Source: Eubacteriales bacterium (GTDB lineage: Bacteria; Bacillota; Clostridia; Lachnospirales; Lachnospiraceae). Taken from it: DNA of 64,000 nt. The stretch is from assembly GCA_030536575.1 (NCBI GenBank), contig JAUNPS010000024.1:1-64000 (forward strand), given 5' to 3'. The notes below the pieces were generated by a model, which did not search any database, had not been told where the DNA came from, and saw only the letters and a list, made by a program, of their open reading frames with translations. Shown here piece after piece: positions 1 through 64,000 of this stretch; the stretch's first letter is position 1, and the number at the start of each line of letters is the position of its first letter. The position numbers were made by a program, and so were the translations under genes.

Positions 1-142
1 TAAATTCAAGCTTTACGGGGATTTTTAATCTGTAAACTGTAAAAGTCAGGTTATAGCATCATCCCTCTGAAATCTCAATGTTTTCTTTTTCTTCCATTTG
101 TAGTATGATAAGGGCGTAAACATACAATCTCAGGAGGAACCC

Positions 143-871
143 ATGAAAAAAATTGCAATCCTACAATCCAACTACATCCCCTGGAAAGGCTATTTCGACC
201 TGATCAACCTCGTGGACGAGTTCATTTTATACGACGACATGCAGTACACCCGCCGCGACTGGCGCAACCGCAACAAAATCAAAACCCCCGCCGGCCTGAA
301 ATGGCTCTCCATCCCCGTCATCAACAAGGGCAAATTCTACCAGAAAATTAACGAAACCGAAGTTCTGGATCACGAATGGTGCCACGACCACTGGCGCGCC
401 CTCACCCTGAACTACGGTAAAGCTCCCTTTTTCAAAGAATACGAAGACCGCATTCACGCCATCTACGAAGCCTGCGAGACAGAAACCCATTTAAGCCGGA
501 TCAACTACCGGTTTCTGACCGAAATCTGTGACATTCTCGGCATCCGCACAAAAATCACCTGGTCTTCGGATTACCCGTTAAGCGACGGAAAAACGGAACG
601 CCTGGTCAACCTCTGCCTTTCCGCCGGCGGGAACGCCTACCTGTCCGGCCCTGCCGCAAAAGACTACATTGTCGACGAATGCTTTTCAAATGCAAATGTA
701 AAACTGGCCTATATGGATTACAGCAATTATCCGGAATATCCCCAGTTTTTCGGCGATTTCGAACACGGCGTCTCGATTCTGGATCTGATCTTCCAGACTG
801 GCCCGGACGCGCCGAAGTATCTGAAGAGCTTCCCCCAGTCCATCCATCCCGGAGGTGATCCTTTCCAATGA
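143..871 (+). CDS. WbqC-family protein
   Basis: 242 aa. The N-terminus MKKIAILQSNYIPWKGYFDL, followed by EFILYDDMQYTRRDWRNRN, is the hallmark start of the WbqC family (PF08889). This family is found in surface-polysaccharide loci and sometimes linked to aminosugar or N-acyl sugar synthesis, but its biochemical role is not settled. There is no signal peptide or membrane segment, so it is probably cytosolic. The start is set by AGGAGG at 133-138 just upstream. The stop overlaps the start of the next gene (ATGA), so it is translationally coupled to two small membrane proteins. Only a weak -10 (TATGAT near 103) is visible upstream. Family call is firm, function is open. Confidence 0.88.
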   Translation: MKKIAILQSNYIPWKGYFDLINLVDEFILYDDMQYTRRDWRNRNKIKTPAGLKWLSIPVINKGKFYQKINETEVLDHEWCHDHWRALTLNYGKAPFFKEYEDRIHAIYEACETETHLSRINYRFLTEICDILGIRTKITWSSDYPLSDGKTERLVNLCLSAGGNAYLSGPAAKDYIVDECFSNANVKLAYMDYSNYPEYPQFFGDFEHGVSILDLIFQTGPDAPKYLKSFPQSIHPGGDPFQ

Positions 872-1227
872 GTAAAAAACGTCCTGCGGTAAGCGGGAAA
901 GTGTTCCTCGCGCTGCACATTTCCCTGTTTTTTTCTTCTCTGAGCGGCGTAGCCTCCAAAATGGCGGCCAATCAGCCTTTTTTATCTCCGGCCTTCTGCT
1001 TTTATTATGGGCTGGTCTTATTGATTATGCTCGGATACGCGTTTGCATGGCAGCAGATTCTTCATTATCTGCCGCTCACGTTCGCCTATTCGAACAAAGG
1101 CGTTTCCCTGGTTTGGGGCATGATCTGGGGCGCCCTGTTTTTTCAGGAAAAAATAACCTGGAATATGATACTGGGGGCAGGTATCATTTTCTTTGGGATT
1201 TATCTGGTGGTGACCAGCGATGAGTGA
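868..1227 (+). CDS. Small four-helix DMT/EamA-type transporter half (first of a pair)
   Basis: 119 aa with four predicted hydrophobic helices. The second half (PLTFAYSNKGVSLVWGMIWG, then FFQEKITWNMILGAGIIFFG) has the pattern of small DMT proteins such as ArnE/ArnF and the SMR family. The start overlaps the upstream WbqC stop, and the end overlaps the next transporter start by 8 nt. Two adjacent, dissimilar 116-119 aa halves suggest a heterodimer, as in the ArnE/ArnF undecaprenyl-phosphate aminosugar flippase. I infer export or flipping of a lipid-linked sugar made with help from WbqC. A small-molecule efflux pair is the alternative. Confidence 0.75.
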   Translation: MSKKRPAVSGKVFLALHISLFFSSLSGVASKMAANQPFLSPAFCFYYGLVLLIMLGYAFAWQQILHYLPLTFAYSNKGVSLVWGMIWGALFFQEKITWNMILGAGIIFFGIYLVVTSDE

Positions 1228-1570
1228 TCTGGCGCCCTATGTTCTGCTGCTGCTTTTTTCTGTTTTTATTTCGTCCGTGTCCCAGATTCTTCTGAAAAAA
1301 GCCGCCCAGAAAACATATCCGAATAAAATCCGGGAATACTTAAATCCGTATGTCGTCATTGCCTACAGCATTTTCCTGCTGTCTACGGTGCTGACGATGC
1401 TGGCGCTGCGCCGGGTGCCCCTTTCCATGCAGCCGATTTTGGAATCTACCAGCTATATTTATGTGTCTGTTTTAGGTTACGTTCTTCTAAAGGAACCGTT
1501 TTCGAAACGGAAGGCCGCCGGGATTCTGGTGATTCTTCTGGGGATTCTGGTGTATTCTCTGAAATTTTAA
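1220..1570 (+). CDS. Small four-helix DMT/EamA-type transporter half (second of a pair)
   Basis: 116 aa with four hydrophobic segments. It carries ILLKKAAQK in helix 1 and the C-terminal EamA-like pattern STSYIYVSVLGYVLLKEPFS, followed by GILVILLGILVYS. It overlaps the preceding half by 8 nt and is the last gene of the three-gene plus-strand unit. Size and pairing resemble ArnF/ArnE or paired SMR proteins. A membrane heterodimer with the 868-1227 product is an inference from the overlap and size. Substrate unknown. Confidence 0.75.
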   Translation: MSDLAPYVLLLLFSVFISSVSQILLKKAAQKTYPNKIREYLNPYVVIAYSIFLLSTVLTMLALRRVPLSMQPILESTSYIYVSVLGYVLLKEPFSKRKAAGILVILLGILVYSLKF

Positions 1571-1588
1571 ACATGTGAGACGCAAAAT

Positions 1589-1608
1589 CCGGCGGCACAA
1601 ATCGCCGG
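1589..1608. terminator. Stem-loop between convergent genes
   Basis: CCGGCG, an 8-nt loop, then CGCCGG. It lies 18 nt after the 1570 stop. On the minus strand it is followed by ATTTTG. It could end the plus-strand transporter operon or act as a second rpoD terminator. Confidence 0.45.
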
Positions 1609-1631
1609 AAAACGTTCTCTTGCCTTAAACG

Positions 1632-1658
1632 CAAAAAGAGCCGCTTTCAAAGCGGCTC
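1632..1658 (-). terminator. rpoD rho-independent terminator
   Basis: On the minus strand GAGCCGCTT, loop TGA, AAGCGGCTC, then TTTTTGCG. It sits about 47 nt after the rpoD stop. Confidence 0.8.
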
Positions 1659-1704
1659 AAATTCGCAAAAACATACATCTGTTGTTTCAATCCACGCCCG
1701 GTAG

Positions 1705-2844
1705 TTAAATTAAGAAATCCTTCAGTCGTTTACTCCTGGAAGGATGACGCAGCTTCCGCAGCGCCTTCGCCTCGATCTGTCGGATTCGCTCACGGGTCAC
1801 ATTAAATTCCTTCCCCACTTCTTCCAGCGTCCGCGCACGCCCGTCTTCCAACCCGAAACGCAGGCGCACCACCTGACGCTCTCTGTCCGTCAGAGACTCC
1901 AGCGCCGTGCTCAGTTCCGCCCGCAGCATCGAAAACGCGGCCGAATCTGCCGGCGAAAGGGCAGAATCATCCTCGATAAAATCCCCCAGATGACTGTCAT
2001 CCTCTTCTCCGATGGGGGTATCCAGCGATACCGGATCTCTCGAAATCTTCAGGACCTCCCGCACGCGGGCGACGGGCACATTCAGGCGCTCCGCCACTTC
2101 TTCCGGGGTCGGTTCCCGTCCCAGCTCCTGCAGAAGGGTTCTGGTCATACGCAGGGTCTTATTGATCGTTTCCACCATATGTACCGGCACACGGATGGTT
2201 CTTCCGGTGTCCGCAATGCCTCTGGTAATGGCCTGACGAATCCACCAGGTCGCATAGGTACTGAATTTATAGCCTTTGGAGTAGTCGAACTTGTCCACAG
2301 CCTTCATCAGCCCCATGTTTCCTTCCTGAATCAGATCCAGGAAGGGCATCCCGCGGCCCACATATTTTTTCGCAATGCTGACAACAAGACGCAGATTCGC
2401 TTCGGTAAGCTTCTTCTTCGCCTCTTCATCGCCTTGTTCCACACGTTTTGCAAGTTCAATCTCTTCTTCGGTACTCAGAAGAGGTACATTTCCGATTTCT
2501 TTCAGATACATCCGGACCGGGTCTTCGGTGCTGACGCCTTCCAGCACATCCACATCATCAATGATTTCTACTTCGTCCTCGTCATCCAAAATAATATCGT
2601 CTTCGCTGTCCAGGAGCAGATCTTCTACTTTGCCGCCCGCCTCCACACTGGTATTCATGATATCAATGTTCTGCTTTTCCAGGTACTCCAGGACAAGATC
2701 CATCTTGTCCTCTGACAGCTCCATTCCCCGGAAGGCGTCATTTATCTCACTGTATTCCAGAACATTCTTTTTGGTTTTCGCCAGGTCTACCAGACCCAGC
2801 AGCGCCTTTGTAAACTGTTCCTGCTGTAAATCATCCATAATCAT
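1705..2844 (-). CDS. rpoD: RNA polymerase primary sigma factor (sigma-A/RpoD)
   Basis: 379 aa from the chosen start. An acidic stretch rich in D/E follows the short N-terminal domain. Region 2 is intact ([50 protein letters not shown]), as is region 4.2 ([20 protein letters not shown]). The reading frame stays open to 2934, but ATG 2844 or ATG 2838 follows GAGGAG, while the longer version would run through the promoter. It has its own promoter (2873-2901) and terminator. The usual upstream neighbour dnaG is absent; instead a structured repeat separates it from clpX. It directs housekeeping transcription. Confidence 0.96.
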
Positions 2845-2872
2845 CGATCTCCTCAAACACGTTCTCAAAGAT

Positions 2873-2901
2873 ACCATACCATTTTTGTCATTCCCTGTCA
2901 A
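2873..2901 (-). promoter_or_regulatory. rpoD sigma-A promoter
   Basis: Minus strand TTGACA (2896-2901), a 17-nt spacer, TATGGT (2873-2878). It lies about 30 nt upstream of the ATG at 2844 and downstream of repeat copy A, so rpoD does not depend on the repeat for its core promoter. Confidence 0.75.
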
Positions 2902-2948
2902 CTTTTCCGGGAATCTTTCCAAAAATTGACGCAAAGTCCCTTTTCCCC

Positions 2949-3227
2949 CCTGCGCCAGCCTTAATCATTTCTCACCACACAATCACAGCCAAACGTCACC
3001 GTGCCGTCGAAAACCTTCCGGGGAACGGGGCAACGTCATCGTCAAACTTCCCCTAACTGCGACTAGGACACTCAGGAGAGCCTTCGTGCCCAAGTCTTAG
3101 TAAGGGGTGATTTCGACTCTTCCTAAAATCGCCCCTCGAAACACGTCCCCGTAAGCTTTCCGTCTTCCCGGTAACTGTATATAGTGAACTGGAAGTACCA
3201 ACAGCTGGCGCAGGTGTGAACGGTAAC
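2949..3227 (+). repeat. Structured interspersed repeat, family 1, copy A
   Basis: This fills most of the 416-bp gap between clpX and rpoD. It is closely similar over about 200 bp to copies at 4793-5085 and 41451-41736. The closing stem pairs CCTGCGCCAGC (2949-2959) with GCTGGCGCAGG (3204-3214). Inside are a CCGGGGA/TTCCCGG helix, ACGGGGcaACGT with ACGTCCCCGT, a GACTAGG-type hairpin and an AGGGGTGAT/ATCGCCCCT hairpin. The left outer arm found in copies B and C is missing here. I do not recognise the family. Strand is given as plus because most wobble pairs fit that orientation. The minus-strand frame inside it is not a credible gene. Confidence 0.85.
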
Positions 3228-3230
3228 CGC

Positions 3231-3257
3231 AAAAACGGCTGTTCTGCCACCGTTTTT
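3231..3257 (-). terminator. clpX terminator
   Basis: AAAAACGG, an 11-nt loop, CCGTTTTT. It starts 4 nt after the clpX stop and is symmetric enough to work in both directions. Confidence 0.7.
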
Positions 3258-3260
3258 CTT

Positions 3261-4688
3261 CTATCCCTGGAGCGCCGGGACTCCCCGCATCATAATCCGC
3301 GGCCCGCCCCGATGTTCAATGTAATCCTTCGTGATCACGACCCGGCCGATATTGTCATCCTTGGGAATTTCATACATGATATCCAGCATGAATTCCTCGA
3401 TGATCGCCCGCAGGGCCCTGGCCCCGGTTTTCTTTTCCATGGCTTTCGTCGCAATGCTTTCCAGGGCATCGTCGTCGAATTCGAGCTGGACTTCGTCCAT
3501 GGCCAGCAGTTTCTGATACTGCTTCAGGATCGCATTTTTCGGCTCTTTCAGGATCTGTACCAGCATATTCTCGGTCAGCCCCTGCATGGTGCACACAATA
3601 GGGAGCCGTCCGATAAACTCCGGAATCATGCCGAAATTCCGGATATCTTCCAGCGTTACTTTGTCCAGGATGTTCGGATCGTTGTCGTACTTGTCCTTTA
3701 GGTCGGCCTGGAATCCGATAGCGGCCTGCTTGTTCAGGCGCTCTTTGATGATGTCTTCCAGTCCCGGAAACGCTCCTCCGCAGATAAAAAGAATATTTTT
3801 CGTATTTACGGTCGTCATGGGCACCATCGCATTTTTGCTGGTGGCTCCCACGGGCACCTCCACTTCACTGCCTTCCAGGAGTTTGAGCATTCCCTGCTGG
3901 ACGGATTCTCCGCTGACGTCGCGCTGGTTGGTGTTCTTTTTCTTGGCAATTTTGTCGATTTCGTCGATGAAGACGATTCCGCGTTCTGCCTTTTCCACAT
4001 CATTGTCCGCCGCGGCCAGTAATTTGGAGATCACGCTTTCGATATCGTCTCCGATGTAACCGGCTTCGGTCAGGGACGTGGCGTCTGCGATGGCCAGGGG
4101 CACATCCAGAAGCCGGGCCAGAGTTTTCACCAGGTAGGTCTTTCCGCATCCGGTGGGCCCGATCAGCAGCATATTGGACTTTTCGATCTCGATCTCGCCG
4201 TCAGGATCGCCTGCCACGCGCTTATAGTGGTTGTAGACTGCCACGGAGATTACTTTTTTGGCATGTTCCTGACCGATGATGAAATCGTCGAGTCCGGCTT
4301 TGATCTTATGGGGGGCCGGGATTTTATGGATGTCAAAGGCCTGTTTGGGCGCTTTCTCTGGCTTTTTCTTTTTGATTTTCTGGCGCTGGGGGATCTGGTT
4401 CATCTGGCCCATGAGGTCGGAAAGGTTGATCATGCTGATGTTGGGCATGTTGGTGAGGGAGGACAGATCCTGGGTGGGGAAGCCCTGGGTGTTCATGGTG
4501 TCGAAAGCTTTCTGCATGCATTCGCTGCAGATGCATATATTGTTGGGCAGGTGTACCAGTTTTCCGGCTTTGCTTTCTGGCCGGCGGCACATGAAGCACA
4601 CTTCTTCGTATTCGTTTTCGGACTCTTTTTTGGAGGAGTCGTCGGATGCGACGGTGTCGGGTGTGTTCAGCTCTTTTTCTTCTGACAT
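3261..4688 (-). CDS. clpX: ATP-dependent Clp protease ATP-binding subunit ClpX
   Basis: 475 aa. An N-terminal zinc-binding domain has cysteines at 31, 34, 54 and 57 (CFMC and CSEC). The AAA+ domain follows with Walker A GPTGCGKT near residue 180, Walker B IVFIDEIDKIA, and the pore and sensor region including FIGRLPIV. It unfolds substrates and feeds them to ClpP in the cytosol. It is about 40-50 aa longer than typical ClpX because of an acidic N-terminus and a basic KIKKKKPEKAPK linker. ClpP and trigger factor, the usual neighbours, are not here; HtrA is upstream. It has a separate promoter and terminator, so it is monocistronic. Confidence 0.97.
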   Translation of the reverse strand: MSEEKELNTPDTVASDDSSKKESENEYEEVCFMCRRPESKAGKLVHLPNNICICSECMQKAFDTMNTQGFPTQDLSSLTNMPNISMINLSDLMGQMNQIPQRQKIKKKKPEKAPKQAFDIHKIPAPHKIKAGLDDFIIGQEHAKKVISVAVYNHYKRVAGDPDGEIEIEKSNMLLIGPTGCGKTYLVKTLARLLDVPLAIADATSLTEAGYIGDDIESVISKLLAAADNDVEKAERGIVFIDEIDKIAKKKNTNQRDVSGESVQQGMLKLLEGSEVEVPVGATSKNAMVPMTTVNTKNILFICGGAFPGLEDIIKERLNKQAAIGFQADLKDKYDNDPNILDKVTLEDIRNFGMIPEFIGRLPIVCTMQGLTENMLVQILKEPKNAILKQYQKLLAMDEVQLEFDDDALESIATKAMEKKTGARALRAIIEEFMLDIMYEIPKDDNIGRVVITKDYIEHRGGPRIMMRGVPALQG

Positions 4689-4724
4689 AAATTTACCTCT
4701 TTTCGCAAAATAGCCTATGGGTTG

Positions 4725-4753
4725 ATTATAGCCTAAACCGTGCGGGTGTACAA
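4725..4753 (-). promoter_or_regulatory. clpX promoter
   Basis: Minus strand TTGTAC (4748-4753), 17 nt, perfect TATAAT (4725-4730). It lies 37 nt upstream of the clpX ATG. I see no CtsR or CIRCE operator. Confidence 0.65.
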
Positions 4754-4792
4754 GTGAACATTTTATAAATTACACACGCATACGGCAAAATC

Positions 4793-5085
4793 GTTATGTT
4801 CACACCTCGCCAGCTTTTTGCGTTTTTTACCACTTGAAAGGCAACCGGACGTCACCGTGCCGCCGAAAAACTTCCGGGGAACGGGGCAACGTCATCGTCA
4901 AACTTCCCCTAACTGCGACTAAGCCGCTCAGGAGAGCCTTCGCGGCTAAGTCTTAGTAAGGGGTGATTTCGACTCTTCCTAAAAACGCCCCTCGAAACAC
5001 GTCCCCGTAAGCTTTCCGTCTTCCCGGTAACTGTATGATAGAAGACTGAAACTACCAAAAGGCTGGCATTGTTGTGAACGATAAC
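4793..5085 (+). repeat. Structured interspersed repeat, family 1, copy B
   Basis: This occupies the 451-bp gap between htrA and clpX. The outer stem is GTTATGTTCACA (4793-4804) against TGTGAAC plus ATAAC (5073-5085, one bulged G), then GCCAGC (4809-4814) with GCTGGC (5062-5067). The GACTAAGCCGC hairpin at 4917-4927 pairs with GCGGCTAAGTC. Copies A and C carry different bases at several of these positions but keep the pairing. The right end runs into the htrA terminator. The insertion lies outside the clpX core promoter. Confidence 0.85.
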
Positions 5086-5089
5086 GGCA

Positions 5090-5115
5090 AAATCCGGGGT
5101 GCACGCCCCGGATTT
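5090..5115 (-). terminator. htrA terminator
   Basis: AAATCCGGGG, a 6-nt loop, CCCCGGATTT, with a short T-run on the minus strand, 25 nt after the htrA stop. Confidence 0.75.
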
Positions 5116-5139
5116 CATCCTCTCTATTTTTTATTTTAT

Positions 5140-6750
5140 TTAGTTAAACAAATCCGGGAACATCTGTGAGAACGGGCTTACGCTACCGTCTTCCTCGCCG
5201 TCGGAACTATCGCTGCCATCGCTTCCGCTGTCTGAGCGTCCCCGTCCGGAGGTGCTGTCGCTTCCGGAACTCTGCGTGGTGCTGCTCTCCGAATCCGGCC
5301 GTGTTCCAAGGGTCAGCGTCACTTCTTTCTCCTGATAGGAATTACTTCCATTTTCCACGGACTGTACCGTCAGGGTGATCGTCTCGCCTGCACGATAATA
5401 CTCCATGCGGTCAAAGAGTTCTTCTCTGGAGGAAATGGTCACACCATCGATCTTCGTGATGATATCGCCTCGCTTCAGGCCTGCTTCATCGGCCGCGGAA
5501 CCTTCTTCTACACTGTATACATAAGCGCCAGTCGGAACATTGTAAAGCTCTTTCGCTTCATCGGACACATCATACGGGGTGATTCCCATAAAGCCCTGCT
5601 CCTCAGAATCCGATACTTTCGTTCTGGTGGTCATATTTTTCAGATTTTCCAGAATCGGCTTGATCGTATCGGACGGGATCGCATAGCCCATACCTTCCAC
5701 GCCGGTAGCGGAAGCTTTCACAGAGTTAATCCCGATCAGCTCGCCGTTCATATTCAGAAGAGCGCCGCCGCTGTTTCCTGCGTTAATGGCCGCATCAGTC
5801 TGGATCATATAATTCGTCACGCCGTCTACGGTCACTTCCCGGTTCAGCGCGCTGACATAACCGCTGGTAACAGACTGGCCATATCCAAGGGCATTTCCGA
5901 TGGCCACTACCTGTTCGCCAAGTCTTACTTCACTGGAATCCCCAATGCTCGCAATGCGGATCTGGCTCTTTACTTCTTCCGGGATATCCTCCAGCTTCAC
6001 GGCTACAACCGCCAGGTCATGGGAGGAATCCGTTCCTTTGATCAGGCCTTCGACAATCGCGTCGTCCTGGTTTTCCTCACCCAGGTCTACGGAGAATAAA
6101 ACGGAAAGCGATTCAGCCCCTTCTACGACGTGGTTATTCGTTACGATCAGGAGTTCGTCTTCGTTCTCATCAAAGATTACTCCGGAACCGGTGCTTTCCA
6201 CTTCCTGCTGGTAAGTCTGGCGTGAGAAATAATCTTCCACCTGTTCCACGCTCTGATTCGTGATCGCTACCATGAACGGCATGGAGTTTTCCGCTACGTC
6301 AGCCACCGTGTTTCCGGAAGTATCAGCGGAACCTCTCTCTTCGCTCTCTTCCATCGTCTCGGCGGTCTGGATCTCATCCTGTGCATCGCCGCTGTCCGCG
6401 GTGGTCTCTTCCTGCGATACGTTCTGGAGAACGTCTTCGCTGCCGGTCGCTTTCTTCTCATTTACGGTTCCGGCTGCTTCGATCTGAGAGCCGCTTTCAG
6501 AGGTCTGCGCCGCGTCCACCCGGTTCGCCAGGTTTCCGGTCAGCTGTAAGCCCGCTCCGGCTACGACGCCAAATACCAGGGCGACTGCCGCTGCGATTCC
6601 GGTATTTCTGGCTGAAGAATGTTTTTTCTTCTTGTGATCCTGGGGCTCGTAGGGGAACTTCCCGCTGTTCCTCTGATCGTCTCGCTCATATTCGTAGTGT
6701 TCCATTTCGCTGCTGTTCATTTCTTCTTTTTTCTTATAGTCATCAAACAT
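5140..6750 (-). CDS. HtrA/DegP-type serine protease with PDZ domain, membrane anchored
   Basis: 536 aa. A charged cytoplasmic N-terminus of about 48 residues precedes one membrane helix (TGIAAAVALVFGVVAGAGL), then an acidic linker to about residue 145. The trypsin-like domain carries the triad His in VTNNHVVEGA, Asp in DSSHDLAVVAV and Ser in NAGNSGGALLN. One PDZ domain follows (GFMGITPYDVS to about 475), then a Ser/Gly/Asp-rich tail ending in hydrophobic residues. It is predicted to degrade or refold misfolded proteins outside the membrane. Start: ATG after AGGAGG. A TTGACT-like -35 lies upstream, but the -10 is poor. Confidence 0.93.
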   Translation of the reverse strand: MFDDYKKKEEMNSSEMEHYEYERDDQRNSGKFPYEPQDHKKKKHSSARNTGIAAAVALVFGVVAGAGLQLTGNLANRVDAAQTSESGSQIEAAGTVNEKKATGSEDVLQNVSQEETTADSGDAQDEIQTAETMEESEERGSADTSGNTVADVAENSMPFMVAITNQSVEQVEDYFSRQTYQQEVESTGSGVIFDENEDELLIVTNNHVVEGAESLSVLFSVDLGEENQDDAIVEGLIKGTDSSHDLAVVAVKLEDIPEEVKSQIRIASIGDSSEVRLGEQVVAIGNALGYGQSVTSGYVSALNREVTVDGVTNYMIQTDAAINAGNSGGALLNMNGELIGINSVKASATGVEGMGYAIPSDTIKPILENLKNMTTRTKVSDSEEQGFMGITPYDVSDEAKELYNVPTGAYVYSVEEGSAADEAGLKRGDIITKIDGVTISSREELFDRMEYYRAGETITLTVQSVENGSNSYQEKEVTLTLGTRPDSESSTTQSSGSDSTSGRGRSDSGSDGSDSSDGEEDGSVSPFSQMFPDLFN

Positions 6751-6870
6751 ATGATTACCTCCTGCAATTCCTTGTTTGTTTTTTCTTTTCTATGTTTTCG
6801 AGTTTATCAGTCAATTGTGTTTAATTTGTGATAAATGTTTTAAGAATCTTTGAAAAACAAACGGTAAATT

Positions 6871-7797
6871 TTACACAGGATTTTTCCAGTAGGACTGGTT
6901 CATCGACAGCTTCCGCACAAGCCATCCCGGCAGCTTTTTGTAACGCTTTCCGAGCAGGTAACCCAGGTACTTAAAGCCGCTCTGCATGACCAGTTCAAAA
7001 ATCAGCCAGGGCTTCCTCTGCTTCACCAGCCACCCGGCCGTCTGCTTCACCAGCCGGATCCCCTCGCTCTCCGACTTCACCGTCCCGAAAATCTCCGGAT
7101 GATCCGCCTGGGACACCGCAAGGTCAAAATTCCGGTGAAGCTGCTCCATACAGCTGTAATTATGGGAATGCACCGCCCGCGCATCGGCCTGATAAGCAAT
7201 GCTGCCGCCGCTTTGGATGATTTTCGCGGCATAAATCATATCTTCATTAAAAATCGTCTTTTTTTCAAACCCGCCAAGTTCCAGATAGGTTTCCCGCCGG
7301 TACATGGCGCAGGCATTGGAACAGAAAAAAGTTTTGATGCCAAGTTCGTCCAGATCCGCCGCCGATTTCACCCGACTCTTCGCCGGATAGTTAAAACTCC
7401 TGACGTAACGTTCCAGAAGTCGGCAATCCGGGTTCGGAAGCTGTCTCGCATAGGCTGCCTGGACGGTTTCGTCTGTAAAGGCTTTTACAAGATTTCCCAC
7501 AAGCTTTTCGTCCGCGGGAACCGCATCCTGGGTAATAAACAGCATCAGATCGCTCTGACAGAGCATGGCGGCCCGGTCTCTGGTGCCGCCATGGTCAAAT
7601 TCTTCTTTGGGAAGATGGATAACCTCCACCCCCGGAAGCTTCTCGTATCCCCTGTCCGGAAAAAAACGCGCTTCCGTATTCATAATCAGGATTTTGGATA
7701 CCGGATAGGAAGAGGCCTGCAGGCGTTTCATCAGCCGGTCAAAGGTCTCATCCGGTTTATAAGTAGGAATGATCACATCTACGGTATATTTTTTCAT
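6871..7797 (-). CDS. Rhamnosyltransferase-like family 2 glycosyltransferase
   Basis: 308 aa. A GT-A fold starts at VDVIIPTYKPDETFDRLM. HGGTRDRAA and FITQDAVPAD (the metal-binding region) are typical of RfbN-like rhamnosyltransferases. A C-terminal amphipathic or hydrophobic part may contact the membrane. The frame is open to 7908, but ATG 7797 is preferred because it lies 4 nt after the LCP stop and gives a normal GT2 N-terminus. It is the last gene of the 10336-6871 unit. It probably adds a deoxysugar to the repeat unit made by this locus; donor and acceptor are inferred from family likeness only. Confidence 0.85.
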   Translation of the reverse strand: MKKYTVDVIIPTYKPDETFDRLMKRLQASSYPVSKILIMNTEARFFPDRGYEKLPGVEVIHLPKEEFDHGGTRDRAAMLCQSDLMLFITQDAVPADEKLVGNLVKAFTDETVQAAYARQLPNPDCRLLERYVRSFNYPAKSRVKSAADLDELGIKTFFCSNACAMYRRETYLELGGFEKKTIFNEDMIYAAKIIQSGGSIAYQADARAVHSHNYSCMEQLHRNFDLAVSQADHPEIFGTVKSESEGIRLVKQTAGWLVKQRKPWLIFELVMQSGFKYLGYLLGKRYKKLPGWLVRKLSMNQSYWKNPV

Positions 7798-7801
7798 CTG
7801 T

Positions 7802-8917
7802 TTACTGAATTCCTGTGGCTGCAATGATCTGGTTACTGATCTCCTGTACTGTCGCGGAAGGCGTATACTCCGTACTTCCGAACATCCACTCATGAAGCTG
7901 CCGTACATTCTCGGCCAGATTTACCGGAACGACCACCGACGAACCATTGATGGTCGCAGATACCTGATTAAAGGGGAAGCCCGTGGACTCTCCCATGCTG
8001 TAGGAAGCAATATCCTTGGCCAGACTCAGAATATCCAGCACATTCAGGTTCGTGGACACATCCGGCAGCACCGTATCGATGATCTCGTTCAGCGTCAGCA
8101 GATCCATCCGGCTGGCCTTCGCGAAAATCTGGTTCAGGACCTCACGCTGGCGTTCCGTCCGCCTAAAGTCATATCCGTCCGTATAACGGATCCGGCAGTA
8201 GGACAGTGCCTGCAGGCCGTTTAACGTCTGAAGGCCGGTGCTCGTCACCTGTACAATCTCTTTTCCGGTCACGGCGGAACCTTCCGCCTGGTAACCGTTC
8301 AGCAGATCGATCTCATCCGAGCCCACTTCGATCTCCACGCCGCCGATCAAATCTACCACATCCGCCACGACGTTAAAGTCCACAGTTACATATTTATCAA
8401 TGTCCAGATCCAGATTTTTATTCAGCATGCTCATGGAACGGGACGGGCCGCCGAAATAGTAGCATTCCGTCGCTTTGCGGTACTCGCCGTTCGTATTGTC
8501 CAGGTAGGTATCGCGGTAGACGGATACCAGCTTGATTTCTTTGGTCTTATTATTAATGCTGGCGATCATCAGCGCATCACTGTGCGTATCGCTGTCTATG
8601 AACCCTTCCCTGGAATCCACGCCGTACAGTGCAATGTTCGTATAGCTCTTCAAAACCTTCTGTTCCGCCTCATCAATCTCACTGTTCACCACCAGATCGC
8701 TCTTTGGGATGGAGACTGTCTCCATTTTCGAAAGTTTAAACCAGACGAACAGCACCAGAACCAGGATCAGAAGCACGATCGCTTCCGCCACAAACATGAC
8801 GACCCGTTTGGATTTGCGTTTCTTTTTCTTTATGTGCCGCTTCCCCGGCTCATAATCCGGGTCGTACTGGGGCGCAGGCGTCTCCGGCATTTTCTGTCCA
8901 AAATACGTTTTTCCCAT
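7802..8917 (-). CDS. LytR-CpsA-Psr (LCP) family cell wall ligase
   Basis: 371 aa. A basic N-terminus (KRHIKKKKRKSKR) precedes one membrane helix around residues 40-60, followed by an extracellular LCP domain. That domain contains ALYGVDSREG, TDALMIASINxxTK-like DALMIASINNKTKEIKLVS, VYRDTYLD and the C-terminal RIRYTDGYDFRRTERQREVL. LCP enzymes transfer undecaprenyl-pyrophosphate-linked glycans to peptidoglycan. It sits 12 nt downstream of the initiating sugar transferase, so it plausibly anchors the polymer made by this locus. Start supported by AGGAG. Confidence 0.94.
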   Translation of the reverse strand: MGKTYFGQKMPETPAPQYDPDYEPGKRHIKKKKRKSKRVVMFVAEAIVLLILVLVLFVWFKLSKMETVSIPKSDLVVNSEIDEAEQKVLKSYTNIALYGVDSREGFIDSDTHSDALMIASINNKTKEIKLVSVYRDTYLDNTNGEYRKATECYYFGGPSRSMSMLNKNLDLDIDKYVTVDFNVVADVVDLIGGVEIEVGSDEIDLLNGYQAEGSAVTGKEIVQVTSTGLQTLNGLQALSYCRIRYTDGYDFRRTERQREVLNQIFAKASRMDLLTLNEIIDTVLPDVSTNLNVLDILSLAKDIASYSMGESTGFPFNQVSATINGSSVVVPVNLAENVRQLHEWMFGSTEYTPSATVQEISNQIIAATGIQ

Positions 8918-8929
8918 GGAATTCCTCTC

Positions 8930-10336
8930 CTAGTATGCATTTTTGTTGACAAACCCTTTGAAAAAGGTCATCAGAATGATCTTCAGATCCATTCCAACTG
9001 TCCAGTTTTCGATATAATACAAGTCGCAGTCGATCCGCTTTCGAATGGAAGTATCCCCCCGAAAGCCGTTCACCTGGGCCCATCCGGTCATGCCGGGCCG
9101 CACCTGGTGCTTGACCATGTATCTGGGGATTTCCTCCCGGAATTTTTCCACAAACTGGGGACGCTCCGGCCTGGGGCCCACCAGACTCATATCGCCTTTC
9201 AGCACATTGATGATCTGCGGAAGCTCGTCGATACTGGTACGCCGCATCAGCTTGCCGACCGTGGTCACCCGCGGGTCATTTTTTGTCGTCCAGCAGCTTT
9301 TTTCTTTGGATTCCTCCTGGACTTCCATGGAACGGAATTTGTACATGTTAAAAGGTTTGTTATGGAGGCCTACCCGCTCCTGCTTATAGATCAGCGGCCC
9401 TTTGGAAGTCGCTTTAACCAGAATAGCCGCGATCAGCATTACCGGCGAAAAAACCACCAGCGCCAGCAGCCCGCCGACAATGTCCATCGTGCGCTTGATC
9501 ATCTTATTAAAGGAATTGCTGAGGGGCACATGGCGGATATTGATCACCGGCAGCCCCATCAGATCCTCCGTATAGGGCTTCGTCGGAATGATGTTATTAT
9601 AATCCGGGATGAACTTCGTATGCACGCCGGACTTTTCGCACAAGGCAACGATATGTTCCAGCTTATAGTATTCGCTTAAGCCCAGGGTAATCGCGATCTC
9701 GTCCAGGCTTCCAAAGGGCAGGATCACATTCAGATTCTCGATTCTTCCAATGACCTTTACCCCTTTATACATCGTGCCCCGCTCCACATTATCGTCCAGG
9801 ATGCCCCGGACACGGTAGCCCCACTGGGGGTTCTGGTTAATCCGGTCAATGTACTCCTCTGCGGCGCGGCTGTAGCCTACCAGAACCATCTGTCGGACAT
9901 TGATCCCCTTTCTCCAAATGCTGGTCAGTGCCATCCGCATCAGGTTCCGCACCAGGATTTCGAAAAAGATGTTCAGTACATAAAAAATGAAGACCATCTT
10001 TCTGGAGAAATCGATCATCTGTTCCTTCATCAGGAAGGATACCGATAAAAACACCAGAACTACGATGGTATTCGCTTTGATGATGTTGCTGATTTCCAGA
10101 CGCCGTCCCTGAACCCGCTTGGAAGTATACAGGTTAAAGGCGTAGTATAAAAACAGCGTACCCGGTATAAAGCATACCAGCGCTGTCATATAAACGGAAA
10201 ACGGCAGTTTTCCCGTCGTCTCGTCCCGGATCAGTTCAAACTGAATCAGCCAGGCCAGCAAATAGGACCCGGCTATCACCAGAATATCTAATAGCAACTG
10301 TATGCGGTTAATCAGCTTCTGATTATTATCTTCCAT
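8930..10336 (-). CDS. Undecaprenyl-phosphate sugar phosphotransferase (polyisoprenyl-phosphate hexose-1-P transferase)
   Basis: 468 aa. Four to five N-terminal hydrophobic helices (residues about 10-130) are followed by a Rossmann-like segment (RQMVLVGYSRAAEEYI). The C-terminal bacterial sugar transferase domain has KRTMDIVGGLLALVVFSPV, KGPLIYKQERVG, YKFRSM and LPQIINVLKGDMSLVGPRPE. It starts polysaccharide synthesis by transferring a sugar-1-phosphate to undecaprenyl phosphate, as WbaP or CpsE do. The sugar cannot be told from sequence. It is first in a three-gene unit behind the 10424-10452 promoter. Confidence 0.95.
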   Translation of the reverse strand: MEDNNQKLINRIQLLLDILVIAGSYLLAWLIQFELIRDETTGKLPFSVYMTALVCFIPGTLFLYYAFNLYTSKRVQGRRLEISNIIKANTIVVLVFLSVSFLMKEQMIDFSRKMVFIFYVLNIFFEILVRNLMRMALTSIWRKGINVRQMVLVGYSRAAEEYIDRINQNPQWGYRVRGILDDNVERGTMYKGVKVIGRIENLNVILPFGSLDEIAITLGLSEYYKLEHIVALCEKSGVHTKFIPDYNNIIPTKPYTEDLMGLPVINIRHVPLSNSFNKMIKRTMDIVGGLLALVVFSPVMLIAAILVKATSKGPLIYKQERVGLHNKPFNMYKFRSMEVQEESKEKSCWTTKNDPRVTTVGKLMRRTSIDELPQIINVLKGDMSLVGPRPERPQFVEKFREEIPRYMVKHQVRPGMTGWAQVNGFRGDTSIRKRIDCDLYYIENWTVGMDLKIILMTFFKGFVNKNAY

Positions 10337-10423
10337 GGCGCTCCATATATCTTTCCGGCCCGGTCAGCCAAAAGACATTCCTTCTTTTTTCTGCATCACA
10401 CAGCGCGCGACTGTGTCGTTTTC

Positions 10424-10452
10424 ATCATACATGAAAAAAAGGCAAAGAGCAA
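10424..10452 (-). promoter_or_regulatory. Promoter of the sugar transferase-LCP-glycosyltransferase unit
   Basis: Minus strand TTGCTC (10447-10452), 17 nt, TATGAT (10424-10429). The leader contains an ACACAG/CTGTGT stem-loop around 10398-10416. Confidence 0.6.
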
Positions 10453-10477
10453 CTTAAAATTTTCTGAAATTGTGCTT

Positions 10478-11431
10478 TTATTGGAGTCTTAGCACGATAT
10501 TTTTCCATAATTCTCCTTGGATTCGGCAATAATGTCCAAGATTTTTCCGACGGAACGGATATTTTCTGCCATTTTTTGCCAACTCCACTCCCAGCATAAG
10601 TCCCTTCCAGTATTCGCCGCCAAAGCCTTTTGATGTGAAGAATCCCAGCTTTATCAGTATGCCCAAAAGCAGCAGGGGCGCATTCAGGATGAGTTGGAAA
10701 AGCGGCATATTTTTGTAGATCAGATACAGATTATTCCGGGCGGAATAGCGCACCTTAAATTCATTGTAGCGGGAACCTGTCGTACCGCTTCCCACATGAT
10801 AAACCACAGCCGAAGGCTCAAAGCGGTTCTCATAGCCCTCGACTCTGGCCCGGTAGCCCAGATCAATATCTTCCAGATAGGCGAAATGCTGCTCATCGAA
10901 CAGGCCCAGGCGCACCATCAGCTCCCGGCGGTAGATGGCGGCCCCGGCGCAGGAAGCGAAAATTTTACAGGGCTTCTGGTAATTCGTCACCGGCTTGTCT
11001 TTCCCTCTGGAAAATGCCCAGCCCAGGGCGCAGAAAAAGTCCCCGGCGTCGTCGGTTTTCTCCGGTTCGGCCATCTTGTACATGTGGGCGGCGCAGGAAA
11101 AACAGTTGGGGTGCCGTTCCATGGCATCCACCAGCCGTTCGATGAAATCCGGCATGACTCTGGTATCGTTGTTCAGCAGGATCACATAGGGAGCCTTGGA
11201 CATTTTGACGCCAATGTTGACGGCCTTGCAGAAGCCGAAATTCTCCGAAAGGCGGTGCACCCTGACATTTTGGCAATATTGGGAAACCTTCTGCAGGCTG
11301 TCGTCCGTGGAGCCGTTGTCCACGAAAAGCACCTCGAAGTCCCGGAATGTCTGGGCGTTTAAGGCCTCCAGGCAGTCCTTTAAATATTTACTTCCGTTAT
11401 AATTGGGTATCACTACCGAAACTTTACACAT
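10478..11431 (-). CDS. Family 2 glycosyltransferase
   Basis: 317 aa. A single GT-A domain begins at VSVVIPNYNGSKYLKDCLEA, with donor-site LLNNDTRVMPDF and acceptor-loop AYLEDIDLGYRARVEG. A hydrophobic stretch near residues 245-270 suggests membrane association. The frame opens at 11458, but ATG 11431 is chosen because AAGGAGA lies 5 nt before it. It resembles rhamnosyl- or galactosyltransferases of capsule loci. Last gene of the long upstream unit, 60 nt after the 615-aa glycosyltransferase. Confidence 0.88.
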   Translation of the reverse strand: MCKVSVVIPNYNGSKYLKDCLEALNAQTFRDFEVLFVDNGSTDDSLQKVSQYCQNVRVHRLSENFGFCKAVNIGVKMSKAPYVILLNNDTRVMPDFIERLVDAMERHPNCFSCAAHMYKMAEPEKTDDAGDFFCALGWAFSRGKDKPVTNYQKPCKIFASCAGAAIYRRELMVRLGLFDEQHFAYLEDIDLGYRARVEGYENRFEPSAVVYHVGSGTTGSRYNEFKVRYSARNNLYLIYKNMPLFQLILNAPLLLLGILIKLGFFTSKGFGGEYWKGLMLGVELAKNGRKYPFRRKNLGHYCRIQGELWKNIVLRLQ

Positions 11432-11491
11432 GCTGTCTCCTTCTGTACACGTCCGCATTCCGTGCCGTCTGCCTTTCCGCTTTTTAGACGC

Positions 11492-13339
11492 TCATCCTTT
11501 CCCGGCGGCCTTCCGTTTTTTCGTTTCCTTCCGCGGCTTAATCGAATAGTCGCAGGCCTTCAGCGAAAGATTCCGGTTATAGTACGGGTCGCCCTTTTTC
11601 AGGATATCCAGCCAGTTCGAACGCATATATTCGATCTCGCTCTGGAACCGGCGCTGTTTTTCCGGGGAATCCTCCGGCCCGCGGGTCTTGGATTCGAAAT
11701 GGTACATTTCCACGTAGGGATTGTAGACGACCAGGTAGCCCGCCCGGCGCACTTTCAGGCAGAAATCCACGTCGTTGAAGGCCACTGCCAGCTTCTCTTC
11801 AAAGCCGCCCGCCGCTTCGAACGCCTCCCGTTTCACCATCATGCAGGCCGCCGTCACAGCACTTAAATCCTGCACAAGGGCCACCTTATGCATGTATCCG
11901 GTGCGTTTCCGGCTCATTCCCACAAACAGGCTCCCGGCGCATCCCCCGATTCCCACCGCGATCCCGGCATGCTGGATCGTATCGTCCGGGAAATACAGCC
12001 TGGCCCCCACGATTCCCGTGCCCGGCCGCTGGCAGTACCCCAGCATCTCCTCGATCCATCCCGGCGTGATGACGGTAATATCATTATTCAGGCAGATCAG
12101 GTAATCCCCTTTCGCCTGTGAAATGCCAAAATTATTGATTTTCGAATAGTTAAACGCTTCTTTCCAGTAAACCACCCGGATCCGGTTCTTCCCGTCGATT
12201 TCCTGGTAATACCGAAAAATTTCCTCCGAAACGCTGTTATTTTCCACGATCACAATCTCATAATTCGGATACGTGGTCTTCTCCCGAATAGACGTCAGGC
12301 AGGCTTCCAGCGTCTCCTTCTCATCCTTGTTCGGAATCACAATAGAGACCAACGGCGTTCCCTGCACCGGATAATGCACCCGGTAAAACCCATAGTCTTT
12401 CGTGTGCTCTACCTCGGCTTCCAGCCCCATCCGGTTCAAATGGCCAAGCACCGCCCGTTTTCCTGCATCGTAGGCATACATCTTACTGGCCGGATTATCC
12501 GCTGTGGAGGCCTTATGAATCCGCCAATGATACAAAATTTTCGGAATGTGGGCGATTTTTTCCGTTTTTTCCGTGATCCGCAGCAGGAAATCGTGATCCT
12601 GCGCCCCGTCAAATTCCGCACGAAATCCGCCCACTTCATCGGCCAGACGTTTCCGCACGATCACCAGATGGCAGATATAATTATTCGCACAGAGCAGATC
12701 CGGGTTAAAATCCGGCTTAAAATGCGGCTGGAAATGTTCCGACAGATCCGCCCTCACCTTGTCCTCATCCGTATAGATCAGATCCGGCCATTCCCGCTCG
12801 ATCACGCGGGCCGCCTCGTAAAGGGCATCCTCCGCCAGCAGGTCGTCGTGGTCGAACAGGGCCACATATTCCCCTTCCGCCATCGCGATCGCCGCATTGG
12901 TATTCCCTGCAATGCCGTCGTTTTTTTCCAAAAGCCGGTAGCGGATCCTGGCGTCCTTCTCCTGGTATTCCCTCACCACCGCTTCCACCGCAGACTCCCG
13001 TCCGCTTCCGTCCGCAATGCACAGCTCCCAGTTTTCATAGGTCTGCCGCTGCACGGACTCGATCATCTGACGCAGATATTCCTCCGGTGTCCGGTACGCC
13101 GGCACCACCACGCTGATCTTCACCGGATTTTTCCACTTTCTCCGCTTCTGAGCCGCCCGTTCTTCTTCCGTCAGAAGCCCGTCTTCATACCACTTCTGAT
13201 AGTCTACGGACTGTTCCTCCATCCGCTCGGTCAGGCGCACCCAAAATTCCCTGGGCCCGTAATGCTTCAGATATAAGAGCCCTTTTTTGATATTGTAAGG
13301 CGTCAGACGCCTGAGCATGTGCAAGATTTTTTTAACCAT
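11492..13339 (-). CDS. Tandem-domain family 2 glycosyltransferase (615 aa)
   Basis: It has two GT-A domains. The first starts near residue 75 (ISVVVPAYRTPEEYLRQMIE; DxD region FDHDDLL); the second near residue 335 (VSIVIPNKDEKETLEACLTS; CLNNDITVITPGW; VAFNDVDFCLKVRRAGY). The tail KKGDPYYNRNLSLKACDYSI closely matches the tails of the 814- and 841-aa enzymes upstream, so the three are paralogues. This one lacks their N-terminal beta modules. It likely acts as a bifunctional or processive polymerising transferase at the cytosolic membrane face. The start overlaps the aminotransferase stop by 8 nt. Confidence 0.92.
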   Translation of the reverse strand: MVKKILHMLRRLTPYNIKKGLLYLKHYGPREFWVRLTERMEEQSVDYQKWYEDGLLTEEERAAQKRRKWKNPVKISVVVPAYRTPEEYLRQMIESVQRQTYENWELCIADGSGRESAVEAVVREYQEKDARIRYRLLEKNDGIAGNTNAAIAMAEGEYVALFDHDDLLAEDALYEAARVIEREWPDLIYTDEDKVRADLSEHFQPHFKPDFNPDLLCANNYICHLVIVRKRLADEVGGFRAEFDGAQDHDFLLRITEKTEKIAHIPKILYHWRIHKASTADNPASKMYAYDAGKRAVLGHLNRMGLEAEVEHTKDYGFYRVHYPVQGTPLVSIVIPNKDEKETLEACLTSIREKTTYPNYEIVIVENNSVSEEIFRYYQEIDGKNRIRVVYWKEAFNYSKINNFGISQAKGDYLICLNNDITVITPGWIEEMLGYCQRPGTGIVGARLYFPDDTIQHAGIAVGIGGCAGSLFVGMSRKRTGYMHKVALVQDLSAVTAACMMVKREAFEAAGGFEEKLAVAFNDVDFCLKVRRAGYLVVYNPYVEMYHFESKTRGPEDSPEKQRRFQSEIEYMRSNWLDILKKGDPYYNRNLSLKACDYSIKPRKETKKRKAAGKG

Positions 13340-14459
13340 AGAATTCCTTTATCGACGCTGTGACATGCGCCCTGTCTTCCTCAGTGATCTGGTAATACAT
13401 GGGAAGCCGCAGAAGGCGGTCGCTCTCCTTTGTGGTATAGCGGTCTTCCCCGTGGAACCGCCCGAATTTCCGCCCGGCCGGGGCCGAGTGCAGCGGCACG
13501 TAATGAAAGACGGTATGTATCTGGCGCTCCCGCAGAAAGGCGATCAGCTTCGCCCTGGTTTCCTGGTCGGCGGTTTTTATGTAGTACATATGTGCATTGT
13601 GAACCGCGTAATCCGGGATGAACGGCTGCTCGATGCAGCCCCGCTCTGCCAGCTCTTTTAACTCTTCGTCATAAAACTTCCAGGTATCCATCCGGTTCTT
13701 CGTGATCTCGTCCGCCATCTCAAGCTGGGCCCACAGATAGGCCGCGTTTAAGTCGCTTGGCAGATAGGACGAGCCGTAATTCACCCAGGTATATTTATCA
13801 ATCTGCCCGCGGAAAAATTTACTGCGGTTCGTGCCTTTTTCCCGCAGAATCTCCGCTTCTTCCATGATCCGGTCGTCGGCAAACGCAATCGCTCCGCCCT
13901 CCCCCATGGAAAAATTCTTCGTCTCATGAAAACTGAAGCAGCCGAAATCGCCGATGGTTCCAAGGGCCTTCCCTTTGTAATAGGCGCAGACCGCCTGGGC
14001 CGCATCTTCCACCACCTTCAGATGATGGCGGTTCGCAATCTCCATGATTTCATCCATGGCGCAGGCCACGCCCGCATAATGCACCACCGCGATGGCCTTC
14101 GTCTTCTCCGTCACCGCGTCCTCGATCAGCCGTTCGTCGATGTTCATCGTATCCGGCCGGATATCCACAAACACCAGCCTGGCCCCCCGCTGCACAAAGG
14201 CGTCCGCCGTGGAGACAAAGGTATACGACGGCAGGATCACCTCGTCTCCTGGCTGAATATCCGCCAGCACAGCCGCCATCTCCAGGGCATGGGTACAGGA
14301 GGTCGTCAGGAGCACGTGGTTCGTTTCCAGGCGTTCCTCCAGCCATTTCGAGCATTTTTTTGTGAACATGCCGTCGCCGCTGATCTTCCGGTTTTCCACG
14401 GCCTGTTTCATATATTCCATCTCCCTCCCGGTAAAAGGAGGGACGTTAAAATCGATCAT
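13332..14459 (-). CDS. DegT/DnrJ/EryC1-family sugar aminotransferase (RffA/WecE-like)
   Basis: 375 aa, PLP fold type I. Motifs are TTSCTHALEMAAVL, DEVILPSYTFVSTADAF, EDAAQAVCAYYKG and the Schiff-base lysine in FHETKNFSMGEGGA. The N-terminus IDFNVPPFTGREMEYM and overall pattern match RffA/WecE, which aminates dTDP-4-keto-6-deoxyglucose to a 4-amino sugar. This implies a 4-amino-4,6-dideoxyhexose in the polymer. No acetyltransferase partner is seen in the locus. Overlaps YfhO (4 nt) and the next glycosyltransferase (8 nt). Confidence 0.92.
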   Translation of the reverse strand: MIDFNVPPFTGREMEYMKQAVENRKISGDGMFTKKCSKWLEERLETNHVLLTTSCTHALEMAAVLADIQPGDEVILPSYTFVSTADAFVQRGARLVFVDIRPDTMNIDERLIEDAVTEKTKAIAVVHYAGVACAMDEIMEIANRHHLKVVEDAAQAVCAYYKGKALGTIGDFGCFSFHETKNFSMGEGGAIAFADDRIMEEAEILREKGTNRSKFFRGQIDKYTWVNYGSSYLPSDLNAAYLWAQLEMADEITKNRMDTWKFYDEELKELAERGCIEQPFIPDYAVHNAHMYYIKTADQETRAKLIAFLRERQIHTVFHYVPLHSAPAGRKFGRFHGEDRYTTKESDRLLRLPMYYQITEEDRAHVTASIKEFYG

Positions 14460-16825
14460 GTCGTTTTTGTCCTTTCTTGCTTTGCGTACACCACGAGATA
14501 TCCCAAATAGAGGAGCCAGAAAACAAGGCTGAGGCCGATTCCTTCTTTCAGGTACGGCGCATGGAACGACAGCGTAAAGGTATGGCTTCCTTCCTCCACC
14601 CGCACGGCGGTGAATCCAAGATCCGCCCGGACAAGCTCCTGCGCTTCCCCGTCCACCGTAATCGTCCAGCCCTTCTCAAAGGGAATTGTAAACAGCACAT
14701 AACCGTCTCCCGGTGCTTCGATGCTTCCGGTCAGGCGGCTGTCCCTGCCGTCCTCCCGCACCGTCACCAATGCCGTCTGATCCGTTTTCTCCGCCTGTTT
14801 CGCCGCTTCGGAATCCGCGTCCCCGCCGTTTTCCAGCGCAAGATATTTTTCCAGGATCCGGTCTGTCTTGTGCGTACTTTCGGCCTCTTCGGCCTTCTGC
14901 ACAAAAATTTCCTCCGAAATCACCCGGTCTTCCGAATAAAACGTCCCGATACTGGCCGTCTCTTCGCAGCCATAGACCTGGATTTCTCCAAAGCTCTGTA
15001 AATATTCGTATCCTTCCGGCGCTTCGCCTTTCGAAAGCAGGTAGCGCACGCCCAGGAACGCGGCGAATTCCCCATCGTCCGCAATCTGGCTGAAACTGTA
15101 ATGGTTCTGATCCGCATAATAGATCTCCGGCCTGCAGACGTCGATAAACTGCTGGATATTCCCATTCTGCATGGAATTGTAGGTGCTGACTCCATGATAG
15201 CCCTGGGCCAGCGCATACATCGTCGCATCGTTCTCGGAAAAAGTCTTTTCTACCCGGTAAAACTCCGGATCGTTTTCCGAAATCCACGCCAGTGCATCCG
15301 CCACGTCCGGGTCGTAGACATAGGCCAGATATTCCGTATCATCCGCCGTAACGGTCTGCCTGTCTGTCACGGTGCCGATTCCTTCCAGACACATATTCAG
15401 AACCGCAAGGGCCATCATTGCCGTCCAAAACGTTTTCTGCGTAAAAAAGGTTTTCTTTGTCCCCTGAATTCCCACACAAAAAACCCCCAGAACTGCGACC
15501 ACGGCCATCCCAAGCGTCAGCGCTTTCTGAATCCCAAGAGTGGTAACCGAAAGGCCCATCCGGTAAACATACACCGCCGCAGCTCCTGCCGCCAGCATCC
15601 CAGGCAGATTTCCTTTCCCGCCTTCCAGAAAATAATCCAGCATCCTGGCCATCATCAAGGCGAAAAACGGCATCAGCGCAAAGGTGTAACGGCTGGACAT
15701 CGCACTGAACCCATTATACACCGTCCCCACAAAGGGGAACAGCAGGGAAAAAATGACCAGAGCCACAGCCCCGTAAAGCACAGCCTTTTTATACACCGAA
15801 CATTTCCGTTTTGCAAGCGTCAGCACATACTGTACGGAAAAAATCACGAAAAAGGTGGAGGCAAATACCTGGGGCGCCTCATAATAGTTCATTGCCCCCG
15901 CATAATCCCCGTTTTTATTCTGGAGATTCGCGGAAAAGAAACGGTAAAGCAGCGTCTTATAATATTCCCGGTCCAGCGGCAGAAAACCCGCCAGAAGCCG
16001 CTCGATAAGCGTCTGCTCACTCTCCAGCCTGGACGTCACGCCCAAAATCACAAATGCCGACGGCAGCATGACGCAAAGCCCCATCCCGACGCCAAGCAGC
16101 ATCCCAAGGCAGACTTTTCCGAAAACAAGCAGCCGCCTTTTCACCGGGCATCCTTCCATCAGCAGCACCCGGAAAATCAGGTAAATCCCCGTCGTCAGGC
16201 AGCACATGTAGGAAAGATAGGTACTGTAAAACATGGTCAGGCAGACCGCCAGGGGCAGGCCCGGCCGGATCTTTTTCGCCCGCAGGGAGCGCTCCGCCAT
16301 CAGCAGCAGGAACGGCAGATAAAACATGACCATTCCAAACTGATAATGCTGCCCCCAGACCATCAGAAACCCGTTCAGCCCATAGATATAAGCCGCAAAC
16401 AGTTTCGCGCGCTCCGACAGCGAAAAGGCCGACAAAAACAGATAGCCCATCAGCCCCGCCGCCAGAATCCGCAGGATCTGAATCCAGGCCAGATAATCCA
16501 GCATGTGCTCCGGCCCCAGAAAGACCCCAAGGGCATACAAGAGCATCAGAGACGGGTCGAACAGATTCATCTGATAGACATTGACGCCGAACCCGTTTGA
16601 AAAATCCCACAGGCTGAACGTGCCGTCCCGCAGATGGTTCACGATCGAATGGTACTGCATAATGTACTGCTGCCAGGTGTCGCTTCCAATGTCCGTAAAT
16701 GTCAGATAGGCGTCCCCAAACAGGAAGGGGGCATAAATCACCAAACCGCTTCCAAACAGCAGGGCCAGCAGAATCCAGATTGTTCTTCCTTTTTTTTGTA
16801 GCTTCTGCATGTCATTACTCCGCAT
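14456..16825 (-). CDS. YfhO-family multi-pass membrane protein
   Basis: 789 aa with about 12 or more hydrophobic helices in residues 15-480 and one at the C-terminus. The N-terminal region with LTFTDIGSDTWQQYIMQYHS, then FSNGFGVNVYQ, matches YfhO. An extracytoplasmic beta-rich part lies between about 500 and 755. YfhO proteins are GT-C-like enzymes; in Bacillus and Listeria they glycosylate teichoic acids outside the membrane. I infer that this one adds a side sugar from a lipid-linked donor to the exported polymer. Start ATG 16825 follows AAAGGG; ATG 16810 is possible. It is coupled to the aminotransferase by overlap. Confidence 0.85.
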   Translation of the reverse strand: MRSNDMQKLQKKGRTIWILLALLFGSGLVIYAPFLFGDAYLTFTDIGSDTWQQYIMQYHSIVNHLRDGTFSLWDFSNGFGVNVYQMNLFDPSLMLLYALGVFLGPEHMLDYLAWIQILRILAAGLMGYLFLSAFSLSERAKLFAAYIYGLNGFLMVWGQHYQFGMVMFYLPFLLLMAERSLRAKKIRPGLPLAVCLTMFYSTYLSYMCCLTTGIYLIFRVLLMEGCPVKRRLLVFGKVCLGMLLGVGMGLCVMLPSAFVILGVTSRLESEQTLIERLLAGFLPLDREYYKTLLYRFFSANLQNKNGDYAGAMNYYEAPQVFASTFFVIFSVQYVLTLAKRKCSVYKKAVLYGAVALVIFSLLFPFVGTVYNGFSAMSSRYTFALMPFFALMMARMLDYFLEGGKGNLPGMLAAGAAAVYVYRMGLSVTTLGIQKALTLGMAVVAVLGVFCVGIQGTKKTFFTQKTFWTAMMALAVLNMCLEGIGTVTDRQTVTADDTEYLAYVYDPDVADALAWISENDPEFYRVEKTFSENDATMYALAQGYHGVSTYNSMQNGNIQQFIDVCRPEIYYADQNHYSFSQIADDGEFAAFLGVRYLLSKGEAPEGYEYLQSFGEIQVYGCEETASIGTFYSEDRVISEEIFVQKAEEAESTHKTDRILEKYLALENGGDADSEAAKQAEKTDQTALVTVREDGRDSRLTGSIEAPGDGYVLFTIPFEKGWTITVDGEAQELVRADLGFTAVRVEEGSHTFTLSFHAPYLKEGIGLSLVFWLLYLGYLVVYAKQERTKTT

Positions 16826-16835
16826 GGTTTCCCTT

Positions 16836-19280
16836 TCAGATCCGTTTCAGGGAAAAGTCCTGGCTGTCCAGAGTCAGGTTCGGGTTATAGTACGGATCTC
16901 CCTTTTGGAAAATGTCCGGCCACTTCTGTTCCAGCATCGCGATTTCCCGTTGGAATCTGGCCAGCTTTTCCGGCGTATCCTCAAGCCCTCTGGACTTTGA
17001 TTCATAATGATACAGCTCCGCGTAAGGGTTGTAAACCACCAGATACCCGGCGGCTCCCACCTTCAGGCAGAAATCAATATCATTAAAGGCAACCTTCAAA
17101 TCCTCACTCAATCCCCCAACTTCCTCATACACTTTCCGCTTTACCATCATGCAGGCCGCCGTCACCGCACTGTAATCCTGGGCGCAGATGATCCGGTGGC
17201 AATATCCGGTGAAATCCCGCTTCTGCTGCACAAAACAGTGTCCCGCAATGCCGCCGAAGCCGATCACCACTCCGGCATGCTGGATCGTATCGTCTTCATA
17301 ATACAGCCTTGCGCCCACTGCTCCCACATCGCTTCGCATACAGTAGCCCAACAGCTCTTCCAGACAGTCCGGATTGATCATTTCGGTATCGTTGTTCAGC
17401 AGCAGCAGGTATTCGCCCTTTGCCGCCTTTACGCCGAAATTATTGATGGCGGAATAGTTAAATTCGCCGTCCCAGTAAACCACTTTCACATTTCCTTTGG
17501 ACGCTTCCAGCTCTTTGTACCATGCAAAAGTCTCATCCTCGGTACTGTTATTTTCCACAATAATAAATTCATAATTCCGATATGTGGACTTCTCCTCGAT
17601 GGAATCCATACACCGCTTCAGGTCACGGATATGATCCTTATTCGGAATGATGATCGAAATCAGCGGATCATAGGAACGGATGAAATGCGTCCGGTAAAGG
17701 CCAAGGTATTCGCCTTTCTCCACCTTCGCCGGAACGCCGATGCGCTCATAATGCGCGGCGACAGCCCTGGCTCCCGCGTCGAACGCGTACATCTTGCTCT
17801 CCGGGTTCTCCGCCGTGGAATCCTCATGGCTTCTCCAATGGTACAGCACCTTTGGAATGTGGCAGATGTGCTCCGCCTGCTCCGTACAGCGGAACACGAA
17901 ATCATAATCCTGTGCCCCGTCAAACTCCTTCCGGAGCATCCCCACTTTGTCCACAAGCGTCCGTTTCGCCACAAACAGGTGGCAGATGTAATTCACCGTG
18001 CACAGCAGATCCAGGTTAAAGTCCGGTTTCATATGGGGCTGGAAAAATTTATTTCCGTCCATGGACATTTTATCTTCATCCGAGTAGATCACATCGGTTT
18101 TCGGTTCGTTATTGACCGCCAGGGCGCATTCGTACAGGGCATTCGGCGTCAGGACGTCGTCATGGTCGGCAAAAACCAGATAATCCCCCGTGGCCGCCTC
18201 TATCGCCGCATTCGTATTTTCCGAAATCTTCAGCGGCTCCTCATGGGCCAGCACACGGATCCTGGCGTCCATCTTCTGATATTTCTCCAGAATCTCTTTC
18301 AGCGGGGAATCGGCCCCGCTGCCGTCGGACAGGCACAGTTCCCACTTGGTGTAGGTCTGGTTCTGGATGGACTGGATGAGCTGTTCCAAAAATTTCTCCG
18401 GCGTCTTGTAAAGGGGCACTACAATGCTGAACAGCGGCTGCACCGCAAAAGAGGTCTTCCGCTGCTTTTCCAGCTCGCCGGGCCCCGGCAGATGCTTTGC
18501 GATCCATTTCTGGTAGTCCACCGGCTTTTCTTTATCCGTGAAAAATTTCCGGTAGACTTTCGCCCCAAGAGCCTGCATGCCGTGGGCGCGGTAATAGTCC
18601 ATTCCTTTTGTCCAGTATTTCTCCGCCTTTTTCTTCAGGATCGCCCCTTTGGCGGTGTGCACCACATAGACGCACTTCCGCTCCTTTGTCTTAAACATTA
18701 AATAGACGGCTTTCGGCGGAATTTGGTTCAGTTCAATATAAAATCCGCATTTTTCCTGCACCGGGCACTCCTTATACATCTGTACCACGTCGAGCCTTGC
18801 CGTCCGCTGAATCTGGCAGGAAATTTTCTTTTTATCCTGGTCAAACAGTGCAATCTGCACGTCTTCCCGATCCGCAGCCCACCCCCGAAGCCTGAGCGTT
18901 CCTTCGGCGGGGTTCACCAGCTCTTCCTCAAGGAAAAACTGCGGCCGTTTCCATTTCTTTTCCAGTTCCCCAACCGCGGTTTCATACCAGGTTTTCCGCT
19001 CGCTGCCCGCACAGGCATAAACAAACAGCCGCTTAAAGGAGCTAAGCTCCTCCGGCAGACGCACGGAAACCGTCACTTTTTCCCCGTTTAACATCTCGGA
19101 CTCCGAGAAACGTTCCAGAGCGCTGGTGCTTTCCCAGGGCTCTTTGGACGCAGGCACTTCCTGTTTGTCCAGGTATGCCTTCAGATCGTATCCCTTCGGC
19201 CAGTTTCCCTGGAGCAGGTACACCTGATCTTCCAGCAGATGGAACCGGTCGCGCTTCACTTCCAGTAATTGCGGTTTCAT
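16836..19280 (-). CDS. Three-part glycosyltransferase: N-terminal beta module plus tandem GT2 domains (814 aa)
   Basis: Residues about 1-210 form beta modules, including LRLRGWAADREDVQIALFDQ followed by a KCGFYIELN element. GT2 domain 1 starts near residue 288 (FSIVVPLYKTPEKFLEQLIQ; FADHDDVLT) and domain 2 near 545 (ISIIIPNKDHIRDLKRCMDS; LLNNDTEMINPD; FNDIDFCLKVGAAGY). The tail is KGDPYYNPNLTLDSQDFSL. The frame extends to 19355, but ATG 19280 overlaps the previous stop (ATGA) and follows GGAGGGG. It is paralogous to the 841-aa neighbour and the 615-aa enzyme. Likely a polymerising rhamnan-type or heteroglycan transferase; specificity unknown. Confidence 0.9.
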   Translation of the reverse strand: MKPQLLEVKRDRFHLLEDQVYLLQGNWPKGYDLKAYLDKQEVPASKEPWESTSALERFSESEMLNGEKVTVSVRLPEELSSFKRLFVYACAGSERKTWYETAVGELEKKWKRPQFFLEEELVNPAEGTLRLRGWAADREDVQIALFDQDKKKISCQIQRTARLDVVQMYKECPVQEKCGFYIELNQIPPKAVYLMFKTKERKCVYVVHTAKGAILKKKAEKYWTKGMDYYRAHGMQALGAKVYRKFFTDKEKPVDYQKWIAKHLPGPGELEKQRKTSFAVQPLFSIVVPLYKTPEKFLEQLIQSIQNQTYTKWELCLSDGSGADSPLKEILEKYQKMDARIRVLAHEEPLKISENTNAAIEAATGDYLVFADHDDVLTPNALYECALAVNNEPKTDVIYSDEDKMSMDGNKFFQPHMKPDFNLDLLCTVNYICHLFVAKRTLVDKVGMLRKEFDGAQDYDFVFRCTEQAEHICHIPKVLYHWRSHEDSTAENPESKMYAFDAGARAVAAHYERIGVPAKVEKGEYLGLYRTHFIRSYDPLISIIIPNKDHIRDLKRCMDSIEEKSTYRNYEFIIVENNSTEDETFAWYKELEASKGNVKVVYWDGEFNYSAINNFGVKAAKGEYLLLLNNDTEMINPDCLEELLGYCMRSDVGAVGARLYYEDDTIQHAGVVIGFGGIAGHCFVQQKRDFTGYCHRIICAQDYSAVTAACMMVKRKVYEEVGGLSEDLKVAFNDIDFCLKVGAAGYLVVYNPYAELYHYESKSRGLEDTPEKLARFQREIAMLEQKWPDIFQKGDPYYNPNLTLDSQDFSLKRI

Positions 19281-21802
19281 TTTTCCCCTCCGAATAACTC
19301 CTGGTAAACCTCCGGAACCTCGTGTTCCCGCCGGATGGAGCAGTCGCCGTAACAAAGGGTCAGGTTTGGATTATAGTACGGATCCCCCTTGTCCAGCACG
19401 TCCTTCCAGCGCTCCCGAAACAGCCGGATCTCCTTTTTAAAGCGTTCCCGCTTTTTGGGGCTGTCCTCGTTCCCTCTGGATTTGGACTCGTAATGATACA
19501 GCTCGGTTCCCGGATCGAACACGATCAAATGGTCTTTTTCCCGTATTTTCAGGCACAGATCCACGTCATTTAACGCCACGGCCAGCTTCTCCTCGAAGCC
19601 GCCCGCTTCTTCAAACACCGCCCGTTCCACCATCATGCAGGCTCCGGTCACGGCGCTGATATCCTGCTCGGCAATCAGGCGGCCGAAATAGCCGTTGTCC
19701 ACCCGCCGCAAAAAGCTCTGCACATGGCCGGCGAACCAGCCGATTCCCACCACGACGCCTCCGTGCTGGATCGTGTCGTCCGGGTAATACAGCTTCGCGC
19801 CCACAGCGCCCACGTCTTCCCGCTGGCAATACCCCACCATCCGGGACATCCATGAGGGCGTGATCACTTCCACGTCATTGTTTAAAAACAGCAGGTATTC
19901 GCCTTTCGCGTGGCGGACGCCGAAGTTATTGATCGCGGAATAGTTAAAGCCTTTCTCCCACCTCAGCACACGGACATTCTCATGTTCCCGCTGGATTTTT
20001 TCGTAGTAAGCAAAGGTTTTCTCCTCCGTGCTGTTATTTTCCACAATGACAATCTCGTAGTTCGGATAATCGGTCTTTTCAAAAATCGAACGCAGGCACT
20101 GATCCAGCGTCTCCGACTGATCTTTATTCGGGATAATAACCGAAACCAGCGGCGTGCCCTTAGGCTTGAAAAATGTCCGGAAGACGATAAAGACGCCGGT
20201 ATATTCCACCTCCGCGTCGTAACCCATTCTCTGGTAATGCTCCTCCAGCGCGCGCCTTCCCGCGTCGATGGCATAGCGCTTACTGTCCTGATTTCCGGCT
20301 GTGGAGCCTTCATGCGCCCGCCAGTGATACAGGATCTTCGGAACGTGGACAATGCGTTTCGTCCGCTCACAGCAGCGCAGGATAAATTCGTGATCCTGGG
20401 CCCCGTCGAATTCTGCGCGGACCAGCCCGGCCTCAAACGCCAGGCTCTTCCGGATCACGAAAATATGGCAGATATAGTTAATGCTCCGCAGAAAATCCAG
20501 GTTAAAATCCGGTTTGAACCGAGGGGAGGAATACACTTTTCCCGTCTGATCCACCAGATCTTCGTCCGTATAGACAATATCCGTCTCCGGATGCTCATTC
20601 AGCGCCTTTACGATCTCAAAAACGGCCTCTTTCGCCAGCAGGTCGTCATGGTCGGAAAACATCAGGTATTCGCCCGATGCCATCCGGATGGCCGCGTTCG
20701 TATTCCCTGCAATGCCTTCGTTTTTTTCCAGTTTCCGGTAACGGATGCGTTTTTCACCGCCGTAAGTTTTCCTGATAAATTCTCCCAGACCGGCTTTCGT
20801 GCTTCCGTCCGCCAGACACAGTTCCCAGTTTTGGTAGCTCTGAGCCAGCACGGAATCAATCAGTTCCTTCAAATATTGTACCGGTGTGTTATACAATGGC
20901 ACCACAATGCTGACAAGCGGCATGGACGGAAACGTGGTCTTTCGCTGCTTCTTCAGCTCCTTCGGGGAAGCGCTGTGCTTTTTCAGCCAGTAGGCGTACT
21001 TTTCTTCCTCGGTGCTGACTTCTTCCCGGACATAATCCATAAAGCCGCCAAAGCCGGATTTCTGAATGATCTTCCGGTTTTTGGCCAGATTCTTTCGGGC
21101 CAGCACCTTCGCAATCTTTCCTCTTTTCGAATTCTCATAGTCCAGGCGCTTCAGGTTGATTGTATAATCCTTGGTCAGGATATCGTTTTCCATATGGAGA
21201 ATCAGCTTCTCCCCTTCCAGGCTCTCCCGCGGCAATTTGATTTTAAATCCGCACAGATAGCCGTCTTCCTCGCCCCAGGATTTCGTGACGTCGTTTCGGC
21301 AGACCCGCTTGATCTCGCAGGAAATCGGCTGCCTTTTTTCATCCAGAAGGGACAGGCGTTCCTGGCGGAGCGCGTCGATCACCCAGCCCTGCAGCACCAC
21401 ATCGTCTCCGATAATCTTTTCCACATCCAGGAAATAAAGCAGGGCCGCGTCCCGGTATCCCTTCTTCATCTCTTCGATTTTCCGGGTAAACAGATGCTTC
21501 CGCTCTTCTCCCAGAACCAGTACCACGTCCAGAAAATGGTAATTTTTAAACATCTGCTCCAATGCGGTCAGACGAACCGTAAAACCGATCCGGTCGTCCC
21601 GAATAGCAAGATCCGGCCGCGCGGCTTTTACATCCGGCCTGGCCTGTACCACCGTATCACAGGGAAGGCTGACTTTTCCGTCCCCCAGCAGGCAGACCTC
21701 CACCCTTCCCGGCTGGCTGGATACGGCCCAGCCGTTTAACAGGTAGGTTCCGCCGTTATTCCATCGGTATTCTTCTACGTCAATCTTCGCGGTTATGCTC
21801 AT
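19277..21802 (-). CDS. Three-part glycosyltransferase: two N-terminal beta modules plus tandem GT2 domains (841 aa)
   Basis: The first ~230 residues hold two related beta modules: one with YLLNGWAVSSQPGRVEVCLL, one with VVLQGWVIDALRQERLSLLD followed by CEIKRVCRNDV and CGFKIKLP. GT domain 1 begins near 295 (VSIVVPLYNTPVQYLKELID; FSDHDDLLAK) and domain 2 near 555 (VSVIIPNKDQSETLDQCLRS; FLNNDVEVITPSW; LNDVDLCLKIREKDH). The shared C-terminal signature is KGDPYYNPNLTLCYGDCSI. It overlaps both neighbours by 4 nt, so its product is probably made stoichiometrically with the kinase and the 814-aa enzyme. The beta modules may bind the growing glycan (inference). Confidence 0.9.
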   Translation of the reverse strand: MSITAKIDVEEYRWNNGGTYLLNGWAVSSQPGRVEVCLLGDGKVSLPCDTVVQARPDVKAARPDLAIRDDRIGFTVRLTALEQMFKNYHFLDVVLVLGEERKHLFTRKIEEMKKGYRDAALLYFLDVEKIIGDDVVLQGWVIDALRQERLSLLDEKRQPISCEIKRVCRNDVTKSWGEEDGYLCGFKIKLPRESLEGEKLILHMENDILTKDYTINLKRLDYENSKRGKIAKVLARKNLAKNRKIIQKSGFGGFMDYVREEVSTEEEKYAYWLKKHSASPKELKKQRKTTFPSMPLVSIVVPLYNTPVQYLKELIDSVLAQSYQNWELCLADGSTKAGLGEFIRKTYGGEKRIRYRKLEKNEGIAGNTNAAIRMASGEYLMFSDHDDLLAKEAVFEIVKALNEHPETDIVYTDEDLVDQTGKVYSSPRFKPDFNLDFLRSINYICHIFVIRKSLAFEAGLVRAEFDGAQDHEFILRCCERTKRIVHVPKILYHWRAHEGSTAGNQDSKRYAIDAGRRALEEHYQRMGYDAEVEYTGVFIVFRTFFKPKGTPLVSVIIPNKDQSETLDQCLRSIFEKTDYPNYEIVIVENNSTEEKTFAYYEKIQREHENVRVLRWEKGFNYSAINNFGVRHAKGEYLLFLNNDVEVITPSWMSRMVGYCQREDVGAVGAKLYYPDDTIQHGGVVVGIGWFAGHVQSFLRRVDNGYFGRLIAEQDISAVTGACMMVERAVFEEAGGFEEKLAVALNDVDLCLKIREKDHLIVFDPGTELYHYESKSRGNEDSPKKRERFKKEIRLFRERWKDVLDKGDPYYNPNLTLCYGDCSIRREHEVPEVYQELFGGEK

Positions 21803-23043
21803 TCATGCTTCCTTTCAACCATATCGCGGTATTTTTGATAAACTTTCCACACTTTGGTATTCTGCATCTCGCTCAATACCCGGCTGTGAAGCTCTAACTG
21901 CCAGACCCATTCGGATGCTTTCTTCATCGGTAATTCATCCACAGGCCAGATCTGGAAGGAAAAGGCCAGCTTTTTCGCCCCCTGGGGCAGATCGCCCAGG
22001 ATAATCGCAGGGTCGTCTTTTTCAAAACAGAGGTACTGGCCGCTTCGGATTCCCCCGGCAATGCCTGCCCGCTCCGTCATATCTTGTCCGTCCACGGAAA
22101 GTTCCATGATTTCCACAAAGCAGGAGGACGAACCCGGATCGATCCGCAGGGCGCTCCAGCCCGGCTCCAGTTCCAGAATTCCTGACACTTTTTTCTGTCG
22201 TACCGGAAATCTTTTCGAATTTTCCTCTCTGAAACCATTCCCGGCGTCATAATAAATCTGAACATTCTCAAAATGTCCCCGCAAATCCATCTCGATCAGG
22301 CCGGGACTGATCGTGTCATACAGGTCGCGCACCGGAATGTGATCCCGACACACATAATGCTGGAGGTTTTCCTCCATTTTATCGTAAGCTTTGATCTCCT
22401 CCGGGGTGATTCCCATTTCTTTATAGAAATTATAATCCCGGAGATAATCTCTGCCGGCATGCTCTTTAAAGTAAAAAATGTTTCGGTAAAGCAGAAAATT
22501 GACCGGAATCGGAAAGTCGAAACTCCATTCGTAGTCAATGACGGTTCCGGTATTGTCATGCAGAAGGATATTTCCGCATACCAGATCGATGTTCGTCGCC
22601 GGAGCGCACCGCAGCCCCAAAGCTTTCGCATCGGCCTGGAATTCTCCGAAAACATTCCGAAACTGCGCAGTCTCTTCAAAGACCTGTCCGGAATGCATAT
22701 CCCGGATTTCATACAGATATTTCCGGAACAGGTCTGCCATGGCCTCCATGCCCTTTTCTTTTTCTACCTCTTCCAGGTATTCTTCCAGGGACTGGCCTTC
22801 GATGTATTCCAGCCGGACGCCTCCGGTGATGATCTCACATTTGTTATAGTTCAGCCAGGTTCCCTCACAGGCTTTCGAGAACACCTGGTACCAGCGGTAA
22901 AGCTCCGCCATATGAAGCTGTCCTTCCGGGAACGCGCAGACTTTCCGGACGAAACGCGTTCCGTCTTCTTCCTCGCAGATATCCGTGCGGATGGCAAACC
23001 GGTAATTGCGCTCATTGGAAAATTTCGAATAAATTACCTTCAT
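21799..23043 (-). CDS. Kinase-fold protein, possible glycan-capping kinase (WbdD kinase-like)
   Basis: 414 aa. Residues about 1-240 look like a protein-kinase/APH fold: a lysine in FVRKVCAF, hinge-like RLEYIEGQSLEEYLEEV, a catalytic-loop equivalent NIDLVCGNILL (Asp, then Asn five residues on) and a metal-site equivalent VIDYEWSF. The usual HxD histidine is Asn. Residues about 265-375 are beta-rich, and the C-terminus (LHSRVLSEMQNTKVWKVYQK) is helical. Its start overlaps the methyltransferase stop by 4 nt. Together they mirror WbdD of E. coli O8/O9a, which phosphorylates then methylates the chain end. Capping function is inference. An APH-like small-molecule kinase is the alternative. Confidence 0.65.
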   Translation of the reverse strand: MKVIYSKFSNERNYRFAIRTDICEEEDGTRFVRKVCAFPEGQLHMAELYRWYQVFSKACEGTWLNYNKCEIITGGVRLEYIEGQSLEEYLEEVEKEKGMEAMADLFRKYLYEIRDMHSGQVFEETAQFRNVFGEFQADAKALGLRCAPATNIDLVCGNILLHDNTGTVIDYEWSFDFPIPVNFLLYRNIFYFKEHAGRDYLRDYNFYKEMGITPEEIKAYDKMEENLQHYVCRDHIPVRDLYDTISPGLIEMDLRGHFENVQIYYDAGNGFREENSKRFPVRQKKVSGILELEPGWSALRIDPGSSSCFVEIMELSVDGQDMTERAGIAGGIRSGQYLCFEKDDPAIILGDLPQGAKKLAFSFQIWPVDELPMKKASEWVWQLELHSRVLSEMQNTKVWKVYQKYRDMVERKHE

Positions 23044-23972
23044 GCTTTGGCCTCCTCTTTTTCCAGCATTACCAGGAGGGAATTTGAAAATTCAGGGAAC
23101 AGCCCGTTGTCGATCAGAGTATCGAAAACCCTGGCTTCGTCGAAGAGCTTCAGTTTCGGCATGTCAAAATTGCAGACATTGTCTTTAAGTTCCCCTTTTC
23201 TTGGCAGATAGCGGTCTGAATAGATGGAATACGGGAATTTATAGTCCGGATAAGGGTAGTAAAATGTGGTTTTGAAGTCTCCGGAGCGGCCGATGACTTC
23301 CAGAAGTTCTTTTCTGGAATAGGTGCGCACGCCCGTGGTATTGTGGTAGCCTTCCAGCCCCTCGAAATATTTTCCTACGTGGTCTTCTGCGCATCCGCCC
23401 CAATATTTCAGGCCCAGGCGGTTCTCGATCGCGATAACGATCTTCCCGCCGGGAGCCAAATGCCTGGCCATGCAGCGCAGCATCGTCTCCGCCGGATGGT
23501 CTTTTCCCATATAGCTCTCCGCATATTCAAACACCCCGATCAGGGTGATGTAATCGAAGGTGTCCGCCAGATGCGGCTCCACGTCCAGGAAATTTCCCAC
23601 CTGGATCGTCAGATTGTCGTATTCCCGATTCCGCCAGGCATTGATCTGGCTCCGTTTTTTGGAAAGCTCCACGCAGGTCACCTGGCCGCTTTTTCGGGCC
23701 AGTGCTCCGGTAATCGCCCCGCAGCCTGCGCCGATTTCCAGCACCCGGTCGGTTCCCTGAAAGGGAATCCAGCTCACAATGTTCTGCCGGATCGGGGAAA
23801 AATGATACAGAAACGGCCAGCTCGCCTTCTCGGCAATAATCCTAGGATAGTCCTTCTCCTGGCAGTGCTCTGCCGTTTCCAGCAGTTCGTCCTCAATGGG
23901 GCCGTCACTGTAAAGATCTTCTCCCGCATAATAGGTATAGTCCAGCGTTACTTTCCCGATTTTCTCCTGCAT
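23040..23972 (-). CDS. Class I SAM-dependent methyltransferase, possible glycan-capping enzyme
   Basis: 310 aa. A SAM-binding motif I VLEIGAGCGAITGALA lies near residue 77, with motif II-like CVELSKKR and post-motif LIGVFEYAESYMG. A distinctive IAIENRLGLKYWGGCAEDH segment near 180 is followed by YYPYPDYKFPYSIYSDRYLP. It is cytosolic, with no membrane helix. It is placed between wzt (10 nt gap) and the kinase (4 nt overlap); start ATG follows AGGAGG. The methyltransferase-then-kinase order equals the domain order of WbdD. I infer methylation of the polymer end or its phosphate. A sugar O-methyltransferase acting inside the repeat unit is the alternative. Confidence 0.88.
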   Translation of the reverse strand: MQEKIGKVTLDYTYYAGEDLYSDGPIEDELLETAEHCQEKDYPRIIAEKASWPFLYHFSPIRQNIVSWIPFQGTDRVLEIGAGCGAITGALARKSGQVTCVELSKKRSQINAWRNREYDNLTIQVGNFLDVEPHLADTFDYITLIGVFEYAESYMGKDHPAETMLRCMARHLAPGGKIVIAIENRLGLKYWGGCAEDHVGKYFEGLEGYHNTTGVRTYSRKELLEVIGRSGDFKTTFYYPYPDYKFPYSIYSDRYLPRKGELKDNVCNFDMPKLKLFDEARVFDTLIDNGLFPEFSNSLLVMLEKEEAKA

Positions 23973-23981
23973 GGAAGCCTC

Positions 23982-25241
23982 CTAATCTTCTGTAACCGAA
24001 ATTTTTGAATTCATATCATAAAAGCCCACCGTATCTTTGACGGATACGACGGTAATGCTGCATGCATCGTAGAGCCTGTGGAAGACCCGGAAATTCCCGG
24101 CCAGGTATCCGGTGCAGCCAAAACAGATCAGGTACTGGCCGCCCTGGAGATTCATGAGCTGGGTAAAGGAAACGACCACGGTGGTTCCCTGTTTTGCCGG
24201 GACATTGATCTTCTCGTACATCGTATTCGTTCCTGTGATTTCCGTTCCTTTCATGTCTTTGATCGTAAAGGCGATGATCGGCTCGGACAGGTTTTCGTTA
24301 AAATGGATCTTCAGTTTAAAGGTGCAGTCCGTACCTTTTTCGATGGTATTTGACAGCTTTCCCTTTTCATCGAAGATACCGAAGTCCACGATCTCTGCCT
24401 GCTTTTCTCCGTACTCGGACAGGTGGGGATTAAGCTGAAGTTCGCCCTTCCAGGTTCCGTCTCTCTGCTCGATGGCAGTCACACTCTGGTCGCCCTCCTG
24501 GTGAACCAGGAAGCGTTTATAGAGGTCGACCATCTCCTTTGGCCCGCCTTCGGCCACTTTATCGCCCTGGTTTAAAAGAATTACCCGGTCGCAGTATTTG
24601 CTGATGCTGCTCAGGTCGTGGCTTACGAACAGGATGGTCTTTCCGTTTTTCTTAAATTCTTCGAATTTGTGGTAGCATTTCGCCTGGAAAAAGACGTCGC
24701 CCACGGACAGGGCCTCGTCGACGATCAGGATTTCCGGGTCAATGTTAATCGCCACCGCAAAGGCCAGCCGCACGAACATGCCGCTGGAATAAGTCTTTAC
24801 CGGCTGGTCGATAAAATCGCCGATGTCGGCAAATTCGATGATATCCGGCAGGCGGCGCTCAATCTCTTCTTCCGTGAAGCCCAGCATCGTGCCGTTTAAA
24901 TAGACGTTTTCGATTCCGGTGTATTCGCCGTTAAATCCGGCGCCCAGTTCCAGCAGGGCGGAAATGCGTCCGTCCACTTTCACGGTTCCGGAGCTGGGGG
25001 TCAGGACGCCGGTGATGATCTTCAGGATCGTGGACTTTCCGGAACCGTTTGTTCCGATGATGCCTACGGTCTCCCCCCGCATAACGTCGAAGGAGATATT
25101 CCGCAGGGCGTGGTACTCCCGGTGCTTTTTTTTGCGGACAAGGCCCAGGCTCTCTTTCAGACGGTCGGAGGGCTTGTCGTACAGTTTATAAATCTTTCCT
25201 ACGTTTTCAACCTGAATAGCTTTTTCTTTGTTTGTCTCCAA
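23982..25241 (-). CDS. wzt: Polysaccharide ABC transporter ATP-binding protein with C-terminal Wzt-like domain
   Basis: 419 aa. The ATPase domain covers about residues 1-245: Walker A GIIGTNGSGKST, signature TYSSGMFVRLAFA, Walker B EILIVDEALSVGD, switch His in FVSHDLSSI. Residues about 270-419 form a beta-rich extension of the Wzt C-terminal type (IVDFGIFDEKGKLSNTIEKG; NLQGGQYLICFGC). In E. coli O9a this domain binds the capped chain end and couples export to termination. TagH/RfbB proteins without export-signal recognition lack it. Pairs with the permease 117 nt upstream. Confidence 0.94.
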   Translation of the reverse strand: METNKEKAIQVENVGKIYKLYDKPSDRLKESLGLVRKKKHREYHALRNISFDVMRGETVGIIGTNGSGKSTILKIITGVLTPSSGTVKVDGRISALLELGAGFNGEYTGIENVYLNGTMLGFTEEEIERRLPDIIEFADIGDFIDQPVKTYSSGMFVRLAFAVAINIDPEILIVDEALSVGDVFFQAKCYHKFEEFKKNGKTILFVSHDLSSISKYCDRVILLNQGDKVAEGGPKEMVDLYKRFLVHQEGDQSVTAIEQRDGTWKGELQLNPHLSEYGEKQAEIVDFGIFDEKGKLSNTIEKGTDCTFKLKIHFNENLSEPIIAFTIKDMKGTEITGTNTMYEKINVPAKQGTTVVVSFTQLMNLQGGQYLICFGCTGYLAGNFRVFHRLYDACSITVVSVKDTVGFYDMNSKISVTED

Positions 25242-25358
25242 ATTGTTTTCCTCTTACTCTAAACATCTGCGCCCTGTGTTTCGGGCACACGCTGTTTCGA
25301 AATTTTCGGGGCGCTGCGCCCTTTTTGCGGCCCGGAAAGGGCTTTTCTCCTAATGCCT

Positions 25359-26153
25359 TTACAATACGTCCGCAAAATGTACCCGCAGCCGGTTAAAGAC
25401 CCATTTTCCGAACAAAAACAGAAGAACCGTCACCACCCAGAAATACAGTGTCCATTTCGGGGATTCCCAAAACCAGCGCTTATTCAGCAGGGCGTCCCGG
25501 TAACCGCTTACAATGTAATAGACCGGATTCAGTTTTAAGACCTTCGGCACCCACGGATAATTCGCAAACATCGCATTCACGTCATACATGATCGGCGTCA
25601 GCCAGACGCCCACCTGAAGCAGAATATTTACAATCTGCCCCAAATCCCGGAACAGCACCACCACCGCGCTGGTGGTATAGCTCAGTGCCAGTATCAGCAG
25701 GGACAGGCACACGAAATAATAGATCAGCTGCAAACAGTACAGATCCGGAAAACGTCCGTAAAACGCGAACAATATAAATGTAATGCAGATAAATACCAAA
25801 TGGACAAAACTGGCGGAGACCAGCTTTACAACCGGCAGCACATTGATATTAAAAACAACTTTTTTGACCAGGTAACTGTATTCCAGCAGGGAACTCGTTC
25901 CGTTCATCAGCGCCTCCTGGAAGTAGAGCCACGGCACGATCCCGGCCACCAGATACAGGACAAAGGGAATCGTCCCCACGTCCTGGCCGCCCCGGAATCC
26001 CAGGCCAAACACGAAATAATACACCGCAATAGTCACCAACGGCTGAACCACCGCCCAGACCGTGCCAAAGACCGAACCCGCATAGCGGGTCTTAAAGTCA
26101 TTTTTCGCCAGCTTGTAGATCATGCGGCGGTTCTGATAAATGTCTTTAAACAT
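25359..26153 (-). CDS. wzm: Polysaccharide ABC transporter permease (Wzm/TagG-type)
   Basis: 264 aa, six hydrophobic helices, ABC-2 type. The cytoplasmic N-terminus IYKLAKNDFKTRYAGSVFG, then VWAVVQPLVTIAVYYFVFG, and the late LNPVYYIVSGYRDALL are characteristic. It forms the channel that exports a finished undecaprenyl-linked glycan. The start overlaps the rfbC stop by 8 nt. The 117-nt space before wzt holds no gene. Confidence 0.95.
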   Translation of the reverse strand: MFKDIYQNRRMIYKLAKNDFKTRYAGSVFGTVWAVVQPLVTIAVYYFVFGLGFRGGQDVGTIPFVLYLVAGIVPWLYFQEALMNGTSSLLEYSYLVKKVVFNINVLPVVKLVSASFVHLVFICITFILFAFYGRFPDLYCLQLIYYFVCLSLLILALSYTTSAVVVLFRDLGQIVNILLQVGVWLTPIMYDVNAMFANYPWVPKVLKLNPVYYIVSGYRDALLNKRWFWESPKWTLYFWVVTVLLFLFGKWVFNRLRVHFADVL

Positions 26154-26709
26154 GATGCGCCTTCACCCAGTCGGAGATCCCGCCCCATTTCTGGTCTTTT
26201 TCCGAAATGGTCAGCTCCATGCCCTCCGGGATCGGCCATGCAACGCCGATTTCCGGGTCGTTCCATGCCAGGCCGCCCTCGTCGTTCGGATGATAGAAAT
26301 CCGTGCACTTATAGGCAAACTCCGCATGGTCAGACAGCACGACAAAGCCATGCGCAAAATTCTTCGGGATGAAAAACTGCTTCTTATTCTCCGCAGACAG
26401 CAGCACACCGAACCACTTCCCGAATGTCGGGGATCCCTCGCGCAGATCCACCGCTACGTCGAACACTTCGCCGGACACGACGCGCACCAGCTTGTCCTGC
26501 GGATAGTTGATCTGGAAATGCAGGCCGCGCAGGACGCCTTTTTTCGAAGAAGACTGGTTGTCCTGGACGAATTCCTGGTCGATGCCCGCGGCTTTATAGT
26601 CGTTATAGTTATAGGTTTCCATAAAATAGCCCCGCTCATCCCCGAAAACGGTGGGAGTGATGACTTTCAGGCCTTCGATTTCACAAGTTTCTACCGTTAT
26701 TTTTCCCAT
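26146..26709 (-). CDS. rfbC: dTDP-4-dehydrorhamnose 3,5-epimerase
   Basis: 187 aa cupin. Motifs are TPTVFGDERGYFMETYN, DNQSSSKKGVLRGLHFQ (catalytic His in LRGLHFQ), VVSGEVFDVAVDLREGSPTF, FFIPKNFAHGFVVLSD and the C-terminal NDPEIGVAWPI. It converts dTDP-4-keto-6-deoxyglucose to dTDP-4-keto-rhamnose. It is the first gene of the main locus behind the 26824-26852 promoter. The other dTDP-rhamnose genes (rfbA, rfbB, rfbD) are not in this window. It supports rhamnose as one component of the polymer. Confidence 0.96.
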   Translation of the reverse strand: MGKITVETCEIEGLKVITPTVFGDERGYFMETYNYNDYKAAGIDQEFVQDNQSSSKKGVLRGLHFQINYPQDKLVRVVSGEVFDVAVDLREGSPTFGKWFGVLLSAENKKQFFIPKNFAHGFVVLSDHAEFAYKCTDFYHPNDEGGLAWNDPEIGVAWPIPEGMELTISEKDQKWGGISDWVKAHHV

Positions 26710-26772
26710 GTTTTTGTTTCTCCTCTCAAACGTTTCTTTTCTGCCGGGAATTCTTTCACCTCATACAAAGGA

Positions 26773-26792
26773 GCAGTCCCTTGCGGCACTGC
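26773..26792 (-). promoter_or_regulatory. Leader stem-loop upstream of rfbC
   Basis: On the minus strand GCAGTgCC, loop GCAA, GGgACTGC, with one G-G mismatch and a GNRA tetraloop. It falls in the roughly 110-nt untranslated leader of the polysaccharide operon. Not followed by a T-run. Confidence 0.4.
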
Positions 26793-26823
26793 TGGCAGCA
26801 GATTCTTACACACTTTCGGATTA

Positions 26824-26852
26824 TTATAGCAGACCTTGCCGCAATCAGCAAG
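26824..26852 (-). promoter_or_regulatory. Promoter of the main polysaccharide operon
   Basis: Minus strand TTGCTG (26847-26852), 17 nt, TATAAT (26824-26829). Divergent from the plus-strand promoter at 26926. Confidence 0.7.
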
Positions 26853-26925
26853 ACGCTTTTTCCGTTTCCCGTGATTTTCGCCAGAAGCACGCCCGTTCCC
26901 CCATCCAACTACGTCATTTTTTCTC

Positions 26926-26954
26926 ATGACATTTCCGCCGTCCTATGGTATACT
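26926..26954 (+). promoter_or_regulatory. Promoter of the plus-strand nucleotidyltransferase
   Basis: ATGACA (26926-26931), 17 nt, TATACT (26949-26954), 34 nt before the ATG at 26989. Confidence 0.65.
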
Positions 26955-26988
26955 GTTTTCACCAAACAACCACAAAGGAGATACACCT

Positions 26989-27909
26989 ATGAAAGAAACG
27001 ACACTCGTCATCATGGCCGCCGGCATCGGCAGCCGTTTCGGAGGCGGTATTAAACAATTAGAACCCGTAGGCCCCAATGGAGAGATCATCATGGACTACT
27101 CCATCCACGACGCTTTGGAAGCCGGTTTTAACCGCATCGTCTTCATCATCCGCAAAGATCTGGAAAAAGACTTCCGCGAAGTCATCGGCAACCGCATCGA
27201 AAAAGCCGCCAATGTCGCCTACGCCTTCCAGGAAGCCGACAATCTCCCTGCCGGCTACACTAAACCCGAAGGCCGGAAAAAACCCTGGGGCACCGGCCAG
27301 GCCATCTTAAGCTGCAAAGGCATCGTCGACACCCCCTTTGCCGTCATTAACGCCGACGACTACTACGGAAAAGAAGGCTTCGTTAAAATCCATGATTTCC
27401 TGGTAAGCGAATCCCCGGCAGACGGCATCTCCCATTACTGCATGGCCGGCTTCATCCTCGGAAACACGTTAAGCGAAAACGGCGCTGTGACCCGCGGAGT
27501 CTGCCAGGTAAACGCCGAAGGGAATCTCGCAGGCGTAAAAGAAACCCACGACATTTATAAAACCGAAAGCGGTGCAGGCGTTCCCGATGGGAACGGCGGC
27601 TTCCAGCCTCTGGACCCGGCCAGCCTGGTATCCATGAATATGTGGGGCTTTACTCCGGATATCCTGGACGTTCTGGATGCGGGATTTAAAGAATTCCTGG
27701 CTTCCCTGCCGGAAGGGGACTTAAAGGCGGAATATCTGATCCCTTCCGTCGTGGATGACCTGCTGAAGTCCGGAAAAGCTACGGTAACCGTTCTGAAAAG
27801 TCACGATAAATGGTTCGGCGTCACCTATAAAGAAGACAAAGAGCTCGTCGTGAATTCCTTTAAGCAGTTGATCGACGCAGGCGTTTATCCGTCACCGCTC
27901 TACGCGTAA
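26989..27909 (+). CDS. Sugar-1-phosphate nucleotidyltransferase family protein
   Basis: 306 aa. The N-terminal nucleotide-binding motif is IMAAGIGSRFGGGIKQLEPV. A second signature is FAVINADDYYGKEGFVKIHD (metal-binding Asp pair). Gly-rich KPWGTGQAILSCKG contacts the base. ATG 26989 follows AAAGGAG; the frame extends upstream through the promoter and is not used. It is divergent from the polysaccharide operon and may supply an NDP-sugar to it. It is shorter than and distinct from GalU, and I cannot name the sugar. Confidence 0.85.
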   Translation: MKETTLVIMAAGIGSRFGGGIKQLEPVGPNGEIIMDYSIHDALEAGFNRIVFIIRKDLEKDFREVIGNRIEKAANVAYAFQEADNLPAGYTKPEGRKKPWGTGQAILSCKGIVDTPFAVINADDYYGKEGFVKIHDFLVSESPADGISHYCMAGFILGNTLSENGAVTRGVCQVNAEGNLAGVKETHDIYKTESGAGVPDGNGGFQPLDPASLVSMNMWGFTPDILDVLDAGFKEFLASLPEGDLKAEYLIPSVVDDLLKSGKATVTVLKSHDKWFGVTYKEDKELVVNSFKQLIDAGVYPSPLYA

Positions 27910-27935
27910 CTCTCACGCGTTCCAAAAAGGCCCAA

Positions 27936-27963
27936 AAGGGATGTCAGCGCGGCATCCCTTTTT
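27936..27963 (+). terminator. Terminator of the nucleotidyltransferase
   Basis: AAGGGATG, 9-nt loop, CATCCCTT, TTT. It overlaps the 3' end of the convergent glycosyltransferase gene. Confidence 0.8.
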
Positions 27964-28891
27964 CGTCCTCTTTGCTATTTATCTTTTTCGAGATCAGATA
28001 ACGCGGTCTTCCTTTCACTTCCTCATAAATTTTCGCAATGTAGCATCCGATGATCCCCAGGCTGATCATGATAATGCTTCCAATAATCAAAATCAGCAGA
28101 ATCACCGTCGTAAACCCTTCCACGGCATGTCCGCAAAAATACTTATACAGCGACTGGATCCCCAGAACAACCGCCAGCAGGAATACCAGAATCCCAGCCA
28201 CCGTCACCATCTGCAGCGGCGCTGTGGAAAATCCGATAATATTCCGTACCGCATATTTAATCAAAGACCAGGTCGACCACTTGGACTCTCCTTCTTCCCG
28301 CTCCCGTACATCGAACTCCACGCTGGTCGTCCGATATCCGATCCAGGAGGAAAGCGCCCGGAAAAAGGTGTTTCGCTCCGGCATGGCCAGCAGCGCGTCC
28401 ACGGCGGCCCGGTCCATCAGTTTAAAATCCGAGGCTCTGGACATATCAATTTTTACCGTTTTGGTCATGATTTTGTAAAACATGCCTGCGCTGGCCCGGT
28501 GCAGGGCGCTTTCTTTTCCCCTGGTGCGTTTCACGCCCTCCACAATCTCATAGCCGTCCTCCCACAGACGGTACATTTCCACCAGAATTTCCGGCGGATG
28601 CTGTAAATCGCAGTCCATCACCGCGCAGCAGTCTCCCGTCGCATTCGCAAGGCCGGCGAGAATCGCCGCTTCTTTCCCGAAATTTCTGGAGAATTGGACG
28701 CCTACGATTCCAGGATACTGCCTGGCTGCTTCTTCAATCTGCTGCCAGCTTCCATCTTTGGAGCCGTCGTTTACGAATACGATTTCATAGGGAATCCCTT
28801 CGGCGGCCAGCAGGCTGCTGACCACTTTTGCGGTTTTGGGGATCATTTTTTCTTCGTTATAGGCTGGTATTACAACCGATAGTTTCGCCAT
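27944..28891 (-). CDS. DPM1/GtrB-like polyprenyl-phosphate glycosyltransferase
   Basis: 315 aa. The GT2 domain opens with LSVVIPAYNEEKMIPKTAKV. VNDGSKDGSW, RNFGKEAAILAGL and MDCDLQHPPE (DxD) are the DPM/GtrB signature. There are two C-terminal helices (VTVAGILVFLLAVVLGI and VILLILIIGSIIMISLGIIG). It transfers a hexose from an NDP-sugar to undecaprenyl phosphate, making the lipid donor that GT-C enzymes use outside the membrane. YfhO (14456-16825) is a natural partner. It has its own promoter at 28973-29001. Confidence 0.92.
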   Translation of the reverse strand: MAKLSVVIPAYNEEKMIPKTAKVVSSLLAAEGIPYEIVFVNDGSKDGSWQQIEEAARQYPGIVGVQFSRNFGKEAAILAGLANATGDCCAVMDCDLQHPPEILVEMYRLWEDGYEIVEGVKRTRGKESALHRASAGMFYKIMTKTVKIDMSRASDFKLMDRAAVDALLAMPERNTFFRALSSWIGYRTTSVEFDVREREEGESKWSTWSLIKYAVRNIIGFSTAPLQMVTVAGILVFLLAVVLGIQSLYKYFCGHAVEGFTTVILLILIIGSIIMISLGIIGCYIAKIYEEVKGRPRYLISKKINSKEDEKGMPR

Positions 28892-28972
28892 TTCCTGTCC
28901 TTCTTTTGCTGTTTGATTTTTCTCGTTTTCTGAGGCGGCGGTCTTCCCCCGCTGTCCCGATGTTTCGGATCA

Positions 28973-29001
28973 ATTATAGCAAATCCCATAACTGCCGGCA
29001 A
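28973..29001 (-). promoter_or_regulatory. Promoter of the DPM-like glycosyltransferase
   Basis: Minus strand TTGCCG (28996-29001), 17 nt, TATAAT (28973-28978). Confidence 0.65.
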
Positions 29002-29037
29002 GTTGTTTGTTTATTCGATCCGCGTGAATTAAGTGAA

Positions 29038-30801
29038 TTAAATTTCTATGTTCTTCCTTCCGCAGCAATTCTTATATTTTTTTCCGGAACCGCACGGGCA
29101 GGGATCATTCGGATAAATTTTCGTCTTCCGGCGCTGCTCAAAGCTCACGATTTTCTCCCTGCTTCCTTTTCGCTCTCCGGGGAGTTCCCTTCCGCTCCCC
29201 TCCATTTCCAACGGCGTATGCCCGCGGTAGGCCAGCATGCGCGTGCGGCCCCAGACTGCTTTCATACGCTCAAGCAGCGGCTCCGCCAGCTTTTGTTCAA
29301 GCCGGATATCCGATTCCTGAAAAATCTCCAGTACCTCCTCAATCCCGTTTCCAAACCGGAAATGCCGCTGGATTTCTTTACACATCTGGAAAGCGCTCTC
29401 GTCATCTTCGCCCGGCAGCCCGGCCAGGAACTCCTGCAGTTCCTCCATGGCGGAATCAAAGGGCAGGAAGCCGTTTTCTCCCAAGCACCTTACCGTCTCC
29501 CCATCCGGCATATAATATGCAATATCTCCCTGCACTTCCTCGTAAAACTGGTATGCCTGCTCTTCCCCCAGCTCCCTCAGGATAAGAAAATTTCCATCTA
29601 ACTCGAAATTTCTGCGCGATTTTGGCATATCGGCAACCATCCGCGAAACTTCCGCTTCTTCAAAAGTGTCATGCTCATTCCCTGCATACCGCTCCAACGC
29701 CAGATTCACATGGCAAATCCCATAAAGTCCGGCCGCGGCATTCAAATAGTTCAGCTTCTTTCGCGTACATTCCCGTTCTTCTTCAAACTCCTCCGTATCG
29801 AGCTGCCGAAACTGTTCACAGACTTCCTCCGGGATCACAATCTCGCTCCGGTTTCGGAAGCCAAGGTAACCGCCGCTTCCCAGATATTCGAAATCCTGAT
29901 AAGCTACGCCCCGCACGCAGCCGCCCCTGTTCGCCGCAGCCCGGAAAGCCCGAATCTCTCCTTCCGTCATATAGAGCAGATAGCGCCCCATGATATCCGG
30001 ATCCAGCACCCTGCTTCGCACATACTGGATCAGCCGCTCCTTATTCAGCACTGAAAACCCTGCCAGCCCGTGATTCCGCGCGATCTCCGCGATATCTTCC
30101 TTCTGATAGCATGCGAAAATCGTCTCTAGTGTGTCTCCCCGCTGTCTGCGCTGGCCAGACTTCGCCAGCCGGATCTGGCGGAAACCTTCCTGCTTCTCCC
30201 GCAGGCTTCGGTAAATCTCATTCTTCGTCATCGGCCTGCTCTTTCGCTTCCCAAGGGCGAGCTTTTTCAGCTCCTCATTCACAGCGGCCAGGTCAAAGGG
30301 GGGCGTCGCGGACTCCTCTGTCCAGTTCCGGAGCATCTCATACTGCGGATGGCCCGGATTTTCCAAAGCCTTCCGTATCGCGTAATACTGTCCGATCCCT
30401 CCGCAGTCCTCCCAGGGACAGTCGCCTTCCCCTTCCAGAACCATGGGATAATCCGCCGGATAATCTGTCAGAACCTTCTCCACCTCAACCCGGTGCTCCC
30501 ATTCATCTTCGAAATCATACTCGTAACAAAACCATTTCTCCGTGTCCAGATAAGGCTCAAGCCCCGTCTCAGCCGCGTTTAACTGCTCGATCCGGCTCCA
30601 AAGCTCCTCCTCAATCTCCTCCTCGATACGCACCTTCCGATCCGGAAATGAAAAAGAAAACATATGATAACCGCACCAGCCCATCGCCTGATTCAGCACA
30701 ACGCTGAACTGGGAAAAGGAAAGACCGGCGGGAACGATCAGGCGCCGCCAGATGGGCGGATAGGAGTTTTCTATGGTAATTTTTAACTGGTATGCTTTCA
30801 T
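29038..30801 (-). CDS. pRiA4b ORF-3-like protein with C-terminal SEC-C zinc motif
   Basis: 587 aa. Residues about 1-170 match the pRiA4b ORF-3/IS1096 TnpR-like fold (YQLKITIENSYPPIWRRLIV; FEDEWEHRVEVEKV; CPWEDCGGIGQY). The long middle part is acidic, helical and unassigned. The C-terminus ends in a SEC-C motif, DPCPCGSGKKYKNCCGRK (C-x-C-x8-C-C), which binds zinc. The frame begins with GTG at 30825, but ATG 30801 after AAGGAG is the better start. This domain pairing recurs in Firmicutes genomes, but the role is unknown. Not a transposase here: no inverted repeats or catalytic core are seen. Confidence 0.8.
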   Translation of the reverse strand: MKAYQLKITIENSYPPIWRRLIVPAGLSFSQFSVVLNQAMGWCGYHMFSFSFPDRKVRIEEEIEEELWSRIEQLNAAETGLEPYLDTEKWFCYEYDFEDEWEHRVEVEKVLTDYPADYPMVLEGEGDCPWEDCGGIGQYYAIRKALENPGHPQYEMLRNWTEESATPPFDLAAVNEELKKLALGKRKSRPMTKNEIYRSLREKQEGFRQIRLAKSGQRRQRGDTLETIFACYQKEDIAEIARNHGLAGFSVLNKERLIQYVRSRVLDPDIMGRYLLYMTEGEIRAFRAAANRGGCVRGVAYQDFEYLGSGGYLGFRNRSEIVIPEEVCEQFRQLDTEEFEEERECTRKKLNYLNAAAGLYGICHVNLALERYAGNEHDTFEEAEVSRMVADMPKSRRNFELDGNFLILRELGEEQAYQFYEEVQGDIAYYMPDGETVRCLGENGFLPFDSAMEELQEFLAGLPGEDDESAFQMCKEIQRHFRFGNGIEEVLEIFQESDIRLEQKLAEPLLERMKAVWGRTRMLAYRGHTPLEMEGSGRELPGERKGSREKIVSFEQRRKTKIYPNDPCPCGSGKKYKNCCGRKNIEI

Positions 30802-30857
30802 AAACGCAGGCTCCTTGTATTCCACTTCTTCGGTTTTCCCGTTCTGGCTAATAAATT

Positions 30858-30891
30858 AAGCCGTAGATTTGATCACTCATCTCTACGGCTT
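30858..30891 (-). terminator. Stem-loop downstream of spoIVB and in the leader of the SEC-C gene
   Basis: A 10-bp perfect stem, AAGCCGTAGA with TCTACGGCTT, followed on the minus strand by TTAATTTATT. It probably ends spoIVB transcription. It also lies between the 30939-30967 promoter and the SEC-C start, so it could attenuate that gene. Confidence 0.55.
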
Positions 30892-30938
30892 TCTTTTGTA
30901 ATTATTCTCCAAACGGAATTTTTCTTTGGTATGTGTTT

Positions 30939-30967
30939 ACTATAGCAGGTATTTCGGAATTCGTCAA
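30939..30967 (-). promoter_or_regulatory. Promoter of the SEC-C protein gene
   Basis: Minus strand TTGACG (30962-30967), 17 nt, TATAGT (30939-30944). The leader is about 130 nt and contains the 30858-30891 stem-loop. Confidence 0.65.
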
Positions 30968-31029
30968 GTGTTTTTGTGAAAAAAATCGGATTTTGTCGGG
31001 AGGACGATAAAGCTGCACAGCTGCATTGC

Positions 31030-32244
31030 TCAATGTTCCAGCATATTTTCGATAAAAATCCCATACCCTTTTGTGGGATCATTCACAAACACATGCGTCA
31101 CCGCCCCAATGAGCTTCCCATCCTGCAAAATCGGCGACCCGCTCATCCCCTGCACAATTCCCCCCGTCACCTCCAGCAGCTCCTCATCCGTCACCCGGAT
31201 CACCATACTCTTATTCACATCCCCGCTCCCCACATTCACCTTCTCGATCACAATCCCATACTCCCGCACCTCGCCCCCAACCGCCGACCGGATCACCGCC
31301 TCACCCGCACGCACATCCTGCTTAAACGCCACTTCCACCGTCTCCCCCGGCTCTTCCTCCATTCCCGCCTCACTTAGTACCCCGAAAATCCCGCACGCCG
31401 TATTCTCCGCAATCTTCCCCAAAACCGCATCCCTCCGGTAACGGATCACCCCGGCCAGCTCCCCCGGCGCGCCCTGGCTCCCTTTCATCACCGACAAAAT
31501 ATCCGTATGGTAAAGCGTCCCATCCTCCAGCTCCAAAAGCGTCCCGGTATCCACGTCGCTGATCCCATGGCCCAGCGCCCCAAACGTCCCGTCCTCCTCC
31601 ACATACGTCAGCGTCCCAATGCCCTGGGTATCGTCCCGCACCCAGATTCCAAGCTTATACTCCTGTCCCTCCGTCATCACCGGCGAAACCTTCAGAGACG
31701 TCGTCTCGTCATTCCGGTTCACCGTCAGAACCATTTCCCGTCCGCCGCTCTGCGCAACACATTGCATCAAATCCTCCTTCGTCTCCACCGCCGTCCCGTC
31801 CGCCTCCACAATGTAATCCCCGGAACGGATAATATTCAGCGCCGGTTCCTTCACGATCCCGTCCGCACCCGCCACTTCTCCGGTTCCGATCACCAGAACG
31901 CCCTTCGTCTTCATATAAATTCCCACCGGATCGCCGCCCGGATACACGAACGTCTCCCCGCAGACATTCACCTGAATGCTCTTAAACGGGATCACCCCGA
32001 ACAGGCTGCACTGGATCCGCACCTGTCCCTCCGGGATATTGGAGGAACCCTGCCCGGCCGCTTCCACCACCTCTTCCTGAACCAACGCATCCAGCGGAAA
32101 ATTCAGCACGCCCTCTATGTCTCTTCCCTCCACAACATGCATCGTATCCGGGATCGCATTCCACAGAAGAATCCCGAAGCAGACTGCCAGGAACACCGGC
32201 AGAAGCAGGCAGACCGCCCTCCTGCCGCTATGTTTTTTCCACAT
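31030..32244 (-). CDS. spoIVB: SpoIVB serine peptidase (S55), sigma-K checkpoint signalling protease
   Basis: 404 aa. One N-terminal membrane helix (RAVCLLLPVFLAVCFGILLW) precedes a PDZ region at about 95-170 (GIVKEPALNIIRSGDYIVEA). The S55 peptidase follows with His in GALGHGISDVDTG and Ser in GIVQGMSGSPIL. It is made in the forespore and secreted into the intermembrane space, where it cleaves SpoIVFA to allow pro-sigma-K processing. ATG 32244 after AAGGGA is chosen; the open frame reaches 32304. It follows recN as in most Clostridia, but spo0A does not follow it here. Confidence 0.95.
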   Translation of the reverse strand: MWKKHSGRRAVCLLLPVFLAVCFGILLWNAIPDTMHVVEGRDIEGVLNFPLDALVQEEVVEAAGQGSSNIPEGQVRIQCSLFGVIPFKSIQVNVCGETFVYPGGDPVGIYMKTKGVLVIGTGEVAGADGIVKEPALNIIRSGDYIVEADGTAVETKEDLMQCVAQSGGREMVLTVNRNDETTSLKVSPVMTEGQEYKLGIWVRDDTQGIGTLTYVEEDGTFGALGHGISDVDTGTLLELEDGTLYHTDILSVMKGSQGAPGELAGVIRYRRDAVLGKIAENTACGIFGVLSEAGMEEEPGETVEVAFKQDVRAGEAVIRSAVGGEVREYGIVIEKVNVGSGDVNKSMVIRVTDEELLEVTGGIVQGMSGSPILQDGKLIGAVTHVFVNDPTKGYGIFIENMLEH

Positions 32245-32280
32245 ACGTCCACATCCCTTCGTCCAAAATTCGAAATGAAA

Positions 32281-32309
32281 AAAGGATATACCGTTGTGGT
32301 ACATCCTTT
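32281..32309 (-). terminator. recN terminator
   Basis: On the minus strand AAAGGATGTACC, 5-nt loop, GGTATATCCTTT, then TTTC. In RNA all 12 positions pair, one as G-U. The next promoter-like -10 overlaps its upstream edge. Confidence 0.7.
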
Positions 32310-32311
32310 CG

Positions 32312-32338
32312 TAGTATGTGGATATTTTGTTCTTTCAC
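32312..32338 (-). promoter_or_regulatory. Possible forespore (sigma-F/G-type) promoter of spoIVB
   Basis: CATACTA (32312-32318) fits the sigma-G -10 consensus CATNHTA. The -35 candidate GTGAA lies 15 nt upstream and is weak. spoIVB is sigma-F/sigma-G controlled in Bacillus. Confidence 0.4.
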
Positions 32339-32339
32339 T

Positions 32340-34022
32340 CTAGTATTTTTTTGCTCTGAATGCCAATTCTTTCATTTCCCTGGCATTTTCCAGGACGCGG
32401 TCCGTAATCTCCGCGCCGCCCAGGATCCGCGCAAGTTCCTGAATACTTTCCTCTTCGGACAGGTTCCGGACGGTCGTCACAGTCGTGTCGTCTTTCGCAT
32501 TTTTTTCAATGACAAAATGGCTGTCCGCCATGGCCGCGATCTGGGCCAGGTGCGTGATGCAGATCACCTGATGCTTCCTGGCAATCACTGCCAGTTTTTC
32601 CGAAACCTTCTGGGCCGTCCGGCCGCTGATCCCGGTATCAATTTCGTCAAAAATCAGGGTTCCCGTGGCGTCCCGATCCGCCATCACCGCCTTCACCGCC
32701 AGCATAATCCTGGAGAGCTCGCCGCCGGAAGCGATTTCCTGCAATGGTTTCAAAGGCTGGCCCGGATTCGTGGAAATCAGGAAGCAGACTTCATCCATCC
32801 CGTCCCTGGCAGGCTTCGCCAGCTCCTGGAACTGAATTTCAAAACGCACATCCAGGAAATTCAGATCGATGAGCGCTGCCTTAATCTGTTCGGTCAGTTC
32901 TTTGCAGCAGGCTTTTCGGGCGCTGGTCAGTTTCCGGCAGTTTTCCAGAAGCTTTTCCCGGCTTTTCGCATATTCGGCGTCCAGACGGGCACGATAAGAC
33001 TCATAATCGGAAAGTTCCGCGAAACGCTGCTCCTTCTCTTCTTTATAAGCGAGGATTTCCGAAATGCTGTTTCCGTACTTGGATTTCAGACGGTTTATCA
33101 GGTCAAGCCGCTCTTCGATCTGCCCCAGTTCTTCCGGGTCGAACGTTAAGCTGTCCATATATTCTGCCGCATCCCGGTTAAAATCATTCATCAGGCTCTC
33201 GATCTGGGACAATGTTTCCACAAGCTGTTCCAGCTCTTTGTCGCAGCCGGAAACGGACTGGAGGCTTCTGACCGCGCGGCCTACCTGGTCGGAGGCGCCG
33301 CCGTATTCGTTCCCGGTGGCCTGGTAGGCCTCTGTCACGGATTCGATGATGCGGCGGCTGTTGGACATTTTCCGGTATTTCTGTTCCAATGCTTCGTCTT
33401 CGCCCTCTTTCAGGGCAGCCGAAGCGATTTCTTCGATTTCATATTGGAGAAAATCCATCTCCTTGAGACGTTTTCCTTCTTCCAGCACCGTGGCGTTCCG
33501 TTTTTCCTGAATCTGCAAATATTCCTGGTAAAGAGCCTCATTTTTTTCTTTTAAGGCGCGTACCTCTTCGCCCGCGAAATCGTCCAGGATTGCCAGATGA
33601 TTTTTCGGGGAAAGTAAAGACTGGTGCTCGTGCTGGCCGTGGATGTTGATCAGGACGTCCGCGGCTTTTCGCAGGATGGATACGGTCACGGTTTCCCCGT
33701 TAATTTTGCTGATGCTTCGGCCGTTCACCAGTTTTCTGGAAATGATCACCTGGCCGTCGTCCTCCACGGGAATGTCCAGGCTCCGCAGCCGTTCGATCTG
33801 TTCCGGCTCTTCTACAGCAAAAATCAGTTCTACCAGTGCATAATCTACATCTTCTTTAGCAAACCCTTTAAAACTCGCCGCTCCAAGAGCCACGTTCACC
33901 GAACCAATGATGATGGATTTTCCCGCGCCGGTCTCTCCGGTGAGGATATTCAGGCCCTTTCGCAGGTCGATCTCCACCTCCCGGATCAGCGCCATATTTT
34001 TTACATGGATGTTTAACAGCAC
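32340..34022 (-). CDS. recN: DNA repair protein RecN
   Basis: 560 aa SMC-like ATPase. N-terminal MLLNIHVKNMALIREVEIDL and Walker A LTGETGAGKSIIIG are followed by a long coiled-coil from about 155 to 370. The ABC signature region is SGGELSRIMLAVKAV and Walker B TLIFDEIDTGISG. The switch His lies in ICITHLAQIAA. It binds DNA ends early in double-strand break repair. It starts 3 nt after the argR stop, the standard clostridial order. Confidence 0.97.
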   Translation of the reverse strand: MLLNIHVKNMALIREVEIDLRKGLNILTGETGAGKSIIIGSVNVALGAASFKGFAKEDVDYALVELIFAVEEPEQIERLRSLDIPVEDDGQVIISRKLVNGRSISKINGETVTVSILRKAADVLINIHGQHEHQSLLSPKNHLAILDDFAGEEVRALKEKNEALYQEYLQIQEKRNATVLEEGKRLKEMDFLQYEIEEIASAALKEGEDEALEQKYRKMSNSRRIIESVTEAYQATGNEYGGASDQVGRAVRSLQSVSGCDKELEQLVETLSQIESLMNDFNRDAAEYMDSLTFDPEELGQIEERLDLINRLKSKYGNSISEILAYKEEKEQRFAELSDYESYRARLDAEYAKSREKLLENCRKLTSARKACCKELTEQIKAALIDLNFLDVRFEIQFQELAKPARDGMDEVCFLISTNPGQPLKPLQEIASGGELSRIMLAVKAVMADRDATGTLIFDEIDTGISGRTAQKVSEKLAVIARKHQVICITHLAQIAAMADSHFVIEKNAKDDTTVTTVRNLSEEESIQELARILGGAEITDRVLENAREMKELAFRAKKY

Positions 34023-34025
34023 GTT

Positions 34026-34478
34026 TTATACTCCTACAATTTTCCGGATTTTTTCCATGACGATCAGGGTTTCGTCCACGCTGCGCACGGCGCACATGAT
34101 CGTGTCGTCCCCCGCAATGCACCCGGCAATCTCCTGCCACTGCATCGCATCCAGGGCGGCCGCCACCGCCATCGCCATCCCGGAGACGGTTTTCACCACC
34201 AGGATGTTCTGGGCCATATCCATGGAGGCAAAGCCGTCTTTCAAAACCCGGAGATATTTTTCGTTCATATTGCTGCCCTGGGCGTGCATAACGGCGTATT
34301 TCTGCCTGCCGCTGCTCAGGGAAATTTTCGTCAGCTTCAGTTCCCGGATATCCCTGGAAACCGTGGCCTGAGTCACCTGGAAGCCCTCCTGGTTCAGCAG
34401 ATCGGCCAGCTCCTCCTGGGTTTCCACCTCATACCGGTTAATCAGGTCAATAATCTTCGCATGTCGTTCAATCTTCAT
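34026..34478 (-). CDS. argR: Arginine repressor ArgR
   Basis: 150 aa. The N-terminal winged helix (HAKIIDLINRYEVETQEELA; QVTQATVSRDIRELKLTKI) binds ARG boxes. The C-terminal hexamerisation and arginine-binding domain includes GCIAGDDTIMCAVRS. It controls arginine synthesis and catabolism with arginine as co-repressor. A carbamate kinase gene lies 15 kb away, but I did not find a clear ARG box near it. It is embedded between nadK and recN. Confidence 0.96.
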   Translation of the reverse strand: MKIERHAKIIDLINRYEVETQEELADLLNQEGFQVTQATVSRDIRELKLTKISLSSGRQKYAVMHAQGSNMNEKYLRVLKDGFASMDMAQNILVVKTVSGMAMAVAAALDAMQWQEIAGCIAGDDTIMCAVRSVDETLIVMEKIRKIVGV

Positions 34479-34495
34479 TTTTCCCTCCCATGGCG

Positions 34496-35356
34496 CTAAC
34501 CGTTCATTTTTTTCCGGAGCACCTCAAGAAAACTGATGTTGTTGATTTTCAGCAGACGGGTCACTTTGGAAGACTTCCGAATCACCACCGTGTCGCCCAG
34601 ATCCAGGTGCACAGAGGTATCTCCGTCAAAAACCGCCTCCGCCCCCTCATGAGCCCCGGTGTGTCCCGCCGCCACCTCCACCGTGATCTCCACGTCATCC
34701 GGCAGGACGACGCTGCGGGTATTCAGGGTGTGGGGGGCAATGTGCGAAATCAGGATCAGGGACGCCTCCGGGGATACCAGCGGCCCGCCCACGGAAAGGC
34801 TGTATCCGGTGGAGCCGGTGGGGGTCGCGATGATAATGCCGTCCGCGCTGCTGGCGTTTAAGAATTCGCCGTTTACATAAATATGAAAATCCAGAATCCG
34901 AAGCCTTCCGTGGCGTCCGATCACAATATCGTTTAACGCAATGTCCTGCAAAAGCTTTTTCCCTTTGTGATAGGCCGAACCTTCCAGCATCATCCGGTCT
35001 TCCACCAGATACTGATCCAGGATCAGGCGGTCAATGGCCGCCTTGACGCCTGTCCGGTCGATCTCCGCCAGATAGCCCAGGGTTCCCATATTGATCCCCA
35101 GAAGCGGGATATTCCGCCCCTGCAGGTCTCTGGACGCCTGCAGCAGGGTTCCGTCGCCGCCCACCACCAGGACGCATTCCACGTCCTCCGGTATCTGATT
35201 CGCATCCGTATATTTATAGGGAGTCCTGGAACCGCCGTTCCCGTTTTCAGAGACCAGACATTCCTTCCCTTTTTCCGCCAGATATTCCTGGATCGTCCGG
35301 GTCACGTGAAAATCCGGATCTTTCTGGCCGTTTGTGATCACATAAAATTTCTCCAT
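34496..35356 (-). CDS. nadK: NAD kinase
   Basis: 286 aa. The ATP-binding motif is LVVGGDGTLLQASR. The NAD site carries IIATPTGSTGYSLSVGGPLV, and PHTLNTRSVVLPDD follows. It phosphorylates NAD to NADP in the cytosol. It lies between tlyA (8 nt) and argR (17 nt) in the usual clostridial order. Size is normal. Confidence 0.97.
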   Translation of the reverse strand: MEKFYVITNGQKDPDFHVTRTIQEYLAEKGKECLVSENGNGGSRTPYKYTDANQIPEDVECVLVVGGDGTLLQASRDLQGRNIPLLGINMGTLGYLAEIDRTGVKAAIDRLILDQYLVEDRMMLEGSAYHKGKKLLQDIALNDIVIGRHGRLRILDFHIYVNGEFLNASSADGIIIATPTGSTGYSLSVGGPLVSPEASLILISHIAPHTLNTRSVVLPDDVEITVEVAAGHTGAHEGAEAVFDGDTSVHLDLGDTVVIRKSSKVTRLLKINNISFLEVLRKKMNG

Positions 35357-35364
35357 CTCTCTAC

Positions 35365-36171
35365 CTAGTCCAGGGCGCCGTGGGCCTCTTCCACAATTTT
35401 TTCGGGCTTCACCGGAATTTCTTCCTGCACATAGCCCTCTTCCCGCTTCCGCAGGTGAAGCAGGTATTCGATGTTTCCCTCCGGGCCTTTGATCGGGGAA
35501 AACTCCAGGTTTTTAATCTCGTACCAAATGCCGGACGCATAGGCGATCACCTTTTCGATGACTTCCAGATGCACCGCCTGATCCCGGACAACGCCCTTTT
35601 TCCCTACTTTTTCCCTTCCCGCTTCAAACTGGGGCTTGATCAGGCAGACCACTTCGCCGTCTTCTGTGAGCAGCTCCCGCACCGGAAGCAGCACCTTTGT
35701 CAGCGAAATAAAGGAAACGTCAATGGACGAAAAGGCTGGTTTTTCCGCGATTTGATCGGGCGTCACATAGCGGATGTTCGTTTTTTCCATACAGACGACT
35801 CTTGGATCCTGGCGGAGCTTCCAGTCGAGCTGGCCGTGGCCCACGTCGATGGCGTAAACCTTTACCGCGCCGTTTTGCAGCATACAGTCCGTAAAACCGC
35901 CCGTAGAGGAACCCACGTCCATACAAACCTTTCCTTCCAGAGTCAGGTCAAAATGGCTCATGGCCTTTTCCAGCTTTAACCCTCCGCGGCTGACATATTT
36001 CAGCGTACTTCCCTTCACGGTAATCTCCACGTCTTCCGGGAACATGGAACCTGCCTTGTCTTCCCGCTGCCCGTCCACGAACACATTGCCCGACATAATT
36101 ACCGCCTTCGCTTTTTCCCTGGAGGAGGCCAGGGCGCGCTTTACCATCAGTACATCCAATCGTTCTTTCAT
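35365..36171 (-). CDS. tlyA: TlyA-family rRNA 2'-O-methyltransferase
   Basis: 268 aa. An N-terminal S4 RNA-binding domain (ERLDVLMVKRALASSREKAK) is followed by an FtsJ-like methyltransferase: CMDVGSSTGGFTDCMLQ (SAM site), YAIDVGHGQLDWKLR, DVSFISLTKVLLPV, VCLIKPQFEAGREKVGKKG. TlyA methylates 16S and/or 23S rRNA; older names call it a haemolysin. It overlaps dxs by 4 nt. Confidence 0.95.
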   Translation of the reverse strand: MKERLDVLMVKRALASSREKAKAVIMSGNVFVDGQREDKAGSMFPEDVEITVKGSTLKYVSRGGLKLEKAMSHFDLTLEGKVCMDVGSSTGGFTDCMLQNGAVKVYAIDVGHGQLDWKLRQDPRVVCMEKTNIRYVTPDQIAEKPAFSSIDVSFISLTKVLLPVRELLTEDGEVVCLIKPQFEAGREKVGKKGVVRDQAVHLEVIEKVIAYASGIWYEIKNLEFSPIKGPEGNIEYLLHLRKREEGYVQEEIPVKPEKIVEEAHGALD

Positions 36172-38042
36172 GCTTTCTCCAATCCGGTGAACCCGGCAAT
36201 AATTTTTTTCAGAATGGATTCCGCGTCGATGCCCGTTTCCTTTCGCAGCACCTCCACGTTTCCGTGTTCAATATAGTCGTCCGGCAATGCAATAGTCAGC
36301 ACCTTTACCGGGCTCTGGATATCGTTGTAATACTCCAGCACATGGTCGCCAAAGCCGCCGCTTCGGACATTTTCTTCCATGGTTACGACCATCGTGTGTT
36401 CTTTCTGTACCTGAAGCAGAAGGTCTTCGTCAATGGGTTTCACAAACCGGACATTGATCAGGGTACAGTTAAAGCCCCGAATCCGCAGCTCGTGCCGCAC
36501 TTCCACAGCCGTTTTCACCATACTGCCCACGGCGAGGATCGCAATGTCTGTCTCATCGTACAGGACTTCGCTCTTTCCGTAGACGATCGGCGCGCGGAAC
36601 TGCTCCAGCCCGTCGTAGGCCTCGCCCCGCGGATAGCGCAGCGCAATCGGCCCCGTGTAATTCACGGCAAATTTCATCATGTCGGAAAGCTCCCATTTAT
36701 TTTTCGGGGCCATCACGCACATGTTTGGAATACTTGACAGGTAAGACAGGTCGAAAATGCCCTGATGGGTTTCCCCGTCGCTTCCGACCAGGCCTGCCCG
36801 GTCGATGGCGAACACCACATGCAGGTTCTGGATACAGACGTCATGCAGCACCTGGTCGTATGCCCGCTGAAGGAAGGACGAGTAGACCGCCACCACGGGC
36901 TTCAGCCCGGACGCCGCCAGCCCCGCTGCAAACGTCACCGCGTGTTCCTCCGCGATTCCCACATCGAAAAAGCGCTCCGGGAACATATTTCGGAAACGCT
37001 TCAGCCCGGTTCCGTCCGGCATGGCCGCGGTAACAGCTACCACCAGCGGGTCGCGGTCTCCGAATTTCCGCATCACAGTCGAAAAAATGTCCGTATAATT
37101 GGCCTTCAGCCTCTTGTGGCTCGGCAGCCCGGTCTCGATTTCGAAGGGCTCCGCCCCGTGGAATCTGGCCGGATGGCGCTCGGCAGGCTCGTAGCCTCTG
37201 CCCTTCTGGGTCGCCACGTGCAGGAGCACCGGACCTTCCACTTTCATCGCCTTTTTCAGCTCGCGTACAAGCTGTTCGATGTTATGGCCGTCGACGGGGC
37301 CTAAGTAGGTCAGCCCCATATTTTCAAAATACATGCCCGGAATCAGCAGTTCTTTGATCCCGCTTTTCGTCTTCCGGATATGCTCCACCATCCGCTCCCC
37401 GTAGACCGGAATCCGGTTCAGGGTGTTGGTGATCCCGGTTTTCAGGCCGGTGTAGCCGTCGTTGGTGCGCAGGGTGCTGAGATAGGTATTTAAACCGCCC
37501 ACATTTTCGGATATGGACATGTTGTTGTCATTTAAAATGATGATAAAATTGCTTTTTACTTCGGAAGCATTGTTCAGGGCTTCGAAAGCCATGCCTCCGG
37601 TCAGTGCGCCGTCCCCGATCACGGAAACGACCCGGTAATCCTCCCCAAGGATTTCCCGTCCGCGGACATAGCCAAGCCCCGCCGAAATGGAGGTGGAGCT
37701 GTGCCCGGTATCAAAGGCGTCGCAGGCGCTTTCTTTCCGTTTGGGGAATCCGCTCATACCGCCGTACTTTCGCAGGGTATCGAACCCGTCCCTCCGTCCG
37801 GTCAGTAATTTGTGGGTGTAGGACTGGTGTCCCACATCCCAGATGATTTTATCCTTTGGCAGATCCAGAGCCAGGTGCAGCGCAATGGTCAGCTCCACGA
37901 CCCCCAGATTCGAAGCCAGATGCCCGCCGTTCGCGCTGATCTTCTGAATCAGGAACTGGCGGATCTCCGCGGCCAGCGGCTCTAATTCCTGCTTTTCCAG
38001 TTTTTTTACATCCCCCGGTTCGTTTATCTTCTCCAGATACAT
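36168..38042 (-). CDS. dxs: 1-deoxy-D-xylulose-5-phosphate synthase
   Basis: 624 aa, thiamine-diphosphate enzyme. Motifs are DKIIWDVGHQSYTHKLLTG, the GDGALTGGMAFEALNNASE ThDP/Mg site, and the transketolase domain with FFDVGIAEEHAVTFAAGLA and HVVFAIDRAGLVGSDG. It makes DXP from pyruvate and glyceraldehyde-3-phosphate, the first step of the MEP isoprenoid route that feeds undecaprenyl phosphate. It is 11 nt after ispA and coupled to tlyA by overlap. Confidence 0.98.
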   Translation of the reverse strand: MYLEKINEPGDVKKLEKQELEPLAAEIRQFLIQKISANGGHLASNLGVVELTIALHLALDLPKDKIIWDVGHQSYTHKLLTGRRDGFDTLRKYGGMSGFPKRKESACDAFDTGHSSTSISAGLGYVRGREILGEDYRVVSVIGDGALTGGMAFEALNNASEVKSNFIIILNDNNMSISENVGGLNTYLSTLRTNDGYTGLKTGITNTLNRIPVYGERMVEHIRKTKSGIKELLIPGMYFENMGLTYLGPVDGHNIEQLVRELKKAMKVEGPVLLHVATQKGRGYEPAERHPARFHGAEPFEIETGLPSHKRLKANYTDIFSTVMRKFGDRDPLVVAVTAAMPDGTGLKRFRNMFPERFFDVGIAEEHAVTFAAGLAASGLKPVVAVYSSFLQRAYDQVLHDVCIQNLHVVFAIDRAGLVGSDGETHQGIFDLSYLSSIPNMCVMAPKNKWELSDMMKFAVNYTGPIALRYPRGEAYDGLEQFRAPIVYGKSEVLYDETDIAILAVGSMVKTAVEVRHELRIRGFNCTLINVRFVKPIDEDLLLQVQKEHTMVVTMEENVRSGGFGDHVLEYYNDIQSPVKVLTIALPDDYIEHGNVEVLRKETGIDAESILKKIIAGFTGLEKA

Positions 38043-38053
38043 GTATTCACCCT

Positions 38054-38941
38054 CTATTTTTCCCGGCTTACCAGATCCAGGATCAGGCTTCGCAGGAACG
38101 GATTGGAGGCTTTTAAGCCATCCAGCCGTGCGACGGCCCGTTTGGAAATGGTTTCCACGTCCTCTTTTGCTTTTTCGATCCCTTCCAGGGTCACGTAGGT
38201 GGCCTTGTGGTTCTTTTCATCACTGTTCACCGGCTTACCGAGGACTTCGGTCGTGCTGGTGACGTCTAAAATGTCGTCCCGGATCTGGAAGGCTAGACCT
38301 ACGTCCCGGCCAATCTCTTCCATGGCGTCGATTTCTTCCCCGGAAGCGCCCGCCAAAGCGGCGCCCACCATCAGGGAGGCCTCGATCAGCGCGCTGGTCT
38401 TCAGCCGGTAAATGAAATCGATCCGGTCTCTGTCCGGCGCATAGCCTTCGTACTGCACATCCACCGACTGGCCGCCTAACATCCCGTAAACCCCCGTTTT
38501 TCTTGTCAGGATGGTCAGGGCACGGCCAATGCCCGGATTTTCCGGTTCGAATTGGAAAGCCTGGCAGGCTGTTTCGTATGCGTAGTTCAGCAGGGCGTCC
38601 CCCGCCAGGATCGCCATAGCCTCGCCGTAGACGATGTGTGTGGTTTTCCGGCCACGGCGGTACTCGTCGTTGTCGATGGCAGGAAGGTCGTCGTGAATCA
38701 GGGAATGGGTGTGAATCATTTCCATCGCGGCCATGAAAGGCTCGATGACATTCCCGGTTCCGCCGAACATCCGGTAGGCCTGGCGCATCAGGATCGGGCG
38801 CAGGCGCTTGCCGCCGGCAGTCATGCTGTAGTTCATGGCCTCCAGAAGCGTTCTCTGGAAGCCCTCCTCGGCCGGAAGGTATCTATGAATAATCTCTTCG
38901 GCCAGGGCTGTTTCTGCTTTCTGTTCTTCTTTAAAATTCAT
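38054..38941 (-). CDS. ispA: Farnesyl/geranyl diphosphate synthase (polyprenyl synthetase)
   Basis: 295 aa. The first aspartate-rich motif is SLIHDDLPAIDNDEYRRGRKT, the second is LAFQIRDDILDVTS. GGKRLRPIL near the N-terminus binds diphosphate. It builds C10-C15 (or longer) prenyl chains. ATG 38941 overlaps the xseB end by 11 nt and gives the common MNFKEE start; ATG 38953 is less likely. Chain length cannot be decided from motifs alone. Confidence 0.95.
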   Translation of the reverse strand: MNFKEEQKAETALAEEIIHRYLPAEEGFQRTLLEAMNYSMTAGGKRLRPILMRQAYRMFGGTGNVIEPFMAAMEMIHTHSLIHDDLPAIDNDEYRRGRKTTHIVYGEAMAILAGDALLNYAYETACQAFQFEPENPGIGRALTILTRKTGVYGMLGGQSVDVQYEGYAPDRDRIDFIYRLKTSALIEASLMVGAALAGASGEEIDAMEEIGRDVGLAFQIRDDILDVTSTTEVLGKPVNSDEKNHKATYVTLEGIEKAKEDVETISKRAVARLDGLKASNPFLRSLILDLVSREK

Positions 38942-39149
38942 TGACTTCCCCATTCTCGTTCAGGATCAGCATGTTTTTCTCGACCCGGTCTATTTTTTCG
39001 TTGCAGCTTTTTAGAAGGAGCATGCCTTCCTGATATTTCTGAAAGGATTCCTCAAGGGAAATCTCCCGGCTTTCCATTTTTGCAATGATTTCTTCCAGAA
39101 GCTGAAATGATTCCTCTAAGGACATGCCTGCTAATTCTTTTTCGTCCAT
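38931..39149 (-). CDS. xseB: Exodeoxyribonuclease VII small subunit
   Basis: 72 aa. The family core SLEESFQLLEEIIAKMESRE, then ISLEESFQKYQEGMLLLKSC, is present. ATG 39149 follows GGAGGAACC; it lies inside the end of xseA (19-nt overlap) as usual. The longer open frame upstream is not coding. It forms the small subunit of the ssDNA exonuclease with XseA. Confidence 0.96.
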   Translation of the reverse strand: MDEKELAGMSLEESFQLLEEIIAKMESREISLEESFQKYQEGMLLLKSCNEKIDRVEKNMLILNENGEVNEF

Positions 39150-40420
39150 GGTTCCTCCCTTTCTTCTGTCCGCTCGGCTACGGCTAAGATGCGGCCGTCC
39201 GCCACGTCGATCTGAAGCGGTATCCCGGCGCGAACCTGGGAAATGCTTGTAATTTTCTGATTCTGGCCATCCGACAGCCATGCGTAGCCCTGGTTCAGTT
39301 TATCCAGCGGCGAAAGCCCTTTCATTTTTTCGATGTAGAGCTGCATCCGGTGTTTCGCGCCGGCAAGCTGCTGCTCCATCCCGCGGTTCAGACGCCCGGA
39401 AAGTTCCTGGGCCTGCCCCTGTTTTTCCCGGATCTGTTCAGCCAGGAGACGGTTTAAGAGCTCTTCCTGGTCGGCCAGGCGCTGGCGTTTTTCCCGGATC
39501 TGGTTTTCCGGACTCAAGTGGCTGACTTTTAGCTGGTACTGGATCAGCTTCTGCCGCTTCGCGTCCAAGTTTGCCGCCATCAGGGTGTCCAGCCGTTTGT
39601 GATACAGGGCCATCCGGTCAAGTATCTGGCGGATATCCGCGACGGCCAGCTCGGCGGCAGCGGATGGGGTCGGCGCGCGCAGGTCGGCAACGAAATCGGC
39701 GATGGTCGTGTCGGTCTCGTGGCCCACCGCCGAGATCACCGGTGTCTCGCATGCGAAGATGGCTCTGGCGACTTTTTCTTCGTTAAAGGCCCATAAATCC
39801 TCGATGGAGCCGCCGCCCCGGCCGACGATGATCGCGTCCACGCCGTAGGCGTCCAGCATGCGGATGCCTTTGACAATACTGTCTGCCGCCCCTTCTCCCT
39901 GCACCAGGGCCGGGTAGAGAATGAGCTGGATGAAGGGGTTCCGGCGTTTGGAAATGTTTAAAATGTCCCGGATCGCGGCCCCGGTGGGGGCGGTCACGAT
40001 TCCCAGTTTCCGGATATAGGCGGGTATGGGCTGTTTGTATTCCGGGGCGAACATTCCCATTTCTTCCAGTTCTTTTTTCAGGGCTTCGAATTTTTCGTAC
40101 AGGAGCCCGGCGCCTTCCTGACGGATTTCGTTGGCATAGAGCTGGTAGCGTCCGTCCCGTTCGTAGACGGTTATGGTTCCCAGGACGATGACCTGCTGGC
40201 CGTCCGCCATGCGGAAGGCCAGGCCTTTGCGGGAGCTGGCGAACATGACACAGGCGATGGTTCCTGAGGCGTCTTTTAAGGAAAAATAGATGTGGCCGGA
40301 GGTGTGGTATTTGCAGTTGGATACCTCGCCCCGGACGTAGATGCGCTTCAGGAGGAAGTCCTGGGTGAACATGTTTTTGATGTAGGCATTTACCTGCCCG
40401 ACGGAATAGACGTTCTGCAT
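39131..40420 (-). CDS. xseA: Exodeoxyribonuclease VII large subunit
   Basis: 429 aa. An N-terminal OB-fold (VYSVGQVNAYIKNMFTQDFL; SGHIYFSLKDASGTIACVMF) is followed by the catalytic region IGIVTAPTGAAIRDI-type (KLGIVTAPTGAAIRDILNIS) and VGRGGGSIEDLWAFNEE, ISAVGHETDTTIADFVADLR. The C-terminal part is coiled coil. It degrades single-stranded DNA with XseB and joins nusB upstream (12 nt). Confidence 0.97.
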   Translation of the reverse strand: MQNVYSVGQVNAYIKNMFTQDFLLKRIYVRGEVSNCKYHTSGHIYFSLKDASGTIACVMFASSRKGLAFRMADGQQVIVLGTITVYERDGRYQLYANEIRQEGAGLLYEKFEALKKELEEMGMFAPEYKQPIPAYIRKLGIVTAPTGAAIRDILNISKRRNPFIQLILYPALVQGEGAADSIVKGIRMLDAYGVDAIIVGRGGGSIEDLWAFNEEKVARAIFACETPVISAVGHETDTTIADFVADLRAPTPSAAAELAVADIRQILDRMALYHKRLDTLMAANLDAKRQKLIQYQLKVSHLSPENQIREKRQRLADQEELLNRLLAEQIREKQGQAQELSGRLNRGMEQQLAGAKHRMQLYIEKMKGLSPLDKLNQGYAWLSDGQNQKITSISQVRAGIPLQIDVADGRILAVAERTEEREEPWTKKN

Positions 40421-40432
40421 GGGCGGCTCCTT

Positions 40433-40828
40433 TTATGCAATTTTACCCAAAATACCGTTGATAAATGCGGAGGAGTCGTCTCCGCCGAAGAGTTTTCCCA
40501 ATTCGACGGCTTCGTTGATGGCCACGCCGGTGGGGATGTCTTCGTCGTATTTCATTTCGTAGACGGCCAGGCGCAGGATGTTGACATCTACCCGGCTCAT
40601 ACGGGCGACTTTCCAGCCTTTGGAAGCATTGTCCAGCGTCTGGTCGATCTCACCGCATTTTTCCCGGATGCGGCTGTATTTTTCCCGGATGTAGGTTTCG
40701 TCTTTCTCTTCTGCTTCCGGGAGTTTGTCGAAATACAGGGTAAGCTGCTCCGGGATTTCTTCCTGTTCGTGGAATTCAGCCAAAAACAGCAGCTTGAATA
40801 TGTGTTCTCTGAGTTCTCTTCTGCTCAT
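40433..40828 (-). CDS. nusB: Transcription antitermination protein NusB
   Basis: 131 aa, all-helical. It opens [20 protein letters not shown] and ends in the family signature [20 protein letters not shown], then [16 protein letters not shown] 40828 follows AAGGAA; the open frame to 40945 is low-complexity and rejected. It binds boxA RNA with NusE in rRNA antitermination. Confidence 0.96.
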
Positions 40829-40957
40829 TTCGAGTTCCTTTCTGTGGAAAATGCAAGGTGGCGGCAGGGCCTGCATGGGCGGGTGTGGCGAAAAAGGGGT
40901 TGCCGCAGATGCAGCAGCCCCGTGTTTTCCCGCAGAACGTTTCAATGCATTTCTGGC

Positions 40958-41344
40958 CTATCGCTGTTTTTCCATGCTGACGCTGGCGATCCGGATGTTG
41001 ACGTCGGATACGGTTAAGCCGGTCATGTTTTCGATGGCGCTCTTGACTCTCTCCTGGACTTTCTGGCAGGTCTTGGGGACGCTGTAGCCGTAGTCGATGT
41101 TCAGGGTAACGTCAACGGTAACAACGCCTTCTTCGACGGAGACTTTGATGCCTTTGGAGAGGCTTTTCATGCCGAGTTTGCTGACAAGTTCTTTGGTGAT
41201 GTTTCCGGCCATGCTGGCGACGCCTTCGACTTCGGTGGCGGCCAGGCCGGCGATGATGGCGACGACTTCGTCGGCGATCTGGACCTGGCCGAAACTTTCG
41301 TCGGCCTGGGTCATATATGCGTTCTGGTTATCTTCTTTTCCCAT
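40958..41344 (-). CDS. Asp23/Gls24-family envelope stress protein
   Basis: 128 aa. It has the family core FGQVQIADEVVAIIAGLAAT, then EVEGVASMAGN, and the second half KVSVEEGVVTVDVTLNIDYG with CQKVQERVKSAIENMTGL. ATG 41344 follows AGGAGG. It is cytosolic and may attach to membrane partners. It sits at the head of the nusB-xseAB block as in most Clostridia, with its own promoter. Confidence 0.93.
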   Translation of the reverse strand: MGKEDNQNAYMTQADESFGQVQIADEVVAIIAGLAATEVEGVASMAGNITKELVSKLGMKSLSKGIKVSVEEGVVTVDVTLNIDYGYSVPKTCQKVQERVKSAIENMTGLTVSDVNIRIASVSMEKQR

Positions 41345-41393
41345 GGTGTGTACCTCCTGGTGTTTGATTCCATTCGTGTGGCGTTCTGGGTTT

Positions 41394-41422
41394 ATTATAA
41401 CAAAAAAATGTGGTTTTGCAAA
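41394..41422 (-). promoter_or_regulatory. asp23-nusB operon promoter
   Basis: Minus strand TTTGCA (41417-41422), 17 nt, perfect TATAAT (41394-41399). It lies between repeat copy C and the gene. Confidence 0.7.
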
Positions 41423-41450
41423 CACCTTTTCGTGAATTCGCGGGGCAGAG

Positions 41451-41736
41451 CCGTTCACTCCTATGCCAGCCTTGATCATTTCTTACCACGTAATCATGAC
41501 CGAACCCCACCGTGCCGTCGAAAACCTTCCGGGGAACGGGGCAACGTCATCACCAAGCTTCCCCTAACTGCGACTAGGACGCTCAGGAATGCCTTCGCGC
41601 CCAAGTCTTAGTAAGGGGCGATCTCGTCTCTTCCTAAGTACGCCCCTCGAAACACGTCCCCGCAAGCTTTCCGCCTTCCCGGCGGCTGTATATAGCGAAC
41701 TTGGACGTACCAAAAGGCTGGCGTATATGTGAACGG
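41451..41736 (+). repeat. Structured interspersed repeat, family 1, copy C
   Basis: This takes up most of the 434-bp gap between prfC and asp23. Helices: CCGTTCAC (41451-41458) with GTGAACGG (41729-41736); GCCAGCC with GGCTGGC; CCGGGGA (41529-41535) with TTCCCGG (41676-41682); ACGGGGcaACGT (41536-41547) with ACGTCCCCG (41654-41662); GACTAGGACGC (41572-41582) with GCGCCCAAGTC (41597-41607); AGGGGCG (41614-41620) with CGCCCCT (41641-41647). The last helix is a C-G pair where copies A and B have U-G. Function unknown. Confidence 0.85.
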
Positions 41737-41745
41737 TAACGGCAC

Positions 41746-41772
41746 GGCGACAGGCTCCCCGCTGGGCGTCGC
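41746..41772 (-). terminator. Stem-loop after prfC
   Basis: GGCGAC paired with GTCGCC around a 15-nt loop, just past the prfC stop. No T-run, so termination is uncertain. Confidence 0.35.
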
Positions 41773-41778
41773 CTGGCG

Positions 41779-43365
41779 TCACCGTCCGAATTCCGCCAGC
41801 TTCAGCCCTTTGTTCCGGTCAAGGGTCATTCCAATGCTCCAGGCGTTAACCCAGAGAAGCAAGGGCCGCCCCTTCAGGTCGCAGACTTTCTTCATGTCAG
41901 AGGTTCCGACAATCTTGTCCATGTCGATCTCTTCGTTTTCGATCCAGCGGATGTGCTCGTAGGGGAGCTGATCCATGCGGATCTCCACATTATATTCGTT
42001 TTCCAGGCGGTATTTCAGGACTTCGAACTGGAGGACGCCTACGACGCCTACGATGATTTCTTCCATCCCGGTGTGGAACTCCTGGAAGATCTGGATCGCG
42101 CCTTCCTGGGCGATCTGGTTAATGCCTTTTACGAACTGTTTCCGCTTCATGGTATCCACCTGGCGCACGCGCGCGAAATGCTCCGGCGCGAACGTCGGAA
42201 TCCCTTCATAAGCGAACTTTTTCCCCGGCATGCAGATCGTATCCCCGATTGAAAATACGCCCGGATCAAACACACCGATAATATCCCCGGCATAAGCCTT
42301 GTCCACAATATGGCGCTCCTGGGCCATCATCTGCTGCGGCTGGGAAAGCCGCATTTTTTTATCGCCCTGAACATGGTAGACTTCCATGCCCGCGTCAAAT
42401 TCGCCCGAACAGATGCGCATAAACGCGATGCGGTCCCGGTGCGCCTTATTCATATTCGCCTGAATCTTAAAGACAAAAGCGGAAAACTCTTCCTCCATCG
42501 GCTCTACCACGCCGCAGTCCGCCATCCGCGCCAATGGCGGCGTCGTCATCTTCAGGAAATGCTTCAGGAAAATCTCCACGCCAAAGTTCGTCAGCGCCGA
42601 CCCAAAGAACACCGGCGACAATTCCCCGCGGCTCACCAGCTCCTGGTCGAACTCCGCGCTGGCCCCATCCAGCAGCTCGATCTCATCTAAAAGCTGCGCT
42701 TTCTGATACTGATCCACCACTTCGTCGATTTCCGGGGAATCCAGCGGAATTTCCCTGGCTTCTCCCTCTTTCGTCCCCTTTTCAGTATCCGAAAAGACCG
42801 TGATCTTCCCGCTTCCGCGCTCGTACACGCCCTTAAAATTCTTCCCGGAACCGATGGGCCAGTTAATGGGGCAGGTGGCAATCCCCAGCTCTTTTTCGAT
42901 ATCATCCAGCAGCTCGAACGTGTCGTTCGCATCCCGGTCCATCTTATTAATAAAAGTAAAGATCGGGATGTGGCGCATCACGCAGACCTTGAACAGCTTC
43001 CTTGTCTGGGCTTCCACGCCCTTGGACGCGTCAATGACCATCACCGCCGAATCCGCCGCCATCAGCGTCCGGTAGGTATCCTCCGAGAAATCCTGATGCC
43101 CCGGCGTATCCAGAATATTGATGCAATATCCGTCATAATTAAACTGTAAAACCGACGAGGTAACGGAAATACCTCTCTCCTTTTCAATCTCCATCCAGTC
43201 GGAAACGGCATGCCTTGCGGTCGCCTTTCCCTTTACGGACCCCGCCAGGTTAATCGCCCCGCCGTAGAGCAGGAATTTCTCTGTCAGAGTCGTCTTTCCT
43301 GCATCGGGATGGGAGATAATGGCAAAAGTCCGGCGTTTCTTTATTTCATTCGTTCTGTCAGCCAC
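41779..43365 (-). CDS. prfC: Peptide chain release factor 3 (RF3)
   Basis: 528 aa translational GTPase. G1 ISHPDAGKTTLTEKFLLYGG, G2 region EKERGISVTSSVLQF, G3 LDTPGHQDFSEDTYR, G4 FINKMDRDANDTFELLDDIE. It recycles RF1/RF2 after peptide release. The best start is GTG 43365, 6 nt after GGAGGA, giving VADRTNEIKKRRTFAII and the normal family length; an ATG at 43470 would read through the promoter. It sits between spoIIIAH and asp23, which are usually adjacent in related genomes. Confidence 0.95.
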   Translation of the reverse strand: MADRTNEIKKRRTFAIISHPDAGKTTLTEKFLLYGGAINLAGSVKGKATARHAVSDWMEIEKERGISVTSSVLQFNYDGYCINILDTPGHQDFSEDTYRTLMAADSAVMVIDASKGVEAQTRKLFKVCVMRHIPIFTFINKMDRDANDTFELLDDIEKELGIATCPINWPIGSGKNFKGVYERGSGKITVFSDTEKGTKEGEAREIPLDSPEIDEVVDQYQKAQLLDEIELLDGASAEFDQELVSRGELSPVFFGSALTNFGVEIFLKHFLKMTTPPLARMADCGVVEPMEEEFSAFVFKIQANMNKAHRDRIAFMRICSGEFDAGMEVYHVQGDKKMRLSQPQQMMAQERHIVDKAYAGDIIGVFDPGVFSIGDTICMPGKKFAYEGIPTFAPEHFARVRQVDTMKRKQFVKGINQIAQEGAIQIFQEFHTGMEEIIVGVVGVLQFEVLKYRLENEYNVEIRMDQLPYEHIRWIENEEIDMDKIVGTSDMKKVCDLKGRPLLLWVNAWSIGMTLDRNKGLKLAEFGR

Positions 43366-43441
43366 GATGATTCCTCCATTTTTTCTCTTTATCGGTAACG
43401 CGGGCGCACCCGCCGTCAATCCGGCGGGTACATCTTTCGCT

Positions 43442-43470
43442 ATTCTATCAATTTTCGATTTCCCTGTCAA
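43442..43470 (-). promoter_or_regulatory. prfC promoter
   Basis: Minus strand TTGACA (43465-43470), 17 nt, TAGAAT (43442-43447). Confidence 0.75.
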
Positions 43471-43481
43471 CGGCAGATTCG

Positions 43482-43518
43482 AAAAAAGGCCGCTTCCCCT
43501 TCCGGCAGAAGCAGCCCT
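43482..43518 (-). terminator. spoIIIA operon terminator
   Basis: On the minus strand GGCTGCTTC, 11-nt loop, GAAGCGGCC, then TTTTTTCG. It lies on the far side of repeat D1 from spoIIIAH. Confidence 0.75.
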
Positions 43519-43520
43519 TT

Positions 43521-43660
43521 TTACTGTTCACTCGTACCTCGTTCCAGTAACGATTCACAGGCTCATTTTAAGTTTTGCTTCGCAAAAGAGCCTGCTCACA
43601 CCTGAATCACGTTCTTACGTACCTGAGCAGCTAAGTGCTCAGGTACTGTCTGAACAGTAA
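43521..43660 (-). repeat. Interspersed repeat, family 2, copy D1 (full length)
   Basis: 140 bp bounded by perfect 10-bp inverted ends TTACTGTTCA and TGAACAGTAA. It contains an 11-bp hairpin GTACCTGAGCA/TGCTCAGGTAC, a TTTTGC/GCAAAA hairpin inside an AGGCTC/GAGCCT stem, and ACGTaagaACGT. No reading frame. It lies between spoIIIAH and its terminator in the 319-bp gap before prfC. A second, shorter copy in the opposite orientation is at 49300-49374. MITE-like or a structured RNA. Confidence 0.8.
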
Positions 43661-43684
43661 CGCCCCTCTCTTTTTTTCTCCATC

Positions 43685-44356
43685 TTAATCGTTTACCGAC
43701 ATCGGGCTGATCACGATCGCAGACCCCGAAACCCCCGTCTTCCTCTTCACAATGTCCTCAATCTGCGCCCGCTCCGCCTCACTGATCTCCGACTGGCAGA
43801 TCACCACATCCGCCGTCCCATCCGTGATGCTCACCACGCAGTCCTGAAATCCCTTGGCCTCCAGCAGAAGTTCCGCCGCCGCTTCCCGTTCCGCCACATC
43901 CGTCAGGTCTGTCATGTTGTCGATGGCATTCTGCTTCTGTTCTTCGGTAATGTTTGCATTGTTGATCACTTCCAGAAGCGTCTCTTTGTTCTGGGCGCGC
44001 ACCTGTTCCCTGGTCAGCTTCGCCTCAGCCGCAAACCCGGAAGACGCCGACAGGCTCGTCAGCACCGCCTCCCCCGGTGTGTCGGTGATCTCATCCTCCG
44101 AAGTATTCTGGGCATCCGCCGAAGCCGTCAGATCGACTGTGTCATTCACGGTCAATGCGGCATCCGCCGAGTTCCCCTCATCCGGATCATCCAGGCTTTC
44201 GATATCCAGAAGGCTGGCACTGTCCGTCAGGGCCGCGGCCTCCTTCTGCCCGTCCTCGCCCACCTTTGCGCCGGAATAGTTTAAGTAGCCTGCAACTGCA
44301 ATCATGACTGCCAGAGCCGTTATCACGACCTGGTTTTTTCGGAAGATATGTTTCAA
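43685..44356 (-). CDS. spoIIIAH: Stage III sporulation protein AH
   Basis: 223 aa. One N-terminal helix (VVITALAVMIAVAGYLNYSG) precedes an acidic Ser/Asp-rich linker, then the conserved YscJ/FliF-like ring-building domain (AKLTREQVRAQNKETLLEVI; EAAAELLLEAKGFQDCVVSI). It forms the mother-cell side of the SpoIIIAH-SpoIIQ channel between mother cell and forespore. Last gene of the spoIIIA operon. Confidence 0.95.
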   Translation of the reverse strand: MKHIFRKNQVVITALAVMIAVAGYLNYSGAKVGEDGQKEAAALTDSASLLDIESLDDPDEGNSADAALTVNDTVDLTASADAQNTSEDEITDTPGEAVLTSLSASSGFAAEAKLTREQVRAQNKETLLEVINNANITEEQKQNAIDNMTDLTDVAEREAAAELLLEAKGFQDCVVSITDGTADVVICQSEISEAERAQIEDIVKRKTGVSGSAIVISPMSVND

Positions 44357-44368
44357 TCTTTCCCCTCC

Positions 44369-44914
44369 TTAACTCATCTTCATTACTTTGATTTTATGCG
44401 CTTCCACCCCAAATAATGCCATTACCGCCTCCGTAATGTTCTGCACGATCACCGGATTGCTTCCCCCTTCCGCCACCACCAGGACGCCCCGGATCTTCAG
44501 CGCGGTTTCCTGGGTCACATAGGGAATCTCGCTTCCGTCCTGCGTCCGCTCATAAACCGTGCTCTGGGAGCTGTCCGCGTCCTGGGAGCTGCCCGAATCC
44601 CCGTCTCCGCCGTTTTCCTGAGTCGTCCGGCTGGAAGACTGCTGATCCTTTTCCACAATCTTTTCCCCGGTGGCCTCCATGGTGATCATCACTTTCGTCT
44701 TTCCCACCCCTTCCACCTTTGACAGGGCCGCTTCCAGCCGCTCCTCCAGCCGCTCCACCTCATCCGCCTCCTCGGTCTGCTGCACAGCGCTTCCCGTCGT
44801 CTCAGCCTGGTTCTGTCCGGTTCCGCTGCCGGACGGTATGGCAATGACCACCAGCAAAAGCCCGGCCAGGATCAGGATCACCCACTGATTCTTTTTCTCA
44901 AAAAACTTCTCCAT
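44369..44914 (-). CDS. spoIIIAG: Stage III sporulation protein AG
   Basis: 181 aa. One N-terminal helix (WVILILAGLLLVVIAIPSGS), a linker rich in Ser/Gln/Gly, and the ring domain with LSKVEGVGKTKVMITME-type sequence (ALSKVEGVGKTKVMITMEAT) and IRGVLVVAEGGSNPVIVQNI. SpoIIIAG forms a large ring in the sporulation channel. 12 nt before spoIIIAH. Confidence 0.95.
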   Translation of the reverse strand: MEKFFEKKNQWVILILAGLLLVVIAIPSGSGTGQNQAETTGSAVQQTEEADEVERLEERLEAALSKVEGVGKTKVMITMEATGEKIVEKDQQSSSRTTQENGGDGDSGSSQDADSSQSTVYERTQDGSEIPYVTQETALKIRGVLVVAEGGSNPVIVQNITEAVMALFGVEAHKIKVMKMS

Positions 44915-44916
44915 TC

Positions 44917-45444
44917 CTACCCCTCAGTCCCGGCCATCACGCGCACCTGAATCCGGCTTTTCGGGATCCCATAGACCTGGCTTAGTTCTTCCGCCGCCTG
45001 TTCGCCCGCTTCCGCTCCTCCCGTGCCCCGGATTACCACGGAAGAAATCCCCGGCGTTCCGTCCTCCCCTTCCGCAAACGCCGCCGTTACCGTCACTTCT
45101 TCGAGTCCGTAGGCCTTCGCCACTTCCTCCATCTGCCTGACCAGTTCCTTCTGAAATGCCTCCGTCACAAGGCTGCTGCGAAGCTCCAGCATTCCCGCAA
45201 TGCTCTGCTCCAGCTCCTCGAACTCCCCCCGGATTCCCAAAAGCTTCAGCTCCTGTTCGAAGGGTTCCATGCTGCCCGACAGATTGACCAGAGGCTCCGC
45301 CACCAAAAGCAGCAGGATCAGGGAGCCAAAAAATTGCACGTATTTCTTATAGGTCTCCCCGGGCAATACGTGCAGAAAGAGCTGAAACGCGCAGATGCAG
45401 CACACAATCCGGCGAATCCATCCCATCAACGCCCCATCTTTCAT
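44917..45444 (-). CDS. spoIIIAF: Stage III sporulation protein AF
   Basis: 175 aa with two N-terminal hydrophobic helices (IVCCICAFQLFLHVLPG; FGSLILLLLVAEPLVNL) and a soluble C-terminal ring domain ending SQVYGIPKSRIQVRVMAG. It begins inside the spoIIIAE stop (4-nt overlap). Part of the membrane complex of the mother-cell channel. Confidence 0.93.
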   Translation of the reverse strand: MKDGALMGWIRRIVCCICAFQLFLHVLPGETYKKYVQFFGSLILLLLVAEPLVNLSGSMEPFEQELKLLGIRGEFEELEQSIAGMLELRSSLVTEAFQKELVRQMEEVAKAYGLEEVTVTAAFAEGEDGTPGISSVVIRGTGGAEAGEQAAEELSQVYGIPKSRIQVRVMAGTEG

Positions 45445-46619
45445 CCCCCCTTCACGGCCGCCACCGCCATTGCAAGCGAAATAAAAAACAGCGCCCCGGT
45501 CGTCGCCACAACCTTAAACAGCAGCAATGCCCCTTCGCCAATCCCGCCCACGCATTCCGTCATCCGCTTATCCGCCACCGGCTGTAAAACCGCCCCAATC
45601 AGCCGATACAGCACCGAACAGGTTCCCAGCCTTACAAGCGGGGCTGCGCAGATCACAAGCAGCAGAATCAGCCCCGCGACGCCCACCGCGTTTTTAATCA
45701 AAACCGCTGACCCGAAGAGAACCTCCGTCACGCTGTTGAACAGGTTTCCCACGCCCGGAAGGCTGCCTCCGGCCTTTTGCAGGAGGGTCTTTTTCAGAGA
45801 ATCCACCGCCGGAAGAATCAGGTTCTGTACCGCCTGCAATCCGATCACGACTGCCGCCATGGTCTTCAACGCCCAGTCCACCAGGCCTTTCAGCAGTTCG
45901 CTCATCCGCGATAGGTAATCTTCTTTCGAAAGCTGGTTCAGCAGGGTACAGATCATATACAGGTTGGCGGCGGGAATCACTCCATAGCGCAGCAGCCATT
46001 GCATCAGCCCGATAAATCCCAGGATCAGTTCATAGAATGCCGCGCCGCTTACCGAGCCCCCGGCCAATACAGCCGCCGCCAGATAGGTCGGCATCAGAAC
46101 CTTCATGAATGTCAGCATTTTTTCCACCGTCTCCTGCGTCAGCTCGCTCAGCCCATAAAAAACCCGGATTAAAATCGTAAACAGAAGGAAATACATCATA
46201 TAAAATGTGACTTCCGAGACCTGACTTTTTTCAAAAACATTGGCAAAATTTGCAAACGCGCAGGAAATCACCACCAGCGCCAGCACATAGGCCGCCGTTT
46301 TCTGCTGCTGTGTCAATGCCCCAATCACATTTTCCCGGATAATCAGGCCCAGCTCCTCCAAATCCAGCGGGATTTCCCCCTTTATCAGCGACAGCACATA
46401 CGCCTTTAAGGACACCCGCTCTTCCCCGAAAATTTCCTGCAATGCCGCATCCGCCTCCTGCAGATCCAGCTCGTCCAAAAGCTGCTGCTGCAAAAGGGCC
46501 GCCTCTTCCTCTGTCTCCTCCTCAACCTGCCAGATCGGCACATCCGTTTCTCTGGCATCCGCGTCAAGAGAAAACAGCCGGAAAACCATCCAGAAAATCA
46601 AGAACATCCCTGCCTTCAA
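45441..46619 (-). CDS. spoIIIAE: Stage III sporulation protein AE
   Basis: 392 aa polytopic membrane protein. An N-terminal signal-like segment precedes an acidic region (VEEETEEEAALLQQQLLDEL), then about eight hydrophobic helices. It includes GEIPLDLEELGLIIRENVIG and the conserved VGNLFNSVTEVLFGSAVLIK. Proposed to be a channel component or polytopic base of the SpoIIIA complex. Size matches the family. Confidence 0.95.
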   Translation of the reverse strand: MKAGMFLIFWMVFRLFSLDADARETDVPIWQVEEETEEEAALLQQQLLDELDLQEADAALQEIFGEERVSLKAYVLSLIKGEIPLDLEELGLIIRENVIGALTQQQKTAAYVLALVVISCAFANFANVFEKSQVSEVTFYMMYFLLFTILIRVFYGLSELTQETVEKMLTFMKVLMPTYLAAAVLAGGSVSGAAFYELILGFIGLMQWLLRYGVIPAANLYMICTLLNQLSKEDYLSRMSELLKGLVDWALKTMAAVVIGLQAVQNLILPAVDSLKKTLLQKAGGSLPGVGNLFNSVTEVLFGSAVLIKNAVGVAGLILLLVICAAPLVRLGTCSVLYRLIGAVLQPVADKRMTECVGGIGEGALLLFKVVATTGALFFISLAMAVAAVKGG

Positions 46620-46628
46620 AGCTGCCTC

Positions 46629-47009
46629 CTATGCCAGAAACTTGTTGATGGTTTCCAGTAATGCCATCAGCACCGGGGTACTTAAAGCCAGCACCGAAAT
46701 TTTCCCGAAAAATTCGATCTGCCCCGCCACGGCCGAATAGCCGGCGTCTTTGCACAGGCTGGACGAAAAGTCTGCAATGTAGGTAATTCCCACCATTTTC
46801 AGCAGAATCTTCAGGTAAGAATCCTTCAGTTCGATAAACTGCTGCAGGGAAGCCACCGTGTCCGCCACATACGAAAGTTTGCTCACCGCATAATAAAAAA
46901 TCAGCGTACAAGTGACCATACTGATCAAGACCGGAAAACCCGGTTTTACCTCTTTGAGCAGCAGCGCCGTGAGAACCCCGGTCAGCCCAAGAATGCCGAT
47001 TTTTACCAT
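46629..47009 (-). CDS. spoIIIAD: Stage III sporulation protein AD
   Basis: 126 aa with four hydrophobic helices. It opens VKIGILGLTGVLTALLLKEV and carries YLKILLKMVGITYIADFSSS, typical of SpoIIIAD. Export-apparatus-like membrane subunit of the sporulation channel. 9 nt before spoIIIAE. Confidence 0.94.
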   Translation of the reverse strand: MVKIGILGLTGVLTALLLKEVKPGFPVLISMVTCTLIFYYAVSKLSYVADTVASLQQFIELKDSYLKILLKMVGITYIADFSSSLCKDAGYSAVAGQIEFFGKISVLALSTPVLMALLETINKFLA

Positions 47010-47021
47010 ATGCCGTCCTCC

Positions 47022-47216
47022 TTACAACGAGAAAAGCTCTTTAATGCTCTCAAACAACTGATTGATATAGGGAACCACCCAGAACAGCACCAGCAAAAGC
47101 CCGGCCAGGCTTGTCAGGAACGCCTGCTCTTCCCGGCCGCTGTGTTTCAGGACCTGGCAGAGCACCGAAACTAAAATTCCCACTGCCGCGATTTTGAAAA
47201 TCAGATTGACGCTCAT
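47022..47216 (-). CDS. spoIIIAC: Stage III sporulation protein AC
   Basis: 64 aa, two helices: VNLIFKIAAVGILVSVLCQV and LTSLAGLLLVLFWVVPYINQ. ATG 47216 follows AAAGGAG. The open frame continues to 47519 but the upstream part is a shadow of spoIIIAB. FliQ-like small subunit of the SpoIIIA complex. A 103-nt gap separates it from spoIIIAB. Confidence 0.93.
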   Translation of the reverse strand: MSVNLIFKIAAVGILVSVLCQVLKHSGREEQAFLTSLAGLLLVLFWVVPYINQLFESIKELFSL

Positions 47217-47319
47217 ACCCATCTCCTTTCCGGGCAAACCTCCGTGCCGCCCCTCACAAAAGCTCCACGTCAGCCCGCCATCCCTGCATTGCGTTTTCCG
47301 CTTCGCGGAAATGGCGCTT

Positions 47320-47838
47320 TCAGAATAAGAGCACCACCAGAAACAGCCCAGAAAGGACGCCCAGATACCGAGCCACCCTGGATTTCTGCCGGTACGCCTC
47401 CCTGGCCGCGTCAGCCTGCCGCCCGGCTTGTTCCCAGGACAATTCCAGGATTCCAAGCTGGCTCTCCACATCCAGAACCCCCAGACGCTCCCCAAGTTCC
47501 AGCAAAATTTCCCGGTCATCCGGTTTCAGCGCGCTGGCCTTTAATTCCCGCTCCCCGGCCGTCCGGACAATCTCCGCCAGCCCCATCCCGGAAGATTCCT
47601 CCATCATCCGCGCCGCCTCCCGCAGGAAACCGGAAAAAGGCGGCTTACAGCGCTTTCCCGTTTGGAAAAAAGCCTCCGGAAGGGACGCGTGGCCGTGCCG
47701 GATCTCCCCTGCGAGCAATTTCAGCATATGTTTCATCTCTTCCAGCAGCCGCACCCGCTCCCCCAAGGAGGCGGAAACCGCCAGTCCCGCCCCGGTACAG
47801 CCCAGAAATAAAAAAAGCAGGCCGGCCATTTTCAGCAT
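47320..47838 (-). CDS. spoIIIAB: Stage III sporulation protein AB
   Basis: 172 aa. Helices at both ends (LLFLFLGCTGAGLAVSASLG and VARYLGVLSGLFLVVLLF) flank a helical domain like type II secretion GspF (LLEEMKHMLKLLAGEIRHGH). It overlaps the spoIIIAA stop by 7 nt. Platform protein of the sporulation channel, partner of the SpoIIIAA ATPase. Confidence 0.94.
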   Translation of the reverse strand: MLKMAGLLFLFLGCTGAGLAVSASLGERVRLLEEMKHMLKLLAGEIRHGHASLPEAFFQTGKRCKPPFSGFLREAARMMEESSGMGLAEIVRTAGERELKASALKPDDREILLELGERLGVLDVESQLGILELSWEQAGRQADAAREAYRQKSRVARYLGVLSGLFLVVLLF

Positions 47839-48794
47839 GGCATTCCTCCGTTTTGCAGAAGGGCCGTCCCCCGCTCGTCAAAGATTCCCCGAACCTGTCC
47901 GATTTTCTCCCGGTTCCACAAAAGAATGTACCGTTCGAAAAACCGCTCGTTCACCAGCTTTTGCAGGAGCGGCTTGCGCTTAATGTCCTCGATGGAGCTT
48001 CCGTGCACGGTGGCCAGCAGGCGGCAGCCGCAGTTCATCACGGATTCGATGGCATGGATGTCGTTGTAATCGCCCAACTCATCCACCGCGATCACCGAAG
48101 GGGACATGGAGCGGAGCAGCATCAGCATTCCGGCGGCCTTCGGGCAGCAGTCCAGCACATCGGTTCGGATCCCCAGGTCATTTTGCGGAATTCCCTGATA
48201 AGCGCCGCCAATCTCCGAGCGTTCGTCCACCACGCCCACCGTCTGTCCCTGGCTGTAGGGGCTGCCGTTTGAAATCTGGCGGATCAAATCCCGCAGGAGG
48301 GTGGTTTTTCCGCACCGGGGCGGGGAAATGATCAGCGTATCGCAGACGCGGCCGTCCCGGAAAAGGTAAGGCATCACCGGGTCTGCGCAGCCCATTTTCT
48401 GGTGAGCCAGCCGCACATTTAAAAAGGAAATGTATTTCATGCTCTGGATACGGTTCCCATCCATCACAATTTTCCCCGCAACACCTACCCGGTGTCCGCC
48501 CTTCACGGTCAGAAACCCCTGCTTTAACTCCTCCTCGTAAGCGTAAAGGGAATAATTTCCTATGTATTCCATGGTTTCCAGCAGTTCTTCTTTCCGGATG
48601 CAATGGCCGTCCTGCTCCTCTTTCGTCAGCTTTCCTTCGTCTGTCACAAAAAATTCCCGGCCGTCGCAGACTAACAGCATGGGTTTCCCGGCCCGCAGCC
48701 GGATTTCCTGTATGGTTTCGAAATCCACCGGGATTTTTTTCAAAATCCCGCGGAGCCCGCCTGAAAAAATCTTCAAAAACTCGTCCTTGTCCAA
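47832..48794 (-). CDS. spoIIIAA: Stage III sporulation protein AA (secretion-type ATPase)
   Basis: 320 aa. Walker A SPPRCGKTTLLRDLIRQIS near residue 155, Walker B-like VIAVDELGDYNDIHAIESVM and GVAGKIVMDGNRIQSMKYIS. It is related to type II/IV secretion ATPases and is thought to power the mother-cell channel. The best start is TTG 48794, 10 nt after AAAGGAGG; the ATG at 48848 overlaps the promoter and lacks a ribosome site. Expression is probably sigma-E driven (see 48819-48846). Confidence 0.94.
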   Translation of the reverse strand: MDKDEFLKIFSGGLRGILKKIPVDFETIQEIRLRAGKPMLLVCDGREFFVTDEGKLTKEEQDGHCIRKEELLETMEYIGNYSLYAYEEELKQGFLTVKGGHRVGVAGKIVMDGNRIQSMKYISFLNVRLAHQKMGCADPVMPYLFRDGRVCDTLIISPPRCGKTTLLRDLIRQISNGSPYSQGQTVGVVDERSEIGGAYQGIPQNDLGIRTDVLDCCPKAAGMLMLLRSMSPSVIAVDELGDYNDIHAIESVMNCGCRLLATVHGSSIEDIKRKPLLQKLVNERFFERYILLWNREKIGQVRGIFDERGTALLQNGGMPC

Positions 48795-48818
48795 CGCTTC
48801 GCTTCCTCCTTTAACCAA

Positions 48819-48846
48819 AATATATGAGAGAGCCGGAAAAATATGC
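48819..48846 (-). promoter_or_regulatory. Sigma-E-type promoter of the spoIIIA operon
   Basis: GCATATT (48840-48846), a 13-nt spacer, CATATATT (48819-48826), which fits the Bacillus sigma-E consensus KMATATW/CATAYAHT. It lies directly between the upstream terminator and the spoIIIAA ribosome site. Confidence 0.65.
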
Positions 48847-48892
48847 AAAAAAAATAAGCGGTTATGACTTCTTTTTCGAACTCATAACCGCT
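48846..48892 (-). terminator. Terminator of the upstream non-coding transcript
   Basis: AGCGGTTATGA (minus strand), 14-nt loop, TCATAACCGCT, then TATTTTTTTT. Perfect 11-bp stem. Confidence 0.85.
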
Positions 48893-49225
48893 CTCAATTT
48901 TCATTGTCCATGGGACTTTACCTCTCGTTTCTTGGTTTATGGATTTGTTCCTTTACGTTCTCGGTGGTCCGTACCTCGCTTTCTCAGATTTGCTTTTGGG
49001 GTGAAACTTTAAGTCTTCGGCGGTCCGTACCTTCCTTTCCTTCGTTATCGTTTTGGATTTGTTACTTTACGTTTTCGGTGGTCTGTACCTTCCTTTCTTT
49101 GATATTTGGGTTTTGTTTTTTTTCATTCGCCTTCTTAAACACTTGAATTTGAATGATGGATTACGTTCTCACTGGAATCTCCTCCTTGAGATTTGTTTTT
49201 TTAATTTTCTCTCTTCCTCTTTGTT
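48850..49225 (-). ncRNA. Candidate non-coding RNA with tandem repeats
   Basis: About 375 nt between a strong promoter (49232-49260) and a strong terminator (48846-48892). The RNA would be very A-rich and G/A-biased. It carries three tandem copies of a ~57-nt unit sharing GGTACGGACC, then ACCGAGAACGTAAAG and ACAAATCC. About ten GGA triplets occur, and an AAGGAGG sits in an AATCTC/GAGATT stem at the 5' end; the only start after it (GTG AGA ACG TAA) encodes three residues. No usable reading frame on either strand. I do not recognise the family. It fills most of the 660-nt gap between spoIIIAA and the carbamate kinase gene. Confidence 0.6.
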
Positions 49226-49231
49226 GTTTAT

Positions 49232-49260
49232 ACTTTATCATATCATTCCGCTTTTGTCAA
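49232..49260 (-). promoter_or_regulatory. Promoter of the candidate non-coding RNA
   Basis: Minus strand TTGACA (49255-49260), 17 nt, TAAAGT (49232-49237). Confidence 0.7.
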
Positions 49261-49299
49261 CTATTATTTTTACTTTTTTTTAATTTTCTGATTTTATTA

Positions 49300-49374
49300 T
49301 TACTGTTCAGGCAGTACCTGAGCACCTAGCTGCTCAGGTACGTAAGAACGTGATTCCGATGTAAGCAGGCTCTT
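49300..49374 (+). repeat. Interspersed repeat, family 2, copy D2 (truncated)
   Basis: TTACTGTTCAGGCAGTACCT onward matches the reverse complement of 43586-43660, with few changes, through AGCAGGCTCTTT, then stops. The GTACCTGAGCA/TGCTCAGGTAC hairpin is intact. It ends 5 nt before the -35 of the carbamate kinase promoter. Confidence 0.8.
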
Positions 49375-49379
49375 TCCAC

Positions 49380-49408
49380 TTGCATTTTATACCCGGAAAT
49401 ACTATAAT
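49380..49408 (+). promoter_or_regulatory. Carbamate kinase promoter
   Basis: TTGCAT (49380-49385), 17 nt, TATAAT (49403-49408). Confidence 0.75.
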
Positions 49409-49456
49409 GGCCTTAACGGAATGCAAAACCAGACTACTGATTGTGAGGTAATGAAT

Positions 49457-50389
49457 ATGAAAAAACGAATGGTTGTCGCCCTGGGGCACCGCGCACTCGG
49501 AACGACCCTCCCCGCCCAGAAAAAAGCCGTAAAGCAGTCCGCTGCTGTCCTGGCAGATCTCGTGGAAGAAGGCTATCAGCTCGCCATCTGCCACAGCAAC
49601 GCCCCCCAGGTAGGCATGATCCATACAGCCATGAACGAATTTGGCAAAGCCCACCCGGACTACACCGTAGCCCCCATGTCCGTCTGCTCCGCCATGAGCC
49701 AGGGCTACATCGGCTACGACCTCCAGAACGCCATGCGCGCCGAACTGCTGAAGCGCGGCATCTCCAAAACGGCCTCCACCATCCTGACCCAGGTTCTGGT
49801 AGACCCCTACGACGACGCCTTTTACCATCCGGTAAAGGTCATTGGGCGCTACATGACCGCCGAGGAAGCCGACGCCGAGGAGCGGAAAGGGAACTCCGTC
49901 ATTGAAGAACCCGGAAAGGGCTTCCGCCGGATCGTCTCCGCGCCCCGTCCAAAGGATATCATCGAGATCGACGCCATCCGCACGCTTCTGGATGCGGATC
50001 AGGTCGTGATCGCCTGCGGCGGCGGCGGAATCCCGGTGCTCGCCCAGGGCGTGGAATTAAAAGGCGCCAGCGCGATCATCGAAAAAGACTACATCAGCGG
50101 GAAGCTGGCCGAGATGGTAGACGCCGATACGCTCCTGATCCTGACCACCGAACCGCACCTGCACCTGCACTATAACACCGACCGTCAGGAGGCGATCCGC
50201 GCCATCACCGTTTCCCAGGCCGAGGAATACATTGCAGATAACCAGTTCCCGAAGGCCTCCAAACTCCCGAAGGTTCAGGCGTCCGTGGATTTCGTCAAAG
50301 GCAAAGAAGGCCGGACGGCCATCATTACCGACCTGGAGCATGCGAAAGCTGCCCTTGCCGGGAAAGACGGCACGATCATCACCGCATAA
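49457..50389 (+). CDS. arcC: Carbamate kinase
   Basis: 310 aa amino-acid-kinase fold. N-terminal VVALGHRALGTTLPAQKKAV, CHSNAPQVGMIHTAMN, MSQGYIGYDLQNAMRAELLK, VIACGGGGIPVLAQG and the EKDYISGKLAEMVDADTLLI nucleotide site match ArcC. The usual VxALGGNA start reads VVALGHRAL here, so the Gly-Asn pair is replaced by His-Arg. It converts carbamoyl phosphate and ADP to ATP, ammonia and CO2. ATG 49457 (or 49451) follows GAGGT. It stands alone, without arcA or arcB in the window. Confidence 0.9.
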   Translation: MKKRMVVALGHRALGTTLPAQKKAVKQSAAVLADLVEEGYQLAICHSNAPQVGMIHTAMNEFGKAHPDYTVAPMSVCSAMSQGYIGYDLQNAMRAELLKRGISKTASTILTQVLVDPYDDAFYHPVKVIGRYMTAEEADAEERKGNSVIEEPGKGFRRIVSAPRPKDIIEIDAIRTLLDADQVVIACGGGGIPVLAQGVELKGASAIIEKDYISGKLAEMVDADTLLILTTEPHLHLHYNTDRQEAIRAITVSQAEEYIADNQFPKASKLPKVQASVDFVKGKEGRTAIITDLEHAKAALAGKDGTIITA

Positions 50390-50508
50390 TCAAACCCCCT
50401 CGGCGTCTGCGCCCCGTTTCGGCCGGTGCGAAACGTGTTCCACAAGCACACGGCATCGCCAAATATCCATGTAAATGCGGCTGCCTGGCTCATTGCCCGC
50501 AGGACTGC

Positions 50509-50560
50509 AAAAACTGCTGCACCTGTGATTTTAATTTTCACAAGTACAGCAGTTTTCTTT
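50509..50560 (+). terminator. Terminator after carbamate kinase
   Basis: AAAACTGCTG ... CAGCAGTTTT with an inner TGTG/CACA pairing, then CTTT. Also symmetric enough to serve aroK on the minus strand. Confidence 0.65.
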
Positions 50561-50627
50561 ACGCTTTTTCACCGTCTGGCAGGCCTCCCTCTTTCGCACG
50601 TTCCTTCTGCATGCGGATACACGGTTC

Positions 50628-51137
50628 TCATTCCTGCCCGATCTGGCTTATGATCTCCTCACAAATCTGCTCTGCGTCTTTCCCATCCGTCCGGATGACC
50701 AGATCCGCGGCCGCCTCATACTTCTCCCGGCGTCCCTCCAGCATCCCGGCAATCGCCTCCACATTCTTCTTCCCTTCCAGCAAAGGCCGCTCATGGGAAT
50801 GCTTCACCCGGTTTAAAATCGTCTCCGCCGAAGCCTGAAGCCAGACCACCGTCCCGTTCTTCCGCATCTCTTCCACATTCCGTTCCCGCATCGGAACGCC
50901 GCCGCCGCAGGAAATCACCGTATTCTCCTGCTCCTGCAGTTCCACCAGAAGAGCGGTCTCCAAATCCCGGAAATACGGCTCTCCCTTCTGTGCAAAGATT
51001 TCCGGAATGGACATGCCCTCCCGTTTGGCAATCAGGGCGTCCATCTCCACCACCTGCATCCCATACTTCTGATGCAGCGCCTCCGCGATGGTACTCTTTC
51101 CGGCTCCCATGAACCCGATGAGCGCTATATTTTTCAT
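50628..51137 (-). CDS. aroK: Shikimate kinase
   Basis: 169 aa. P-loop IALIGFMGAGKSTIAEALHQ, shikimate-binding EMDALIAKREGMSIPEIFAQ and FRDLETALL, CGGGVPMRERN, and the lid HSHERPLLEGKK. It phosphorylates shikimate in aromatic amino acid synthesis. It lies 41 nt downstream of the LytTR regulator and is probably co-transcribed with it; no other aro genes are near. Confidence 0.96.
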   Translation of the reverse strand: MKNIALIGFMGAGKSTIAEALHQKYGMQVVEMDALIAKREGMSIPEIFAQKGEPYFRDLETALLVELQEQENTVISCGGGVPMRERNVEEMRKNGTVVWLQASAETILNRVKHSHERPLLEGKKNVEAIAGMLEGRREKYEAAADLVIRTDGKDAEQICEEIISQIGQE

Positions 51138-51178
51138 GTCGATTTCCTCCGTTTGTCAATGGCCGCCTGCACGTGCCT

Positions 51179-51982
51179 TTAAGATTGGATGCTCGCCTCG
51201 ATTCGGTCGCGCACCTCATAAAATTTCTGTACCGGGATATGGATTTTGATCCCCCGGCACATGGTAAGCTCATAGTGCTCTATACTCACCACATAATCCG
51301 GATTAATGATCCAGCTTCGCCGCGGGCTGTAAAACCGCTCGGAAAGCTTTTCCTCCAAATCCGAAATCTTGCTGCCGATCACATATTCCCCGCCCAGGCA
51401 GTGCAGGATGCACCTCCTTTTGTCGGCTTCGATGCAGATCAGCTCATTTTCATCAATGTTGATCATCCGGCGGCTGATATCGTAGAAGGTCAGCTTTTTC
51501 GATTCACCGAACTTCTGGCGGATCAGCCCCTGCATGTACTGATAAGTTTCCTTTTCCATCCGGAATGGAAACGTCTCTTCCGGCCCTGTCCCCTCCCAGT
51601 CGTTCGAGCAATGGATATGCGTCACCTTCATTTCTTTTCCGATCCGTTCCCAGACCAGGGTGATCCGCTGGTGCACCGCCTCGGCCAGTCCGGATTCCGG
51701 CCGGGTGCTCGCTTTATAATGCCCGGTCACGACACAATAGCCGGGCTTTCTGGACACTTCCCGAAAGTCCGCTTCTTCCATCTCACAGGCCACGCCCTGC
51801 TCGGCCATCAGCATAGCCTCCATGGCCCTTTTTCCCTGGAGGAACTGGCTGCTCAGCGGCCCAATCCAGACGATATCTTCCGCCATGTACGCCATGGTTT
51901 CCCAGAGTTTCCGGGCATAATGATTCTCCATGAGCTGTCTGGAAAGCTCTGCAAAATCCTGGGGTTGGGTTTGTGTCATCAT
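51179..51982 (-). CDS. SnoaL/NTF2-like domain fused to LytTR DNA-binding domain
   Basis: 267 aa. Residues about 5-140 look like a SnoaL/DUF4440 cone (YMAEDIVWIGPLSSQFLQGK; YCVVTGHYKASTRPESG; HQRITLVWERIGKEMKVTHI). Residues about 165-265 are a LytTR domain (YDISRRMINIDENELICIEA; LHCLGGEYVIGSKISDLEEK; FYSPRRSWIINPDYVVSIEH). Such fusions act as one-component transcription regulators sensing a small ligand; the ligand is unknown. ATG 51982 is chosen over GTG 51991, which is too close to AAAGGA. A 150-nt leader with a long stem-loop precedes it. Confidence 0.8.
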   Translation of the reverse strand: MMTQTQPQDFAELSRQLMENHYARKLWETMAYMAEDIVWIGPLSSQFLQGKRAMEAMLMAEQGVACEMEEADFREVSRKPGYCVVTGHYKASTRPESGLAEAVHQRITLVWERIGKEMKVTHIHCSNDWEGTGPEETFPFRMEKETYQYMQGLIRQKFGESKKLTFYDISRRMINIDENELICIEADKRRCILHCLGGEYVIGSKISDLEEKLSERFYSPRRSWIINPDYVVSIEHYELTMCRGIKIHIPVQKFYEVRDRIEASIQS

Positions 51983-52008
51983 GTGGGTCACTGTCCTTTC
52001 TTAATCTC

Positions 52009-52055
52009 CATGCCCTGGATACCAGGCTCGCTGTTTTGAAACGTATCCAGGCATG
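52009..52055 (-). promoter_or_regulatory. Leader stem-loop of the LytTR regulator gene
   Basis: CATGCC, one bulged C, TGGATAC paired with GTATCCAGGCATG: 13 bp around a 20-nt loop, just upstream of the ribosome site. Possible autoregulatory or attenuation element. Confidence 0.5.
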
Positions 52056-52133
52056 CCGCTATGCCGCAGCACGGTTTTCTGTTTCGCAGGAACGGGTACT
52101 TTCGTTACTTTTAAAGAACCCTCGTTCAGCATA

Positions 52134-52162
52134 AGTGTACCACGAAACAACGTATTTGGCAA
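52134..52162 (-). promoter_or_regulatory. Promoter of the LytTR-aroK unit
   Basis: Minus strand TTGCCA (52157-52162), 17 nt, TACACT (52134-52139). Confidence 0.6.
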
Positions 52163-52181
52163 TCCAAACACGATTTTCGGA

Positions 52182-53444
52182 TTACGAAAGGGCCGCTTTG
52201 GTATGCATCTCTACCAGGTCTTCGCCGAGACGGCTGGTTCCATTATATTGCTTACACTGTTCCACAAAGTCCCGCAGAACCACCTCTCCGGTACTTCCCA
52301 TCAGTTCCGGGTACCACTGGACGCCCCATACCGGAAGCGTCCGGTGCTCCAGGGCCTCCACGGTTCCGTCGTGGGCTTTCTGGGTGACGCGAAGGCCCGT
52401 GCCGATCCGGTCAGGGGCCTGGTGGTGCGAGCTGTAGACGCCTGTGCCCGTTCCGTACAGTTCCGAAAGACGGGAGCCGCCGGTGATGGTCGTTCCATGC
52501 CAGAGGCCATGGTGGCCGCCGATATTCTGCTTTAAGGTTCCGCCAAAGTAAATATTGATCAGCTGGCATCCCCGGCAGATGCCAAAAACCGGCTTTTTGG
52601 CTTTCACAAATTTGTCCAGGACGGTGAACTGCAGCTCGTCCAGCGCGTCGTCAATTCCCATGCTGGCCTGGTTTTGCTGGCCGTAGCGTTTTGGATTTAT
52701 GTCGGTGCCGCCTGGGAGAACCAGCCCGTCATAGCTGTTTATATCCACGTTCGCCGACCGGATGACCATGCTGGCCGCGCCGCAGGCATTTAGCTGGGTG
52801 CAGACACTGATCGTATTTCCATAGTCCACAACGCCGATTCTGGGAGCCAGCTGTGGTTTTTCCGGTGCCTTTTCAACTTTGATGCGGTAGCGGTAGATTC
52901 TGCCGTTTACCTTTGCTTTTATGGAAGCCGTACCGGCTTTCTTTGCCGTGACGGCCGCTTTTCTTCCGGGAAGCTTTTTAACGGAAAGGATCTTTTTATC
53001 GGTGCTGAGCCACTGAACGTTCTTTGCCTGGGTGCCGCAGAGGAACAGATTTTTCCGGTCTCCTACATTCATCCGGCTTGCAGAGCCTTCGATTTTGATC
53101 GGATCGTAGATGCGGATGCGGTACAACGTGGTTTTGCCTTCGGACGTCTGGGCGGTCACAAGGGCGTCTCCGGCCTTTCTGGCGGTGACTTTTGCCCGGT
53201 TATTCGTTTGCTTTTTTATGGTCAGAAGCTTTGGTGTCGAGGTTTTCCAGGTGACGTCCTGGCTGTCTGTCTCCATGAACAGTTCGCAGGTATCGTCTAC
53301 CGGCATGTACAGCATTTCTGCCGACTGGCTAGATTTGGGCTGTTTCGCCGCTTCTGCCGTTCCTGTCCCGAATGCCACAGTTAATAAAATCCATGTGCAA
53401 ATAAGCCAGAGGTACTGGCTGACTTTTCTTCTTTGTGATTTCAT
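52182..53444 (-). CDS. Exported Big2-domain protein with C26 (gamma-Glu) amidotransferase-like domain
   Basis: 420 aa. A signal peptide (YLWLICTWILLTVAFGTGTA, then EAA) precedes two Big2-type Ig domains at about 40-115 and 115-190 (KKQTNNRAKVTARKAGDALV; PGRKAAVTAKKAGTASIKAK). A class I glutamine-amidotransferase-like domain like PuuD follows: LVLPGGTDINPKRYG, nucleophile Cys in FGICRGCQLINIYFGG, SSHHQAPDRIG. The catalytic His motif reads GVQWYPE, with Tyr (codon TAC) in place of His. PuuD hydrolyses gamma-glutamyl bonds in the cytosol; an exported, possibly inactive version may bind peptidoglycan or glutamyl peptides. Role not known. Confidence 0.85.
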   Translation of the reverse strand: MKSQRRKVSQYLWLICTWILLTVAFGTGTAEAAKQPKSSQSAEMLYMPVDDTCELFMETDSQDVTWKTSTPKLLTIKKQTNNRAKVTARKAGDALVTAQTSEGKTTLYRIRIYDPIKIEGSASRMNVGDRKNLFLCGTQAKNVQWLSTDKKILSVKKLPGRKAAVTAKKAGTASIKAKVNGRIYRYRIKVEKAPEKPQLAPRIGVVDYGNTISVCTQLNACGAASMVIRSANVDINSYDGLVLPGGTDINPKRYGQQNQASMGIDDALDELQFTVLDKFVKAKKPVFGICRGCQLINIYFGGTLKQNIGGHHGLWHGTTITGGSRLSELYGTGTGVYSSHHQAPDRIGTGLRVTQKAHDGTVEALEHRTLPVWGVQWYPELMGSTGEVVLRDFVEQCKQYNGTSRLGEDLVEMHTKAALS

Positions 53445-53510
53445 AACTCATCTCCCCGTTTATGCGCGTTTTATGGTTTTTCAGTACTGCGGTCGACTCA
53501 GCTGAACTTT

Positions 53511-53535
53511 CCGCAGACAGCCTTCCTGCCTGCGG
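53511..53535 (-). terminator. Stem-loop after the cysteine desulfidase gene
   Basis: A 10-bp stem CCGCAGGCAG / CTGTCTGCGG (one G-U) with a 5-nt loop, 6 nt past the stop. No T-run follows. Confidence 0.5.
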
Positions 53536-53541
53536 CTCCTC

Positions 53542-54819
53542 TCAATCACACATCATCATCCGAATAATCTCCTCATTCGTCCCTTTCATCCCATCCTTCC
53601 CAAGCCGTCCCACATTCCGGATCGTCGCATCGACCCCCTTCGTCACAATCCCATCCCCCGCATAGAACTGCTGGCCATTCACAAACATCTGATACCCCAA
53701 AATCCCTGCATCCACCGCCGAGGCAATTTTCGCCGCACAAGACGCCTTCGCCCCGTCGCAGATCATCCCCGACGTAATCGCCAGCGCATTCACCACCGTA
53801 TGCACCACCTCCCGGTAGCCTCCGCCATTCAGATACGCGATCCCGGCCCCGGCCGCCGCACCCGCGCTGACTGCCCCGCAGTACGCCGACAGGCAGCCGA
53901 TTCCCGTCTTCTGGTGAATCGCCGTCAGATTCGAAAGAGCCAGCGCACGGTACAGCATTTCTTCGCTGCTGCCGAGTTCTTTCGCATACTCGATCACCGG
54001 AACGGAACAGGTAATGCCCTGGTTCCCGCTGCCGGAATTGATCACAACCGGAAGTTCACAGCCGTTCATCCGGGCATCCGAACCCGCGGCCGCCTTCGCA
54101 CCCGCCCGCTTCTTAATGTCATCCCCATAGGTCTTCAAAATAACGCTGCCGATATTGGCCCCATAGTCATTCTTCAGGCCTTCCTCGGAAATCGCTGTAT
54201 TATAACGGATCTGGCGCTCCAGAACCCCGCGGATGTCTTCGATTTCTACGGTCTGGACAAAATCCCAGATCGCCTCCATATTTAATAAACTGCGGTCTGT
54301 CTTCTCTTCTTTCGGACTTCCGCCTTCGGTTTTCGAAAACAGGACTTCCCCGTTTTTCTCAATCAACGTAATGTTTGTGTGGAAATCTGTGATCCGCACA
54401 CTGGCCTGCTCCTGGCCGGCGTACTCCGTGACGATCAGGTCAAATACATGCCCGTCGTCCAGATATTCCACCTGAATGTCCGATTCCTCCAGGTATTCCC
54501 GCATCTGCCGCGCCTGTTCTTTCGTGACATCGGCAATCACTTCCAGCTCTTTTTCGGCTTTCCCGCCGATGATCCCTGCGGCGGCCGCGGCCGGAATCCC
54601 TTTCAAATGCTCCGTATTCGGAACGATCACGCTCTTTACGTTTTTAATTATGCTGCCGCTTGCCTGCACAACCGTCCGTTCCGGCAGGCTCCCCAAAACT
54701 TCCCGCGCTTTTGCGGATGCATAGGCAATGGCAATCGGTTCCGTACATCCCATGGCCGGAATCAGTTCTTCCTCCAGGATCTTTACATAGGCCTGATAAA
54801 CCATGTCTTCTCTTTGCAT
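53542..54819 (-). CDS. UPF0597 / L-cysteine desulfidase (CyuA-type) iron-sulfur protein
   Basis: 425 aa. N-terminal ELIPAMGCTEPIAIAYASAK and C-terminal cysteines in GIGCLSAYCGAVSAG and SGMICDGAKASCAAKI match the UPF0597/serine dehydratase alpha-like family with a [4Fe-4S] cluster. Members split L-cysteine to pyruvate, ammonia and sulfide; some may act on L-serine. ATG 54819 follows AGGAGG; ATG 54804 is possible. Monocistronic, with a stem-loop after the stop. Whether it prefers Cys or Ser is inference. Confidence 0.87.
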   Translation of the reverse strand: MQREDMVYQAYVKILEEELIPAMGCTEPIAIAYASAKAREVLGSLPERTVVQASGSIIKNVKSVIVPNTEHLKGIPAAAAAGIIGGKAEKELEVIADVTKEQARQMREYLEESDIQVEYLDDGHVFDLIVTEYAGQEQASVRITDFHTNITLIEKNGEVLFSKTEGGSPKEEKTDRSLLNMEAIWDFVQTVEIEDIRGVLERQIRYNTAISEEGLKNDYGANIGSVILKTYGDDIKKRAGAKAAAGSDARMNGCELPVVINSGSGNQGITCSVPVIEYAKELGSSEEMLYRALALSNLTAIHQKTGIGCLSAYCGAVSAGAAAGAGIAYLNGGGYREVVHTVVNALAITSGMICDGAKASCAAKIASAVDAGILGYQMFVNGQQFYAGDGIVTKGVDATIRNVGRLGKDGMKGTNEEIIRMMMCD

Positions 54820-54848
54820 ACTGCTAAAACCTCCTATTTTTAAGTCAC

Positions 54849-54881
54849 AAAAGCCACACCAGCCTCCTGGACTGGTGTGGC
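54849..54881 (-). terminator. glgCD terminator
   Basis: GCCACACCAG, 9-nt loop, CTGGTGTGGC, then TTTTGTG on the minus strand, 14 nt after the glgD stop. Confidence 0.8.
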
Positions 54882-54894
54882 ACAACCGATAGGA

Positions 54895-56037
54895 TCATAC
54901 CTGATGGTGCTTGTGAATATAAACCGGATAAGTATCGCTTCCTTTTAATTCTTTTCCTTCGGTTACTTTTACTTTCTTGTCGGTGATCACGTATTCCATG
55001 TTCGCGCCGGCTTCGATGACGGTATCCTGCATCAGGATGCAGTTCTTTACCTTCGCGCCTTTGCCGACCTTTACGCCCTTGAACAGGACGCTGTTTTCTA
55101 CTTCGCCCTCGATCACGCAGCCGTCGGCGGCCATCGTGTTTTTCACGACTGCCCCTTTGATGTAGCGGGTCGGGTTATCGTCACGGATCTTCGTGTAGAT
55201 GGGCGCATCCGCGAAGAGGCCGTCCAGATTTTCGTCTTCCAGAAGCTTCATGTTCTCGTCGAAGTAGCTCTTAATGCCGGTGATCCGGGCCAGATAGCCA
55301 TCGAACTTAAAGGCGTGGACGTTCAGCTTCTCAAGCTGGGGCGCCAGGATATCTCTCTCGAAATAAATCTGTCCGCGCACATAAGCCGTGTTAATCATAT
55401 TGATCAACAGTTCCCGTTCTACAACGTAGATGTTCATGCCGAAATTATGTACGCCTTCTTTTTTCGGATTCACGTAAATTTTCGTTACGCGGCCGTCTTC
55501 GATGCTGAAGGTGTAGTAGAAACCGCGGTCATTTCCCTGGTATTTCAGGTAACTTTCCGGAAGCTCCTGTACATTATAGGCTACGGTAACGTCTGCGCCG
55601 CTTGCGATGTGCTCGTCGATCATGGCGTTAAAATCGAAGTTTACGGCAATGTTCGTGTCTGCCATTACCACATATTTTTCTTTCTGCGCTCTTAAAAGAT
55701 CGAGGATGCTGGCCAGCGCCTCTACGCGTCCGATATAGGGCTTCAGGGTCTTTTCCGCGAAGGGCGGCAGGATATTCAGGCCGCCGTTTTTGCGTACCAG
55801 ATCCCATTCACGCCCGGAACCCAGGTGGTCCATAAGGGAATGGTAATTACTGCTGGCGAGGACGGAAATGTTATCGATTCCGCAGTTTGCCATGCTGGAT
55901 AAAATGAAGTCGATCATGCGGTAACGGCTTGCAAACGGAATGGAAGCCATCAGACGCACGTTTACCAGTTCGGGAACCAGTTGGTCATAGCTGTTCGGGA
56001 AGAGGATTCCCAGTGCACTTTTATTCGAATTTACCAT
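54895..56037 (-). CDS. glgD: GlgD, glucose-1-phosphate adenylyltransferase subunit
   Basis: 380 aa. N-terminal pyrophosphorylase-like domain ([36 protein letters not shown]) and a C-terminal left-handed beta helix ([20 protein letters not shown]). The signature GGxGxRL loop of active enzymes is degraded ([18 protein letters not shown]), as expected for the GlgD regulatory-type subunit. It forms a heteromer with GlgC for ADP-glucose synthesis. The start lies inside the glgC stop (7 nt). Confidence 0.95.
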
Positions 56038-57239
56038 TGTTCTTCACCACCTTTTACATTTTCGCTTACCATGGCATTGGGGCCGATCTTGGCGTTATCT
56101 CCTACGTAAACGCCGGAGCCTACGGTCGCCACTCCGCTTTCTTCATCGGTAGGCATCGCGCCGACTGTGGCGTTTTCCCCGATGACTACGTTTTCTGCAA
56201 CGATGCAGTGTTTCACGACCGCACCGGATTTAATGACGGTTCCGCCCATGACAACAGCGTCTTCAATCACCGCGCCTTCTTCTACCTGAACGCCTGCGAA
56301 CAGGATGGAGTGTTTTACGGTGCCGTTTACGCGGCAGCCGTCGGTGATCATGGAGTTTTCAACGAGCGCGCTGGAGCTGATCTTATGGCCGGTCATGCCG
56401 CTGTTCCGGCTGTAAATTTTCCAGTCGTCGTCGAACAGGTTAATGCCGCTGTGTTCCGGATCGAGAACTTCCATGTTCGCTTCCCAGAGGGAGGAGATGG
56501 TTCCAACGTCTTTCCAGTAGCCGTTAAAGTGGTAGGCGTACATTCTGCGGTTATCCCTAAGAAGGTTCGGAATGATGTTATTTCCGAAGTCATTCGAAGA
56601 ATTCGGGTCTGCCTCGTCCTCGATCAGATATTTCTTTAAGATGTCCCAGTTAAAGATGTAGATACCCATGGAAGCCAGGTTCGACTTCGGATTCTTGGGT
56701 TTCTCCTGGAATTCGGTGATCTTGTCGTCTTCATCGGCAACCATCAGGCCGAAGCGGGAAGCTTCGTCCCACGGGACTTCCATAACGGCGACGCTGAATT
56801 CTGCGCCTTTTTCCTTGTGGAATTTCAGGAAGTCGCTGTAGTCCTGCTTGCAGATCTGGTCACCGGAAAGGATGATCACGTACTGCGGATTATAGCGCTC
56901 GATGAAAGAGAGGTTCTGGTAGATCGCATTCGCGGTGCCTTTATACCAGTCGGAACCGCTGGCCTGCTGGTAAGGCGGAAGCACGTGAACGCCTCCGTGC
57001 AGACGGTCTAAGTCCCATGGCTGGCCGTTTCCGATGTACTCGTTTAAGACCAGCGGCTGATACTGGGTCAGGATTCCCACGGTATCGATACCGGAATTTA
57101 CGCAGTTTGAGAGCGGAAAGTCGATGATTCGATATTTTCCGCCAAAAGGAACTGCGGGTTTTGCCAGCTTTTGGGTCAGTGCGTAGAGACGCGAACCCTG
57201 GCCGCCGGCAAGAAGCATTGCTATCATTTCTTTTGCCAT
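56031..57239 (-). CDS. glgC: Glucose-1-phosphate adenylyltransferase GlgC
   Basis: 402 aa. Active-site loop [60 protein letters not shown], and [14 protein letters not shown]. The C-terminal beta helix contains [20 protein letters not shown]. It makes ADP-glucose for glycogen. ATG 57239 follows GGGGGAAG; an upstream GTG in frame is less likely. A TACAAT -10 is visible at about 57276-57281 without a good -35. Confidence 0.97.
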
Positions 57240-57446
57240 TTTTCTTCCCCCTGGTTTCACATATGATGTTTAAATTGTACCATATATTTGGGAAAAATGG
57301 TAGTATTTTGTTTAAAATGTTAGAAAAAATCTTTGGATTTTTCCTCCTCTGAACCGATTTTCTCCCTGCAGCACGGTATGACCGCAGCCAGCCCTATGTA
57401 AATGAGGTTCTTTCCGGAATTTTGTCCGGGGCTCCTGCCCTGCACA

Positions 57447-57773
57447 TCATCCCTGGGAGCCCGCTACGGCGCCGCCGTACATGAGATTTCCGTCTTTGTC
57501 GTAGATCCGCCCGCTGGAATCCATGCGGCCTCCTTCGGGCACTTCCCAGCCTCCCTCTTGGTTGTAGGTGTTTCCCTCCCGATCAACGAAGTTTCCGTTT
57601 CCGTCGATCCGGGAACCTGCCGGGGGTTTGAAGCTGCTTTTCGCGTTGGTTTCGGAAACCTGGTTGGTTTCCCCTCCTGCGGTTTCTTTTGGAGTTTCTG
57701 CGGATTTCTGACAGCCAGTCAGCCCCAGCATGCAGACCGCCATCCCTATGCAAAGGAATCTTTTTTTGTTCAT
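57447..57773 (-). CDS. Small predicted lipoprotein
   Basis: 108 aa. Signal peptide with lipobox MAVCMLGLTGCQ (Cys at residue 21) after MNKKRF; ATG 57773 follows CAGGAGG. The mature part is hydrophilic and has degenerate repeats DGNGNFVDREGNTYNQ and DSSGRIYDKDGNLMYG, of the D-x-x-G-N/R-x-Y-D type seen in some surface proteins. Probably membrane-tethered outside the cell. I recognise no known family. Confidence 0.75.
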   Translation of the reverse strand: MNKKRFLCIGMAVCMLGLTGCQKSAETPKETAGGETNQVSETNAKSSFKPPAGSRIDGNGNFVDREGNTYNQEGGWEVPEGGRMDSSGRIYDKDGNLMYGGAVAGSQG

Positions 57774-57985
57774 GGTTTGTCCTCCTGTTTTTTTCTTTTT
57801 TATCAGGATACAGGCGGGCAATGCATGAAATCTTACGCCGATTTCTTATTTTTTTCTTGTCAAATCTTAATTTTTCTTATCAGTCTTTTTGAGGAAAATT
57901 AGCGGCAGAAAATACGCCGAAAAACCAGAAATGTATTTTGACTTTCTTCAATTATGGAATATCTCGAAAACAGTTCTATCTAAAA

Positions 57986-58237
57986 TCAATAGCGATTATA
58001 AATTTCTCCACGATTACCGGCATCAATCACATAGACAATAAACTCCCCGTTATCTACGGTATAAATGATTCGATATTCTCCCACACGCAGACGCATCAAA
58101 TCGCTATGACCTTTTAACTTTTTTATATCTTCGCCATTCGGTAGGCGTTCGATCGCCGAAACAATTCTTCTTCGTTCGTTTAATGGGAGTTTATCAATAA
58201 ATTTTTTCGCCTTCTTCTTGATTATAATTTTGTACAT
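57986..58237 (-). CDS. RelE/ParE-family toxin
   Basis: 83 aa. YKIIIKKKAKKFIDKLPLNE, IERLPNGEDIKKLKGHSDLM and RLRVGEYRIIYTVDNGEFIV match the RelE/ParE plasmid-stabilisation fold. RelE members cleave mRNA in the ribosome; ParE members poison gyrase. The RVGEYRIIY core fits RelE-like RNases better. ATG 58237 overlaps the antitoxin stop by 1 nt (TGATG), so translation is coupled. Confidence 0.88.
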   Translation of the reverse strand: MYKIIIKKKAKKFIDKLPLNERRRIVSAIERLPNGEDIKKLKGHSDLMRLRVGEYRIIYTVDNGEFIVYVIDAGNRGEIYNRY

Positions 58238-58452
58238 CAATCAAGCCCCCATTCTTTTCGGCACTCCTCCAACGGGATTCCTTCCTCTTTTTCCGGGTCC
58301 GGGTCATTCAGGTAGTCCTGCACCATTTTTTCACAGAAAATATCATCCGCTTCTTCATCTGCGGTAAGTCCCTGTACATAAGCCAGAACGTAACCCATTT
58401 TATATTCCGGTACGCTGTCCAACAATTTAATAATTTTTTCTTTATTACTCAT
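58237..58452 (-). CDS. Antitoxin of a RelE/ParE-type pair
   Basis: 71 aa, acidic. The helical N-terminus KEKIIKLLDSVPEYKMGYVL is followed by a C-terminal tail LNDPDPEKEEGIPLEECRKE typical of antitoxins that wrap the toxin. It precedes the toxin gene and likely represses the pair. A classical RHH DNA-binding start is not obvious. Promoter at 58509-58537. Confidence 0.8.
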   Translation of the reverse strand: MSNKEKIIKLLDSVPEYKMGYVLAYVQGLTADEEADDIFCEKMVQDYLNDPDPEKEEGIPLEECRKEWGLD

Positions 58453-58508
58453 GACTTTCTAACCCTTCTTTCTTCTTTGCAGCTCGAACTCTGCAAGCTC
58501 CTTTGTTT

Positions 58509-58537
58509 AATATAGCATGCTCTCCCCGTGAACACAA
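58509..58537 (-). promoter_or_regulatory. Toxin-antitoxin promoter
   Basis: Minus strand TTGTGT (58532-58537), 17 nt, TATATT (58509-58514). Confidence 0.55.
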
Positions 58538-58550
58538 GCATCAAATTATC

Positions 58551-58587
58551 AAAAAACCAGGACAGCCGCCCAAGCGCGCCATCCCGG
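58551..58587 (-). terminator. metA terminator
   Basis: On the minus strand CCGGGATGGC, 11-nt loop, GCTGTCCTGG (three G-U pairs), then TTTTTT. Confidence 0.75.
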
Positions 58588-58607
58588 CCTTCTCTTCTCA
58601 AATATTT

Positions 58608-59531
58608 TCAAAAACTCGGCGTCCCCATCAAATTATACGGCGTCACCTGATACACATAATAATTCAGCCAATTCGTATAAAGCGTATTCGCATGCGCCCT
58701 CCACATCAGCAGCGGCTTCTCCTCCGGATTATCCTGCGGATAATACTCCACCGGCAGCGCGATCGGCAGCCCCTTCCCCTTATCCCTCTTATACTCTCCA
58801 TCCAGCGTCACCCGGTCATACTCCGGATGCCCCATCACAAAAATCTGACGCCCATCCTTCGTCATGCACAGGAACACCCCTGCAGCCTCCGACTCCGCCA
58901 GCACCATCAGTTCCTCACAGGCATGAATCTCCTCCGCGGCCACCTCCGTATGCCGGGAATGCGGAGCCAAAAACTGGTCGTCAAAGCCCCGAACCAGCGG
59001 AATCTTCCGATTCGCCACCTTATGCCAGAAAAGGCCGAACATCTTCTCCGGAAGCATCCGTTTCTTCAGCCCGAAATGATGGTACAGCCCAGCCTGCGCC
59101 CCCCAGCACAGATGAATGGTAGAGGTCACATTCGTCTTACTCCAGTCCATAATCTGAACCAGCTCGTCCCAGTAATCCACCTCTTCGAATTCCAGGTGCT
59201 CCACCGGCGCACCGGTAATGATCAGCCCGTCAAAACGGCGGTGCTTCACATCCTCCCAGGTCTCATAAAATTTATTCAGATGGCTCGTGGACGTATTCCG
59301 GGACTCGTGGCTGCATACATGAAGGAAAGTCACATCCACCTGAAGGGGCGTATTCGAAAGAGAGCGCAGAAGCTGCAGCTCCGTCTCCTCTTTTAAGGGC
59401 ATCAGATTTAAAATGGCAATCTGAAGCGGACGGATATCCTGATGGACCGCACGGCTTTCATCCATGACAAATATATTTTCTCGTTCTAAGATTTCTTTCG
59501 CTGGGAGTTCTCCCTGTACTTTTACTGGCAT
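58608..59531 (-). CDS. metA: Homoserine O-acyltransferase MetA (predicted acetyl-CoA-specific)
   Basis: 307 aa. N-terminus [20 protein letters not shown] is typical. The nucleophile Cys lies in [16 protein letters not shown], and the His/Glu pair in [19 protein letters not shown]. In the motif [16 protein letters not shown] the residue after Val is Glu; in MetA proteins Glu here selects acetyl-CoA and Gly selects succinyl-CoA. So the product is likely O-acetylhomoserine for methionine synthesis. ATG 59531 is chosen over an in-frame GTG at 59543. No S-box or T-box leader is seen upstream. Confidence 0.94.
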
Positions 59532-59572
59532 AACTGCTTTCACCTTCGCTCTCTAAAATTTTCTGTCTCGCC

Positions 59573-59604
59573 GGAAAGCCGGAACAATTCCTGTCCGGCT
59601 TTCC
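59573..59604 (-). terminator. Stem-loop between cls and metA
   Basis: GGAAAGCCGG / CCGGCTTTCC, perfect 10-bp stem with a 12-nt loop. No T-run on either strand; may mark the cls end or the metA leader. Confidence 0.45.
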
Positions 59605-59689
59605 ATTCATCATACCATATCTTCTTTTTTCGGGAAAGAATAATCTCCAGGTACATTTGTTTTTCCAATGCGGACAATCCGCCGCATTC

Positions 59690-61312
59690 CTACATCAGCG
59701 GCGCAATCAGCCGGAGCACCTTTCCTCCCATTTTCTCATACCATTTCTGTTTCTTATAATCCTCTTTCGTCACCGTAATGCATTGCTTCAGCGTTTCCTG
59801 GAAATCTTCCTCCACGCTGGGAATCGCGGCATTCTGATACAGCATCACCGCGCACTCGAAATGCAGGTACAGGCTGCGGTAATCCAGGTTAATGGTTCCA
59901 ACCACCGCCTTCTCATCGTCGGAAACAAAGCTCTTCGCATGCACAAAGCCCGGCTCGAATTCATAAATCTGCACGCCGCTGTCCAGAAGCTCATTGTAAT
60001 ACGTCTTCGCCAGGACAAACGCATACTTTTTATCCGGAATGTGCGGCATGATGATCTTCACGTCTACGCCGCGTTTCGCCGCATATTTTAACGCAGTTAT
60101 CATCTCATTGTCCAAGATCAGGTAGGGCGTCATGATATGTACATAGTGCTTCGCGGTGTTCAGAATGTCCATGTACATTGCTTCGCCCACATTTTCATTA
60201 TCCAGCGGACTGTCCCCGTAGGGCAGCACAAATCCGTCCCCTTCTTCGGGCGTGCGCTCCACCGGAACGTTCAGATAGCGCGCGTAATCGTCCGTGCTGT
60301 TTAGCCTCTCCGCATTCCACATTTCCAGGAACATCATCGTAAAACTGCGGACCGCCTCGCCCTTCACCATAATGCCCGTGTCTTTCCAGTAGCCGAAACG
60401 TTCCTTCTTATTAATGTACTCATCCGCCAGATTGATGCCGCCGGTAAATGCCGTCTGCCCGTCGATCACCACAATTTTCCGATGGTCCCGGTTATTCTGC
60501 ACCGTGGAAACCGCCGGCTTAATCGACGCGAATACCCGACATTTAATCCCATAGCTTTCCAGCTCCTGGGGATAACGGTACGGCAGGCGGGACACCATGT
60601 TCGTCCCGTCATACATAAAACGAACCTCTACGCCTTCCTGCGCCTTCGCCTTCAGGATTTCCAGGACAGAATCCCACATGTAGCCTTTGTTTACAATAAA
60701 ATATTCGATAAAAATGAAGCTTTTCGCTTCCATAAGCTGTTTTTTCAGCTCTTCAAACTTCGCCTCGCCCGTGGGAAAGTATTTCGCCCCTGAATTCCGG
60801 TAAACGGGGTAACCGCCGTCTTCCGCCATATAGTGGGCCAGATTCCCCATCTGCTCATTTTCCTGGGCCAGTTCCCCGGCCACTTCCGGCTCCTGCTTCA
60901 CATATTCCCGCATCTCTTTGTGAAGCTTTAAAATTCTTCCGTTCAGCCATTTTGTGGTAAACTGCGATTCCACAAACAAATACAGCGACGCGCCAAAAAT
61001 CGGCAGGGCCAGGATCACGACAATCCATGCGATCTTATAGGCTGGATTATTCTCCGGTTTATTGATAATATGAATAACCAAAATCAACGCCAGCACCGTC
61101 ATGACCAGTGTAAACGCATACCAGATTTCGGTCAGGCGGATCAGGCCCCAGAGCATCAGCACAACCTGGATGATCAGCAGCGCAAAAATAACAAACGTCC
61201 GGCCAAAAACAATCCGAACCGCGCCCTGCTTCCCTTTTTCCAGCGCCTCGCTGCTTTCAATTTTTTTCATCAGTTCCGTTTCTTTTACCTTATCTTTCAG
61301 ATCTTTCTCCAT
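59690..61312 (-). CDS. cls: Cardiolipin synthase
   Basis: 540 aa. Two or three N-terminal helices (TFVIFALLIIQVVLMLWGLI; LVMTVLALILVIHIINK; IAWIVVILALPIFGASLYLF). Two phospholipase D HKD motifs: DHRKIVVIDGQTAFTGGIN and HAKSFVSDDEKAVVGTINLD. It condenses phosphatidylglycerol into cardiolipin at the membrane. The start overlaps the ligA end by 23 nt. An N-terminal charged coiled segment (DKVKETELMKKIESSEALEK) is longer than usual. Confidence 0.95.
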   Translation of the reverse strand: MEKDLKDKVKETELMKKIESSEALEKGKQGAVRIVFGRTFVIFALLIIQVVLMLWGLIRLTEIWYAFTLVMTVLALILVIHIINKPENNPAYKIAWIVVILALPIFGASLYLFVESQFTTKWLNGRILKLHKEMREYVKQEPEVAGELAQENEQMGNLAHYMAEDGGYPVYRNSGAKYFPTGEAKFEELKKQLMEAKSFIFIEYFIVNKGYMWDSVLEILKAKAQEGVEVRFMYDGTNMVSRLPYRYPQELESYGIKCRVFASIKPAVSTVQNNRDHRKIVVIDGQTAFTGGINLADEYINKKERFGYWKDTGIMVKGEAVRSFTMMFLEMWNAERLNSTDDYARYLNVPVERTPEEGDGFVLPYGDSPLDNENVGEAMYMDILNTAKHYVHIMTPYLILDNEMITALKYAAKRGVDVKIIMPHIPDKKYAFVLAKTYYNELLDSGVQIYEFEPGFVHAKSFVSDDEKAVVGTINLDYRSLYLHFECAVMLYQNAAIPSVEEDFQETLKQCITVTKEDYKKQKWYEKMGGKVLRLIAPLM

Positions 61313-63272
61313 ATTCGCTCCCTAGCATACGCAGGAAATCCTCTTCGGAAAGGATCGGAATCCCCAATTCCTTCGCCTTTTTGTTCTTTGAAGAACCGGA
61401 TGTGGTGTCGTTATTGATCAGATAGCTGGTCTTGGCGGACACGCTTCCGGTTACTTTTCCTCCTTTTGATTCAATCAAAGCCTTTAATTCATTCCTGTTT
61501 GCAAAATGTTCGACAGTTCCTGTGATAACGAAACTCTTTCCCTCCAAATCCTGGGCGCCCTCTTCCGCAGGAGCTTCCGCAATCTTCAGCTCCTTCAAAA
61601 GCTCGTCCAGTTCCCTGCTTTTTCTCTCATCCTGAAAATAGCCGGCCATCGCCTGGCCGATAACGGGGCCAATCCCGTCCACGTCTGCCAGTTCCTCCGC
61701 TGTGCTGTTTCGAATCTGATCCAGATCGTAGTGAAAGGCCTTACAGACCACTTTTGCATTCGCCACGCCGATGTTTGGGATTCCAAGGCTGTAAATTAAC
61801 CGGGGCAATGTGGTTTCCCGCGCTTTTTCAATGCTTGCCAGCAGGTTTTCGCAGGACTTTGCCCCAAATCCCTCCATCGTCTCGATGGCCTCTCGGTGTC
61901 TCTCCAGCCGGAACAGATCGGCCGGTTCATGAATCCATCCCATTCCAATGAATTTCTCCAGCGTCGCCTCGCTGAGTCCGTCGATATTCAGGGCGTCCCG
62001 GCTGACGGACAGGGTGAAGGACTTGATTTTTTTCGCCTGGCATTCCGGATTCGTGCAGTACAGGGTTTCCGCGTCGTTGGCCGCACGGATCTGGGTAACG
62101 CCGCCGCAGACCGGGCAATGCTCCGGAATCGTAACGTTTCCGCTCTGGGTCAGGTTTTCTGCAATCTGCGGGATTATCATATTCGCTTTATAGACCCGGA
62201 TCCGGTCGCCGATTCCCAGACGGAGACCCTTTAAAATGCTCAGGTTATGGACGCTGGCCCGGCTGACCGTGGTTCCTTCCAGTTCCACCGGTTCGAAAAT
62301 CGCCACCGGATTGATCAGGCCGGTGCGGGAGGGGCTCCATTCGATCTCCTGCAAGGTGGTCTCCCGCATTTCGTCCGCCCATTTAAAGGCATAGGAATCC
62401 CGCGGGAATTTCGCGGTTCGCCCCAGGGACTGGCCATAGGCAATATCGTCGTAGATCAGCACCAGACCGTCGGACGGAATGTCAAAGTGCTGAATCTTCT
62501 CCGCGAACAGATCGACCGTCTCATCCATCGTCGCGGCCGTGGCTTCCACATGCTCCACCACATCGAAACCCTGGGAGGCCAGCCATGCGAACTGGTTTTT
62601 TCTGGAATTCTGGAAATCGACGCCCTCGGCTTTTACCAGGGCAAATGCAAAAAACTGCACTCTGCGCCTTGCGGTGATCTCGTTGTTCAGCTGGCGGACG
62701 GAACCGCTGCATAAATTCCGCGGATTCTTGTATTTGGCGTCCACATCTTCGATTTCCTCGTTAATTTTTTCAAAATCCTGATAGGAAATGACCGCTTCCC
62801 CGCGAAGCACCAGCTCGCCCTGGTAGGCGATGCTTAATGGGATGTTCTGGAAGACACGGGCATTGTTCGTAATGACTTCGCCTACCTCGCCGTTTCCGCG
62901 GGTAACGGCTTTCGCAAGCTTCCCGTCCCGGTAGGTCAGAACGACCGTCAGGCCGTCCAGTTTCCAGGATACCAGCACCTTCTGGGCCCCGGCGAAGGCT
63001 TTCAGCTCTTCCCGCTCTTTAGTCTTGTCCAGGGAGAGCATCGGGGTTTCGTGGCGTTCTTTCGGGAGTTCGTCCAGGGATTCGTAGCCGACCTGGGTCG
63101 TGGGGCTTCCGGCCAGAACGATGCCGGTTTCTTTTTCCAGGGCCTGGAGTTCGTCGTAGAGTTTGTCATATTCCAGGTTGCTCATGATTTCCCTGTCTTC
63201 CTGGTAGTAGGCTTTTCCGGCACGGGTCAGAATGCCGGACAATTCTTTCATTCTCTGTATGTTATCTGTCAT
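61290..63272 (-). CDS. ligA: NAD-dependent DNA ligase
   Basis: 660 aa. Adenylation lysine in LVSWKLDGLTVVLTYRDG, OB fold region after PVAIFEPVELEGTTVSRASV, four-cysteine zinc finger (CPVCGG ... CTNPEC), HhH domain (LADVDGIGPVIGQAMAGYF), and C-terminal BRCT (FVITGTVEHFANRNELKALI). It seals nicks in replication and repair. The start overlaps the end of the pseudouridine synthase by 11 nt. Confidence 0.97.
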   Translation of the reverse strand: MTDNIQRMKELSGILTRAGKAYYQEDREIMSNLEYDKLYDELQALEKETGIVLAGSPTTQVGYESLDELPKERHETPMLSLDKTKEREELKAFAGAQKVLVSWKLDGLTVVLTYRDGKLAKAVTRGNGEVGEVITNNARVFQNIPLSIAYQGELVLRGEAVISYQDFEKINEEIEDVDAKYKNPRNLCSGSVRQLNNEITARRRVQFFAFALVKAEGVDFQNSRKNQFAWLASQGFDVVEHVEATAATMDETVDLFAEKIQHFDIPSDGLVLIYDDIAYGQSLGRTAKFPRDSYAFKWADEMRETTLQEIEWSPSRTGLINPVAIFEPVELEGTTVSRASVHNLSILKGLRLGIGDRIRVYKANMIIPQIAENLTQSGNVTIPEHCPVCGGVTQIRAANDAETLYCTNPECQAKKIKSFTLSVSRDALNIDGLSEATLEKFIGMGWIHEPADLFRLERHREAIETMEGFGAKSCENLLASIEKARETTLPRLIYSLGIPNIGVANAKVVCKAFHYDLDQIRNSTAEELADVDGIGPVIGQAMAGYFQDERKSRELDELLKELKIAEAPAEEGAQDLEGKSFVITGTVEHFANRNELKALIESKGGKVTGSVSAKTSYLINNDTTSGSSKNKKAKELGIPILSEEDFLRMLGSEYGERSER

Positions 63273-64000
63273 CTTCTTTCTTCCCTTTTCCTGATTTTGG
63301 GGCGCTGTAGGAGCCCTTGATGAGATCGTGGAGCACTTCCTGCTCCTGTCTGGTCACTTCCCGGTAACAGCCAGGCTTCAGATCGCCCAGGCGGATATTC
63401 ATAATCCGGATCCTGCGCAGCCGCACCACCTGCCAGCCGAAATGCTCGCACATGCGGCGGATCTGGCGGTTCAGTCCCTGGGTCAGGATGATGCGAAAGC
63501 TTCTTTCCCCGGTCTGGCGTACCTTGCAGGGACGGGTTTTCTGATCCAGGATCGGAATCCCGCCTTTGGCCAGGCCGTCCAGAAAGGCTTTCGTCACCGG
63601 TTTGTCTACGGTGACTTCATATTCTTTTTCATGATAGTTCCCGGCGCGCAGGATTTTATTCAGGATTTCCCCGTCGTTTGTCATCAGGAGCAGCCCCTCG
63701 GAATCTTTGTCCAGCCGTCCTATGTAGAAAACCCGTTTCGGGTAATGCAGCATGTCTTCCACGGTCGTATCGCCCCAGCGTTTCTCGGTGGTGCATACGA
63801 CGCCTCTTGGTTTATTCACCGCGAGGAGTACCATTTCGGTTTCCCTGGAAATGGCCTGGCCGCGGACGGTGACGCGCTGGGAGGGGAGGATTTTCGTTCC
63901 GGTACTGGCCGGTTTCCCGTCTACGAGGACTTCCCCGGCCTCGATCAGGCGGTCGGCCTCCCTCCTGGAACAGACGCCGGCTTCGCTCAAATATTTGTTT
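63262..64000 (-). CDS. RsuA/RluB-family pseudouridine synthase (5' end cut by window edge)
   Basis: The frame is open to the window end: codons at 63988-63999 read N-K-Y-L before SEAGVCSRREADRLIEAGEV, so the true start lies beyond 64000. An N-terminal S4 domain is followed by the catalytic Asp in FYIGRLDKDSEGLLLMTNDG, then TQGLNRQIRRMCEHFGWQVV. It pseudouridylates 16S, 23S or tRNA substrates; RluB, RluF and RsuA are hard to separate on this sequence. The C-terminus has a basic KSGKGKKEDDR tail overlapping ligA. Confidence 0.92.
   Translation of the reverse strand, partial: NKYLSEAGVCSRREADRLIEAGEVLVDGKPASTGTKILPSQRVTVRGQAISRETEMVLLAVNKPRGVVCTTEKRWGDTTVEDMLHYPKRVFYIGRLDKDSEGLLLMTNDGEILNKILRAGNYHEKEYEVTVDKPVTKAFLDGLAKGGIPILDQKTRPCKVRQTGERSFRIILTQGLNRQIRRMCEHFGWQVVRLRRIRIMNIRLGDLKPGCYREVTRQEQEVLHDLIKGSYSAPKSGKGKKEDDR

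Follow-up and report, generated by a model that had tools for sequence, protein, structure and literature searches.

The stretch of DNA analyzed here, called the window, comprises 64,000 nucleotides from a Lachnospiraceae bacterium, a host that is probably Gram-positive, and all of the features described below lie on its minus strand. A tightly packed block consists of wzm (25359..26153), encoding an ABC-2 permease (Pfam ABC2_membrane, 3.3e-15), wzt (23982..25241), a methyltransferase (MT) gene (23040..23972), a gene for a kinase-fold protein (21799..23043), and two genes for double-GT2 glycosyltransferases (19277..21802 and 16836..19355). The kinase gene overlaps the MT gene by 4 nt on one side and the double-GT2 gene at 19277..21802 by 4 nt on the other, which confirmed the order and the overlap proposed in an earlier, sequence-only reading of this DNA and added a second overlap to it. 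The same region encodes a dTDP-4-dehydrorhamnose 3,5-epimerase (rmlC, 26146..26709), a YfhO-like membrane protein (14456..16825), a DegT-family sugar aminotransferase (13332..14459), an initiating phosphoglycosyltransferase of the Bac_transf family (8930..10336), which by its family we take to be WbaP-like, and a LytR-CpsA-Psr (LCP) protein (7802..8917) that is a candidate wall ligase.

The wzt product combines an ATPase with a C-terminal cap-binding (Wzt_C) domain. It matched Aquifex aeolicus Wzt over residues 9-399 (4.9e-83) and scored 140.4 bits for the Wzt_C family (PF14524), for which the cut-off is 30.4. A relative of the window kinase lay within 12 kb of 94 of the 101 Wzt_C domains that scored at least 120 bits, compared to 2 of the 28 at 60-120 bits and 0 of the 14 below 60, and the kinase-linked Wzt-C rows fell in one cluster, demonstrating a statistical coupling between the kinase and one Wzt-C subtype. 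The loci of kinase relatives were gathered by kinase similarity, so gene order there is conditional on the kinase; the tests that began from Wzt_C were independent of this selection, and in one of them, 33 of 49 Wzt_C places were fetched and a signature, described below, was obtained for 30.

The window Wzt carries the sequence R389-L-Y391-D392 (24066..24077), a signature common to phosphate-type cap readers. Because 26 of 29 unlinked rows were gapped at the Arg column (the others had W twice and Y once), R-x-Y-[DEN] was counted without alignment and was found in 57 of 57 kinase-linked rows (including L040 and L059, which are identical) versus 0 of 29 unlinked rows. It was also present in 4 of 4 further rows of the linked cluster and in 2 of 2 Gram-negative rows; L054_690 and L157_8589, which are not Wzt, were left out of the alignments. 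In the three fetched places without a scored signature (L168, L183, and L190), the last 180 residues had no R-x-Y-[DEN], and one genome, G510, had an MT-kinase gene and an R-x-Y-less Wzt_C on separate contigs (L168 and L200). Escherichia coli O9 Wzt, whose cap is methyl phosphate, has R-x-Y-D, and E. coli O8 and A. aeolicus Wzt, with methyl caps, have Trp at that position. The best PDB match of a Wzt-C profile of 16 rows, two of them Gram-negative, was 2R5O (4.5e-26), identified as O9a Wzt-C in PMC6286764. With the Gram-negative rows removed, 2R5O was still the best match (2.4e-14) and A. aeolicus was next (2.9e-9). The 2R5O match and the shared R-x-Y-D suggest that the window Wzt-C belongs to the class that reads methyl phosphate. 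R-x-Y may be a mark of descent, not of chemistry, and its residues may already have been described in the literature on Wzt cap-binding domains.

In Klebsiella pneumoniae O7, the N-terminal part of ORF6 is an MT-kinase-CBM terminator for which addition of methyl phosphate has been demonstrated, with the D441A change abolishing phosphorylation (PMC11231755). The link from the window to ORF6 runs not via the ORF6 sequence but via a Pseudomonas asturiensis terminator with matching residue numbers: in this protein, Y28, Y66, G91, G93, E112, and Y158 stand at their published ORF6 positions, and the catalytic Asp is residue 443, compared to 441 in ORF6 (PMC11231755). The window MT, which has SAM motif I at aa 77 and EDH at aa 196-198, was 38% identical to the P. 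asturiensis terminator over 294 aa (3e-52). By hhalign, fused MT-kinase relatives aligned with two Gram-negative proteins over 496 columns (E of 5.8e-51), and the kinase plus the beta-rich domain that follows it gave a probability of 92.5% (E of 5e-7). The match of the kinase profile to the P. asturiensis protein was weak (27.3 bits, with 18.9 for the best stretch), the Citrobacter braakii protein gave no match at an E of ≤10, and the kinase part of the O7-type link, taken alone, is moderate. Judged by sequence, the window pair would be an O7-type rather than a WbdD-type match.

The kinase-fold protein has K34 (22942-22944), a catalytic loop of D153-x4-N158 (22570..22587), and D170 (22534-22536), and its predicted structure has a kinase fold followed by beta strands at 260-367. 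The extra beta-rich domain noted by the earlier reading (aa 258-367; 21943..22272), which may be CBM-like, is present in the structure model, and an hhalign alignment extended into the Pseudomonas CBM region as far as residue 316, but a profile of the domain alone matched neither that region nor any other part of the P. asturiensis or C. braakii proteins. The predicted C-terminal helix was likewise borne out in the model as a helical tail (21802..21942), although of just 47 aa. No long coiled coil or ruler was found in the window kinase protein. A loose pattern detected a motif around NTKVWK, after the CBM, in 13 of 66 kinase relatives.

Of 200 genomes of the family, 103 had relatives of the pair, which in two cases were recognized by the beta-rich domain only. 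MT and kinase were separate genes in 34 of 66 loci and fused in 28, the fused proteins retaining the MT-then-kinase order; fusions of kinase relatives to glycosyltransferases were also seen. The K/D/N/D catalytic residues were retained in 64 of the 66 kinases, a count that leaves out L059 (on the same contig as L040) and L156 (at the same place as L073). Outside these genomes, two scans of viral collections turned up no relative, a protein-level search of plasmids yielded 2 records, and the C. braakii gene had no match in E. coli genomes at the DNA level.

We consider it likely that the window encodes a two-protein relative of the O7-type terminator that produces a (methyl)phosphate cap; Wzt-C would read this cap prior to export, and the cluster also includes a LytR-CpsA-Psr gene. 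The tracking of the kinase by both the Wzt-C subtype and R-x-Y supports the earlier suggestion that MT and kinase together cap the chain end and are coupled to a Wzt that reads the cap. An alternative is that the kinase caps with phosphate alone, with the MT acting on a sugar hydroxyl or being dispensable and Wzt-C reading the phosphate. Of 61 MTs, 15 had a degenerate SAM motif I (14 of the 28 fused and 1 of the 33 split), the kinase residues being intact in all but two of the kinases surveyed, and in all 13 degenerate-MT loci that had a Wzt row, Wzt-C kept both R and Y. However, the degeneracy was judged by eye following a pattern filter that had flagged 21 of 62 MTs; five with a near-normal motif (L050, L078, L086, L088, and L090) and one cut by a contig end (L034) were dropped, and if the five are kept, the counts rise to 16 of 28 fused and 4 of 33 split. 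In addition, the window MT is intact and is nearest to a type whose methylation of the phosphate has been demonstrated (PMC11231755), and we regard a phosphate-only cap at this locus as unlikely.

The two enzymes might instead act on a target other than the glycan end, such as a lipid carrier, a side decoration, or a protein. Five loci (L195 to L199) have relatives of the pair with no Wzt_C in the 18-kb stretches examined, and in L195 Wzm is accompanied by an ATPase that lacks a C-terminal domain, but the tight pairing of the kinase with one Wzt-C subtype makes such a target quite improbable. Descent by splitting from E. coli O9a WbdD itself would account for the order of the activities, the shared Wzt-C class, and a match of the kinase-protein profile tail (22-33 residues; 11 bits, 22 columns in hhalign) to WbdD near 567-603, which perhaps marks a C-terminal helix common to WbdD and window-type kinase proteins. 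This descent is very doubtful, since the MT had only a short match to WbdD (53%, 81 columns) and the kinase profile had essentially none to E. coli O9 WbdD (hhalign probability of 1.4%; hmmsearch E of 0.21 among 4 sequences). On these values homology to WbdD was rejected for the kinase domain, and the WbdD-like label of the sequence-only reading gave way to the K. pneumoniae O7 type. WbdD was absent from the PDB profile matches listed (the best 60 of 131, and 5 in another search) and from the best 50 structural matches listed for the kinase model, absences that exclude nothing. Finally, it is extremely improbable that the kinase-fold protein is an aminoglycoside-type phosphotransferase that acts on small molecules and has no glycan role: APH enzymes were the best structural matches, a likeness that the earlier reading had held would count against its proposal, but it does not discriminate because the proven O7 kinase is itself APH-like (AmiN; PMC11231755), and the window kinase matched no Pfam family at an E of ≤1, hence no APH profile, its relatives are fused to MTs and glycosyltransferases, and it is coupled to Wzt-C.

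Several described systems resemble parts of the window. The K. pneumoniae O7 cluster (PMC11231755) shares an MT, a novel APH/AmiN-like kinase, a CBM-like domain, a GT2 polymerase, and Wzm/Wzt, but its terminator belongs to a Gram-negative lipopolysaccharide pathway and is a single polypeptide whose central part is a coiled coil, whereas the window has two proteins, a short tail, and an LCP gene in the cluster. E. coli O9a WbdD/Wzt (PMC3482155) shares a kinase-plus-MT cap and the same Wzt-C class with R-x-Y-D, but WbdD is a single protein with a kinase domain dissimilar in sequence and is described as carrying a trimeric coiled-coil ruler of about 200 Å (PMC6286764). The Lcin_0519 kinase-MT family of Legionella and other Gram-negatives also pairs an MT with an atypical kinase, encoded in the vicinity of wzm, wzt, and a glycosyltransferase gene; by its description, through which alone we liken it to the window, it is fused, and the groups named are Gram-negative (PMC9758233). 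A. aeolicus Wzt likewise bears a cap-binding domain, in which Trp362 is reported to read a 3-O-methyl sugar (PMC9445017); the window has Arg389 in that column. The Gram-positive setting stressed by the earlier reading is probable but is not new per se: Geobacillus stearothermophilus exports by an ABC transporter an S-layer glycan with a methylated end and has WsaE, an MT-glycosyltransferase fusion, and its Wzt is predicted to bind the 2-O-methyl cap. That system differs from the window in its cap, in its S-layer protein acceptor, and in that the portion of the report available describes no kinase (PMC2943079). Among the titles and abstract openings surveyed in the open-access literature, we recognized no description of an MT-kinase terminator in Gram-positives.

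For the two-protein O7-type terminator that we favor, the GT2 polymerases would build a lipid-linked glycan, and the kinase protein, possibly with the aid of its CBM-like domain, would phosphorylate the nonreducing end and stop growth. The MT would next methylate the end phosphate, the C-terminal domain of Wzt would bind the capped end in a pocket with R389 and Y391, and Wzm/Wzt would export the chain only after cap binding. The LytR-CpsA-Psr protein may then attach the exported chain to the wall. More tentatively, Wzt-C may follow a cap code in which R-x-Y-D denotes phosphate-type caps whatever the kinase family, R-x-I-D denotes sulfate-type caps, and Trp denotes one neutral methyl class, with MT decay in part of these Gram-positives leaving a bare phosphate cap and the kinase as the invariant terminator, without a long coiled-coil ruler; we hold this wider scheme possible but doubtful.

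If the favored reading is true, about half of the sampled genomes in one probably Gram-positive family use a capped, quality-controlled surface-polysaccharide route that has been known mostly from the O antigens of Gram-negatives. Through the contrast between Arg and Trp in Wzt-C, cap chemistry would become easier to predict from sequence. Separable MT and kinase proteins let one separate the question of what ends chain growth from that of what permits export; natural MT-kinase fusions and splits, of which the family has many, provide a comparative set.

The minus-strand row in the window consists of wzm, wzt (23982..25241), a methyltransferase (MT) gene (23040..23972), the gene of a kinase-like protein (21799..23043), which is flanked on both sides by 4-nt overlaps, and genes for two double-GT2 proteins. 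All proteins of this row were named by Pfam except the kinase: it hit none of the Pfam families at E≤1, and sequence searches of the PDB gave nothing credible for it. The wider cluster also contains a Bac_transf initiating enzyme, a LytR-CpsA-Psr protein, a DegT aminotransferase, and rmlC; at the window edge (143-871) lies the gene of a WbqC-like protein, and after it come genes for two small membrane proteins of the EamA type. The window's own genome (90.7% complete) has a single kinase of this type and a single Wzt_C, the C-terminal cap-binding domain of Wzt, and the host is presumably Gram-positive, given the Lachnospiraceae kinship of the kinase relatives. After its CBM-like, beta-rich domain, the kinase protein has a tail of 47 residues; since this is short compared to the E. 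coli O9a ruler, which is approximately 200 Å long (PMC6286764), length control, if any, must differ.

Within the family to which the host belongs, the window kinase protein was matched in 103 of 200 genomes, its own counted; two of these (G070 and G016) match through the beta-rich domain only. A second collection provided 21 matching loci, whose titles name Lachnospiraceae (8), Blautia, Roseburia, Lachnobacterium, Eubacterium, a few more, and one Coriobacteriales. A profile of fused MT-kinase proteins was run against 398 genomes of the phylum and matched 17 at E≤1e-10; in at least three of the 17, the match covers the MT part alone. The relatives occur as separate MT and kinase, as MT-kinase fusions, as kinase-GT fusions, and as single MT-kinase-CBM-GT-GT chains (1,524 aa in locus L046 and 1,890 aa in L092). 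A separate MT adjoins 34 of 66 kinases, 28 are fused, and 4 have no MT detected nearby, one of which (L052) is cut by the contig end. When the split label was placed on the tree, a minimum of 16 switches was required, 9 of them forced by well-supported branches. In one kinase-GT fusion (L158:460-3702), Ser and Glu replace the catalytic Asp and Asn.

A Wzt_C match was present in 56 of the 62 stretches read, the window among them. Coupling was then measured in the same 200 genomes starting from Wzt_C rather than from the kinase, with kinases counted within 12 kb. A kinase accompanied 94 of 101 domains of at least 120 bits, 2 of 28 at 60 to 120 bits, and 0 of 14 below 60; both matches in the middle class (G070 and G016) span query positions 260-380, and at least one is to the beta-rich domain only. 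Among the seven strong domains without a kinase match, three have an MT-kinase gene missed by the first search (L119, L120, and L122), two are on short contigs (L121 and L125), and two lack a kinase in the stretch and have a match elsewhere in the genome (L123 and L124). In the Wzt-C tree, a single group of 62 rows, with moderate support at its fork (81/88), unites 58 rows linked to a kinase in their stretch and the last four of those seven strong domains; one linked row inside it and the sole linked row outside it are non-Wzt ATPases. A separate group of six Wzt-C (L147, L148, L149, L152, L153, and L155) accompanies beta-rich-domain proteins, five of the six joined to a different methyltransferase; L147 has an HAD-GT protein and a separate beta-rich-domain protein. 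No Wzt_C was found in the stretches read around the MT-kinase genes of L195-L199, so capped export is not the only setting of the MT-kinase pair. In L195, Wzm is accompanied by an ATPase that lacks a C-terminal domain.

The linked Wzt-C share a signature. Trp362 of Aquifex aeolicus Wzt stacks on the methyl cap, and W362L essentially abolishes binding (PMC9445017). In our alignment this column is Arg389 in the window. Arg and Tyr391 were present in 61 of 61 linked-group rows (57 with a kinase in the stretch and the same four as above) and Asp392 in 59 of 61; Arg was absent from all 29 unlinked rows, 26 of them gapped at this position. The alignment-free pattern R-x-Y-[DEN] was found in 57/57 linked, 4/4 further group, 2/2 Gram-negative, and 0/29 unlinked rows. 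Wzt of E. coli O9, C. braakii, and P. asturiensis has DRRYD, and that of E. coli O8 has Trp; the O9 cap is methyl phosphate (PMC11231755) and the O8 cap methyl (PMC3482155). With a profile of window relatives only, the best PDB match was still the O9a domain, 2R5O (2.4e-14 versus 2.9e-9 for A. aeolicus).

Across the 398 phylum genomes, 33 of 49 Wzt_C places were taken and 30 yielded a signature; three of the 30 (L162, L163, and L169) belong to the same family as the window. RYD occurred in six of these loci, and a window-type kinase was present at four of the six (L162, L164, L181, and L184) versus 1 of 24 others (L194, HYD) (Fisher P = 0.0026, from a small sample aligned automatically). For L163, the kinase lies elsewhere in the genome, in L178. 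The sixth, L175, has two neighbours, an MT and a protein with a kinase-like part that was missed by the kinase profile and matched by Pfam APH weakly, below the cut-off (E 0.0049); in this region (L175:5712-8389), the APH-like part, unlike the window kinase family, stands with a CBM-like domain and a coiled coil, and it is possible that L175 encodes an independent kinase terminator. Two RID rows are followed directly after wzt by a sulfotransferase-like protein (L171:9160-12684 and L172:7554-8732; weak Sulfotransfer_3 match, approximately 25 bits, cut-off 27), and their cap could possibly be sulfate. Among seven Trp rows, a methyltransferase is encoded within the two genes that follow in at least five (L165, L167, L177, L186, and, by a weak match, L185); for L180, the single neighbouring gene checked encodes GTs only, and L166 is the seventh such row. 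A strict code is opposed by L188 (IRD), which a methyltransferase follows, by the five methyltransferase-joined members of the separate group, which lack Trp, by a further Arg row, L193 (RFE), that fits no class, and by genome G510, in which an MT-kinase gene lies on one contig and a Wzt_C that lacks R-x-Y on another. The pattern in this sample may instead reflect shared descent of Wzt-C.

The closest described counterpart is K. pneumoniae O7 ORF6 (PMC11231755). This protein joins an MT to a kinase that resembles APH but lacks annotation, to a CBM of Ig-like type, to a coiled coil, and to a pair of GT2 modules; in vitro it phosphorylated a repeat-unit mimic and methylated the phosphate in part, and D441A abolished phosphorylation. 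Our comparison runs through a Pseudomonas asturiensis plasmid protein, matched to ORF6 by the residue numbers in that paper: six SAM-site residues fall at the same numbers, and an Asp of the kinase loop is at 443. Its sequence identity with the window MT is 38%. Profile-profile comparison with the Gram-negative proteins gave E 5.8e-51 for MT plus kinase and a probability of 92.5% (E 5e-7) for kinase plus beta-rich domain. With plain profiles, the MT scored 198 to 202 bits in both P. asturiensis and Citrobacter braakii, the kinase scored 27.3 bits in the former and had no match in the latter, and the beta-rich domain matched neither. In C. braakii, wzm, wzt, and a fused MT-kinase-like protein adjoin dTDP-rhamnose genes. 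For WbdD, the O9a cap enzyme (sequence from E. coli HS, published residues in place), the kinase domain had no match to the window-type kinase, the MT match was short (53%, 81 columns), and 22 to 33 residues of the C-terminal tail matched kinase-protein profiles at 11 bits. Part of WbdD (L159:17967-20093), near residues 567-603, and part of the E. coli O8 methyltransferase both resemble a short helical segment at the C-terminus of the kinase-protein profile (window 21802-21942), possibly a membrane or partner-binding helix that they share.

The kinase residues were intact in 64 of 66 proteins, the exceptions being L052, which is truncated, and L158, with its replaced Asp and Asn. SAM motif I, conversely, was degenerate in 14 of 28 fused versus 1 of 33 split MTs, the degenerate set being chosen by eye, and the Wzt-C Arg and Tyr were retained in 13 of 13 degenerate-MT loci that have a row. 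This combination suggests that, of the steps that make the cap, phosphorylation is the one that stays constant.
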